Assembly (NCBI GenBank): GCA_944390795.1 | Contig: CALXRI010000024.1 | Coordinates: 1 to 46,152, forward strand | From: an uncultured Victivallales bacterium | GTDB taxonomy: Bacteria > Verrucomicrobiota > Lentisphaeria > Victivallales > UBA1829 | Direction: 5' to 3' | Length of the DNA: 46,152 bases | Part shown: positions 1 to 46,152 of the stretch, in pieces | How positions within the stretch are numbered: position 1 is the first letter of the stretch | Layout: the number at the start of each line of letters is the position of its first letter | Notes under the pieces: generated by a model | The model's database searches: none | What the model was told of the DNA's origin: nothing | The model's input: the letters and a program-made list of their open reading frames with translations, nothing else | Translations under genes and position numbers: made by a program

Positions 1-978
1 CTCTCCAAGAAATTTGACGAATGGGGTACACAGTTCGTCGCGGTGACGCAGGAAATCAATACCGCCACCAGCGCCGGGCGCATGATGCTTAACATTCTTA
101 TCACCTTCGCGCAATATGAGCGGGAGGTTATCACCGAGCGTGTACGCGACAAGATGTCCGCCAGCCGGAAGAAAGGCAAATGGGTCGGCGGTCGCGTTCC
201 GATGGGATACCGTGTGGAAAACAAGAAGCTGACCATCGTGGAAGAGGAAGCACGGATCATCCAAAGAATCTTTCAGCGATTCATCGAGGTTCAGTCTCCG
301 GCACTGATTGCCCAGGAACTCAACAAAGACGGGATTCGAACCAAGCAGGGAAGAATTTGGGATAGACAGCATATTTATCGGATTCTGAGCAACCATACTT
401 ACGTTGGTAAGGTCAACTACAAAAACAGCATTTGTGATGGAGAACAGGAAGCGATTATCGACCAGGACGTCTGGGATCGGACTCGGGAAATTCTCAGAGT
501 GAATGATCCCGCACCAGCCCATATGCCCAGGACTGAAATCATTGCTCCGTTAAAAGGAATCTTACGCTGCGGACACTGCGATTGCGCAATGATGCCGACC
601 TATGCGCGGAGAGGCAGAAAACAGTATTACTATTATTTCTGTGCAAAGGATTCCAAACGGGCAACTCCGACTTGCCCGGTGCGCCAGATCCCCGCAGGAG
701 ATGTGGAGCGGATCACTCGGGAACAGGTGATGAAAATGCTTCAGACACCGACGATTCTGATAAAACTGGCGCAAGTGTTGAATCTTCCCGCAGAGAAAAT
801 CGCAGAACTGTTCAAAGAGATATTCTGGCAGGAGATCTCGCCCGGTGAAATGAACCGCCTTCTCCATCTTCTTCTGGAAAAGGTCGAAGTTCACGAAAGC
901 AAGCTCACTGTAGAATTCAAGAGTTCAGGTATCAAAACTCTTATGGAGGAAATCGCGAATGGAGAAGAAACAGATTGA
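1..978 (+). CDS. Large serine recombinase, 5' end outside window
   Basis: The reading frame is open from base 1, so the start lies upstream and the first internal GTG at 43 is not the start. The visible part begins inside the resolvase catalytic domain (FVAVTQEINTATSAGRMMLN, then a FAQYERE helix), which is typical of serine recombinases. It continues into the Recombinase DNA-binding domain, a zinc ribbon (CGHC near base 570, then a Tyr run and a second Cys pair) and a C-terminal tail. The catalytic serine should lie in the missing N-terminus. Family members are about 450-550 residues, so roughly 100-150 residues are absent here. It would cut and rejoin DNA at att sites through a 5' phosphoserine link. 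The small HTH gene at 959 overlaps its end by 20 bases, so the two are co-translated. This is probably the edge of an integrated element. Confidence 0.93.
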   Translation, partial: LSKKFDEWGTQFVAVTQEINTATSAGRMMLNILITFAQYEREVITERVRDKMSASRKKGKWVGGRVPMGYRVENKKLTIVEEEARIIQRIFQRFIEVQSPALIAQELNKDGIRTKQGRIWDRQHIYRILSNHTYVGKVNYKNSICDGEQEAIIDQDVWDRTREILRVNDPAPAHMPRTEIIAPLKGILRCGHCDCAMMPTYARRGRKQYYYYFCAKDSKRATPTCPVRQIPAGDVERITREQVMKMLQTPTILIKLAQVLNLPAEKIAELFKEIFWQEISPGEMNRLLHLLLEKVEVHESKLTVEFKSSGIKTLMEEIANGEETD

Positions 979-1339
979 AGTTCTGGAAAACGGGAATGTC
1001 CGGGTGACAATCCCGTTGATTTTCAAAATCGCCGGTGGCAGAACGAGAATTTTTACCACCGACAGTGAACATGTAGAATATACTCCAATTCAGCTGGCTC
1101 TTGCCCGGGCTTTCCGCTGGCAGAAAATGATTGATGAAGGAAAATTTTCCAACATCAAGGATCTGGCTGCAACCGTCGGAGTTGATTCAGGGCTGATTTC
1201 CCGGACGATTCGCCTGACACTCCTTTCCCCTAAGATCATTCATAAACTCCTCTCCGGCGAACTTGACCTTTCCCTGGATAGTTGCCGTCGGAGTTTTCCC
1301 GACTCATGGGCGGAACAGGAAAAGATGTTTCACGATTAA
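959..1339 (+). CDS. Small HTH protein translationally coupled to the recombinase
   Basis: This 126-residue protein starts within the last 20 bases of the recombinase gene. The N-terminal half is a short beta-rich stretch (ENGNVRVTIPLIFKIAGGR). Residues about 60-100 look like a ParB/KorB-type helix-turn-helix (IKDLAATVGVDSGLISRTIRLTLLSP). I infer a DNA-binding accessory factor for the recombinase, perhaps a directionality or regulatory factor; the sequence alone does not show which. A strong intrinsic terminator follows about 100 bases downstream, so the two genes form a closed transcription unit. Confidence 0.75.
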   Translation: MEKKQIEVLENGNVRVTIPLIFKIAGGRTRIFTTDSEHVEYTPIQLALARAFRWQKMIDEGKFSNIKDLAATVGVDSGLISRTIRLTLLSPKIIHKLLSGELDLSLDSCRRSFPDSWAEQEKMFHD

Positions 1340-1440
1340 TTCTGAAATCACAATTCCCCATGCATCTTCTTGAGATCGATCAGAAAAGGGATTGATATTT
1401 CCGAAATACTATCCCTTCTTCAAATAATATCCCTGCAAAA

Positions 1441-1490
1441 AAACGGAGTAAGTTCTTTCCTTGCAAAGATCTTGCTCCGTTTTGTTTTTT
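1441..1490 (+). terminator. Intrinsic terminator of the recombinase unit
   Basis: A 12-bp stem pairs 1441-1452 with 1471-1482 with one G-T pair and an 18-base loop. It is followed by a T-rich run to 1490. It lies 100 bases after the small HTH gene in the same direction. Confidence 0.8.
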
Positions 1491-1894
1491 GAGTAAAGGT
1501 CGTTTGTTCTGAAAAGCGAATTTCGCAAAACTCGAAAAATTCTCTGAATCAAAAAGTCTTTTGTTATGAATTGCGCGAATAAGGGGTCGACCTCTTGATT
1601 TTTTGAACACATGTCCTCTGCAAGTTTATTTTTGCATTATCAGTTGATTACAAACATGTTACCTTAATAAAAGATTACAAAATGAATGTATAGCAGAGAA
1701 AAATTGACGATCAAAGGTCGAGCTTCTCGACGTGTGTTTCCTCCAAAAAATGCTCTCCAGACCAAAAGACCGGTCTTTTACTCCCCCGGAGAATTTACCG
1801 GGAGAAGGTCTGAAACACACCTTCATAAGAGAAAAGTGGAGATTCTCCGCTTTCGGGCAAAACGCGAGTTGAGCTCAAATTTACCCCCAAAACG
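1491..1894. other. AT-rich gap without a convincing gene
   Basis: No open frame here has a ribosome binding site and protein-like composition. The stretch holds a perfect 16-bp palindrome at 1764-1779 (AAAAGACCGGTCTTTT) and smaller inverted repeats around 1781-1806. It separates the recombinase unit from the 3' end of tRNA-Ala and could contain an element end or att site, but no duplicated tRNA tail was found in the window. Confidence 0.5.
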
Positions 1895-1919
1895 AAAAAA
1901 ACGACCAGAAGACTGGTCG
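1895..1919 (-). terminator. Terminator of tRNA-Ala
   Basis: CGACCAG (1902-1908) pairs with CTGGTCG (1913-1919) around a 4-base loop. On the minus strand it is followed by seven T (1895-1901). It lies 18 bases past the tRNA 3' end. Confidence 0.85.
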
Positions 1920-1936
1920 GCGGAGAATTTTGAAAA

Positions 1937-2013
1937 TGGTGGAGTATAGGAGACTTGAACTCCTGACCCCCACACTGCCAGTGTGGTGCTCTAGCCAACT
2001 GAGCTAATACCCC
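1937..2013 (-). tRNA. tRNA-Ala (anticodon GGC)
   Basis: The minus strand folds into a complete cloverleaf of 77 bases including an encoded CCA (1939-1937). The acceptor stem is GGGGTAT with ATACTCC and has one G-T pair. The D stem is GCTC/GAGC. The anticodon stem is CCACA/TGTGG with loop CTGGCAG, giving anticodon GGC at 1979-1977. The T arm is AGGAG-TTCAAGT-CTCCT. A strong promoter lies upstream and a terminator downstream, so the gene is a single-tRNA transcription unit. Its 3' end faces the recombinase-bearing segment. Confidence 0.97.
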
Positions 2014-2032
2014 GTAAAACTTGACGGGGTTT

Positions 2033-2060
2033 AATATAAGCCGGAAAGATGAAATGTCAA
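2033..2060 (-). promoter_or_regulatory. Promoter of tRNA-Ala
   Basis: Consensus -35 TTGACA (2060-2055) and -10 TATATT (2038-2033) are separated by 16 bases. The predicted start is about 13 bases before the tRNA 5' end. A short CCCCG/CGGGG inverted repeat lies between -10 and the mature 5' end. Confidence 0.8.
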
Positions 2061-2176
2061 GAGGGAAAAATAAAACTTCCGCAACATTTCAAACTCTGCG
2101 TGCAAAAATGGAAGGCAAATGCTAAATTATCATGTCCAGAATTTCAGAAAACGGAAAAAAGGAGATGATGGCTTCC

Positions 2177-2992
2177 ATGAAAATTTGTCTGCTGACTCTT
2201 GCCATCCTCCTCTCTACAGGAAAACTCCCGGGAGAAGAACTGCAAATCGCCTGTTTCAATCATTTCACCTCGTTCTTCCGGGAATTTCAACGTCCGGGCG
2301 ATATGATCCTGTCCATCCGGAAAATGACGGAGGAGGAGATTGGGAAACAACTGGAAGACGGCAAACTCCGCCTGGCCCTGACCGCACAGCCCCCTTCCCT
2401 GCCGGATCGATTCAACATTACGGAACTTGCCGTCACCGGCGTCATCCCGGCGGTCCATCCGGAAAATCCGCTGAAAAACATCTCCAGCGAAAATGCACGC
2501 CGGCTTCTGGAGGCGGAAATCCCGAACTGGCATCCACTGAACGGACAACAGGCAAAAGTTCATCTCTACCGGACAGCCTCCGCTCTGCCCTCCCCCCAGA
2601 CTCTCGGTTGCGGGAAGCACCCGCTCCATCCTCCTGCGGAAACCGGAAGCATCCGGAAAAAGACGGAACAACGCGCAATGGTCCTGCAGACGGAGAACCA
2701 TTCGAAAAGTTTCATTCTGCTCTTCGTCGATCCGGACGGAGCCGCAGGACTGCCGCTGACCTCTTACAAGGAGGACAGGATCAAACTGCTGCCGGTGGAC
2801 GGCGTCGCGCCAACGCTGGAGAACTTCAGAAACGGCGCCTATCCCCTCGTCCGGAAAATTTATCTCGTCACGGCAAAACAGCTGACGGACTCTGAAAAAA
2901 AGATTGTCTCCTATATCAGAAGCAAAGCCTTCGCCGCGCAGATCTACGCGGACGGAGCGCTTCCCATCGAACAGAAAGCGGAAATAAAATGA
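2177..2992 (+). CDS. PstS-like periplasmic substrate-binding protein
   Basis: This exported protein of about 271 residues resembles phosphate ABC transporter binding proteins. The stretch TELAVTGVIPAVHPENPLKNIS, then LLEAEIPNW, matches the PstS pattern of a hinge strand followed by an 'xGxIxxW' helix. VDGVAPTLENFRNGAYPLVRKIYL matches the conserved late region. The start at 2177 gives a clean signal peptide (MKICLLTLAILLSTG) but is 12 bases from AGGAG; ATG at 2165 or 2168 and 2132 are alternatives. No permease or ATPase is next to it. Its stop overlaps the bioD start as ATGA, so the two are coupled. The ligand is unknown; phosphate is only the family default. The middle region (residues about 130-170) diverges from PstS. 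Confidence 0.7.
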   Translation: MKICLLTLAILLSTGKLPGEELQIACFNHFTSFFREFQRPGDMILSIRKMTEEEIGKQLEDGKLRLALTAQPPSLPDRFNITELAVTGVIPAVHPENPLKNISSENARRLLEAEIPNWHPLNGQQAKVHLYRTASALPSPQTLGCGKHPLHPPAETGSIRKKTEQRAMVLQTENHSKSFILLFVDPDGAAGLPLTSYKEDRIKLLPVDGVAPTLENFRNGAYPLVRKIYLVTAKQLTDSEKKIVSYIRSKAFAAQIYADGALPIEQKAEIK

Positions 2993-3654
2993 AAACCTAC
3001 TTTGTCACCGGAACCGGAACCGGAATCGGAAAAACTTATGTAAGCGCGCTCCTGGCAAAAACGGCGGTCCGGGCCGGACTCCGGACAGCCATGATGAAAC
3101 CCGTTCAGACCGGAATGACCGATCCGATGCTCGGGGATCTGGGGGAAATCCGCAGAAAAGTCCCCGGAATTCTGGAAATCCCCTCCGATCTGGCCTGTCC
3201 TTACTGCCTTGCTTACGAATCCTCTCCGCACCTCGCGGCGGAAAAGGAATCCGTGACAATCGAATTCGACAGGATCCGGGACTGTTATGAACAGATTGTG
3301 AAAAATTATGCGCCGGATGTTGTTTTTCTCGAAGGTGCGGGAGGAATCTGCGTTCCGCTCTCCGACCGGGTTCTGACAGCGGAACTGATACGCTTCCTCG
3401 GATTCGACGTCCTTCTTGTCGCTCCCGCCGGACTCGGATCCATCAACCATACTCTTCTCTCCCTGGAGCATCTGCGGAAGTGCGGCATCGAAGTTGCCGG
3501 CGTGATCCTGAATCAATTCAGCTGTCCGCCGACCGAAATCGAACTCGACAACATCCGGATGATCGAATCTCTCGGAAACACGCGCGTGCTGGCAAAGGCG
3601 TCCGACGGCGCGGAGGAGTTCTCGGAATGCCTGCTCTTCCGGCATCCGGAATAA
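2989..3654 (+). CDS. bioD: Dethiobiotin synthetase
   Basis: ATP-dependent carboxylase that closes the ureido ring of dethiobiotin from 7,8-diaminopelargonate and CO2, the penultimate step of biotin synthesis. The P-loop GTGTGIGKT is at residues 8-16. KPVQTG follows near residue 37 and EGAGGICVPL near residue 105; all are diagnostic. The 221-residue length is normal. The gene overlaps its upstream neighbour by 4 bases. No other bio gene lies in this window, so the rest of the pathway must be elsewhere or biotin intermediates must be scavenged. Confidence 0.95.
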   Translation: MKTYFVTGTGTGIGKTYVSALLAKTAVRAGLRTAMMKPVQTGMTDPMLGDLGEIRRKVPGILEIPSDLACPYCLAYESSPHLAAEKESVTIEFDRIRDCYEQIVKNYAPDVVFLEGAGGICVPLSDRVLTAELIRFLGFDVLLVAPAGLGSINHTLLSLEHLRKCGIEVAGVILNQFSCPPTEIELDNIRMIESLGNTRVLAKASDGAEEFSECLLFRHPE

Positions 3655-3660
3655 TCCGGA

Positions 3661-3681
3661 AGAAAAGGATGCACGGCATCC
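3661..3681 (-). terminator. Terminator of proB-miaB
   Basis: GGATGC (3667-3672) and GCATCC (3676-3681) pair with a 3-base loop. On the minus strand the hairpin is followed by TTTTCT. It sits 5 bases past the miaB stop, between two convergent genes. Confidence 0.55.
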
Positions 3682-3685
3682 GGAT

Positions 3686-5026
3686 TTATCCTTCGATGGA
3701 ACCGTAAAGGGTCATGGGAGTCGCCCGTTCGATCCGGACACGGACAAAATCGCCGGGTTTGAGTCCGGGCGACGGCGGAAAAACTGCTAGTTTGAAGGTG
3801 TCGGTTCTCCCCGACCAGCGCGCGGCATTGCGCTTGCTCGGACCTTCCGCAAGCACTTCAAAGGTTTTCCCGACCAGTTCCCTGTTGCGCGACGCGTTGA
3901 TCTCTGCCAGGTCACGGAGCAGAAGTGCATTTCTGCGTTCCTTCTCCTCCTGCGGAACATCGTCGGGCATCTTCGCCGCGACGGTTCCGCGACGGGGGGA
4001 GTATTTGAAGATGAACGCATTGTCGTAGGCGGCCTCGCGCATGATTCTTCTTGTCGCCTCGAAATCCTCCTCCGTCTCGCCGGGAAACCCGACAATGATG
4101 TCCGTGGAGAAGTTGATCCCCTCCACCAGTTCGCGCAGGGAACGGATGATGTTCATGTAATGCTCCGCATCATAAGGCCGGTTCATTCGCTGCAGGATAC
4201 GGTCCGAGCCCGACTGGAGCGGCAGGTGAATGCACTTGCAGACCTTCGGAAGACGCGCAATCGTTTCAATGAGCTTCCGGTTGAAAAACGCCGGATGGGG
4301 CGAGGTGAAACGGATCCTCCGGATGCCGTCGATTGCGGAAATGCGTTCGAGCAGTTCCGAAAACGGCGAGTTGTCTTCCGCGATCGGCGGCGGCACGCCG
4401 TCCAGACCGTAGGCGGCGACATTCTGCCCGAGCAGCATGATCTCGCGGATGCCGTGATCAGCCAGAGAGCGCGCCTCAGCCACGATGCCGTCCATGTCGC
4501 GGCTTCGTTCCGGACCGCGCACATAGGGCACAATGCAGTAGGAGCAGTAGCGGTTGCAGCCGCGGGAAATGGAAAGGAACGCGCTGAACTGCCCCTGTTC
4601 GGCGTTTATGCGGTGAGCGTCGATGCCGGGGGTGTCCGCGCCTCTGCGGTCATCGCACCGGATTTTCCGTTTTTTACGGACAATCTCCTCCACAATCTCC
4701 GGAATCGCATGAATGTTGTCCGTTCCGACGGCAAAGTCAAGGTGTTCCACGCTTTTCAGAAGTTCTTCCCCGCGGCTCTGCGCCATGCAGCCCATGATGC
4801 CGAAGATCATGTGCGGACGCTCGCGCTTGAGCTTCTTCAGAATGCCGAGCTTGCCGATCGCCTTGCGTTCCGCCTGCTCTCTCACGCTGCATGTGTTCAG
4901 GATGACGATATCCGCCTCTTCCTCGGTTCCTGCAATCCGGTGCCCGGCGGAGACGAGCATGGCGGCGGCGGACTCGGAGTCGCGCTCGTTCATCTGGCAG
5001 CCGTAGGTCTTGATATAGACGTTCAT
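3686..5026 (-). CDS. miaB: tRNA-2-methylthio-N6-dimethylallyladenosine synthase
   Basis: Radical-SAM methylthiotransferase that adds the 2-methylthio group to i6A37 of tRNAs reading UNN codons. The N-terminal UPF0004 domain carries the three auxiliary-cluster cysteines C10, C46 and C80. The radical-SAM motif CNRYCSYC is at C157/C161/C164, and a TRAM domain occupies about the last 65 residues. The length of 446 is normal. Its start overlaps the proB stop by 4 bases (ATGA), so it is the second gene of a proB-miaB operon. The substrate-forming enzyme MiaA is encoded in the same window at 43125-44126. Confidence 0.97.
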   Translation of the reverse strand: MNVYIKTYGCQMNERDSESAAAMLVSAGHRIAGTEEEADIVILNTCSVREQAERKAIGKLGILKKLKRERPHMIFGIMGCMAQSRGEELLKSVEHLDFAVGTDNIHAIPEIVEEIVRKKRKIRCDDRRGADTPGIDAHRINAEQGQFSAFLSISRGCNRYCSYCIVPYVRGPERSRDMDGIVAEARSLADHGIREIMLLGQNVAAYGLDGVPPPIAEDNSPFSELLERISAIDGIRRIRFTSPHPAFFNRKLIETIARLPKVCKCIHLPLQSGSDRILQRMNRPYDAEHYMNIIRSLRELVEGINFSTDIIVGFPGETEEDFEATRRIMREAAYDNAFIFKYSPRRGTVAAKMPDDVPQEEKERRNALLLRDLAEINASRNRELVGKTFEVLAEGPSKRNAARWSGRTDTFKLAVFPPSPGLKPGDFVRVRIERATPMTLYGSIEG

Positions 5027-6159
5027 TTCACTACATACATATTGTTGCGATGGATGATCTCGTCATCCGCGTCATAACGCAGAATCAGATGATTTTCCGA
5101 AGATTTGTGCCCCATCAGAAGGCGGCATTCGCCGGATGAGAAATTCGTCAGTCCCTTGGCGACCAGCGTATTGGACCCGGATACGATTTCAAGCACGTCG
5201 CCGCGTTCGAACTCGCCGTTCACGGCGAAAATTCCCGAGGCAAGCAGACTGCACCCCTTCTTCCGGAGCGCGGCCACAGCGCCGTCGTCGATCACAAGTT
5301 TTCCCTTCGGGCGGGAGAATGCGGAAAGCCAGCGTTTCTTGGACTCCATTTTCTTTTTCGAATTTCCCGGCAGAAAAATCGTCCCGACGTCCTCGCCGCT
5401 GAAAATGCGTCCGAGGATGTCGGAATCCCGTCCGGATGCCAGCCAGAGCGCCTCGCCCGCGGAATTGAGCGTATCGGCGGCCTGGAGCTTGGAGGTCATG
5501 CCGCCTATGGACATATTGCCGTCGTCGGTGCCGGTGGCCATGGCGCGCTGGGTGTCGGTGATGCCGCGCACGACGGAGATGCGCTCGCCCAGGGATCCGT
5601 CCGGATTCGGCTTTCTGAGGCCGTCCACGGTGGTGAGAATGATCGTCAGGTCGGCCCGCGTCATGGAGGCCAGAAGGGAAGCCAGAATGTCATTGTCTCC
5701 GAACTTGAGTTCGTCAACGGAAACGGGATCGTTTTCATTGATGATCGGGAGAATATTCTGTGAAAGCAGTGTCTCGATGCAGTTCAGGGCGTTGAGATGC
5801 CGCTCGCGGGAACGCAGATCGTCGGCAGTCAGCAGGATCTGGGCGCAGCGGAAGCCGGACTTTTCGCATTCCGCCTCGTACATCGCCATCAGCTTGCCCT
5901 GCCCCAGCGCCGCGAGCGCCTGAACTTCGGAAAGTTTCCGCGGACGCGTCTTCATTCTCAGGATCTTCATGCCGGTGCCGACAGCGCCGGAGGAGACGAG
6001 AATGACCTGTTTTCCCGCATCGCGGATCGTTTTAATCTGTCCGATCAGAACCGGCAGAGAGTCGGGGTCGGTCAGGAGCCGTGTCCCGGCCTTGACCACA
6101 ATCCGGTGACAGTTCCGAATCAGTTTCTTTCGCAGCTCGACATTTTCCGTATTCATCAT
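5023..6159 (-). CDS. proB: Glutamate 5-kinase with PUA domain
   Basis: First enzyme of proline synthesis, phosphorylating the gamma-carboxylate of glutamate. The amino-acid kinase domain begins HRIVVKAGTRLL and includes VSSGAVGTG, INENDPV and the GGMTSKLQAA segment. The last about 100 residues form a PUA domain. The frame stays open upstream to 6468, but that extension runs into the AraC gene. A good promoter at 6227-6254 places the transcript start near 6220, so I chose the first of two adjacent ATG codons at 6159/6156 (378 residues, normal). No proA lies beside it. Confidence 0.95.
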   Translation of the reverse strand: MMNTENVELRKKLIRNCHRIVVKAGTRLLTDPDSLPVLIGQIKTIRDAGKQVILVSSGAVGTGMKILRMKTRPRKLSEVQALAALGQGKLMAMYEAECEKSGFRCAQILLTADDLRSRERHLNALNCIETLLSQNILPIINENDPVSVDELKFGDNDILASLLASMTRADLTIILTTVDGLRKPNPDGSLGERISVVRGITDTQRAMATGTDDGNMSIGGMTSKLQAADTLNSAGEALWLASGRDSDILGRIFSGEDVGTIFLPGNSKKKMESKKRWLSAFSRPKGKLVIDDGAVAALRKKGCSLLASGIFAVNGEFERGDVLEIVSGSNTLVAKGLTNFSSGECRLLMGHKSSENHLILRYDADDEIIHRNNMYVVK

Positions 6160-6226
6160 CCTGTTCCCGTTGATTGAGCATTCCATCTGTTCCGCGGGCG
6201 TCCGCGACTGGAGTTGCAAGTGCAGT

Positions 6227-6254
6227 AATATACTCCGGAAAAGCGATTTGTCCA
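6227..6254 (-). promoter_or_regulatory. Promoter of proB-miaB
   Basis: -35 TGGACA (6254-6249) and -10 TATATT (6232-6227) are spaced by 16 bases. The predicted leader is about 60 bases. This promoter excludes translation starts upstream of about 6220 for proB. Confidence 0.65.
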
Positions 6255-6349
6255 TGCGGAAAAACAAAATAGGAGCAAGAAGTTCCGGGGCCGCTCCCCT
6301 CCCCCCCGGGATATCCGGCGGGAAACAGAATCCGCAGGAGAATTCCCGC

Positions 6350-7264
6350 TTATCCCCGGACGGCATGACGCCGCCACGCTTCCGGCGACATGCCGCAGGC
6401 TTTCCGGAACGCGGCGGAAAAATAAAGCTGATTCTGAAATCCCGTCTTTTCCGCAACCTCCTTGACACGCATCGGGCTTTCCGTCAGAAGACGGCGCGCA
6501 AGGAGAATCCGCTGCTCCATAAGATACCGGCAGGGCGTCATCCGGAACGCCTCGCGGAAACGTCTGTTGAACGTGGGAAGACTCATCCCGAATTCCGCCG
6601 CAAGACGGTTCATGTTCATTTTTTCCGCCAGATTCCGCTCAAGATGCTCCCGGATGCGCAGGATTTCGGGGGAGATCCGCCGGGAAGTGTCCGAATTGGC
6701 AATCACGCTCAGGAGCTCGAACACAATGCCGGACACACGCTCGCATCCCCCCGGAGCACGGACCGCCCGCAGAGCCCGGCAGAGCCGCGCGATAAAATTT
6801 TCCATCCGTCCGGAATCGGGGAAATGCAGACAGCGGGCATTTTCCAGATTCAGAAGACGCAGCGTCTCCTCCAGACGGCCGCCTCCGAGAATCATTCCGG
6901 ATTTCCGGCAGGTGCTTCCCGGCAGATGCAGCAGCCCGCTCCTGCGCCCGGGATGCATCAGCAGAAGATCCCCCGCTTCCAGAAGCCAGGCCTCCTCCCC
7001 GCTCCGGACATGAATCGATCCTTCAAAAACGTACTCCAGCGAGAGAAATTTCTGCCGGAGCCGCCGCTGAAAAAAATAGTCGTCCAGAACGCTCCGGGAG
7101 ACATAACGGCAGTAGAGCGGCTGCTTCAGCAGCGGAGGATGGCAGCAGACGCATTCGCGGATTGAACGATGGCGTCCCGCGTTCGAGATCATCGAGGGGG
7201 GATCCGCATACAGCAGCTTTGCCTTTCTGCAGGTGAAAACGGAGAGATCGTCCAGAATCTTCAT
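6350..7264 (-). CDS. AraC-family regulator, divergent from GH16 gene
   Basis: A 304-residue protein with an N-terminal cupin-like sensor (residues about 30-170; EAWLLEAGDLLLMHPGRRSG). A C-terminal double HTH (about 205-300) holds MNRLAAEFGMSLPTFNRRFR and VKEVAEKTGFQNQLYFSAAFRKACGMSPEAWR, the AraC signature. It is divergent from the GH16 gene and probably controls it in response to a sugar. No Shine-Dalgarno sequence is seen before the ATG. Instead an AT-rich direct repeat (7264-7302) sits directly upstream, which could be the regulator's own half-sites. Confidence 0.92.
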   Translation of the reverse strand: MKILDDLSVFTCRKAKLLYADPPSMISNAGRHRSIRECVCCHPPLLKQPLYCRYVSRSVLDDYFFQRRLRQKFLSLEYVFEGSIHVRSGEEAWLLEAGDLLLMHPGRRSGLLHLPGSTCRKSGMILGGGRLEETLRLLNLENARCLHFPDSGRMENFIARLCRALRAVRAPGGCERVSGIVFELLSVIANSDTSRRISPEILRIREHLERNLAEKMNMNRLAAEFGMSLPTFNRRFREAFRMTPCRYLMEQRILLARRLLTESPMRVKEVAEKTGFQNQLYFSAAFRKACGMSPEAWRRHAVRG

Positions 7265-7302
7265 TTTTATAATTTCATATATTTTTTTATCATTTCATAT
7301 AT
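7264..7302. promoter_or_regulatory. Tandem 19-bp direct repeat, putative AraC half-sites
   Basis: Two 19-bp copies (7264-7282 and 7284-7302) differ at one base and start 20 bp apart, close to two helical turns. Each reads TTTTTAT(A/C)ATTTCATATAT. Same-face direct half-sites about 20-21 bp apart are typical for AraC-type regulators. The first copy touches the araC start codon, which suggests autoregulation. Confidence 0.55.
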
Positions 7303-7460
7303 AAAAATAGCTCCGGAAACTGTTTTTTCAAGCAATCCGCCGTATCTTGGGAGAGAAAACCGAAACCGGCGGACAACACCCGCAGCATCCGGAAACGCGG
7401 CATTTCGCTCCGCCGGACTTTTCCGGAATGCCGGAAACGGAACCGCCAAAGGAGAAAACC

Positions 7461-8282
7461 ATGCAGGAATTCAAGCTGGAACAGCACGCGGCAAGTCTGC
7501 TTCCCGACGGGAAGAAATGGAAACTGATCTGGAACGACGAGTTCGACGGACGGAAACTGGACCGGAGCAAATGGGACTTCCGGCTTCATTTCTGGGGAAA
7601 ACGCTTTCCGGCTTTCACTGAGGAAGGCGTCGAACTCGACGGACAGAGCCATCTGCGGATTCACCTCATCGAACGGGACGGCCAGTACTGCTCCGCGCAG
7701 CTTCAGACAGGATCGCTGACCTATGATCTGCCCCGGCCGGAAGAAGGATTCTGGCCGTTCGGCGGCTATCAGAAACAGAGGTTCCTTCACAAATTCGGCT
7801 ACTATGAAATCCGCTGCCGCCTGAACAGGCAGGCGGGATGGTGGACGGCGTTCTGGCTGCAGTCGCCGTCGATCGGGGCGCATCCCGATGCGGCGCAGTG
7901 CGGCGTGGAATGCGACATCATGGAAAGCCAGGATTATCCGACGGAGGGGAAAATACGCTGCGGCAACATCTGGAACGGTTACGGAGAGGACGGAAAAGGA
8001 TCCGGACACCGCAAATTCATTCTGAAGGACACCCCGGACGGTTGGCACCGTTTCGGCGTGGACTGGAGCAGCGCGGGCTACGTCTTCTATACGGACGGCG
8101 AAGAGGTGAACCGCGTGGAAGGCCCGGTCTCCAATGTGGAGCAGTTTCTTCTCATCACGGCGGAACCCATGGGATACCGCGACTTCACGAATCCGGGTCC
8201 CGATCCGCTTCTGAAACAAATCGTCTTTCCGGAATATTTCGAGGTTGATTACGTCCGCGTCTTCGATGCGCAGGAAATCTGA
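7461..8282 (+). CDS. Glycoside hydrolase family 16 protein
   Basis: A beta-jelly-roll hydrolase of the laminarinase/agarase/kappa-carrageenase/xyloglucanase family. The catalytic motif E-x-D-x-x-E is at E150, D152 and E155 (ECDIMES): nucleophile, assisting Asp and acid/base. Conserved cleft residues include WWTAFWLQ (127-134). The frame continues upstream to 7347, but ATG 7461 follows AAAGGAG at good spacing and gives 273 residues that begin at the GH16 fold (KLIWNDEFDG). There is no signal peptide, which is unusual because most GH16 enzymes are exported. The substrate is a beta-1,3 or beta-1,4 glucan or galactan by family only. The divergent AraC gene probably regulates it. Confidence 0.93.
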   Translation: MQEFKLEQHAASLLPDGKKWKLIWNDEFDGRKLDRSKWDFRLHFWGKRFPAFTEEGVELDGQSHLRIHLIERDGQYCSAQLQTGSLTYDLPRPEEGFWPFGGYQKQRFLHKFGYYEIRCRLNRQAGWWTAFWLQSPSIGAHPDAAQCGVECDIMESQDYPTEGKIRCGNIWNGYGEDGKGSGHRKFILKDTPDGWHRFGVDWSSAGYVFYTDGEEVNRVEGPVSNVEQFLLITAEPMGYRDFTNPGPDPLLKQIVFPEYFEVDYVRVFDAQEI

Positions 8283-8302
8283 TCCGCACCAATACTGATA
8301 CG

Positions 8303-8333
8303 AAAAAAGCCCCGTCGAAGCGGGGCTTTTTTT
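8303..8333. terminator. Bidirectional terminator
   Basis: GCCCCG (8309-8314) pairs with CGGGGC (8321-8326). Six A before and seven T after make it work on both strands. It separates the convergent GH16 and DUF4838 genes. A second hairpin without a T-tract lies at 8353-8370 (CCCTCCC/GGGAGGG). Confidence 0.88.
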
Positions 8334-8379
8334 CTGCGGCTTTCCCTGCATTCCCTCCCTCGCGGGAGGGTGCATCCGG

Positions 8380-10776
8380 TCATTCCGCGTAAATTACCGA
8401 GGGCCGCCAGATTCCGCCCGCTCCGTAGGAGTCGTGACCGTGCACGGCGATCACATTTTCCCCTTCCGGACGCCAGAGTTTCGTCACGTCCGCGGCAATG
8501 GATTTGTCCCAGTCGCTCAGAGGACGGCGCGAAGCGACCATTACGCCGTTGAAATAGATGTCTCCGCAGTCGTCAATGGAACCGATCCGGAGAATGATTT
8601 TCTTCCCTTCCGGCATCGGAGGAGCCTTGAAGCGGCAGCGGTACCAGAAGCTTCCGTTCAGAAACGCGTATCCCTGCGGCTCGAAGCAGTTCCACGTGGA
8701 AATGGACTGCCATCCCCGCGAATCGTCCAGCGCAACGGATTCATATTTCTCCTTCAGCCCGATTTCATCCGGATCGGCGCGGAATTTCCAGTTTTCCGGC
8801 AGAAAAAAGAGTCCTTCCGTCTTTTTCGGCACGGCGGCGCCGGCAAACGCCTCCCGGAGGCGCGTCTTTTCATCCTTCAGCTCCGGACGCCCCTTCGCCT
8901 TCGCCTTCGACAAGTCGCCGGAAGCGATCACCCGGCGCATGAATTCAAGGAGCGACGGAGAACAGGTTTCATCAAGATCGTTGTCCGCCCAGTATTTGAG
9001 ATAATCCGCAGAAAGCCGCCGGAAGAGCTCATCGCTTTCCTTCGTCCGCTCATTCAGATTCGTGCAGAGAGCGCGGTAAAGTTCCGCCGCGCGCGCCTGC
9101 ATCTCAAATGTCATGCGGAAGCGTTTGAGGCGCTCCAGTTCGACGCCGGTCACCTGATTGGCGGCATCGTCAAGCAGACGGCGGCCGCGCCGGATCAGAT
9201 TGTCCGGCAGCATCCGGTGCGTGGCTTCGATGCTTCCCAGCTCGATTCTGCTGAACTTGCGCAGTTTCGGGTTGTAGAAGTTCATCACGTCAAGAACCTG
9301 CTGGCCGGCAAGTCCGTAATAGACGCGGCAGAACTCCTCCAGATATTCATAGGGATTCCGTCTCCCGTTCCAGGCGAACTGCGCGAGGCTCCAGAGAATG
9401 GGCCATGCCTGTTCGTTGCGCTGCATCACCTCGACATGATAGCGTTTGTACCCGAGTTTCTCATACTGGACGGCGGCATCCAGAATGTTCAGGGGCTGCG
9501 GCGTCGTCTCATAGAGCAGATAGTCATAGTTCTGCATGTTCACCGCCCCCTGTTTCCGGATGGCGGAGATATCCTCGTAGAATGTGGTGTTGAACGGATA
9601 ATGCTTCCCCATGATAACGGCCTCGGTCCGGCAGGTGATCGGAACGATGTTGGGCTGAATCCGGACATCCGGCGGAGGCTGCCGCAGTCCGGAGCCGGAA
9701 TACGGCACAAAGAAGCTGATCGCCGCGTCCGGGCGTTTTTTCGCAATTTCCGAGGCGACGTAATTCATGAAGTTCCATACCAAACGGTCATTGGCGAACG
9801 GCCCGTCCCCGGCGATTTTCCGGCATTGCGGGCATTCGCAGAGCCCCAGGCAGTCCGCAAGGCTCAGATCGGCGCAGACGCCGGAGACCTCGTCCAGGTC
9901 TGTGACCCGTTTCTCCCGTTCCGCATCATATTTCGCATACCATGCGAGCACATGGTTCACGGCGGCCTCCCGGTTGCGCGGATCGGAGAAGCAGATCTGC
10001 CCGCCGGACCGGATCCGTTTCTGCACCCCGTTCACGGTGACAAGAGGGAAGCGTTCCGGATTCTTCTTCATGTCCACGCCGCGCAGCACGTTCACCTGGA
10101 GCCCGTGCCCCCCGCCCCGCCCCTCCACGGGAAAATTGAACAGATGGCCGGTGTGAATCGCACGGTGGAAATGGAGGCGGTTCCGGATCAGCCAGAGATC
10201 GTAATCCTGATGAATCCGTCCGGTCAGGCGGTTGAAATTTTTTGCATTGAAGTGCGCGTCATGCCAGGATCCGAGGTCCATCTCCCTGCCGATGAAGCGC
10301 GGAGAATGGCTTTTGCGGGAACGCCCGATGAGGATATCCTTCCGCTTCGGAATATGCGTCCCGACCGCGCCGGGCGTGAACCAGCGGCAGCCGAGCTGTT
10401 CCAGATACTGATAGACGCCGTAAAGCACCGCGGTCTCCGTGTTTCCCTGAATCCGCACCGTGCTCCCGCTCTCGATCAGGATGAAGGCCTGCGCGGACTG
10501 CTTTCCCTTCCAGAGTTTTTCCGGCCTCACTTCCAGATGAATGCCGGGCGCCCATTTCTGCACGGCGAAACAGACGGGCGGCGGCGTTCCGCACATCGCC
10601 TGAAGATGTTCCCGCAGCTCCTGCACGGCAAACAGGATCGGACCGCCGTTCCGGAGCGCGGGAAGATAAATCGCCCCTTGCGCTTCGCCGTCCTTGTACA
10701 GATACCCCGTATTGCGGAAGTGGGCGCACAGCGGCAGCGCCATCAGGCATGCGAACAGGATGCAGAACCTTTTCAT
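8380..10776 (-). CDS. Secreted DUF4838 protein with C-terminal beta-sandwich
   Basis: A 798-residue protein with signal peptide MKRFCILFACLMALPLCAH. The N-terminal part resembles the alpha-glucuronidase/GH20-type accessory domain (TETAVLYGVYQYLEQLGCRWFTP). The DUF4838 core follows, with the Cys cluster CECPQC near residue 330 that is shared with the DUF4838 protein at 23599. Residues from about 655 form a GH2-like sugar-binding beta-sandwich (NGSFWYRCRFKAP, DIYFNGVMV). A glycosidase role is likely by fold and context but no substrate is known. Last gene of a six-gene minus-strand operon; its start overlaps the esterase stop by 4 bases. Confidence 0.85.
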   Translation of the reverse strand: MKRFCILFACLMALPLCAHFRNTGYLYKDGEAQGAIYLPALRNGGPILFAVQELREHLQAMCGTPPPVCFAVQKWAPGIHLEVRPEKLWKGKQSAQAFILIESGSTVRIQGNTETAVLYGVYQYLEQLGCRWFTPGAVGTHIPKRKDILIGRSRKSHSPRFIGREMDLGSWHDAHFNAKNFNRLTGRIHQDYDLWLIRNRLHFHRAIHTGHLFNFPVEGRGGGHGLQVNVLRGVDMKKNPERFPLVTVNGVQKRIRSGGQICFSDPRNREAAVNHVLAWYAKYDAEREKRVTDLDEVSGVCADLSLADCLGLCECPQCRKIAGDGPFANDRLVWNFMNYVASEIAKKRPDAAISFFVPYSGSGLRQPPPDVRIQPNIVPITCRTEAVIMGKHYPFNTTFYEDISAIRKQGAVNMQNYDYLLYETTPQPLNILDAAVQYEKLGYKRYHVEVMQRNEQAWPILWSLAQFAWNGRRNPYEYLEEFCRVYYGLAGQQVLDVMNFYNPKLRKFSRIELGSIEATHRMLPDNLIRRGRRLLDDAANQVTGVELERLKRFRMTFEMQARAAELYRALCTNLNERTKESDELFRRLSADYLKYWADNDLDETCSPSLLEFMRRVIASGDLSKAKAKGRPELKDEKTRLREAFAGAAVPKKTEGLFFLPENWKFRADPDEIGLKEKYESVALDDSRGWQSISTWNCFEPQGYAFLNGSFWYRCRFKAPPMPEGKKIILRIGSIDDCGDIYFNGVMVASRRPLSDWDKSIAADVTKLWRPEGENVIAVHGHDSYGAGGIWRPSVIYAE

Positions 10777-12062
10777 TTTGCAAAATCCTTTTTCATGAAC
10801 GCTTCATTTTTCAAACTTCCCTCGCGGCTGACCATGTGGGAGGTCCCCTGCATCAGAAGCATCTCCTTCGGAGCGGTGATCCGGTTGTATACGGCGTAAA
10901 CCGAATGCGGGGGACAGACAATGTCGATCGCGCCGCAGTTCATATTGACGGGGACCTTGATCTTCGGCACGAAGTTGACGAGATCGAAATAGCCGCAGAT
11001 TCTCTTCCTCTCCGCATCCGGAAGCTGTTTTTCAAAACGCGCCATGACACTGTAGAGATTCGGCCAGCCTGGCGCACGGGCGGAAAAACGCCCGTTCTGA
11101 TCCCCGAAGGCGGGAATGGAGGCGGAAACCGCCGTAACCTTTCCGGAGAAGGCCGCGCACATCAGGGAAAGCGCGCCGCCCTGACTGCTCCCGGCAGCCA
11201 CCAGCGATCTGCCGTTCCAGTCAGGCCGCGCCGCCAGATAATCGACCGCGCGGCAGAGTCCGGGAACGACCCGCGCGAGATAATATTTTTCCGGGACGGC
11301 GGCATTCCTGGCCTGATAGGGACGCGGCTTGTCAATTTTCGCATATTCGCTCCGGAAAAACGTCTTGTCGGAAGGATCGATGCAGTGAATGTTCATCTGG
11401 AGCGTGATGACGCCGGGCTGGAACCGCGGCGCGGTGAACCCCGGACCCGCCCCGGGAATGCGGAGAACGGCGGGATATTTCGCCTGTGCGGAGCCGGACG
11501 GCACGCTCAGGAAGCCGTACATGCGCTCCTTTCCCAGCGCAAAGCTCAGGAGATATGCCGTATGCGTCTTCGGCACGCCCTGCGTCAGCGTCTTCAGCTG
11601 AAAATCCGGAGGAGTCTCCAGAGCGTTCCGGAACACTTTCTCCCAGAAGGCGTCGAAATCAGCCGGAGCGGCAACGTCCGCTGTCAGCTTCTCCGGCTCA
11701 AACGGCACGGTGTCCCGGCCGTAGACGTAAACGGTCTTTTTCCCCGGAGCCCGGTATGCCCAGGTGCGGCAGGTGAGAAATCCGCTTTTCCGCATGGACG
11801 CCGTGATTTCCCGGGGATTTCCCTCCGCCAGATCAAGCTCGATCTTTTTTGCCGGGATGCCGTTTTCCTGAATGGAAATCTCCAGCACGCCGTTTTTCAG
11901 CATCTTGCCGTCCTCCATCGCCTTCACGGTAAAACGGACCTCTTCGCCGGGCTTGCGGTTTTTCAGCGGATCCTGCGCATGCACCTCGGTCAGCGGTGCG
12001 GCATGCAGCGAAATCCCATACAGGAAAAGGGCGAAAAACATAACGCATCTGCAAATCGACAT
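10773..12062 (-). CDS. Secreted CE7-type acetyl esterase (AXE1/cephalosporin deacetylase family)
   Basis: A 429-residue exported alpha/beta-hydrolase. After the signal peptide (YGISLHAA) there is an N-terminal beta domain of about 110 residues, then the AXE1 fold. The nucleophile is S293 in GSSQGG, with D380 (CGAIDIVCPP) and H409 (GTSHM) completing the triad. CE7 enzymes remove acetyl groups from xylo-oligosaccharides and related glycans. AAGGAG 8 bases before the ATG supports the start. It overlaps the DUF4838 gene by ATGA, so deacetylation and backbone cleavage are probably coordinated. Confidence 0.9.
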   Translation of the reverse strand: MSICRCVMFFALFLYGISLHAAPLTEVHAQDPLKNRKPGEEVRFTVKAMEDGKMLKNGVLEISIQENGIPAKKIELDLAEGNPREITASMRKSGFLTCRTWAYRAPGKKTVYVYGRDTVPFEPEKLTADVAAPADFDAFWEKVFRNALETPPDFQLKTLTQGVPKTHTAYLLSFALGKERMYGFLSVPSGSAQAKYPAVLRIPGAGPGFTAPRFQPGVITLQMNIHCIDPSDKTFFRSEYAKIDKPRPYQARNAAVPEKYYLARVVPGLCRAVDYLAARPDWNGRSLVAAGSSQGGALSLMCAAFSGKVTAVSASIPAFGDQNGRFSARAPGWPNLYSVMARFEKQLPDAERKRICGYFDLVNFVPKIKVPVNMNCGAIDIVCPPHSVYAVYNRITAPKEMLLMQGTSHMVSREGSLKNEAFMKKDFAK

Positions 12063-12104
12063 ATTCCGATCTCCTTGTTTTCCGATCTTCTGCTCTGCAC
12101 AGGC

Positions 12105-12683
12105 TCATTCAACGGCGACGACGAAAAGATCATCCAGATCCAGCGCCTGGTGCACGCCGAAATTGACTGCGCCGCGGTCCTTCGGAATCGCCTGCGTCAG
12201 AAGCGGTTTTCCATCCACAGCAAGCTTCATCTCCTTTTCCAGGACATCAATGGAGCACGTGTGCCACTTTCCCGGTTCCAGCGGAACGGCGAAATCCACC
12301 TTTTTCGTGGTTTTTGTCCCATGGTTGAAGTAGGTGGCGTTTTTTGCCGTGAAATTGACTCCGCCGCCGCGGAAGGAGGTGCTGAAATGCAGCGTGCCGT
12401 CATAACGGAAGCGGAAGGAAAGGCGATAGTTTTTCCAGTCCTTCCCGCCATACTGGTAAAAGATGGTGCTGTGATTCAGGACGGCGTAGCTTTTCGCGGG
12501 GATTTTCATGTAGACGTTGCCGTCCGCCTCCTTCACGGCCTCCCCTTTCTGGACATAGGGGGGGCGTGCGCCGGGCGCCACAGCGGAAAAGTCATTTCCG
12601 AATAGCGGCTGGGGACGGGTTTCCGCCTCGGCCGCGCCGAGAGTTCCGCAGAGCGTCAGAACGGCAAGAGCAAATGTTTTCAT
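12105..12683 (-). CDS. Small secreted LamG-like beta-jelly-roll protein
   Basis: A 192-residue protein with a signal peptide (MKTFALAVLTLCGTLGAAEA). The rest reads as one concanavalin-like sandwich (WKNYRLSFRFRYDG, FSTSFRGGGVNF, GKWHTCSIDVLEKEMKLAVDGKPL), similar to LamG/DUF1080-type folds. It is probably a glycan-binding module or small hydrolase; no catalytic residues can be assigned. AGGAG lies 6 bases before the ATG. It lies between the giant protein and the esterase in the operon. Confidence 0.75.
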   Translation of the reverse strand: MKTFALAVLTLCGTLGAAEAETRPQPLFGNDFSAVAPGARPPYVQKGEAVKEADGNVYMKIPAKSYAVLNHSTIFYQYGGKDWKNYRLSFRFRYDGTLHFSTSFRGGGVNFTAKNATYFNHGTKTTKKVDFAVPLEPGKWHTCSIDVLEKEMKLAVDGKPLLTQAIPKDRGAVNFGVHQALDLDDLFVVAVE

Positions 12684-12715
12684 GTTCTTCTCCTTTTCTT
12701 GTTCTTATTGCAACA

Positions 12716-15700
12716 TTATTCGAATGCGACGAAATTGCGCAGACGGATTTTACAGTCTGCAACGGAAACCAGACGGTTCAGATCCGCCGCATGGCGGGGC
12801 ATCGCCACAGCCAGGCCCGCAACGCTGACAGGATAGACGGGAATGCCGTCGCCGTCCGCCTTCCATACGCCGCCGGAAGCATTCACCTCGCTCAGGCGGA
12901 CGCGGGAGGCCGATGTGAACGGGAACTGGATCGTTCCCCATCCGTCGAAATTGACATAGGAGAGCGCTCTTCCGTCACTTCCGTATCCCTCGCCGCTGGA
13001 AATGAACGTCTGCCCCCTGGAATCGATGAGAACGAAGAAAATGCGCGCCCATGAGGAGTTGCCGAAAACTTCAATCCCGAGACTGGACGGTTTTCCCTTC
13101 AGGGGAACGGGACGGCGGAAGGCGATATTGACATACTCCGCGACCGTCGGCGGAATCTTCTTTCCCGGGGGAGACGGAAGCAGCTCAAGCTCCAGACAAT
13201 CGCGGGAATCGCGGAGAACGAAACGGCCGGGCGTCCGCCAGGGAGAGGCGAGCCGTCCGTCCATGCCCTCCATCAGGAGGACGTTTGCGACCGAACGGAG
13301 CGGGTCGACGCTCTGCAACTTCTCCGGCGTCACGCGGGGAGGCGTTTCCCGCCGGACGATCCGGATCGTCTTCACTTTCCGCACGCTGCTCAGATAGAGC
13401 GGGAATTCCGAGATCCGCACGGAAACGCCGGCGCCTGTCCGGCGCACCGTCTCGCGCGCGCCGTAAAATCCGGTGATTTCCGCCCGCGGATCCCCGTCGA
13501 ATTCCACGGAGAGCTCGGCACTTCCGCGCGGAAGCCAGAGCGGATAGACGAAGCGTCCTCCCTCCCCCGCGAATTCCATGGCGTAAACCGTCAGGGACCC
13601 GGTCGGGACGCGGCGCACAAAGCGTGCTTTGTCCAGAACCTTTGTCATGGCCGCGGCCGCAACATAAACAGGTTTCGGATAAAGCAGCGGATAACGCCGG
13701 CACATGGCGCCGCCGCCCCACTGGGTGTTGAAATAGGAATCCTCCACGTCATACAGCGTCCCGAGGGGAACATTTCCGAAGCCGTAGGCATGGGCGAGGA
13801 GGGCGTCGCGCACACACCAGGCGGCTCGCTCCCCGCGCGTCAGTTCGCGGTCGATGTGGCCGACCCACTCGTAGCACGCCTCCACCGGCTGCGGATATCC
13901 GTGCATGCGTCCGATCTCCCGCAGGAACCATGCCCCGTGCGGTCCGCCGGATTCCAGAAACAGCTCGGGCAGGCAGAACCGCCCGACGGCTTCACTGCCG
14001 AGAAAATCGAACAGCTCCTTCGGGAATTTCATGCCGAGCATGGCGTCCGCAATGGCGGTCGAGGACGCGCTGTTTCCCATGACCAGCCTGATCTGCGGGA
14101 ACTTCTCCCGGAACATGCGCGCGACGGCGCAACCCGTTTCAAACAGCTTTTCCAGCGCCGCGCGGTTCCGCGCAGGAAGAGGCTGCGCGGTTCCGCCGTA
14201 CAGACGGGGCGGAACCGGACCGCCGTAACTTTCATGGAAGATCAGCGCACTTTTACAGGAGGGATATGCCGCGGTCGTTTTACGGACCTCCGCCTCGTAA
14301 AGTCTGATCTTCTCCGCGAGGGGAATCCGCTTGCGGATGATGTCATGGAACCACGGGATCTGCGTCAGCGTCAGCTTCCAGGGGGCGAGTCTCCGCTCGT
14401 CCGTATTGAGAAATGCGGCGGTAATGCGGCGGATTCCGGCCTTTTTCAGCATGGGACCCGCGACTGCGGGATCCGCCGTCCCGTTGTGATGCGGCCCGAA
14501 CCACCATCCGGAATAAGGGGATTCGAGCCCCGCCTCGCGCGTGTCCTTCCCGAGCTCCGCAAACGATGCACGGTGAAGAACCAGTTCCCGTCCGCGGGAA
14601 TCGAGCAGCGAGAGCGCAAGGTCGTAATGTCCTTCGGACGGCATGCGCAGGTCCAGCTCCTTCCGGACCGTCTCGCCGGCTTTCAGCTCCAGCGCAAAAG
14701 AGTTTTCCCGGATCGTTTTTCCGTCGACGGAGCCGATGAGCGCCTTCACCTGATATTTTCCCTCTTCGGCGGCAGTGACGCGGACCGGAGTGCGCCGCGG
14801 ATCGGCGTCCGCGAAAATCAAGCCCGGCACACTCTGTTCAAGCTCCATTTCGGCAGGTGCTGCCTCCAGGGCAACTCCGAACACAAGCGCACCGCTTTTT
14901 TCCGCTCCGGGCTTCCTGCTGAAATCCCAGAGGATCCCCGCCTTGCCGAGCGGTCCGAGAAGTTCAAAATCCAGATAAGGAGTTCCGAGCGAGCCAAGTT
15001 TTCCCTTTTTGACAAACAGATAATCCTGAATTTCCCCGACCGGCAGCCTCACCTCATACAGCGCGACATCGAGCGGCTTCCCCCCGACGGCGGCCTTTCC
15101 GACAATCCGCCGCGGAGCCTTTGACAGATCGATCGAGGCATCCGCCACGGCATCCCCGACGCCGCCGAGACGGTAGCGCGTCAGGCGGGCGGTCAGAATC
15201 GGAGATTTCGCCGGATCCGGATCCAGCGCCGCCAGAATATGCGCCTTCCAGTACTGGCGGGAGGGAACGCTGTAGAGAAAGGACTCCGGCATTCCGGAAA
15301 ACGCGCTTCTGGAAAGATAGGCGTCCAGCTCCTGCTGCGGACGGGTGAATTCCTTATGGCGCGCAATCCGGAGAAATGTCCCGTCCGCTTTCAGAAAATC
15401 CGGAAGTTTTTCCTGCAGTTTCAGTTCCGCGCGCTCCACCTGATTCTGCTTTCCGGTCTCAAGAGTGAGAAAACGCGGCTTTCCCGCGGCTTTCCCGGCG
15501 GCAAGAGTCCCCCGTCGCCCGTCCGCAGGCAGCCGCAGCATGATTTTTGCAAGTTTCCTTCCGGAGAAAACGCCGGCGAAACGCCCGTCCAGCCAGACCG
15601 ATGTTCCGGCATCCTCCGGCAGAAAACGGAGTTCCGTCTCCCGCTCCGAAGCCCCCGGCAGGGAGAGAAAGCCATCAATCCGTTCCGCGCGTTTTTCCGA

Positions 15701-16492
15701 ACCGTAAAAACGGCAGTCCGGCCGGATGAAATGCTTGATGTTCAGGCCTTCCGTGCGGAAATACGCGTCGGGAATCTCCCGGCGGCGCCAGAGGGTTTTC
15801 TTCTTCTCCTTCACCGGAACGGACGCATAATCGGACGCGGGAATGAACTGCAGGCGTTTTTCCGTGCCGTCCCGGAAGCTCAGATCCAGAGTGGCTCCGC
15901 CCCGCCCCGTCTGAAAGGAGACGACGGCCGTTCCCCCTTCCGGAACATCCAGCACATGCACCGGAAACTCCGCCACGGGATCCGAGACCGTGAACTTGCG
16001 CACCTCGACAGTCCCGTCAAGAATCATGCTCAGTTCCTCCGTCTCTCCGGAAAAAGGCAGGAAAGCGCCTTCATGCCAGATCTCTCCGTTCCGGATGAAA
16101 AGCGCGCTCCCGTTTCCGGAAGAGCGCAGGCGCGCCTGAAGCCACTGATCCGCGGGAAGCCCCTCGTAAAATCCGAGATCGCGCCAGAAGCGGTTCGGGT
16201 AGGCGGTGATTTTTCCCGTGGCTCCGAAAAAGACGCTCGGACGGCAGTAGCCCGGAAGAATCGTAAAGGACGCAGTCGCGCGTCCCGTCTCCCGTCCGCC
16301 CCGACGCTCCAGTCGGAGATTCCCCTTCCCTCCTTTCGGAAAACGGAATTCAAATTCCAGAGAGCGCGCGGAAGGAACGCTCCAGACTTTTTCCGCCTTT
16401 TTCCCGGTATGGGAGAACTCCATTGCAAAGGCGCCGCCCAGCAGCAGGCACTCCGCAAGAACAACCAGAAAACTCCTGCATGAAATCATCAT
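12716..16492 (-). CDS. Giant secreted protein, probable glycoside hydrolase of unknown family
   Basis: A 1258-residue protein with a signal peptide (LLLGGAFA). The first about 650 residues are beta-rich sandwich domains with LamG-like and GH2/Ig-like stretches. From about 655 to 1000 there is TIM-barrel character: SPYSGWWFGPHHNG, then AGIRRITAAF, IFHESYGG near residue 754, RLVMGNSASS near 806 and ACYEWVGH near 874. The acidic residues at barrel strand ends (HESYGG and YEW) are candidate catalytic pairs, an inference from the clan-A fold. The C-terminus (about 1050-1258) is another beta-sandwich ending in a possible CBM-like domain. I cannot assign a CAZy family. It is the central gene of the operon. 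Confidence 0.78.
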   Translation of the reverse strand: MMISCRSFLVVLAECLLLGGAFAMEFSHTGKKAEKVWSVPSARSLEFEFRFPKGGKGNLRLERRGGRETGRATASFTILPGYCRPSVFFGATGKITAYPNRFWRDLGFYEGLPADQWLQARLRSSGNGSALFIRNGEIWHEGAFLPFSGETEELSMILDGTVEVRKFTVSDPVAEFPVHVLDVPEGGTAVVSFQTGRGGATLDLSFRDGTEKRLQFIPASDYASVPVKEKKKTLWRRREIPDAYFRTEGLNIKHFIRPDCRFYGSEKRAERIDGFLSLPGASERETELRFLPEDAGTSVWLDGRFAGVFSGRKLAKIMLRLPADGRRGTLAAGKAAGKPRFLTLETGKQNQVERAELKLQEKLPDFLKADGTFLRIARHKEFTRPQQELDAYLSRSAFSGMPESFLYSVPSRQYWKAHILAALDPDPAKSPILTARLTRYRLGGVGDAVADASIDLSKAPRRIVGKAAVGGKPLDVALYEVRLPVGEIQDYLFVKKGKLGSLGTPYLDFELLGPLGKAGILWDFSRKPGAEKSGALVFGVALEAAPAEMELEQSVPGLIFADADPRRTPVRVTAAEEGKYQVKALIGSVDGKTIRENSFALELKAGETVRKELDLRMPSEGHYDLALSLLDSRGRELVLHRASFAELGKDTREAGLESPYSGWWFGPHHNGTADPAVAGPMLKKAGIRRITAAFLNTDERRLAPWKLTLTQIPWFHDIIRKRIPLAEKIRLYEAEVRKTTAAYPSCKSALIFHESYGGPVPPRLYGGTAQPLPARNRAALEKLFETGCAVARMFREKFPQIRLVMGNSASSTAIADAMLGMKFPKELFDFLGSEAVGRFCLPELFLESGGPHGAWFLREIGRMHGYPQPVEACYEWVGHIDRELTRGERAAWCVRDALLAHAYGFGNVPLGTLYDVEDSYFNTQWGGGAMCRRYPLLYPKPVYVAAAAMTKVLDKARFVRRVPTGSLTVYAMEFAGEGGRFVYPLWLPRGSAELSVEFDGDPRAEITGFYGARETVRRTGAGVSVRISEFPLYLSSVRKVKTIRIVRRETPPRVTPEKLQSVDPLRSVANVLLMEGMDGRLASPWRTPGRFVLRDSRDCLELELLPSPPGKKIPPTVAEYVNIAFRRPVPLKGKPSSLGIEVFGNSSWARIFFVLIDSRGQTFISSGEGYGSDGRALSYVNFDGWGTIQFPFTSASRVRLSEVNASGGVWKADGDGIPVYPVSVAGLAVAMPRHAADLNRLVSVADCKIRLRNFVAFE

Positions 16493-16506
16493 GTTCTTTT
16501 TCCTTA

Positions 16507-17244
16507 TTACAAATAAACCGTAAACAGTCCGAATTTCGGAGGCGAATCCTTCAACGCCTCCTGAAACGTGAAGGAGCGGACCGATCCGTCGACAAAACCG
16601 ATCACCGTCGTGCTCATATGATAAAATCCAACTCCCGCATTATCGGGAATGCCGTTTTCCGTCACCTTGTACCCGGATACGCGGATATATCCTGCAGCGC
16701 CGGTTCCGCAGCAAGCGACACGGCCGGTCTGCCCGGGCCGCTTCAGCATCCCGAGTTTCAAATGCTTCGGACTGACGACCGTTCCGGCGGAATTGCAGCC
16801 GGTGCCGTCAGGTCTTGCGTAATAATAACACCAGCCCTCGAAATTCAGGCCGGAATTCATCATGTAGGTGCCCTCCACGCCGTTCCATGAAGCGGTCTCG
16901 TAAATACGGCTTCCCGGACACCCCCAGAGGGTGTTCCGGCAGTTCAGCTTGTCAGACTCGTAATAGGTGATCAGCTTGACGCCGAGCCACGGATTGACAA
17001 TCTGCGACCATCTCTTTTTATTGAACTGCGAAGGAGGCGCGGCGACGCCGTTGTAATCGTCACAGTACATGGTGATTCCGAGGTTGATCTGCTTGACGTT
17101 GCCGGAACAGGCAATCCGGTATGCAATCTGCCGTGCTCTGCCGAGCGCGGGCAGAAGAAGACTGACCAGAATCGCAATGATCGCTATCACGATGAGAAGT
17201 TCGATCAATGTAAATGCTTTCATCCGCTTGTCATTTTTCATCAC
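16507..17244 (-). CDS. Prepilin-like protein with C-terminal H-X9-DG motif
   Basis: This 245-residue protein begins at a GTG that overlaps the regulator stop by 4 bases. The N-terminus carries a type IV prepilin/pseudopilin signal: [24 protein letters not shown], with Glu at position +5 of the mature form. The C-terminus has the H-X9-DG motif (H then nine residues then [11 protein letters not shown]). Such proteins occur in very large families in Lentisphaerota and Planctomycetota; their role is unknown but they are expected to be membrane or envelope anchored after peptidase processing. Here the gene sits inside a glycan-degradation operon, so an envelope-displayed binding function is possible. 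Confidence 0.9.
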
Positions 17245-18248
17245 AAACTCCTTTCCTCAATAAGATTCAGCAATTTCTCAACAGCCTTCACGGCGGACGC
17301 GGAATTCCCGAGATTCAGGCAGATCACCTGGTCGAAGATCCCGTTGTACAAACTTCCGGCGGGGGAATCGCTTCTCCGGTAGTTGCAGATCGTATAGGGA
17401 TGCGGTCCCTCCGGTTTCAGCATCCTGTATTTCCAGTATCCGGAACGGGCGTCGCCGTGAATGTACAGGACATCCGGATTCCGCTCCATCAGGGCGCAGC
17501 ATTCCGGATAGCCGTCCGAGTTGGTCGAAGCGATGAGTTCATCGGGAATGACTGCACCCGCCTCCGCGACGGCAAGGCGGAGAGCCTGAATGCTCTCCCT
17601 GTCCGCTTCATAGCTCGGATCCCCCATGAGCGCTGCGATCCGTTTTCCCCGGAACGGGCGGAAATATCCGGTCAGCTTCCGGAAGAGCTGATTCAGAAGA
17701 TCAACCCGGACCTGCGGATGTTCCGCGGAAATGGCGTAATTGCCGAGAACAACATAGGGCACATGAAACTGCCGCAGTTCCTGAAGAAGCGGTTCGTTCA
17801 CATCGCCGGACACCAGAAATCCGTCAAAATGCAGGTCGCGGCGGATCAGCTCCGTCACGTTCTCCCCGCTCCTGAAATTGTCCAGGAGAACCGCCTCGTA
17901 AAGATGTTCGTACGCGCAGTTGTAAACCGCCTGCATGACCGCGCCGTCCGCCATCGGATTGGTTCCGGGATATACGAAACCGATCCGGTAAAAACGCCCC
18001 GTTTTGAGCCCGGGATTGACAAAGACACCGCGCTTGGGCTCCGTATAAAGGTAATGGCGCGTGGCAAGCGCGCGGAACGCATAATGCACCACCCGGTAAC
18101 CGACGCCATACTCCGCGGCCAGTTTCCGGACGCTGGGCAGTTTGGCTCCCGGACGGTAGATCCCGTCATGAATCTTCCGGATGACATCCTCCACAACCGT
18201 CATGTAAAGCGGGTGCAGCTCTTTCGCGTTTTCAGGCTCGTCTGCCAT
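17241..18248 (-). CDS. GntR-type regulator with LacI-like sugar-sensor domain
   Basis: An N-terminal GntR winged helix ([37 protein letters not shown]) is joined to a periplasmic-binding-protein fold ([22 protein letters not shown] ... [11 protein letters not shown] ... [24 protein letters not shown]). This is the AraR-like architecture, in which a sugar releases the repressor from DNA. The frame extends to an ATG at 18263, but that codon is too close to its GGAG; ATG 18248 has GGAG 9 bases upstream. First gene of the six-gene operon, overlapping the prepilin gene by 4 bases. The two TTGTAACAA-like boxes in its promoter are likely its own operators. Confidence 0.9.
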
Positions 18249-18269
18249 TCTCCAGGGCTCCATTCTCCG

Positions 18270-18311
18270 TTGTAACAGTTTTCAATATATCTTGTAACAA
18301 TTTAAATGCAA
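18270..18311 (-). promoter_or_regulatory. Promoter and twin operators of the GntR operon
   Basis: On the minus strand, -35 TTGCAT (18311-18306) and -10 TATATT (18289-18284) are separated by 16 bases. A perfect odd palindrome TTGTAACAA (18292-18300) lies in the spacer. A second copy with one mismatch, TTGTAACAG (18270-18278), lies near the start point 22 bases away. Position and spacing fit repression by the encoded regulator. Confidence 0.65.
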
Positions 18312-18451
18312 GTCCGTTTTTCAAACTTTTTTCCAAATTTCCGTTCCCCGCATGAAAAATGACAATCTTCCGGGAATCAATGTTCCGGAAGTCGGCACCC
18401 GCAAGCTCATGTCATGAAACAAAAAAAAACCGTTCTCGGCAGTTTCCCGGC

Positions 18452-18501
18452 TTGACAATGCAAAGATTCCGTTTATAATTAATATCACGTTGCGAAAACG
18501 T
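18452..18501 (+). promoter_or_regulatory. Promoter and operator of the lacI-type gene
   Basis: -35 TTGACA (18452-18457) and perfect -10 TATAAT (18474-18479) have a 16-base spacer. An interrupted palindrome with arms ACGTT (18487-18491) and AACGT (18497-18501) lies over the predicted transcription start. This is the usual position for LacI-family autorepression. Confidence 0.75.
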
Positions 18502-18538
18502 TTGACTGAACAATCCAATTCGGGAAAAGGAAACTACG

Positions 18539-19579
18539 GTGGCGGTCACGATCAAAGACATCGCAAAGGCTGCGCGAGTGGACAAGGCGGCAGTGTCGCT
18601 GACGTTGCGGAACCGTCCGGAAGCGCAGCGCCTGCGCCCCGAGACCAGGGATCGGATTCTGAAAACCGCCCGGGAACTGGGCTATCAGCGCAATCTTCTC
18701 GCCTCGGCGACCCGGACAGGCGTCGTCAACACGATTGCCGTCATCGGACGCTTCCGGAAAGACGATGTTCCGCCCTGCACAAACCGGATGCTCGCCGGCA
18801 TTCTGACCACATGCACACAGTATGGCTACAACATCAAAGTCTATTCCGACATGAATCTGGACGAGGTTTTCGCGGAAATCGGAGGGAGCCGCATTTTCCA
18901 TGTCATTTCCCTGCTTGTCAAACGGGAGGAGCGGCAGAAAACCGCGGATTTCTGCAAACGGGGCGGAATCAGGCTGGTTCACGTGTATGAGGACGCGTCA
19001 GACGGTTTTCCCTCCGTCAACACGGACAATTTCGCGTCAGCCCGTGAAGTGGTGAACCATCTGGCTTCCATCGGACACCGGAGAATCGCCCTGCTCTGCG
19101 CGCCGCACCGCTACCTCTACATCCGGGAACGCCACGACGGTTATCTGCAGGGACTGCGGGATGCCGGTCTGCAGGCGGATTCCCGCCTGATCGACTGTTC
19201 GGAAGATTCGGGACAGGGAGTCGCGGCAATGCTCGCCCTGCCGGAAAAAGAGCGTCCCAGCGCCGTATTCGCGCTCGCAGACTCTCTCGCCGTCAAGGCG
19301 GAATATCTCGCAATCCGGCTGGGATTCAGAGTGCCGGAGGATCTTTCGGTCTTCGGATTCGGAAACACGGAGATCTGCGGTGCGGCCCTTGTCCCGGTTT
19401 CAAGCGTGGAAGAGTCGCCTTACGACTGCGGGGAGCTGGCAGTGAAAATCATTCTGGACAAACCGGCGGACGTGCGGCGGCGGGAGGACGGGCGCTATCT
19501 GATCGCCCCCCGTCTCGTTCACAGGGATTCCACGGCGCCCCGCATGCACGGATGCGGACAACAGAGGAACAACAAATGA
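18539..19579 (+). CDS. LacI-family transcriptional regulator
   Basis: A 346-residue protein with the classical LacI HTH and hinge (VTIKDIAKAARVDKAAVSLTLRNRPEAQRLRPETRDRILKTARELGYQ). A periplasmic-binding sensor domain follows (RERHDGYLQGLRDAGLQ, PEDLSVFGFGNTE). The start is GTG 18539, with AAAGGAAA upstream. It is followed directly by a glycosidase-like gene; an ATG inside its last codons overlaps the stop (ATGA at 19576). It probably represses its own operon (18539-22390) until a sugar binds. Confidence 0.94.
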   Translation: MAVTIKDIAKAARVDKAAVSLTLRNRPEAQRLRPETRDRILKTARELGYQRNLLASATRTGVVNTIAVIGRFRKDDVPPCTNRMLAGILTTCTQYGYNIKVYSDMNLDEVFAEIGGSRIFHVISLLVKREERQKTADFCKRGGIRLVHVYEDASDGFPSVNTDNFASAREVVNHLASIGHRRIALLCAPHRYLYIRERHDGYLQGLRDAGLQADSRLIDCSEDSGQGVAAMLALPEKERPSAVFALADSLAVKAEYLAIRLGFRVPEDLSVFGFGNTEICGAALVPVSSVEESPYDCGELAVKIILDKPADVRRREDGRYLIAPRLVHRDSTAPRMHGCGQQRNNK

Positions 19580-19653
19580 AATCAGGCATGCCGCCATATT
19601 CCGCCAGAAATCTGGAAGCGGACGGCATCCAACTAAAAAATCGGAGGTTTTCG

Positions 19654-21738
19654 ATGCTCAGGGAAGCAAAGTATGAATTCAGAAAACGCATTGACGAAGT
19701 GCACCGCCCCGGCGTGCGCCGCGAGACGGCGGAATGCGGATCGGGAGAGGTCGCCCTGAACGAAGGCTGGACGATTGTCTCACCGGAACCGCCGACAGAG
19801 GGCAGCGCCGCTCCGGATCTTCAGGATTATCTGCAGGTCAGCATGAACCTCTCCCTGCCGATCCGGAAACAGGCGGAAGGGAAAACGATCCGTCTGACTC
19901 CGGAGGAGGACAAGGGCTTCTTCTGGAAGGTGGAGCCGGAATGCATCGAAATCCGCGGGAATGTCCGGCGCGGCGTGCATTATCTGGAGGATCTGATGAA
20001 CTTCCGGGAGGCGCCGTATCTGAAATGCGGAAGCGGGCGGCGCGATCCCCTCTTCACCCCGCGCATGGTTCACTCCGGCTGGGGGCTGGACCAGTTTCCC
20101 GACCGCCATCTGAACGCCATCTCCCACGCAGGATTCGACACGATCCTGCTGTTCGTCAAGGGCGTCGACCTGACCACGCACGGCGTGATGGACTTCAACG
20201 ATCTGATCCGCCGGGCCGCAAACTATGGACTGGGCGTCTACTTCTACAGCTATCTGGACAGTTACAAACACCCTGCGGAACCGGATGCGGACGAGTTTTT
20301 CGACCGGAATTACGGCAGGGTGTTCCGGGAGTGCCCCGGAGCCAAAGGCCTGATCCTTGTCGGAGAGTCCTGCATCTTCCCGAGCAAAGACACCAGGACC
20401 ACGGGAAAACGGATGAGCCGCTCCAATGCGGAAAACGACGGAATCGTCGATCCGCGCCCCATGCCGGGATTCTTCCCCTGCAGCGACTATCCGGAATGGC
20501 TCGAAGCCGTCAAAAAGGCGGTGCGCCGCTATGCGCCGGATGTCGACATCGTCTTCTGGACCTACAACTGGGGCAGCAAACCGGAAGGCCCGCGGCTCGA
20601 GCTGATCCGCAGTCTGCCGCGCGACATCTCGCTGGAAGTCACCTTCGAGATGTATGAAAAACGCCATTATCCGAATCATACGATGGTTTCGCCGGACTAC
20701 TCCATCACCTTCCCCGGTCCGGGGAAATACTTCACCAGCGAAGCGGAAACCGCCCATGAGCGGGGGCTCCGCCTCTACTCCATGACCAATACGGGCGGAA
20801 TGACCTGGGACTGCGGCGTAATTCCCTATGTTCCGGTCCCCCAGCAGTGGTTCAAACGGTTCGCGGGAATCCACGAGGCGCGGGAAAAATGGAATCTTTC
20901 CGGACTCATGGACTCCCATCACTACGGATGGTTCCCGTCGGTGGTATGCGAATGCGCCAAATGGAGCTTCTGGTCGCCGACGCCTGACATGAACGAACTT
21001 CTGCACCGGATCGCCGTGCGCGACTTCGGCGCAAAAGGGGCACAAGCGGCCGTCGCCGCCTGGCGGAAATGGAGCGATGCGATCGCCTCCTATACGCCGG
21101 GATTCGACGACCAGGCGGGGCCGCTCCGGATCGGACCGGCCTATCCGTTCATTTTCCATCCGATTCTCTACCCGCACACCGAACAGAAGATGCTTTACCC
21201 GACCACCCCGCAGTCCTCGGTCGGCGCCAGATGGCTGCATCCGTTTTACCAGCCCGAACACATCTACGGGCACACGAACTGCGGACGGCGCATTCACGAA
21301 GACGTCAAAATCATGTCCCGTTCCGTGGAACTCTGGGGAGAAGGCGTCAGGCAGATGGACGAAGCGATCCGCCTTGTCCCGGAGGAGAAACGCCATGCCG
21401 CGGAACAGCAGGCGGGGGTCGGAAAATTCTTCTGGCATGCGCTCCGGACCATGCTCGGAATCAAGAAATGGTGGATTCTGAACAAGCGTCTGGAACTGGA
21501 ATATGATTTTGAAAAGGCGCACGGAATTCTCGACGAGATGGAAGCGCTTCTCCGCGAAGAGGAGCAAAACGTCCGGGAGGCGCTGCCGCTGGTCGATGCC
21601 GATTCGCGCCTCGGATGGGAACCGAGCATGGACTACATGGCGGACCGCGAACATCTGGAATGGAAGCTCCGCCAGCTGGACACGCTTCTGAACAAGACGA
21701 TTCCGGCCTACCGGAAAACCGTTGCCCTGAAGCCGTGA
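19654..21738 (+). CDS. Cytoplasmic glycosidase-like TIM-barrel protein
   Basis: About 694 residues without a signal peptide. After a short N-terminal alpha/beta domain (IRGNVRRGVHYLEDLMNFREAPYL, like GH20/GH67 accessory domains) comes a probable TIM barrel (FTPRMVHSGWGLDQFPDRHLNAISHAGFDTILLFVKG ... DVDIVFWTYNWGSKP) and a helical C-terminus. The fold suggests a glycosidase acting on imported oligosaccharides, but I cannot name the family or the catalytic pair. Two starts are possible: ATG 19576 overlapping the lacI stop after GAGGAA, or ATG 19654 after a stronger GGAGG at 6 bases. I prefer 19654 because the residues between look non-domain. Confidence 0.8.
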   Translation: MLREAKYEFRKRIDEVHRPGVRRETAECGSGEVALNEGWTIVSPEPPTEGSAAPDLQDYLQVSMNLSLPIRKQAEGKTIRLTPEEDKGFFWKVEPECIEIRGNVRRGVHYLEDLMNFREAPYLKCGSGRRDPLFTPRMVHSGWGLDQFPDRHLNAISHAGFDTILLFVKGVDLTTHGVMDFNDLIRRAANYGLGVYFYSYLDSYKHPAEPDADEFFDRNYGRVFRECPGAKGLILVGESCIFPSKDTRTTGKRMSRSNAENDGIVDPRPMPGFFPCSDYPEWLEAVKKAVRRYAPDVDIVFWTYNWGSKPEGPRLELIRSLPRDISLEVTFEMYEKRHYPNHTMVSPDYSITFPGPGKYFTSEAETAHERGLRLYSMTNTGGMTWDCGVIPYVPVPQQWFKRFAGIHEAREKWNLSGLMDSHHYGWFPSVVCECAKWSFWSPTPDMNELLHRIAVRDFGAKGAQAAVAAWRKWSDAIASYTPGFDDQAGPLRIGPAYPFIFHPILYPHTEQKMLYPTTPQSSVGARWLHPFYQPEHIYGHTNCGRRIHEDVKIMSRSVELWGEGVRQMDEAIRLVPEEKRHAAEQQAGVGKFFWHALRTMLGIKKWWILNKRLELEYDFEKAHGILDEMEALLREEEQNVREALPLVDADSRLGWEPSMDYMADREHLEWKLRQLDTLLNKTIPAYRKTVALKP

Positions 21739-21853
21739 AAAAAACCGGCGTCCGTTCAGACGGAAGGATGAAAACGATATGCCCGGAAATACGCCGCACG
21801 GGAAACAGTCCCGTGTTTCACAAAAAACAGAAACCTGAAAAGGGGGAAAGACA

Positions 21854-22390
21854 ATGCAAAACAAAACCATTCTGACAGCCGCGCTCGCCGTTCTGACTGC
21901 GGCGCTGTTCGCCGCCGACGCCAGGGAAGCAGTCCGGAACGGAAACTTCAAGGAAAGCGCTCCGCCGCCGAAAAACGCCAGGGGCATTACGGGAACGCAG
22001 TGGGTGAAATACTGGAACTGCGCCGGAGCGGCAACCATGAAAGACGGAAAAATCCAGCTCTCCTCCGGAGTGATCTATCAGTTCCTGAACCTTCCGCGCG
22101 ACGGCAAGGCATATCTGCTGAAAGGGGAAGTGAAAGCCGCCGCCATGCAGGGGAAAAACGCCGGACAGCTGTATGTCCGTCTGAGTTCGTGCATCCGGAA
22201 GGATCCGAAAACACCGTTTTCCCATGCGCTCCAGAAGAAAACCGACCAGTTCAAACTGACGCCCGCGCTTCAGACATACAAATTCGAATTCAAAATCGAA
22301 CCTTACGAACAGGGCTATCTCTATGTCGGAGGGGGCGGCATGCAGCTTGAATCCGTTTCAGTCATGATGGAGCCTGTCGCGGCGAAATAA
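21854..22390 (+). CDS. Small secreted CBM-like protein
   Basis: A 178-residue protein with signal peptide MQNKTILTAALAVLTAALFAADA. The remainder reads as a single beta-sandwich of carbohydrate-binding type (AVRNGNFKES, VIYQFLNLPRDGKAYLLKGEVKA, LQTYKFEFKIEPYEQGYLYVGGGGMQLESVSV), the pattern of CBM4/CBM9-like modules. AGGGGGAAAG precedes the ATG. It closes the lacI operon and probably binds glycan at the cell surface. No catalytic motif is seen. Confidence 0.75.
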   Translation: MQNKTILTAALAVLTAALFAADAREAVRNGNFKESAPPPKNARGITGTQWVKYWNCAGAATMKDGKIQLSSGVIYQFLNLPRDGKAYLLKGEVKAAAMQGKNAGQLYVRLSSCIRKDPKTPFSHALQKKTDQFKLTPALQTYKFEFKIEPYEQGYLYVGGGGMQLESVSVMMEPVAAK

Positions 22391-22404
22391 CGGCAATCCG
22401 GCAA

Positions 22405-22428
22405 GCCCCGTCCGGAAACGGGGCTTTT
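22405..22428 (+). terminator. Terminator of the lacI operon
   Basis: GCCCCGT (22405-22411) pairs with ACGGGGC (22418-22424) around a 6-base loop, followed by TTTT. It lies 15 bases past the small secreted protein gene. Confidence 0.85.
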
Positions 22429-22430
22429 CC

Positions 22431-23375
22431 TCAGACTGTGCGCCTGCGATATTTTCCGATCGCGCGCATGGTGATTTGCTGAACTTCCGCAGGGGCTTCG
22501 TTGTTGTGTCCGTAATAGTAACAGGACAGATGATCCGGAGCGATTTCGGACATCGTCAGTTCCAGCTCTTTCTCATATTCCTCATGCACGCTCTCCGGCA
22601 TCAGAATGTTCTCAATCAGCACAAACGTTCCGCAGGAGGAGCCGCCGGGATTTTCCCCGACGGTCCGCTTCCACATCTGTCTGGCGCGCGGCTTGACTTC
22701 ACGCGGCTCCTCGTGAAAGTAGCTCATCCGGGAAATCGAGGCGTCGAATCCGCAGAAATCGATCCCCGGGATCAGGGGGCACCTTGCCGTAAAACGCCGG
22801 TCCGTTCCGGGCATATTGAACACCGTGACGGAAAGTTCCGGGCGGATGCGCCTGGCGGCGGCGGTCAGCTCCGCCAGATATCCGACAAAACTGTCCATCA
22901 TGTTTTCCGGAGTCGGAGACGGGCCGTATTTTGCAAGCGTGTCCGGATGCGTCGAAATCAGGGAAACCGCCTTGGGTTCGTCCCATATAAGACCGTCGAT
23001 CTCAAAGGAGGAGACAAGATTTTCGACGAAATGCAGCGACCACTCCCGGTATTCCGGATTCTCCAGGCACGCGATCGCGGGGTCTTCCGGCACTCCGCTT
23101 CCGGGATGGTTCGCAAGCCACAGGCATGGCATCAGCGGCGCGCCTGCGAAACGGCCGCCGATCCGGCTCGGAATCGCAAAGACCTTGAGTCCGGCCTGAT
23201 GCGCGAGACGTATCTGCATTTCAAACGTGCGCATGGCATAACGGGCTTCGCTTTCGCTGAATGTAAGATCCACGGCGTCGAATCCGTTTGCGGCAATGTC
23301 ATCAAACGTCATCTTCCAATGATCCGGGATTACGGTCCAGTTGCCGTAACTGAGCGTATAAGCAGACAGCAGCAT
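22431..23375 (-). CDS. TIM-barrel-like protein of unknown function
   Basis: A 314-residue protein without a signal peptide. Alternating strands and helices (MLLSAYTLSYG, DDIAANGFDAVDLTFSESEARYAMRTF, LAHQAGLKVFAIPSRIGG, FEIDGLIWDEPKAVSL, GIDFCGFDASISRMSYF) fit a (beta/alpha)8 barrel. IWDEPK places an Asp-Glu at the end of a likely strand 4, as in clan-A glycosidases. I chose ATG 23375 because GGGAG lies just upstream and a promoter follows at 23410-23437; the frame extends to 23498 without support. It may be a glycosidase or a sugar isomerase-like protein. It stands alone, divergent from the DUF4838 gene. Confidence 0.8.
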   Translation of the reverse strand: MLLSAYTLSYGNWTVIPDHWKMTFDDIAANGFDAVDLTFSESEARYAMRTFEMQIRLAHQAGLKVFAIPSRIGGRFAGAPLMPCLWLANHPGSGVPEDPAIACLENPEYREWSLHFVENLVSSFEIDGLIWDEPKAVSLISTHPDTLAKYGPSPTPENMMDSFVGYLAELTAAARRIRPELSVTVFNMPGTDRRFTARCPLIPGIDFCGFDASISRMSYFHEEPREVKPRARQMWKRTVGENPGGSSCGTFVLIENILMPESVHEEYEKELELTMSEIAPDHLSCYYYGHNNEAPAEVQQITMRAIGKYRRRTV

Positions 23376-23409
23376 TGTTTTCTCCCTGTTTTTCCGCATG
23401 TCGCCGATA

Positions 23410-23437
23410 AGCATAGCACGGGAAATGATTTTTTCAA
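23410..23437 (-). promoter_or_regulatory. Promoter of the TIM-barrel-like gene
   Basis: -35 TTGAAA (23437-23432) and -10 TATGCT (23415-23410) with a 16-base spacer lie just upstream of the chosen start. This supports ATG 23375 over the longer frame. Confidence 0.55.
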
Positions 23438-23598
23438 GCGGTCCGAAATCCCGTATCTCTGCGGAAAAGCGGGTTCGTGCATCGGAAAGCCCATCCATGA
23501 TTCCGGAACATCAGCCGGAATGACGGAAAACGGAAGAAACAGCGGATAAAAGATAAAAAACTCTATTTCCAACACAGACAGGAAAGGATTCAGGACAA

Positions 23599-25482
23599 AT
23601 GAACGGAAAAACATTCCAGGCGGCAGAAACGCAGATCATTCTGAAGACGTCCGCCGGACCGGTGGAACGCTTCGCCGCGGAAGAGCTCCGCCGCGCATTG
23701 CGGGAAATCAGCGGCAGCGCACCCCCTGTTCAGACGGAGGGAAAACCGGGAGGCTTCTCCATTGAGCTGGAAACACTCGCAAAGGAAAATCCGGAAATCC
23801 GTTTCGACGGGTTCCGGATCGCAGTCTCCGGAACAACTCTCCGGATTGCCGCCAATCTTCCGCGCGGAGTTCTGAACGGCGTTTACGAACTGCTCGACTT
23901 CTGGGGATGCCGCTGGTTCTTCTACAGGGAATCTCCGCTGTATCCGCAGGCTTCGGAACTTCCTCTTCCGGAAAGCGGAATCTCGAATCCGGATCTGGAA
24001 CTGCGCGGCGTCTGCATTTTCCCCGTCAATGCGGAACACTGCGAAGAGCTGCGCAGGATTCTCGACTGGCTGGGGCGGAACCGCTTCAATCTGCTTCTGA
24101 CCTCGATCAACCGGACAAAGAAGCGGGACAACGGCTGGGAAGTGGAATGGCGCCAGGTGGAACGGGAACTCCTCCCGGAGCTGATCCGGCGCGGCACGAT
24201 CCTGAACATCAGCGAACACTCGGGACGCCATTTCTTCCCGGTCACCCTTTTTGAAGAACATCCGGAGTGGTTCGCCATGAATGCGGAAGGCAGACGCTTC
24301 TCCACAGGGCAGATCTGCTATTCCAATGAAGAGGCCGTCAAGGTCCTGGTCCGCAATTTTACGGAATATGCGGAAAAACATCCCGAGGTGTCCATTCTCG
24401 GAACCTGGCCGGAAGACGGCTACGGATTCTGCAAATGCGAAAACTGCTCACGCCCGGGAACCGTGCTAAAGGCGGTCAACCGGATTGCCGACGCCCTCAG
24501 GGAGGTGCGCCCCGACCTGACCGTGGAGTATCTTTCCTACACAAGCGAAACCAGCGACGTGCCGCCGGACATCCTGCCGCGCGGCAATATGTCGATCCTC
24601 ATAGCGAACATGCGCGTGGCCTCCGAATGGAAGGCGAAAATCGACAAGGTCGGCGGGCGCGGCGTCTACCGCCTTCACTACCACATCACGGACAACACGG
24701 CGGAACGGGCGAATCTCGCGCTCAAGTTCCATGAAACGGCCGCGGACTGCCGGGAAGCGAAGGAACACGGCCTTCGCGGAATCATCCCCTTTTTCATCGG
24801 CATCGACACATGGTGGCGCTCCTCGCTGAATCTCTATTTTCTGGGGAAACTCTCCTGGAGCGTTTCCCTGAGTGCGGAGGAAATTCTTTCCGACCTGTGC
24901 GAAAAACTCTATCCGTCCGTCGCAAAGGAGATGACGGAACTCTTCCTGCGCCTTGAAAAAATCCCGATTGTCGATCAGAAGCGGCCGCCGCGCTGGCCGC
25001 TGTGGCAGGAATGGGAATCGATGAAAAGCTGCTTTTCCGGTCCGGCATGGGAAAAGACGAAACAGGAATTTGACTCCCTCTCCGGAACCTTGTGCAGAAT
25101 CAGGGAGTCCGCCCGGGAGCCGGCGGAACGCTTCCGATCTGCTGCGGATTTCATCGCCTTCCAGAAAAAGATGTTCGAAGCCTGGCATTTCCGCGCAATG
25201 GCGGTTCAGGCGTTTGAACGGAACGCTCCGGATGAAGTCCGGAAAAATCTGCAGAAAACGGCGGAATGCGAACAGCGCCTCGCCGATCTGGTGAAGAATT
25301 CCGCAAACGGCTCCGGGGTCGCGGGCGCATGGATCGATTATGAATTTTTCCTGAACTGGCGCCTCCAGCTTGACAAACAGCTTCTGGAAATGCGCACGAA
25401 GGAAAACGCAATCCCCGTGACGGATGAAAATCCGGATGTGGAACTCTTCCTCCCGGGACTGCTCGAAGAACGGGAACAATAA
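23599..25482 (+). CDS. DUF4838 protein without signal peptide
   Basis: A 627-residue protein. The N-terminal about 120 residues match the alpha-glucuronidase/GH20b-like domain (RFAAEELRRALREISG ... LPRGVLNGVYELLDFWGCRWFF). The DUF4838 core follows with the CKCENC cysteine cluster near residue 280, and a helical C-terminus. It lacks the signal peptide and beta-sandwich of the paralogue at 8380-10776, so it should act in the cytoplasm. It is probably a glycosidase; the substrate is unknown. AGGAAAGG lies upstream of the ATG at 23599. Confidence 0.85.
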   Translation: MNGKTFQAAETQIILKTSAGPVERFAAEELRRALREISGSAPPVQTEGKPGGFSIELETLAKENPEIRFDGFRIAVSGTTLRIAANLPRGVLNGVYELLDFWGCRWFFYRESPLYPQASELPLPESGISNPDLELRGVCIFPVNAEHCEELRRILDWLGRNRFNLLLTSINRTKKRDNGWEVEWRQVERELLPELIRRGTILNISEHSGRHFFPVTLFEEHPEWFAMNAEGRRFSTGQICYSNEEAVKVLVRNFTEYAEKHPEVSILGTWPEDGYGFCKCENCSRPGTVLKAVNRIADALREVRPDLTVEYLSYTSETSDVPPDILPRGNMSILIANMRVASEWKAKIDKVGGRGVYRLHYHITDNTAERANLALKFHETAADCREAKEHGLRGIIPFFIGIDTWWRSSLNLYFLGKLSWSVSLSAEEILSDLCEKLYPSVAKEMTELFLRLEKIPIVDQKRPPRWPLWQEWESMKSCFSGPAWEKTKQEFDSLSGTLCRIRESAREPAERFRSAADFIAFQKKMFEAWHFRAMAVQAFERNAPDEVRKNLQKTAECEQRLADLVKNSANGSGVAGAWIDYEFFLNWRLQLDKQLLEMRTKENAIPVTDENPDVELFLPGLLEEREQ

Positions 25483-25561
25483 GCGCACCGGAACATGAAA
25501 GGGGGACGGGACAGCGCCATCTCCCCGGAAAGCGCCGGAACGGAAAAGCAGAAGGAAACAG

Positions 25562-25581
25562 CCCTTTCCTGATGGAAAGGG
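25562..25581 (-). terminator. Hairpin at the end of the antiporter gene
   Basis: CCCTTTCC (25562-25569) and GGAAAGGG (25574-25581) pair around TGAT, directly against the antiporter stop. On the minus strand only a T-rich, interrupted tract follows, so termination is plausible but not certain. Confidence 0.45.
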
Positions 25582-27192
25582 TTACTCGTCCTCATTGCTT
25601 TTTCCGAGAATTTTCTCCACTTCGTCAAGCACCCTGCCCTCTCCGAGAATCATCAGGGAGTCATGCAGGAGAATCTCCGTGCTGCCGCGCGGAACGACAA
25701 ACCGGTGTCCGCGCCGGATCAGCAGCACCAGCGCGCCGGAAGGCAGTCCCAGTTCGGAAAGACGTTTCCCCACAAAGGGAGCGGATTCCATCACCTCGAA
25801 TTCCTTCATCTCTCCGTCAAGCGTCCCGGTGTTTTCGAATTCGAGCGGAACCCTCGGCGAAACTCTGAGCGGTTTGTCCAGGGCAAGAAGCTTCGCAAAC
25901 GGCATCAGCGTCTTGCCCTGCAGCACGACGGAAGTCAGCACAATCAGAAAGACGATGTTGAACATGACGTCCGAATCGGGAATCCGCTCCTTGTACATCA
26001 GAGGAAAAGTCGCGAGCATGATCGGAGCTCCGCCGCGCAGACCGACCCAGGAGATGAACGCGCGTTCCTTCATGGTAAAGCGGCTCCCGATCATGCAAAG
26101 GAAAACGACAAGAGGACGGGCGAGGAACATCATGATCAGGCTGACGCCCAGTCCGAGCCAGACCGCCTTCAGGAGACCGGAAGGAAACACCAGAAGTCCG
26201 AGCATGCCGAACAGAGTCACCTGCATCAGCCACGCCACACCGTCGTGGAAGCGTCCCAGCCCGTACTGGCAGGTGAACTTGCTGTTGCCCATCATGATGC
26301 CGCAGACATACACAGCCATGAATCCGTTGCCGCGCAGATACTCCACGCCGAATCCCCAGTCGGCCAGCCCGTAGGAAAGCAGAACGACGCCGACGCCGAC
26401 GACATAGTAAAGCCCCGTATAGTCAAAATCTATCCGGTTGAAATATTTCACGGCCAGTTTTCCGATGACAAGCCCGAGAAGAATGCCGATCCCCATGCGC
26501 ATCGGAAACGTCCAGAGGATCGACCAGTAGCTGGTCGCCTCCGGACGCGTGATCACGTCAATCATGAACAAAGTCAGGAACGTGGCCATGGGGTCGTTGC
26601 TTCCGGATTCATATTCCAGAAGAGGCTGCAGCTTTCCCTTCAGGCTGACGCTTTTGCTGCGCAGAATCGCAAAAACGGCCGCGGCATCCGTGGACGAGAC
26701 AATTGATCCGAGCAGCAGACACCATGAAAAGGGAAAATTCCGTCCCAGCAGTCGGAAAAACACATATGCCCCGGCGCCGACGGCAAGCGCGGTCAGAAGC
26801 ACGCCGATGCTGGACAGCACACTGCCGTATCCGATCACGCTCCGGATGGATTTCCAGCGCGTGTCGTAGCCGCCGGAATACAGAATGAATGCCATGGCCA
26901 CCGTTCCGATGATATTGGCGGAAAACGCGTCATCATAATGGATTCCGCCGAAACCTTCGCTTCCCGCCAGCATGCCGACCGCCAGAAACATCACAAGAAC
27001 GGGAACATTGATCCAGCCCGCCACGCGGCTCAGAAAGAACGCAAGCGGCCTTGCCGGCCGCTGCGTCGCTGTCGAAATGCGCTGCGAACATGCGCTGACG
27101 ATTCCGGCAAGTTTGCTTGATGTCGCGCCGACAAGAATCAGAACAGCCACAATGGCAAGGGATACGGAAAGATTGAAGGCCAGCTTTTCCAT
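25582..27192 (-). CDS. K+/H+ antiporter of the NhaP2/CvrA type
   Basis: A 536-residue CPA1 exchanger with about 12 membrane segments. Family signatures include SSTDAAAVFAILRSKSV and ESGSNDPMATFLT, which carry the conserved transport Asp. The last about 120 residues form a TrkA-C (RCK_C) domain (MKEFEVMESAPFVGKRLSELGLPSGALVLLIRRG) that senses ligand in the cytoplasm. It exports K+ or Na+ in exchange for protons. The ATG at 27192 has only a weak GGA upstream. It is divergent from the FHA gene. Confidence 0.92.
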   Translation of the reverse strand: MEKLAFNLSVSLAIVAVLILVGATSSKLAGIVSACSQRISTATQRPARPLAFFLSRVAGWINVPVLVMFLAVGMLAGSEGFGGIHYDDAFSANIIGTVAMAFILYSGGYDTRWKSIRSVIGYGSVLSSIGVLLTALAVGAGAYVFFRLLGRNFPFSWCLLLGSIVSSTDAAAVFAILRSKSVSLKGKLQPLLEYESGSNDPMATFLTLFMIDVITRPEATSYWSILWTFPMRMGIGILLGLVIGKLAVKYFNRIDFDYTGLYYVVGVGVVLLSYGLADWGFGVEYLRGNGFMAVYVCGIMMGNSKFTCQYGLGRFHDGVAWLMQVTLFGMLGLLVFPSGLLKAVWLGLGVSLIMMFLARPLVVFLCMIGSRFTMKERAFISWVGLRGGAPIMLATFPLMYKERIPDSDVMFNIVFLIVLTSVVLQGKTLMPFAKLLALDKPLRVSPRVPLEFENTGTLDGEMKEFEVMESAPFVGKRLSELGLPSGALVLLIRRGHRFVVPRGSTEILLHDSLMILGEGRVLDEVEKILGKSNEDE

Positions 27193-27411
27193 GACGGCAT
27201 CCGGTTTTTACTGAAATTCACGTTCCGGCGCAAAGCGCGGAATGCGCAGCGCCGCCATAAGGTAACACGAGAGAGAAATATTTCAATGCCGCCATCCAAG
27301 AAAAATCCCTTTCCGAATCCATTTTTCTTCACAGGCATCACTCCTTCCGCGCCACAGGTGCGGAAGAGGGAGGAAAAAAGCGTTTTTTTTATGTTTTTTA
27401 TGAAGAAATAC

Positions 27412-27440
27412 TTGTGGTCCGGGGGAAAGACAGTTATATT
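27412..27440 (+). promoter_or_regulatory. Promoter upstream of the FHA gene
   Basis: -35-like TTGTGG (27412-27417) and -10 TATATT (27435-27440) have a 17-base spacer. It leaves a leader of about 40 bases and argues for the internal ATG 27490 as the start. Confidence 0.5.
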
Positions 27441-27489
27441 GCATGGTAATAATATTTTAATTCTGAACCCTATCAACCCCGGAGTCGTT

Positions 27490-28074
27490 ATGGGCGGTTT
27501 TCCAAAATTGACAATCCTGTCTGAACAGTTGAGAGGCAAAACCTTTGAACTGAACAAGGACATGCATACCGTCGGCAGAATCGAAGAACGTGACATCTGC
27601 ATCATGGATCCGACGATCAGCACATATCACTGTTCCCTGATCAAAAGCGGAAACACCTACATTCTGAAAGACAACAACAGCACGAACGGCACAAGAGTCA
27701 ACAACGTCCCGATCACCGAGCAGGAACTCCAGAACAGCGACATCATCCAGATGGGCGACGTCGAAATGCTCTACGACTGCGACGACAAGACCACCCAGAC
27801 GGAAACACGGACGCAGACGGGAATCGATCTCAACAAAAACGTCATATCCTCCTCCACGATCAAAAAGATGGACGCGATATCCCCGTATTCCAAAAGCGCG
27901 GCGAACGCGACCAGCCGGAAAAACCAGCGCCTGCTCCTGATTGTTCTGGGCGTGATGGTTGTCGTCATTCTGGGACTTCTGGGAATGCTTTTCTATATTC
28001 TATTTTCCACGGAAAAACCGCAGGCGGCAGCGAACTTTCCTTCCGCGCGGCTTGTCCAGGTGTTTAAAGTCTGA
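27490..28074 (+). CDS. FHA-domain protein with C-terminal membrane anchor
   Basis: A 194-residue protein. Residues about 20-95 form a forkhead-associated domain (TVGRIEERDICIMDPTISTYHCSLI ... LKDNNSTNGTRVNN), which binds phosphothreonine peptides. The usual SRxH is STYH here; the core Ser and His remain. A Ser/Thr/Lys-rich linker precedes one transmembrane helix near residues 150-175 (RLLLIVLGVMVVVILGLLG). The N-terminal FHA domain should face the cytoplasm. The frame extends upstream to 27286, but GGAG lies just before ATG 27490 and the promoter at 27412 excludes the longer start. The partner kinase is not in the window. ftsH follows 109 bases downstream. Confidence 0.85.
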   Translation: MGGFPKLTILSEQLRGKTFELNKDMHTVGRIEERDICIMDPTISTYHCSLIKSGNTYILKDNNSTNGTRVNNVPITEQELQNSDIIQMGDVEMLYDCDDKTTQTETRTQTGIDLNKNVISSSTIKKMDAISPYSKSAANATSRKNQRLLLIVLGVMVVVILGLLGMLFYILFSTEKPQAAANFPSARLVQVFKV

Positions 28075-28183
28075 AGTGCAAATTTGCGGCGGCCGGAAAA
28101 TTCCCCCTCCGGCATCCGGGATGACACGCGGGATTTCTTGTGCTCCGTCATGAACAGTCAACATCAATTACAACAGGATAAAA

Positions 28184-30190
<2,007 letters not shown>

Positions 30191-30209
30191 GGAAGCGGGA
30201 GACGCCGCC

Positions 30210-30515
30210 ATGACCGCAGCGGAACTGGCCCAGGCGTTGAAAAACGCGGACGGCGGTGTGATTCTCTCCTGCCACGTCCAGCCCAACGCCTCCCGGACGG
30301 CAGTTGCCGGAATGTACGGCACGGAACTGAAAATCACGCTCAAGGCGCCGCCCGTGGACGGCAGGGCGAACAAGGAGCTCTGCCGTTTTTTCGCCGACAC
30401 CTTCGGGCTCTCCTCCACCTCCGCGCAGGTTGTCGCCGGACAGACTTCCCGGAAAAAAAAGGTGTTCCTGCGCGGCGTCACAGCCGAACGCGTCCGGAAG
30501 GAGTTTGCACAATGA
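30210..30515 (+). CDS. DUF167 (YggU) family protein
   Basis: A 101-residue protein matching the YggU family: ILSCHVQPNASRTAVAG, LKITLKAPPVDGRANKEL and SRKKKVFLRGV are the conserved blocks. The function is unknown in all bacteria. The open frame extends upstream into ftsH, but ATG 30210 follows GGAG and gives the normal family length. Its stop overlaps the mnmA start (ATGA), so the two are coupled. Confidence 0.92.
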   Translation: MTAAELAQALKNADGGVILSCHVQPNASRTAVAGMYGTELKITLKAPPVDGRANKELCRFFADTFGLSSTSAQVVAGQTSRKKKVFLRGVTAERVRKEFAQ

Positions 30516-31600
30516 CCCAGGACCCGTTCAGCGGGCTTCCGGCAGGAAGCGGACTTATGGTGGCCTTCAGCGGCGGGGTGGATTCCTCCGTCGCGGCATA
30601 TCTGGCGAAGAAGGCGGGATACCGCGTCCGCGCCGTATCCATGTCCGTGCTCGGCAATGACCGCTTTCCGCTGGAAAAAGTCGAAGCGGCGGCGGAACGG
30701 CTCGGAATCCCACTGGACATTCTGGATCTCTCCGAGGAATTCGAATCGCTCATCATGCGCCGCGTCTGGCAGGAATACGCATCGGGAAGGACCCCGAACC
30801 CGTGCGTCATCTGCAATGCGCTCTTCAAATTCGGAAAACTGGCGGATTTTGCAAGGCGGCAGGGATGCGCGGGACTCGTCACGGGGCATTATGCGCGCAT
30901 TCTCCGCGGAACGGACGGATCCGTGCGTCTTCTGCGCGGAGTCGATCCACGCAAGGATCAGTCCTATTTCCTTTTCGGGCTTTCCCCCGCCATGCTCTCC
31001 TTTGCGCGCCTGCCGCTGGGAGGATTGGAAAAAACGCGCGTCCGGGAGACAGCCGCCTCGCTCGGACTCCCGAACGCCGATGCGCCGGACAGTCAGGACG
31101 TCTGTTTTGCCCCGCGGGACGGATCTTCCATCGGGGAAATGCTCCGGGCGAAATTTACGGAACACTCCATGGAAGGAAATTTCGTCTCCTCCGACGGGAA
31201 AATTCTCGGACGGCATGACGGAATTCACGCCTATACGATCGGACAGCGGAAAGGCACGGGCGTGGCCATGGGAAAACCCGCCTACGTCAAACGGATCGAC
31301 CCCCATTCCGGGAATGTGTATCTGACAACAGACGAATCGGAACTGTTGACAACGGAAGCCGTCCTCGCGCATCCGAACTTTCCGCACAGAGAATATGCGG
31401 AACGGGAATCCTTCGACTGCACGGTCAGGATCCGCTACCGCAGCCGGGGCGTTCCGGCAACGGTTTATCCGATGCCGGATGGAACTCTGCAATTGAAATT
31501 TCACGAACCTCAGCGCGCCGTCACCCCCGGACAGGCGGCTGTGTTCTACGACGGAGACGAAGTGCTCGGCGGCGCATGGATTCAAAGAAAGGATCCCTGA
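30512..31600 (+). CDS. mnmA: tRNA-specific 2-thiouridylase
   Basis: Thiolates U34 of Lys, Glu and Gln tRNAs with sulfur from a persulfide relay. The PP-loop SGGVDSS is at residues 20-26. The catalytic cysteine is C101 (NPCVICN) and the persulfide cysteine is C199 (DSQDVCF). HAYTIGQRKG marks the central domain and a C-terminal beta barrel follows. The length of 362 is normal. AAGGAG lies 8 bases before the ATG. It ends the ftsH-DUF167-mnmA gene run. Confidence 0.97.
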   Translation: MTQDPFSGLPAGSGLMVAFSGGVDSSVAAYLAKKAGYRVRAVSMSVLGNDRFPLEKVEAAAERLGIPLDILDLSEEFESLIMRRVWQEYASGRTPNPCVICNALFKFGKLADFARRQGCAGLVTGHYARILRGTDGSVRLLRGVDPRKDQSYFLFGLSPAMLSFARLPLGGLEKTRVRETAASLGLPNADAPDSQDVCFAPRDGSSIGEMLRAKFTEHSMEGNFVSSDGKILGRHDGIHAYTIGQRKGTGVAMGKPAYVKRIDPHSGNVYLTTDESELLTTEAVLAHPNFPHREYAERESFDCTVRIRYRSRGVPATVYPMPDGTLQLKFHEPQRAVTPGQAAVFYDGDEVLGGAWIQRKDP

Positions 31601-31757
31601 CATGAATTTCAGAAGCCGCATTCAAAACAAAAAGAAACGGAAGTGTTCTTCCGGACTCGCAGACTCTGCGCCCCCCGCGGTCCGGCGGCGGAACGCATGC
31701 CCCGCGGCGCATGGAATTCTCTTCTTCCCCAATCCCCATACTTAAGGAGACCCGGAA

Positions 31758-33104
31758 ATGGTTCACAAGGTGACGAATTATCTGAACAAGGAACTGTGGA
31801 TGATCCGCAGCATGGAAATGCCGTTCTGCAAGCGTGTTCTCCTGAACACGGCGCGGATCCTGACGCTGACGGGACGTTTTTTCGTCCGGAACCAGTGCAC
31901 GGTGAAAGCCTCCGCGCTTACCTACTACACGCTTCTGTCAATCGTTCCGATCCTCGCGCTGATCTTCGGTTTTGCAAAGGGCTACGGGTATGCCAGGGTG
32001 CTCCGGCAGAAACTTTACGAATGGATGGACGCGTATCCGGACCTGGCGGACAAGATCATCGAATTTTCGGACAAGACGCTGCAGGACGCCAAAGGCGGCG
32101 TCGTCGCGGGCGTCGGCGTGATCGTGCTGATCTGGACCGCCATCAAACTGCTTTCCAACATTGAGCTGTCGCTGAACGGCATCTGGGGCGTGAAACGCGG
32201 GCGCACGATGATCCGGAAAATCTCGGACTACATCGCAATCCTCATCATCTGTCCCTTCCTGATGCTGACCGCGGGCAGCGGCATCGTGTTCGCCGCTTCG
32301 CATCTGAACGGCTTCACGGAAAAGCTGCCGTTTTCGACTGCAATCAACGCGCTGATCAACTATGCGGTTCCGGTCATGGCGGTATGGGCGGTCTTCACGT
32401 TTATTTATATGGCGATCCCGAATACGAAGGTGCGCTTCCGCGCGGCGCTTCCGGCGGGATTCATCTCCGCGCTGGTGTATCTGGTCGTGCAGTCGGTTTA
32501 TGTGTTTGCGCAGTTCATCGTGGTCAAATACAACGCCATCTACGGCAGCTTTGCGGCGCTTCCGCTGTTCCTGCTGTGGCTGAATCTGAGCTGGATGATC
32601 GTGCTTGCAGGTTCGGAACTCTCGTTTGCAATCCAGAACGTGAAGGAATACGAGATGGTGCCGGAGGATCACAGGCTCAGCCTCACACAGAAAAACATCT
32701 ATGCGATGGAGCTCATCAGCAGAATCGCCACGGTGTTCCGCGAGGCGGAGCAGCCGCTCTCCGACGAACAGCTTTCCGAATCGCTGGAAATCCCGATCCG
32801 GACCGTGCGGAAAGTCCTGTTTGAGATGGTCGCGGCGGGACTGCTCTGCGAAGTCTACATGAAAAACGAGAACACTCTGCGCGCCTATCAGCCGGCCATG
32901 CCGCTGGAGGATCTCACCCCCATGAAAGTGATCCGCTCGCTGGAGGATCTCGGAGGCATCCAGCTTGAAAACGACAGGGACAGACACTATTACAATCTCA
33001 TCCGCCATCTGCGCGGCGTGCTGGAAAACCTCCCGGAAAACAAACCGTTCGGAGACGGGGAGGAGAAATCCCGGGAGACGGACGGGGTCACTTCCGTGCC
33101 TTGA
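31758..33104 (+). CDS. YihY/BrkB-family membrane protein with C-terminal winged helix
   Basis: A 448-residue protein. The first about 295 residues contain the six-helix YihY/BrkB core (CTVKASALTYYTLLSIVPILALIFGF, MAVWAVFTFIYMAIPNTKVRFRAALPAG, YGSFAALPLFLLWLNLSWMIVLAGSEL). Residues about 315-380 look like a winged helix (LSDEQLSESLEIPIRTVRKVLFEMVAAGLL). The transport function of this family is not settled; the old name RNase BN is a misannotation. AAGGAGA lies before the ATG. The 3' end overlaps the convergent AraC gene by 17 bases. Confidence 0.9.
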   Translation: MVHKVTNYLNKELWMIRSMEMPFCKRVLLNTARILTLTGRFFVRNQCTVKASALTYYTLLSIVPILALIFGFAKGYGYARVLRQKLYEWMDAYPDLADKIIEFSDKTLQDAKGGVVAGVGVIVLIWTAIKLLSNIELSLNGIWGVKRGRTMIRKISDYIAILIICPFLMLTAGSGIVFAASHLNGFTEKLPFSTAINALINYAVPVMAVWAVFTFIYMAIPNTKVRFRAALPAGFISALVYLVVQSVYVFAQFIVVKYNAIYGSFAALPLFLLWLNLSWMIVLAGSELSFAIQNVKEYEMVPEDHRLSLTQKNIYAMELISRIATVFREAEQPLSDEQLSESLEIPIRTVRKVLFEMVAAGLLCEVYMKNENTLRAYQPAMPLEDLTPMKVIRSLEDLGGIQLENDRDRHYYNLIRHLRGVLENLPENKPFGDGEEKSRETDGVTSVP

Positions 33105-33957
33105 ACTCGTTCGGCGTGCAGCGGTAAACCTTGCGGAACGCATGGCAGAAGCTGCTTGCATCGCAGAAGCCGTGACGCTCGGCAATCTCGTTCAGCGTAT
33201 AGATGCCTGTTCTGACATCATTTGCGGCATTTGTCAAGCGGACGCGCAATGCGAACTGCCCGTAGCTCACCCCCATCGTCGAGTGAAACAGGCAGGAAAA
33301 ACGGCTCACGCTCAGGGAGCACGCCTGCGCGGCGTCTCCGAGCGACGGAGGCACCTGGGAGGAGCGCACCAGACTGACCGCCTTCTGAATGCGGTTCATT
33401 CCAGCGTTGAATCCGCTGGTTTCCGGCTGCGCGAAAGCGGCGACCCGTTCGGAGGCATGGAGGATCAGTTCGTGAATCATCAGCCAGCAGCGGGTCCGCC
33501 AGTTCGGAGTTCTGCGATTATAGAGCCGGAGCAGTTTCCTGGCAAGGAGCGCAATCTCTCCACGTTCCGCATCGCTGTCCGGACAGTAGCGTCTGGAGGG
33601 ATCGACTGTGAACGGAGCGAGCCAGTCGGCATTCGAACAGGGGCCGCAGTTGCCGAGATTGTCAATGTTGATGTTGATCGACATGACAAAATTCCGTGTG
33701 CCGAGCAGGCGGTATGCATGAGGTTCCCAGCACATGGTCCACCAGAGTTCGCCTTTTTGGAAAACGCGCGACCAGTCGCCGAACACGGCCTCGGCGGCGC
33801 CTTCCATCACGATGGAAATCTGGAGAGCGTAATGCACATCCCCGGTCAGCTTCTCCTCGGGGCCGCGCCCGTATTCCCAGAGAATGTTGAACGGACTGGC
33901 CAGAGTGAGCGAAGGATGATTCTGTGACTCCAGTTTGATGTCTTCAAAAACGCCCAT
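33088..33957 (-). CDS. AraC-family regulator of the amino-sugar-like operon
   Basis: A 289-residue protein with an N-terminal cupin-like sensor (residues about 40-110; VFQKGELWWTMCWEPHAYRL) and a C-terminal double HTH from about 185 (GDAAQACSLSVSRFSCLFHSTMGVSYGQF, LNEIAERHGFCDASSFCHAFRKVYRCTPNEFKARK). It is divergent from the DegT operon and probably controls it. No Shine-Dalgarno sequence precedes the ATG, as for the other AraC gene in the window. Its 3' end overlaps the convergent BrkB gene. Confidence 0.92.
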   Translation of the reverse strand: MGVFEDIKLESQNHPSLTLASPFNILWEYGRGPEEKLTGDVHYALQISIVMEGAAEAVFGDWSRVFQKGELWWTMCWEPHAYRLLGTRNFVMSININIDNLGNCGPCSNADWLAPFTVDPSRRYCPDSDAERGEIALLARKLLRLYNRRTPNWRTRCWLMIHELILHASERVAAFAQPETSGFNAGMNRIQKAVSLVRSSQVPPSLGDAAQACSLSVSRFSCLFHSTMGVSYGQFALRVRLTNAANDVRTGIYTLNEIAERHGFCDASSFCHAFRKVYRCTPNEFKARK

Positions 33958-34006
33958 TGCAGTAATTTTTCACAATTTAATGGTTATTTTTTCCAAACGA
34001 TCCCGA

Positions 34007-34036
34007 TTGACGGAAAGCCTCCGCCGATGTTATAAT
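34007..34036 (+). promoter_or_regulatory. Promoter of the DegT operon
   Basis: -35 TTGACG (34007-34012) and perfect -10 TATAAT (34031-34036) are spaced by 18 bases. The leader is about 70 bases. The divergent AraC gene begins 50 bases upstream, so the regulator can reach this promoter. Confidence 0.75.
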
Positions 34037-34113
34037 TTATAGCAGAAAAAAGAAAAAACAAATTGCAGAACGTAAGAAATTACGGACAACCAGAAACTAC
34101 AAGGAGACAATCC

Positions 34114-35388
34114 ATGGCTGCAAAACAGAAACTCGCAATCGACGGCGGCAAGAAGGTCTACAACGGAACATTTCCGGCATGGCCGAGCTTCGAAGAGTCC
34201 ACCGTGCAGGCCGCCGCGAACGTCCTCAGAAGCGGAAAAGTGAATTACTGGACCGGCAAAATCGGAATGCAGTTCGAGAAGGAATGGGCGAAATGGCTCG
34301 GCGTGAAGAACGCCATCAGCGTCGCCAACGGGACATGCGCGCTTCACACCGCTCTCGCCGGCATGAACATCGGTCCGGGCGACGAAGTGATCTGCACCTC
34401 CTACAGCTTCATCGCCTCAAGTTTCTGCGCACTGCAGGCCGGCGCCCTCCCCGTGTTCGCGGACGTCACAACGGACCACACGCTGGATCCCAAGGCGATC
34501 GAACCCCTCATCACCGAGCGCACGAAGGCGATCGTCGTCGTCCATCTCTACGGCATCGTCGCCGACATGGATCCGATCATGGCCATCGCGAAGAAATACA
34601 ACCTGAAGGTCGTTGAGGACTGCGCGCAGTGCTTCGGCGGCGTCTACAAGGGCAAAAAGGCCGGAACGATCGGCGACGTCGGATGCTTCAGCTTCTGTCA
34701 GAGCAAACACTTCACGACCGGCGGCGAAGGCGGCATGGTCGTCACGAACAACGACGATCTCGCCTGGGAGTTCCGTTCCTTCCGCGATCACGGCTACGAT
34801 GTGCAGGCCAAGCTCAACCTCCTCGAAATGGAAGGCAAGCAGCTCTACATCCACAAACGCGTCGGATTCAATTTCCGCATGACCGAAATGCAGTCCCAGA
34901 TCGGTCTCTGCGAGCTCAAGAGATTCGACAAATGGAACCTCAAGAACCGCATTTTCAACGGCAGATATCTCATCAAGGCCCTGAAGAACCATCCGCTGGT
35001 GAAGTATGCGCCGCTCGACACCAAGGAACGCCAGAACGCCTTCTGGTGGGCTCCCTTCGTGCTTGACACCACGAAGTTCAAAGCCGGCATCACCACCAAG
35101 GATTTCATCGCGGCTGTCGCGGCGGAAGGCGTGCCCGTCTACAGCGTCCTCTGGCCGGAAATGTACAAGGAGCGCGCCTATCTCGAGCGCAACGGCTTCG
35201 GCGTGGCGAAGTATCCCTTCCACGACCCGAAGGCCAGAAACATCGACTACGGACAGTTCAACTGCAAGCAGGCGAACTGGATGACCGACAGAACGATCAG
35301 CTTCTTCACGCACCCGGTCTACACCGAGGAGCACATGAAGGCATACGTCGACGCATTCAAGAAGGTCGCGGACGCCTACATGAAATAA
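34114..35388 (+). CDS. DegT/DnrJ/EryC1/StrS-family PLP aminotransferase
   Basis: A 424-residue enzyme of the sugar/cyclitol aminotransferase family. The PLP lysine is K198 in GCFSFCQSKHFTTGGEGGMVV. The phosphate/ring contacts fit NGTCALHTAL (72-81) and VEDCAQ (167-172). Members transfer an amino group to a keto-sugar nucleotide, keto-inositol or similar substrate. AAGGAG lies 7 bases before ATG 34114, so the open frame upstream is not used. A terminator follows at 35457, so readthrough or a second promoter is needed for the downstream genes; the same direction and themes suggest one regulon. Confidence 0.94.
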   Translation: MAAKQKLAIDGGKKVYNGTFPAWPSFEESTVQAAANVLRSGKVNYWTGKIGMQFEKEWAKWLGVKNAISVANGTCALHTALAGMNIGPGDEVICTSYSFIASSFCALQAGALPVFADVTTDHTLDPKAIEPLITERTKAIVVVHLYGIVADMDPIMAIAKKYNLKVVEDCAQCFGGVYKGKKAGTIGDVGCFSFCQSKHFTTGGEGGMVVTNNDDLAWEFRSFRDHGYDVQAKLNLLEMEGKQLYIHKRVGFNFRMTEMQSQIGLCELKRFDKWNLKNRIFNGRYLIKALKNHPLVKYAPLDTKERQNAFWWAPFVLDTTKFKAGITTKDFIAAVAAEGVPVYSVLWPEMYKERAYLERNGFGVAKYPFHDPKARNIDYGQFNCKQANWMTDRTISFFTHPVYTEEHMKAYVDAFKKVADAYMK

Positions 35389-35456
35389 GCTGATTTTTTC
35401 ATGCGCAAGGTTACGGGCGGAGAACTGCCGGCCCGGAAACCCGTGAAAAAAAACGG

Positions 35457-35493
35457 AATGCCGCGCCTTGTAATACGCAAGCGCGGCATTTTT
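35457..35493 (+). terminator. Terminator after the aminotransferase gene
   Basis: AATGCCGCG (35457-35465) and CTTG (35467-35470) pair with CAAG (35478-35481) and CGCGGCATT (35482-35490), with one bulged base. TTT follows. It divides the aminotransferase from the oxidoreductase gene 145 bases further on. Confidence 0.8.
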
Positions 35494-35638
35494 CATGAAA
35501 AAGCAGGAAAAAACTCCTTTTTCAAACTTGAAGCGAATCCGCCGCGGAGCTATTTTTGCCTGTCGGGCGCCGCTCCGTGCAAGACGGCGGAATGTCTGAA
35601 AAAGGAAATGCACCGGAACAGAACGAAAGGATTTTCCC

Positions 35639-36712
35639 ATGTCAAAAGTCAAGTACGGATTGATCGGATTCGGAGGAATCGCCGAAAACCGCGTTGCCAA
35701 GGAAGGTTTCGCCTGCGACAGGGCGCGCTTCGCACCGCTTCGGAAGGCGGAACTCGTCGCCGCCACGGACATCAACCAGGGCCGCAAGGCGGCCGCCGAA
35801 GCGCTCGGACTCAAATGGTATGCCGACGCGGACGCGATGCTCGCGGATCCGGAAATCCAGGCCGTCTACATCGCCACCAACAACGCGACTCACGTCCCGC
35901 TGGCGATCAGGGCGCTGAACGCCGGAAAGCACGTCATTTCCGAGAAACCGATGGCCACCGCCTCGGGCGACGCGGAAAAACTGGTCGCGCTCGCGAAGGA
36001 AAAGCGTCTCTCGCTCGCGGTGGACCACATGATGATCTACAACGCCTGGAACATCAAGGCGGAGGAACTCGTGAAAGGCGGCGCGCTCGGAACGGTCAAC
36101 GACTCCTGCTTCCACATGGAGTTCGCCTACGGCTACGATCCCGCGGAAGCCGCGACCTGGCGCTGCTCGAAAATCGAGGAGATGGGCGGGCCCATCGGCG
36201 ACGTCGCCAGCCACTGCTTCTATCTGGCGGAGTACATTTTCGGAAAGAAGATCACGAAACTTGCGGCGGTCTATCTGCCGAAGATCATGTCCATCGTCGC
36301 GGAGGACGGCGCCTACATCAAGTTCTTCTTCGAGGACGGCATGCAGTCCAGCGCGAAAGTGGCCTTCTCCGAACTGCGCGGCGGACTCGGGGGAACGCTG
36401 AGCAACCTCGGCTATGAGATCTACGGAGACAAGGCCGCGCTGCGCGGTTACGGCACGATGTTCCAGCTCTCCGGACACAAGGACGAACCCGTGAAAATCC
36501 GTCTGGAGCTCGACAGATTCGACGGCACAGCCGAACAGGTTCCCGCGGGCGAAATCCACAACATCTACCAGTGTCTGATCGAGCATCATGCGCAGTCCGT
36601 CCTCGACGGCAAACCGCTTGACGGCGGCGACGCGCTCCATAACATCCTGCTCTGCGAAGCGGCGCACGCCTCGGCGCGGAACAACGGGAAAATCATGGAG
36701 ATTGCGAAATGA
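35639..36712 (+). CDS. Gfo/Idh/MocA-family oxidoreductase
   Basis: A 357-residue NAD(P)-dependent sugar or cyclitol dehydrogenase. The Rossmann motif begins YGLIGFGGIAENR (residues 6-18) and the catalytic-lysine motif EKPMA is at 102-106, both diagnostic. The C-terminal beta-sheet domain follows. It could form or use the keto-sugar handled by the upstream aminotransferase. AAAGGATT precedes the ATG. The stop overlaps the next gene by 4 bases (ATGA). Confidence 0.95.
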   Translation: MSKVKYGLIGFGGIAENRVAKEGFACDRARFAPLRKAELVAATDINQGRKAAAEALGLKWYADADAMLADPEIQAVYIATNNATHVPLAIRALNAGKHVISEKPMATASGDAEKLVALAKEKRLSLAVDHMMIYNAWNIKAEELVKGGALGTVNDSCFHMEFAYGYDPAEAATWRCSKIEEMGGPIGDVASHCFYLAEYIFGKKITKLAAVYLPKIMSIVAEDGAYIKFFFEDGMQSSAKVAFSELRGGLGGTLSNLGYEIYGDKAALRGYGTMFQLSGHKDEPVKIRLELDRFDGTAEQVPAGEIHNIYQCLIEHHAQSVLDGKPLDGGDALHNILLCEAAHASARNNGKIMEIAK

Positions 36713-38046
36713 TCCAGGCAGGAACCGCCTCGGAGATCATCACCCCCGCGAGAGGAATTCCGCTGGCGGGGTATTTCGACCCCCGCCCGAACAGGGGAGC
36801 GCATGACGATCTCAAGGTCAAAGTGACGCTGTTCCGGCAGGGCGACGTCGTCACGGGATTCGTCAGCTACGACCTCTGCTTCATCTGCATGAACATCATC
36901 GACGCGGTCAGAAAGAAGCTCGCGGATGCGGGATTCGCATTCGGGAACGAGCTGATCTTTCACGCGACACACTCGCACACCGCCCCCTACCCCGCGCCGT
37001 TTTTCGGCGCGGACTGCACGGACAAGGCGTATCTCGACGATCTCGCGGACGCCTCGTTCCGGGCGGTGCGCCGCGCATGGCGCAATCTTGCGGACGCGGA
37101 ACTTTTCTGCGCGAAGGAGAAGAACAATCCGCTCGCCTTCAACCGCCGCTACTTCATGAAAAACGGCAAGGTCGTGACGAATCCGGGCAAATGCAATCCG
37201 GACATCGTCAGGCCCGAAGGCCCCGTGGACGAGGAGATCACGGTGATGGCGATCCGGCAGGACGGACGCATCAGCGCGGTCCTGGCGAACATCGTCAACC
37301 ACACCGACACGATCGGGGACGATCTTGCCTCCGCCGACTGGCCGGGCCGGATGGAGCATGAGCTTCAGACAAAACTCGGCTCCGGCGTCCAGGTCGCCAC
37401 GATGCTCGGCTGTTCCGGCAACATCAACCACTTCGACGTGAACTCGAAGACCGACCAGACCAGCTACGCGGAAGCCAAACGCATCGGCGCGATCTATGCG
37501 GACATCGTCGCAAAGCTGATCGACAAGGCGGAAAGGATTCCCGACGACACGCTCCGCACCGCAACGGAAACCGTCGAGATTCCCCGCCGCACGATCCCGG
37601 AAGAGGAAGTCCGCAGAGCGGAACAGATCATGGAGGAGACGAAACACTTCGACGGCGGCGCGGCAATGACCAGCGAAGAACTCGCCGCGGGAGCCGGTCC
37701 GGTGCTCCGCTTCTTTGCAAGACAGCTTCTCGCATTTGCAAAGGAGTGGCAGGGAGTTCCGGCAAAATTCGAGTTCAAATCGTTGAAAATCGGTCCGGAT
37801 TTTGTCGCAGTGTCCTTCCCCGGGGAACCCTTCACGCAGATCGGCATGGCGGTCAAGGCGGCGTCGGACGCGAAATACAATTTCATGGTCACGCTGGCGA
37901 TGGGCGAAGCCGGATACATCTGCATGGAGGAGTGCTATCCCCGCGGCGGCTACGAAATTCTGCCGATCGCCGAAACGGGAATGGCGCATAACGCCGCAAA
38001 TATTTTCATTGAGACTGGAAAAAAGCTGTTGAAGCGTTATCTTTAA
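36709..38046 (+). CDS. Neutral/alkaline ceramidase-like protein
   Basis: A 445-residue protein whose N-terminus matches the neutral/alkaline non-lysosomal ceramidase domain (TASEIITPARGIPLAGY, then FVSYDLCFI). A histidine cluster HATHSH is at 85-90 and VNHTD near residue 196, fitting the Zn site. There is no signal peptide, unlike true ceramidases, and the C-terminal Ig-like domain is missing. In this operon it is more likely an amidase or hydrolase of an amino-sugar-like compound than of ceramide. It is translationally coupled to the oxidoreductase. Confidence 0.8.
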   Translation: MIQAGTASEIITPARGIPLAGYFDPRPNRGAHDDLKVKVTLFRQGDVVTGFVSYDLCFICMNIIDAVRKKLADAGFAFGNELIFHATHSHTAPYPAPFFGADCTDKAYLDDLADASFRAVRRAWRNLADAELFCAKEKNNPLAFNRRYFMKNGKVVTNPGKCNPDIVRPEGPVDEEITVMAIRQDGRISAVLANIVNHTDTIGDDLASADWPGRMEHELQTKLGSGVQVATMLGCSGNINHFDVNSKTDQTSYAEAKRIGAIYADIVAKLIDKAERIPDDTLRTATETVEIPRRTIPEEEVRRAEQIMEETKHFDGGAAMTSEELAAGAGPVLRFFARQLLAFAKEWQGVPAKFEFKSLKIGPDFVAVSFPGEPFTQIGMAVKAASDAKYNFMVTLAMGEAGYICMEECYPRGGYEILPIAETGMAHNAANIFIETGKKLLKRYL

Positions 38047-38088
38047 GAGAGAAACCCGTTTCACACACAATCAAACAAAGGAAGAAAA

Positions 38089-39018
38089 ATGCGCGCATTC
38101 AGCAAAATTTCTCCGGAGTGGTGGGACTACACCACACTCGACCGCGGCATCCTCGACGAGGCCGCGAAAATCACCATCGACACGCTGAAGAGCTTCGAAC
38201 GCCCCGGCTTCAAGATCAACATCTACGACACGCTGCAGGAGTTCTACTGCGCGGAAGCGCTGGAATACATCAACGCATGGAAGCAGGCGACGCCCTCCAA
38301 GCCCGCCGGAATCTGCGGCCCGATCGGCCCGACCGAACAGCTTCCGCTCGTTGCGCAGATGGTCAACGAGATGGATCTTTCGCTCAAGAACTGCCACTTC
38401 TGGGGCATGGACGAATGGATCGTGGACGGCAAGGCCGCCGACATCAACTTCCCGCTCGGATTCGCGAAGGCGGACATGGATCTGTGTTTCGGCAGAATCC
38501 GCCCCGAACTCATGATGCCGAAGGAAAACCTCCACTTCCCGACCGAAAATCCGGAGGAATACACAAAGTCCTACGATCTCGCGCGCTGCGTCACGATGCA
38601 GGGCGGACAGGGGGAAACCAAGCACTGGGCGTTCAACGACCCGGTCAAGCGCATCGGGCAGTACAAGGACAATCCCCCGACGCCGGAAGAGTATCTCAAG
38701 AAGAAAGCCCGCGTCGTCGAACTTCATCCGATCACGCTGATCCAGAATGCGAGAACCTCCGGCGGCGGAACGGTGCAGAACGTGCCCTCCTCGGCGGTCT
38801 CCGTCGGTCCGTATGAAACCTGGAAGGCCGAGCGTGTCTCGATCTGGCATCCGGGCCACCACGACAATCCGTTCGGACAGCGTCTCTCCACGTTCATGAT
38901 CTCGCAGAAGATCGCGGACAGCTGCGTGCCGATGTCCCTGCTCTCCAGACACCCGGGAGAGATCATCTTCAACTTCTACCGCTTCGGGTTCGGCGTATGC
39001 GACGTGGAGATGCACTGA
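38089..39018 (+). CDS. NagB-like sugar-phosphate isomerase/deaminase-family protein
   Basis: A 309-residue protein of the glucosamine-6-phosphate deaminase/6-phosphogluconolactonase superfamily. WGMDEW (residues 105-110) corresponds to the NagB MDEY motif, with D108 as the general base. [13 protein letters not shown] (173-185) corresponds to the GxGxDGHIAFNEP motif. H179 is kept, but the aspartate two before the His is T177 and the final Glu is D184. These changes suggest a substrate other than glucosamine-6-phosphate. GGAAG precedes the ATG. The PIG-L gene follows 2 bases after the stop. Confidence 0.82.
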
Positions 39019-39020
39019 TC

Positions 39021-39803
39021 ATGACGAAGAAAGCGTTTGCCATCGCCTGTCATCCGGATGATCTTGAATTCGGCATGATGGGCACGATGATGCTCTTGAA
39101 GGACGCGGGCTATGAGGTACACTACATGAACGTCTCAAACGGGTCGCTCGGAACGGATCATCATGATTATCAGACGATCGTCCGGACGCGCCGCGAGGAG
39201 GCGATGAACTCCGCAAAGCTCGTCGGAGCGATCTTCCATGAGAGCATCTGCGACGACATCGAGGTGTTCTACAACTACGAGAATCTGGCGAAACTCGTTC
39301 CGGTCGTCCGCGAGGTCGAACCTGAGATCATCCTCACGCAGGGACCCTACGACTACATGGAGGATCATGTCAATGCCGGGCGTCTCGCCGTCACCGCCGC
39401 CTTCTGCCGCGGCATGGTGAACATGAAGTGCGCGCCGACGGCGAAGCCGACCCTTCAGAATGTTGCGGTCTATCACTGCATGCCGCACAGCATCACGGAT
39501 CAGCTGCGCCGCCCGGTCGAGGCGGATTTCTATGTGAACATCGCCTCCAAGATGGAGATCAAGCGTCAGGCGCTCGGCTGCCACAAGAGCCAGAAGGAGT
39601 GGCTCGACATCAGCCAGGGCATGGACGCTTACATCAAGGACATGGAGAACCGCGCCGCGATCTTCGGAAAACAGTCCGGCGTATTTGAGTTTGCCGAGGG
39701 ATGGGTTCAGCACAATCCGCTGGGATTCGGCCCGGAGGACTTCAATCCGCTGGCCGTTGCGCTCAAGGATTTCGTGAAGCTCATGCCGCACGCAATCCGC
39801 TGA
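39021..39803 (+). CDS. PIG-L (LmbE-like) zinc deacetylase
   Basis: A 260-residue enzyme with the family signature CHPDDLEFG (H11, D13, D14) and a later zinc histidine in MEDHVNAG (H116). The RTRREEAMN helix (56-64) is also conserved. Members remove N-acetyl groups from GlcNAc-type or GlcNAc-inositol substrates. I chose ATG 39021, 2 bases after the NagB-like stop; a frame from 38997 overlaps that gene. It is the last gene of the operon, followed by a strong terminator. Confidence 0.92.
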   Translation: MTKKAFAIACHPDDLEFGMMGTMMLLKDAGYEVHYMNVSNGSLGTDHHDYQTIVRTRREEAMNSAKLVGAIFHESICDDIEVFYNYENLAKLVPVVREVEPEIILTQGPYDYMEDHVNAGRLAVTAAFCRGMVNMKCAPTAKPTLQNVAVYHCMPHSITDQLRRPVEADFYVNIASKMEIKRQALGCHKSQKEWLDISQGMDAYIKDMENRAAIFGKQSGVFEFAEGWVQHNPLGFGPEDFNPLAVALKDFVKLMPHAIR

Positions 39804-39825
39804 CAAAAGGAAAACGCGGATATTG

Positions 39826-39865
39826 AACGGGGAACGTCCGGAAACGGGCTGTTCCCCGTTTTTTT
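39826..39865 (+). terminator. Terminator of the amino-sugar-like operon
   Basis: AACGGGGAAC (39826-39835) pairs perfectly with GTTCCCCGTT (39851-39860), followed by five T. The hairpin-mosaic repeats start 5 bases later. Confidence 0.9.
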
Positions 39866-39870
39866 GTAAC

Positions 39871-40289
39871 GGAAGAATGCAGGAGCATTCTTCCGTCATT
39901 AAAAAAAATTGCGGAAGCAATTTTGATTCGTGCAGGACTTTCAGTCCTGCCGCGGTCCAGCTGCGCAAGCTGGTCGCCGGAGGCGAAATCTCCCCCGGCG
40001 GCGGTTCCACCCGCTTAAGGACGAGAAGCGAAGCTTCGAGAGCCGCCGGCACAGCGCGTGACCGCTGGGAATGATCCGGAGCTCTCGTGAATAATGAGTA
40101 TTAAAGAGCCGAAAGAATGATTGTGCATTCTTCCGACTCCATGGATAAGCCCGGAGCTCTCGAACTTTTCCAGCAGAAAAGTTCTCGTCACTGAGCGGTT
40201 TGAACCGCTACGGGCGGGGGATTTCGTGCTCCGCACGACCAGCGTTTCGCCGCTGGATCACGCCAAGGGCCAACGGCCCTTGACCCCGA
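39871..40289 (+). repeat. Hairpin-mosaic repeat, copy 1
   Basis: A 419-bp unit made of consecutive short hairpins. Clear ones (arm length, loop): 39871-39894 (10, AGGA), 39905-39924 (8, GGAA), 39932-39950 (8, TTC), 39957-39973 (6, GCGCA), 39974-39986 (5, GGA), 40001-40014 (4), 40025-40037 (5, GAA), 40052-40067 (5), 40113-40132 (7), 40162-40184 (9, CAGCA), 40194-40209 (7, TG), 40224-40238 (6, TCC), 40239-40256 (6), 40264-40282 (8, AAC). A longer-range stem pairs 40037-40043 with 40081-40087. About half of all bases lie in perfect arms. There is no transposase, no CRISPR-like spacer pattern and no convincing gene. Confidence 0.9.
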
Positions 40290-40705
40290 GAAGAATGCTC
40301 ACGCATTCTTCCGTCATTAAAAAAATTGCGGGAGCAATTTTGATTCGTGCAGGACTTTCAGTCCTGCCGCGGTCCAGCTGCGCAAGCTGGTCGCCGGAGG
40401 CGAAATCTCCCCCGGCGGCGGTTCCACCCGCTTAAGGACGAGAAGCGAAGCTTCGAGAGCCGCCGGCACAGCGCGTGACCGCTGGGAATGATCCGGAGCT
40501 CTCGTGAATAATGAGTATTAAAGAGCAGAAAGAATGATTGTGCATTCTTCCGACTCCATGGATAAGCCCGGAGCTCTCGAACTTTTCGGCACGAAAAGTT
40601 CTCGTCACTGAGCGGTTTGAACCGCTCCGGGCGGGGGATTTCGTGCTCCGCACGACCAGCGTTTCGCCACTGGATCACGCCAAGGGCCAACGGCCCTTGA
40701 TCCCG
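40290..40705 (+). repeat. Hairpin-mosaic repeat, copy 2 (tandem)
   Basis: A direct copy of 39871-40289, nearly identical over 416 bp. Differences cluster in hairpin loops: first hairpin loop TCAC (40299-40302) instead of AGGA; second loop GGGA instead of GGAA. The hairpin near 40580-40602 has loop GCA with one extra C-G pair in the arms instead of loop CAGCA. One arm base is changed near 40668 (CACTGG for CGCTGG). Confidence 0.9.
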
Positions 40706-40728
40706 GGAAAAATGCAGCGCATTTTTCC
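40706..40728 (+). repeat. First hairpin of a truncated third unit
   Basis: GGAAAAATGC (40706-40715), loop AGC, GCATTTTTCC (40719-40728). Both arms differ from the corresponding hairpin in copies 1 and 2 (GAAGAATGC) in a paired way. It ends 13 bases from the stop of the convergent membrane-protein gene. Confidence 0.75.
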
Positions 40729-40741
40729 GTTATCTTCTTTC

Positions 40742-42454
40742 TCAATACGCCGGAACGGAAGTTCTCCGGAATCTCTCCCCGTTTTCCACGTCCGGTTCCA
40801 GCTCAAAGTTATGTCCGTCGGAAGCATAGCGGTATGGCTTCCTCGTATCCGGATACACAGGAAGCGCATCCAGATATTCCGGGACAAGCTTCTCCAATGA
40901 AGCCGGATAGGCGCCATGTTCGCTCCGGTAAAGTTTCAATGCCGCGGCAAGAATGTTGAGCGCCTGGCCCCGCTGGTAAACAAGGGCGGTATTTTGATAG
41001 GAATCGGGAATCTTCGGATCCCACTCTCCAGTTTCAGTAGCTGTTTCCATCTGTCTCAAAAGGGACTGAAGCGCAAGATGTGTATCAATCTCCTGCGCGT
41101 TTTTCGCAAGGAGCATCGGATAGGCAAAGCGGGCATTTTTCCAGCTCAGGGAACGCATGGCGGCAAGAAAATATCCGGTCTCGTCCGGGAGATTGAGGGA
41201 ACGGGAACGCAGCAGGGAAAGCAATTCACGGTAAAAGGGAGCGTATTCCTTCCCGTCCGGCCCCAGCGAAACCGCCGCAGGAGTAAGGATGCAGTAAACA
41301 GCATTCAGAACCAGCTCCGAAATAAGCCAGGTCTGCCGGGGCATGTTTTTCAACATGCGCAGACACACTTCCAGCTCGGGAAGAATCTTCTCCGTCTGTC
41401 CTGTTTCCCGGAAAAGCGCGGCACGGCCCGCGCGGTTCCTCACATACGAGCGGAAGTTGTTCAAGATCGGTACGGCATCCACTGGATTCTTCTCGAACGG
41501 AGCCAGTGCCGCAGCTTCAGCGGCCAGCAGCGCCTCAAAATCAGGAGACTGGAAAAGTTTCAGAGTCTCACGCCGGTTTTTCTCCGGAATCAAGCGGCCC
41601 GCAGAGGCCGTTTCCTGTTGATTTTTTCTCGGAAGCAATTTTGCGGCAGGAGCTTCATGCCAGGAATAAATGCCTTCAAACGGAAGAGAAAATTCGGGAT
41701 GGCGCTTGTAAAATTCACTCACCGGCTTCAGAAGTCTCTCTGTTTCCGGAGACAATTTCCAATCAAGAGTGTCCGGCACGACGCCGTTTGCCAGAGCCTT
41801 CTTTTCCGCTCCGGAAGCATACAGCTGAGCAGAAGCCAGCGCAGCAAGCCAGCACGCAAGGCAGCAGAGTCCGGGCAGAACACTCATGCCGAGGAGAACC
41901 TTCCATCCTGTGCGGTCGGAAAAGCAAGTCCGGACACTCCATGCGCACAGCAGAACAAGCAGAAAAAGAAAAGTTCCCAGAATACCGCTTGAAATAGTGC
42001 AGACCGGGGAGAAATTCCCGATCATGCACAGAAAAGCAATCATCCCGTAAACAGCAGGAGCAAGGCAGACGGAAACAAGTCCCGCACACAGCAGGATTCC
42101 CCACAATGCGTGCCATGGACTGCCGGCAGTTCTCCGGCAGTTGAAGGCACTCAGATAGAAAATGGGCACGGTCAGAAGCATACAGACAGCGATCCAGCGG
42201 ATCAGGGAATCCCCCATCAATGCCGACATGTTCAATTTTGCAAACTCATTATTCCATCCGAGCAGGAGTTCCTGAGCGCCTCTCATATCGCACAGCAGAA
42301 AGAGGAGAAGCGGAAGCGCGCACAAGACGGCGATTCCAAGTCCGATGAAAAAACGTTTCACCAAAAGAGTCCGGTCGGGAACGGCTCCTGCAAAAAAGCC
42401 GCAGCACAATGCGCCAATCATCAGAACAGCATACAAAACCGCATACCAGAACAT
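40742..42454 (-). CDS. Membrane protein with soluble C-terminal domain, flanked by inverted repeats
   Basis: A 570-residue protein of unknown family. The first about 215 residues hold six or seven transmembrane segments (e.g. FFIGLGIAVLCALPLLLFLL, ILGTFLFLLVLLCAWSV). The soluble remainder is mostly helical, with an ERLLKPVSEFYKRHPEF start. The end (LNILAAALKLYRSEHGAYPASLEKLVPEYLDALPVYP) resembles the small periplasmic pattern seen in pseudopilin-like proteins. GGAGG lies 7 bases before the ATG. The gene is bracketed by hairpin-mosaic repeats in opposite orientation (40290-40728 and 42611-43047). No function is assigned. Confidence 0.85.
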   Translation of the reverse strand: MFWYAVLYAVLMIGALCCGFFAGAVPDRTLLVKRFFIGLGIAVLCALPLLLFLLCDMRGAQELLLGWNNEFAKLNMSALMGDSLIRWIAVCMLLTVPIFYLSAFNCRRTAGSPWHALWGILLCAGLVSVCLAPAVYGMIAFLCMIGNFSPVCTISSGILGTFLFLLVLLCAWSVRTCFSDRTGWKVLLGMSVLPGLCCLACWLAALASAQLYASGAEKKALANGVVPDTLDWKLSPETERLLKPVSEFYKRHPEFSLPFEGIYSWHEAPAAKLLPRKNQQETASAGRLIPEKNRRETLKLFQSPDFEALLAAEAAALAPFEKNPVDAVPILNNFRSYVRNRAGRAALFRETGQTEKILPELEVCLRMLKNMPRQTWLISELVLNAVYCILTPAAVSLGPDGKEYAPFYRELLSLLRSRSLNLPDETGYFLAAMRSLSWKNARFAYPMLLAKNAQEIDTHLALQSLLRQMETATETGEWDPKIPDSYQNTALVYQRGQALNILAAALKLYRSEHGAYPASLEKLVPEYLDALPVYPDTRKPYRYASDGHNFELEPDVENGERFRRTSVPAY

Positions 42455-42610
42455 TTTTCCCCTCCTTTTTCTGCGATATCGGCATAATACCGGAATTGTC
42501 TGTCACCGAAAATAGCATAAAAACGGGAGAAAATCAAGAATATCAAAGGACTGAGCCGCACAATATTATACTGTTTAAAGGACATTGAACTTTGGCATGA
42601 TCCAGCGACG

Positions 42611-43047
42611 GAAGAATGCAACGCATTCTTCTCGGGGTCAAGGGCCATCCGGCCCTTGGCGTGATCCAGCGGCGAAACGCTGGTCGTGCACGGCACGAAA
42701 TCACCGCCCGGATCGGTTCAAACCGCTCAGTGACGAGAACTTTTCCAGCAGAAAAGTTCGAGAGCTCCGGGCTTATCCATGGAGTCGGAAGAATGCACAA
42801 GCATTCTTTCGGCTCTTTAATACTCATTATTCACGAGAGCTCCGGATCATTCCCTGCGGTCATGCGCTGTGCCGGCGGCTCTCGAAGCTTCGCTTCTCGT
42901 CCTTAAGCGGGTGGAACCGCCGCCGGGGGAGATTTCGCCTCCGGCGACCAGCTTGCGCAGCTGGACCGCGGCAGGACTGAAAGTCCTGCACGAATCAAAA
43001 TTGCTCCCGCAATTTTTTTAATGACGGAAGAAGGCAACGCATTCTTC
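42611..43047 (-). repeat. Hairpin-mosaic repeat, copy 3 (inverted)
   Basis: An inverted full copy of the unit, with a first-type hairpin at each end (42611-42631 and 43027-43047). Arms match copies 1 and 2, but loops differ. The AAGGGCC hairpin has loop ATCC, the GTGC hairpin has loop ACG, and the hairpin at 42735-42757 keeps loop CAGCA on the plus strand although the whole copy is inverted, so that loop is flipped relative to copy 1. The GAATGC-ACAA-GCATTC hairpin near 42791 is perfect here but imperfect in copies 1 and 2. Confidence 0.88.
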
Positions 43048-43129
43048 TCGGGGTCAAGGGTCGCTGACCCTTGCGCGGCAGGACTGAAAGGCCTGCACGA
43101 ATCATAATTGCTTCCGCAATTTTTTTAAT
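43048..43129 (-). repeat. Hairpin-mosaic repeat, copy 4 (internally deleted)
   Basis: Keeps only the first-end AAGGG hairpin (here AAGGGTC-GCT-GACCCTT, a compensated stem), the GCAGG hairpin (one arm mismatch) and the AATTGC hairpin (loop TTCC). About 330 internal bases of the unit are missing. Its final TTTTTTTAAT reads into the stop codon of miaA. Confidence 0.82.
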
Positions 43130-44126
43130 CGCTGCTGCGCGGCCCGTAAAAGGTCTCAGAGAGTTTGAAGGCGGGTTCGGGCAGAGTTTTTCCCTCGAGG
43201 AAATCGCGCGACAGCGCAAGCGCCTGCTCGAATTCCGTCTCCCGGAACCAGTGGATCGCAATGCCGTTGCGTTCCATGTTGCGGAACCAGGAATCCTGAC
43301 GCTTGGCAAACTGGCGAATCCGGATCAGAAGCTGATCGCGCATCTCCTGAAACGAAAGCTTCCCCTGAAGATGAAGCGCCATGTAGCGGTATTCGAGCCC
43401 GAAAAATTCGAGCCGTTCCCAGCTGACCCCCTTTTCATCGTGAAGATGCCGCGCCTCGTCGAGCATTCCGGAAGCGAACCGCTCGTCCAGACGCTTCTCA
43501 ATCCGGCAATGAATTTCCGCACGGTCGCGCAGAACGCCCGTCACAAGAAAACGCCATTTCCCCGACGGCGCATTCGCATTGGAAAGCAACGCTTCATCCG
43601 GCGGCAGCGTCAACATCTCAATCCGCCGGATCAATCGCGTCCGATTCTCCGGCTCTCGAAGCAGGATCTCGGAAGCTGGCTCCAGCACGCGGAGCTTTTC
43701 GCGCAGTCCCTCCGTGGAAAGAGCCCGGAGCGCGGCGCGCCGCACAGGATCCGGCGCCCCTCCCTGAAGCGAATAGTTGTGCAGAATCGCATCCAGATAC
43801 AGCGCACTGCCGCCAACCAGCACAGGGACATGTCCCTCCGCATGAATCTTTTCCACGGCATTGCGGCAGTCACGCATGAACTCCGCCAGATTGTAAGGAT
43901 GATCCGGTTCTGCAATATCAATCAGGTGATGCCCGACCGTCTCCCCCGACGGAAGCGTGTATTCGGCAATGTCCTTCCCGCTTCCGATATCAAGTCCGCG
44001 GTAAAGCTGGCGGGAGTCGACGCTGACAATCTCACCTCCGATCCGGGAGGCGAGACGCACGCCGAACGCGGTTTTCCCGGATGCCGTGGGCCCGAGAATC
44101 ACAATCACTTTTCCGTCATCATTCAT
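43125..44126 (-). CDS. miaA: tRNA dimethylallyltransferase
   Basis: Adds a dimethylallyl group to A37 of tRNAs reading UNN codons, making the substrate for MiaB (3686-5026). The P-loop GPTASGKT is at residues 12-19, followed by VSVDSRQLYRGLDIGSGK, the tRNA-binding signature. The start is ATG 44126, just after an AAAAAAGGCCTTTTTT palindrome (44129-44144) that contains the only AGG; the frame to 44159 adds 11 unsupported residues. The length of 333 is near normal (about 300-320). The stop codon TAA is shared with the T-run of repeat copy 4, so the C-terminus may have been trimmed or set by the repeat. Confidence 0.95.
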   Translation of the reverse strand: MNDDGKVIVILGPTASGKTAFGVRLASRIGGEIVSVDSRQLYRGLDIGSGKDIAEYTLPSGETVGHHLIDIAEPDHPYNLAEFMRDCRNAVEKIHAEGHVPVLVGGSALYLDAILHNYSLQGGAPDPVRRAALRALSTEGLREKLRVLEPASEILLREPENRTRLIRRIEMLTLPPDEALLSNANAPSGKWRFLVTGVLRDRAEIHCRIEKRLDERFASGMLDEARHLHDEKGVSWERLEFFGLEYRYMALHLQGKLSFQEMRDQLLIRIRQFAKRQDSWFRNMERNGIAIHWFRETEFEQALALSRDFLEGKTLPEPAFKLSETFYGPRSSD

Positions 44127-44270
44127 AAAAAAAAGGCCTTTTTTCAAAAAAAAATGCAAAAATCATTGTCCAAGGGCGTAAATATAACGCTTGTCTGCTG
44201 GTAATCATGCGGTTTTGGCGTTAAATTATAGAAATTTTTCAAAATTTTAAAACCGAGAGCAGAAACAAAT

Positions 44271-45116
44271 ATGGAAATGCAGAATACAATCGGAAGCGAG
44301 GCCGCAATCAGCGGAATCGCGCTCCATACGGGGCTCCGCGTCCATCTGCGCATGAAACCGGCTCCGGAAAATACGGGAATTGTGTTCCGGAGAACCGACA
44401 TGCCCGGCTCGCCGGAGGTCAGAGCCTTTGCCCCCAATGTCATCGACGTCCGCCGCGCCACGACGATTGCCGCACCATCCAAGGCATATGTCGTCACGGT
44501 GGAGCACATCATGGCGGCGCTTCATGCGGCGCGCGTGGACAATGTCTACGTGGAAATGGACAACGCCGAACCCCCGATCGCAGACGGCAGCGCGGGACCT
44601 TATTTCAAAATGATCCGCGAAGCCGGAATCCGGGAGCAGAATGCGCCCGCGAAGATCTGGACCGCCAAGGCGCCGCTCTATGTCGAGAACGGCGCAACGA
44701 CAATGGTCGTCCTGCCGTCGGACGTTTTCCGGATCTCCTGCACCGTGGCCTTCGGGGAAACAGCTCTTGACACGCAGTTCCATTCTCTGGAAATCACGCC
44801 GGAAAGCTTTGAAAAGGAGCTCGGCCCGTGCCGGACATTCGCGGCCTACCGCGACCTCGCACAGCTGATTGCGGCGGGACTCGCCAAAGGCGGCAGCCTC
44901 GACAATGCGGTAATCCTTCATGACGGCGCCATCATCAGCAACGACGGACTGCGTTTCCCGAATGAACTGGTCAGGCATAAAATCATGGACATGATCGGCG
45001 ATCTTTTCCTCACGGGGAAACGGGTCCGCGCCCATGTCATTGCAATCAAACCCGGTCATCCCACGAATGTGCAGCTTGCCAAAACCATGCTCGCAGCGGA
45101 TACCGTAGGAAAATAA
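44271..45116 (+). CDS. lpxC: UDP-3-O-acyl-N-acetylglucosamine deacetylase
   Basis: Zinc enzyme of the committed step of lipid A synthesis. Zinc ligands are H79 (VEHIMAAL), H236 and D240 (RHKIMDMIGD); E78 is the base and H263 (GHPTN) assists. The length of 281 is slightly short against about 300. It implies a Gram-negative outer membrane with lipid A. The double fabZ gene starts 15 bases downstream; in some phyla the two are fused, here they are separate. Confidence 0.96.
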   Translation: MEMQNTIGSEAAISGIALHTGLRVHLRMKPAPENTGIVFRRTDMPGSPEVRAFAPNVIDVRRATTIAAPSKAYVVTVEHIMAALHAARVDNVYVEMDNAEPPIADGSAGPYFKMIREAGIREQNAPAKIWTAKAPLYVENGATTMVVLPSDVFRISCTVAFGETALDTQFHSLEITPESFEKELGPCRTFAAYRDLAQLIAAGLAKGGSLDNAVILHDGAIISNDGLRFPNELVRHKIMDMIGDLFLTGKRVRAHVIAIKPGHPTNVQLAKTMLAADTVGK

Positions 45117-45131
45117 AGAAAGGAAAAAGCC

Positions 45132-46052
45132 ATGTCTGGAGAAATGATCGGCGTTTCCGCCCTCCGGGAAATTCTTCCCTGCCGTCCCTCCATGCTCCTG
45201 CTCGACCGCGTCTTCGTGGAGAGTGAAAACAAACTTGTGGGACTCAAATCCGTCACGATGAACGAACCCTGCTTCATGGGCCATTTCCCCGGCCATCCGA
45301 TCCTGCCCGGCGTGCTTCAGGTCGAGGCGATCGCACAGCTTGCCGAGGTCGGACTCTGGAAACGCCTCGATCCGGAACGCAAGGGCGACTTCTACATCAA
45401 GGAACTCCACAAAATCAAATTCCGCCGCCCGAACAATCCCGGAGACCGCCTCGTGATCGAGGTGGAACTCTGCAATGTCGGAACGGACAGCGCGGAATTC
45501 AAGGCGACCGTCCGGAACAACTCCGGCGTGGCCTGCAACGCCAACGGCGTCGTAGCAATCCGTCCGAAGGTTGCCGCAGCAGAACCGATCATGCCATACA
45601 ACGAGTTCGACAAAGGCGAAAACAGCGTCATGAGCGTCAACCAGATCATGGAGCTGATTCCGCACCGCTATCCCTTCCTGTTCGTCGATTACGTTTCCAA
45701 AATCGAGGGCAGCCATGTGACCGGTGTCAAGAACACTGCGGAAAGCGAACCGATCTTCCGCCAGTACAAAGACGGTTACACGGTTCTCATGGGCGCGGTC
45801 CAGGCGGAAATCATCGCGCAGGTCGGTGCAATCTACATGCTCTCACATGAGAACAACAAAGGCAAGATCGCCTACTTCATGGGCATTGACAAATCCGAAA
45901 TGTTCGCTCCGGTCTTCCCCGGCGACCAGCTCCGCCTTGAAGTGGACATCCCCGACGGAAAATCAAAATTCGGCAAGGGGGAAGGCTACATGTATGTCGG
46001 CGAAAAGCTCGCCTCGCATACCTCCATGCTCTTTGCCATCGTCGATCCCTGA
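45132..46052 (+). CDS. fabZ: Tandem double-hotdog FabZ-type dehydratase
   Basis: A 306-residue protein, twice the length of a normal FabZ. The first hotdog domain (about 1-150) is complete: GHFPGHP with catalytic H51, and VLQVEAIAQLA with E65. The second (about 165-306; MELIPHRYPFLFVDYV) keeps the glutamate E226 in AVQAEIIAQ but has Y212 where the catalytic His should be, and lacks the GHFPGHP motif. Only one half should be catalytic. It dehydrates 3-hydroxyacyl-ACP, probably feeding both fatty acid and lipid A acyl chains. AAAGGAAAAAGCC precedes the ATG. Confidence 0.93.
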   Translation: MSGEMIGVSALREILPCRPSMLLLDRVFVESENKLVGLKSVTMNEPCFMGHFPGHPILPGVLQVEAIAQLAEVGLWKRLDPERKGDFYIKELHKIKFRRPNNPGDRLVIEVELCNVGTDSAEFKATVRNNSGVACNANGVVAIRPKVAAAEPIMPYNEFDKGENSVMSVNQIMELIPHRYPFLFVDYVSKIEGSHVTGVKNTAESEPIFRQYKDGYTVLMGAVQAEIIAQVGAIYMLSHENNKGKIAYFMGIDKSEMFAPVFPGDQLRLEVDIPDGKSKFGKGEGYMYVGEKLASHTSMLFAIVDP

Positions 46053-46102
46053 CCGCGGATTCCGCAATCACGGACACAGAAGATAGTGTGTCAAAAATCA
46101 AG

Positions 46103-46143
46103 CCCCTTTCGCAGATTATTTGGAAAATTTTCATTGAAAGGGG
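46103..46143 (+). promoter_or_regulatory. Possible Shine-Dalgarno-sequestering hairpin
   Basis: CCCCTTTC (46103-46110) is the exact complement of GAAAGGGG (46136-46143), which is the ribosome binding site for the ATG at 46148. Pairing would hide that site. The 25-base loop itself contains a GAAAATTTTC palindrome. Confidence 0.4.
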
Positions 46144-46147
46144 TATT

Positions 46148-46152
46148 ATGAA
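46148..46152 (+). CDS. Start of a gene cut by the window edge
   Basis: ATG at 46148 lies 4 bases after GAAAGGGG. Only the first codon and part of the second are present. By position after lpxC and fabZ it could be lpxA, but nothing in the sequence here shows it. Confidence 0.35.

Follow-up and report, generated by a model that had tools for sequence, protein, structure and literature searches.

The window, by which we mean the whole stretch of 46,152 nucleotides analyzed here, contains an operon of six minus-strand genes separated by gaps of -4, 14, 32, 42, and -4 bp:

17241 to 18263, minus strand: GntR-type regulator, opening the operon (Pfam)
16507 to 17244, minus strand: pseudopilin-like DUF1559 protein with an N_methyl motif, overlapping the GntR gene by 4 bp (Pfam, coordinates)
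12716 to 16492, minus strand: gene for a predicted secreted multidomain glycosidase of 1258 aa (open reading frame, relatives, shuffle test)
12105 to 12683, minus strand: 192-aa protein that looks secreted and LamG-like by eye, without a Pfam match
10773 to 12062, minus strand: AXE1 (CE7-type) esterase, E = 1.5e-30 (Pfam)
8380 to 10776, minus strand: DUF4838 protein, E = 4e-16, with a NAGLU_N-like N-terminus that falls below the Pfam cutoff (Pfam)

The reading frame of the 1258-aa protein runs from 16492 to 12716 on the minus strand and comprises 1258 codons beginning with ATG; the plus strand of the same interval is interrupted by stops. In 300 mononucleotide shuffles, stop-free stretches reached at most 345 codons, so an open run of this length is not a product of chance. 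The protein also has relatives at 96% and 69% identity, and the gene called in an earlier, sequence-only reading is thus real. The two motifs singled out in that reading, HESYGG (residues 753 to 758) and YEWVGH (residues 874 to 879), are both present as described. Judged by eye, the N-terminus (MMISCRSFLVVLAECLLLGGAFA) resembles a signal peptide, and the 1258-aa protein is probably exported. The layout of the protein, drawn from the analyses described below, is as follows:

16424 to 16492, minus strand: signal-peptide-like N-terminus, residues 1 to 23 (by eye)
15308 to 16423, minus strand: poorly conserved N-terminal region, residues 24 to 395 (alignment)
14957 to 15277, minus strand: beta-domain, residues about 406 to 512 (strands of the predicted model)
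14555 to 14890, minus strand: Ig-like beta-domain ahead of the barrel, residues about 535 to 646 (predicted model)
13631 to 14524, minus strand: putative (beta/alpha)8 catalytic barrel, residues about 657 to 954 (predicted model, structural comparison)
13346 to 13630, minus strand: beta-sandwich packed after the barrel, residues about 955 to 1049 (predicted model, structural comparison)
12722 to 13318, minus strand: C-terminal beta-domain conserved in the family, residues about 1059 to 1257 (predicted model)
14231 to 14233, minus strand: codon of Glu754 in the HESYGG motif, the proposed acid/base, which follows strand beta-4 (model, invariance, alignments)
13964 to 13966, minus strand: codon of Glu843 (LPE), in a low-confidence loop after beta-6 (model, invariance)
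13868 to 13870, minus strand: codon of Glu875 in the YEWVGH motif, the proposed nucleophile, which follows strand beta-7 (model, invariance, alignments)

Searching with the single protein gave matches in 17 of 194 genomes of the phylum. A profile built from 21 sequences extended this to 58 of 387 phylum genomes at E <= 1e-10, with 23 of 387 below 1e-100; at the class level, the same profile matched 58 of 197 genomes, 25 of them below 1e-100. The weaker profile matches lay mainly over the last part of the barrel together with the sandwich. One scan beyond the phylum with a single sequence returned two relatives, both from the same group. The genome that carries the window encodes one long paralogue (30% identity) and two short, weak relatives. 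For alignment and counts of invariance, we used a set of 36 sequences, consisting of the window protein and 35 relatives that scored 500 bits or more against the profile, thinned at 88% identity; lower-scoring relatives are outside these counts, and 13 of them (the two short ones from the same genome and 11 others) were aligned separately. One stop lies inside the matched stretch in each of the relatives G206:C403:2511-5879, G261:C183:224-3715, G110:C19:21362-24859, and G434:C387:825-4136; these are decayed copies, assembly errors, or matches running past the end of a gene.

AlphaFold2 modeling of residues 640 to 1069, using the 36 sequences, predicted a (beta/alpha)8 barrel with a beta-sandwich C-terminal to it (pLDDT 87.9, pTM 0.88), and a longer model of residues 380 to 1258 was predicted equally well (pLDDT 88.1, pTM 0.92). 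The predicted barrel strands fall at approximately residues 660 to 663, 689 to 691, 708 to 709, 748 to 750, 802 to 808, 830 to 833, 870 to 872, and 908 to 912. The core had earlier been assigned to residues 650 to 1010; the barrel is indeed predicted there, but at about 657 to 954, and the rest of that span falls in the predicted beta-sandwich, which extends to about residue 1049. In Foldseek searches, the best matches were 5jvk (GH39wh2 of Bacteroides cellulosilyticus WH2; E = 7.9e-15) and PslG of Pseudomonas aeruginosa (GH39; 5bx9/9g17; E = 8.5e-14). Structural comparison (VIA) of the predicted barrel and sandwich gave Z = 28.6 at 3.8 A over 360 aligned residues for 5jvk and Z = 24.1 at 4.1 A over 344 for PslG. 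When the longer model, which includes the Ig-like domain, was used, 5jvk reached Z = 30.1 at 3.7 A over 441 residues, the alignment covering the Ig-like domain from residue 549 on. GH30 xylanases, GH79-type glucuronidases, and GH51 arabinofuranosidases share the clan fold (Z of about 19 to 23), but they rank below both GH39 structures and are only 7 to 12% identical, and none of the 36 barrels matched the Pfam models of these families. GH2 enzymes were numerous in the Foldseek list for the longer model; their TM-scores were about 0.16 to 0.28, and we gave them no weight.

A barrel followed by a beta-sandwich, a trait of GH39, is present in the predicted structure, and with GH39wh2 the likeness goes further, since an Ig-like domain, the (beta/alpha)8 barrel, and a C-terminal sandwich occur in the same order in both. 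The two proteins are only 15% identical, however, and the 1258-aa protein is larger, with extra beta-domains at both its N and C termini. PslG, at 13% identity, has the barrel and sandwich but, at 416 residues, is without the flanking domains. One report (PMC6933502) describes GH39wh2 as having a beta-sandwich at either terminus and a large groove, and it presents GH39wh2 and PslG as endo-acting enzymes with such a groove. The C-terminal beta-domain of the window protein is perhaps sugar binding; searched alone against PDB sequences, it had no relative better than E = 0.44.

Alignment of the 36 sequences showed that W663, H669, G686, E754, P799, E843, E875, R895, P939, and W986 are identical in every member. 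Glutamates after strands 4 and 7 are a trait of clan GH-A, and E754 and E875 directly follow the predicted strands at 748 to 750 and 870 to 872. The idea of a TIM barrel bearing clan-A-like catalytic acids, first raised from the motifs, is thus backed by the predicted structure, by its structural matches, and by the invariance of both glutamates. The residue preceding the acid/base is His in 24 sequences, Ala in 9, Pro in 2, and Trp in 1, and it is Asn in none of the 36. An Asn in this position is usual in clan GH-A, with exceptions, and GH26 likewise carries His there.

Searched against PDB sequences, the barrel profile found 5jvk at E = 2.7e-6, in a match that does not include the catalytic residues, followed by GH10-type xylanases at 2.4e-4 and PslG at 0.036. 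In the xylanases (4pmx/4pmy), the beta-4 to beta-6 region aligns, and E754 falls on the acid/base Glu of their NEP motif, but only this part of the barrel is matched, and the Pfam GH10 model found 0 of the 36 barrels. In PslG, E754 falls on chain position 139, within a piece that scores only -1.6 bits, and E875 falls on position 250. Adding 26, an offset deduced from the residue ranges of the structural alignment, turns these positions into Glu165 and Glu276, so that both GH39 catalytic roles, a Glu acid/base and a Glu nucleophile, have counterparts by alignment; PslG has Asn before its acid/base where the 1258-aa protein has His. In PMC11912335, Glu165 is named as the acid-base and Glu276 as the nucleophile, and Glu276 reacted with a covalent probe. 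Judging from position and alignment, the HESYGG and YEWVGH motifs likely hold the catalytic pair E754/E875.

The invariance of E843, which sits in a low-confidence loop, raises the alternative of a glycosidase with a different catalytic arrangement, in which Glu843, for example, would be the nucleophile or the acid. We regard this as very unlikely, since it is E754 and E875 that follow strands 4 and 7 and align with a known pair, and since Pro-Glu occurs at the Glu843 position in several wider relatives too, as well as in PslG, whose named pair is a different one. A catalytically dead barrel, serving as a secreted glycan-binding protein, is likewise very unlikely. The beta-domains do make up most of the protein, and the wider relatives L058 and L061 seem to lack the acid/base Glu, yet both glutamates are kept in all 36 members, at 15 to 78% identity, together with invariant Arg, His, and Trp residues. 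The apparent loss in L058 and L061, at a position where others carry NEP or HWEP, may be an alignment error or may mark inactive cousins.

A retaining clan GH-A glycosidase is the most likely identity of the 1258-aa protein. The family placement of the protein is less straightforward. Neither Pfam nor NCBIfam gave a match to the whole protein at E <= 5, and a phmmer search of the PDB gave one match at E = 1.1, which we took as chance. Pfam GH models, including PF01229 (GH39) and GH10, matched 0 of the 36 barrels at E <= 0.1, and when all 36 members were scanned in full, matches were scattered and none was to a GH catalytic domain; Mannosidase_ig, found in 2 of 36, was the most frequent. The earlier statement that no known family is matched therefore stands for Pfam and NCBIfam, but it does not hold against a remote relation to GH39, evident from the 5jvk profile match and through intermediates. 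In hhalign, the barrel family aligned with the profile of the 13 wider relatives at 99.8% (E = 6.7e-30), with both glutamates in register, on the NEP and TE/SE motifs of those relatives. The 13-relative profile in turn found 5jvk at 2e-44, PslG at 5.3e-25, and GH39-type xylosidases at 1.6e-17. Because the wider relatives form this bridge, the barrel family is, on profile evidence, remotely homologous to GH39-type enzymes. These relatives (L097, L017, L030, and others from Victivallales and Verrucomicrobiota) share the homologous barrel and sandwich but differ in having an NE acid/base motif in 6 of 13 and HWEP in 4 of 13 and in their domain makeup, which in some includes a CBM9-like domain.

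The protein could accordingly be read as an outlier within GH39 as delimited by CAZy, with PslG and, by title, GH39wh2 included, and no new family would then be needed. In favor of this, the top structural and profile matches are both GH39 labeled, the Ig-barrel-sandwich order of 5jvk is shared over 441 residues, and the bridging relatives strongly match GH39 structures. We nevertheless consider it rather unlikely: the identity to 5jvk and PslG is 13 to 15%, the direct PDB E value is only 2.7e-6, Asn never precedes the acid/base, and PF01229 matches none of the 36 barrels. The last point is tempered by the narrowness of PF01229, which also misses the bridging relative L030 (18.0 bits against a cutoff of 26); two other GH39 matches in the genome that carries the window are above the cutoff. 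Since no barrel matched PF01229 or another GH model and Asn is never found before the acid/base, we have not filed the protein as GH39. A family-level branch is plausible, and we tentatively propose, at close to an even chance, a new clan GH-A family in Verrucomicrobiota in which Asn-Glu is replaced by His-Glu or Ala-Glu, whose members are mostly about 1200 to 1500 aa, and which at some loci is expressed with a gene-specific pseudopilin that may aid in export or display. In a literature search that covered subscription journals sparsely, we recognized no paper describing the barrel family.

Taken as a whole, the 1258-aa protein is quite probably a multidomain clan GH-A glycoside hydrolase that is exported and acts with retention, belonging to a branch unnamed in the libraries searched and distantly akin to GH39wh2 and PslG. 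In the mechanism we propose, a double displacement, Glu754 would serve as proton donor to the leaving group, and the nucleophilic attack on the anomeric carbon would come from Glu875. The target would be an O-acetylated plant cell wall polysaccharide, from which the CE7-type esterase of the operon would clear acetyl groups. Such a branch would extend the edge of GH39 and clan GH-A and bears on whether the Asn before the acid/base is dispensable. Large exported proteins that no family name covers are numerous in Victivallales genomes; here, there is a concrete enzyme to express, with a likely catalytic pair and a neighboring esterase, and a motif and a 36-sequence alignment for collecting members.

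All six operon genes are conserved, in unchanged order, around the 96% identical relative, which comes from an uncultured Victivallales MAG. In 20 further neighborhoods of relatives, which include that of the paralogue (L073) and leave the near-identical L001 apart, tblastn detected the esterase and the DUF4838 protein in 1 of 20 each, and we rejected the neighborhood as proof of the substrate; the operon therefore does not fix it. An acetylated plant polysaccharide, suggested by the operon esterase, is a possible but somewhat doubtful substrate. Pfam analysis of 20 of the 104 listed neighbors identified FAD oxidoreductases, a GH78-type rhamnosidase, GH43, DUF4838, and DUF1559 proteins, and a Na/H antiporter, with 7 of the 20 giving no match. 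The argument made earlier from the operon is correct as to its CE7-type esterase and DUF4838 neighbors, but it carries less weight for a new glycosidase, because DUF4838 has 47 match rows in this genome (one gene apparently giving two rows). We ruled out that the 192-aa neighbor is a copy of the N-terminus of the 1258-aa protein. Minus-strand open reading frames at 19780 to 22038 and 28148 to 31621 were set aside as neighbors because they oppose plus-strand genes or long frames (a 728-aa frame and an FtsH-like protein), and that at 7290 to 8375 (minus strand) was set aside as Arg rich and without a match.

DUF4838 is strongly expanded in this genome, and two such genes lie in the window, at 8380 to 10776 (minus strand) and 23599 to 25482 (plus strand). 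The latter belongs to a divergent row (18539 to 25482, plus strand) composed of a LacI regulator, 728-aa and 357-aa frames without a Pfam match, and the DUF4838 protein. DUF1559 is likewise frequent, with 53 matches at E <= 0.01 in the 3.4-Mb genome. Among 20 sampled DUF1559 loci (L129 to L148), the upstream gene resembled the GntR regulator of the window in 5 (blast, E <= 1e-4), and at several more it looked regulator-like by eye. Next to the paralogue (L073) and the relative at L087 there are DUF1559 genes too, at L087 with a GntR relative just upstream. The order regulator, DUF1559 pseudopilin, large exported protein thus recurs, in the window (16507 to 18263) and among L129 to L148, and pilin-type proteins may be dedicated to single enzyme operons.
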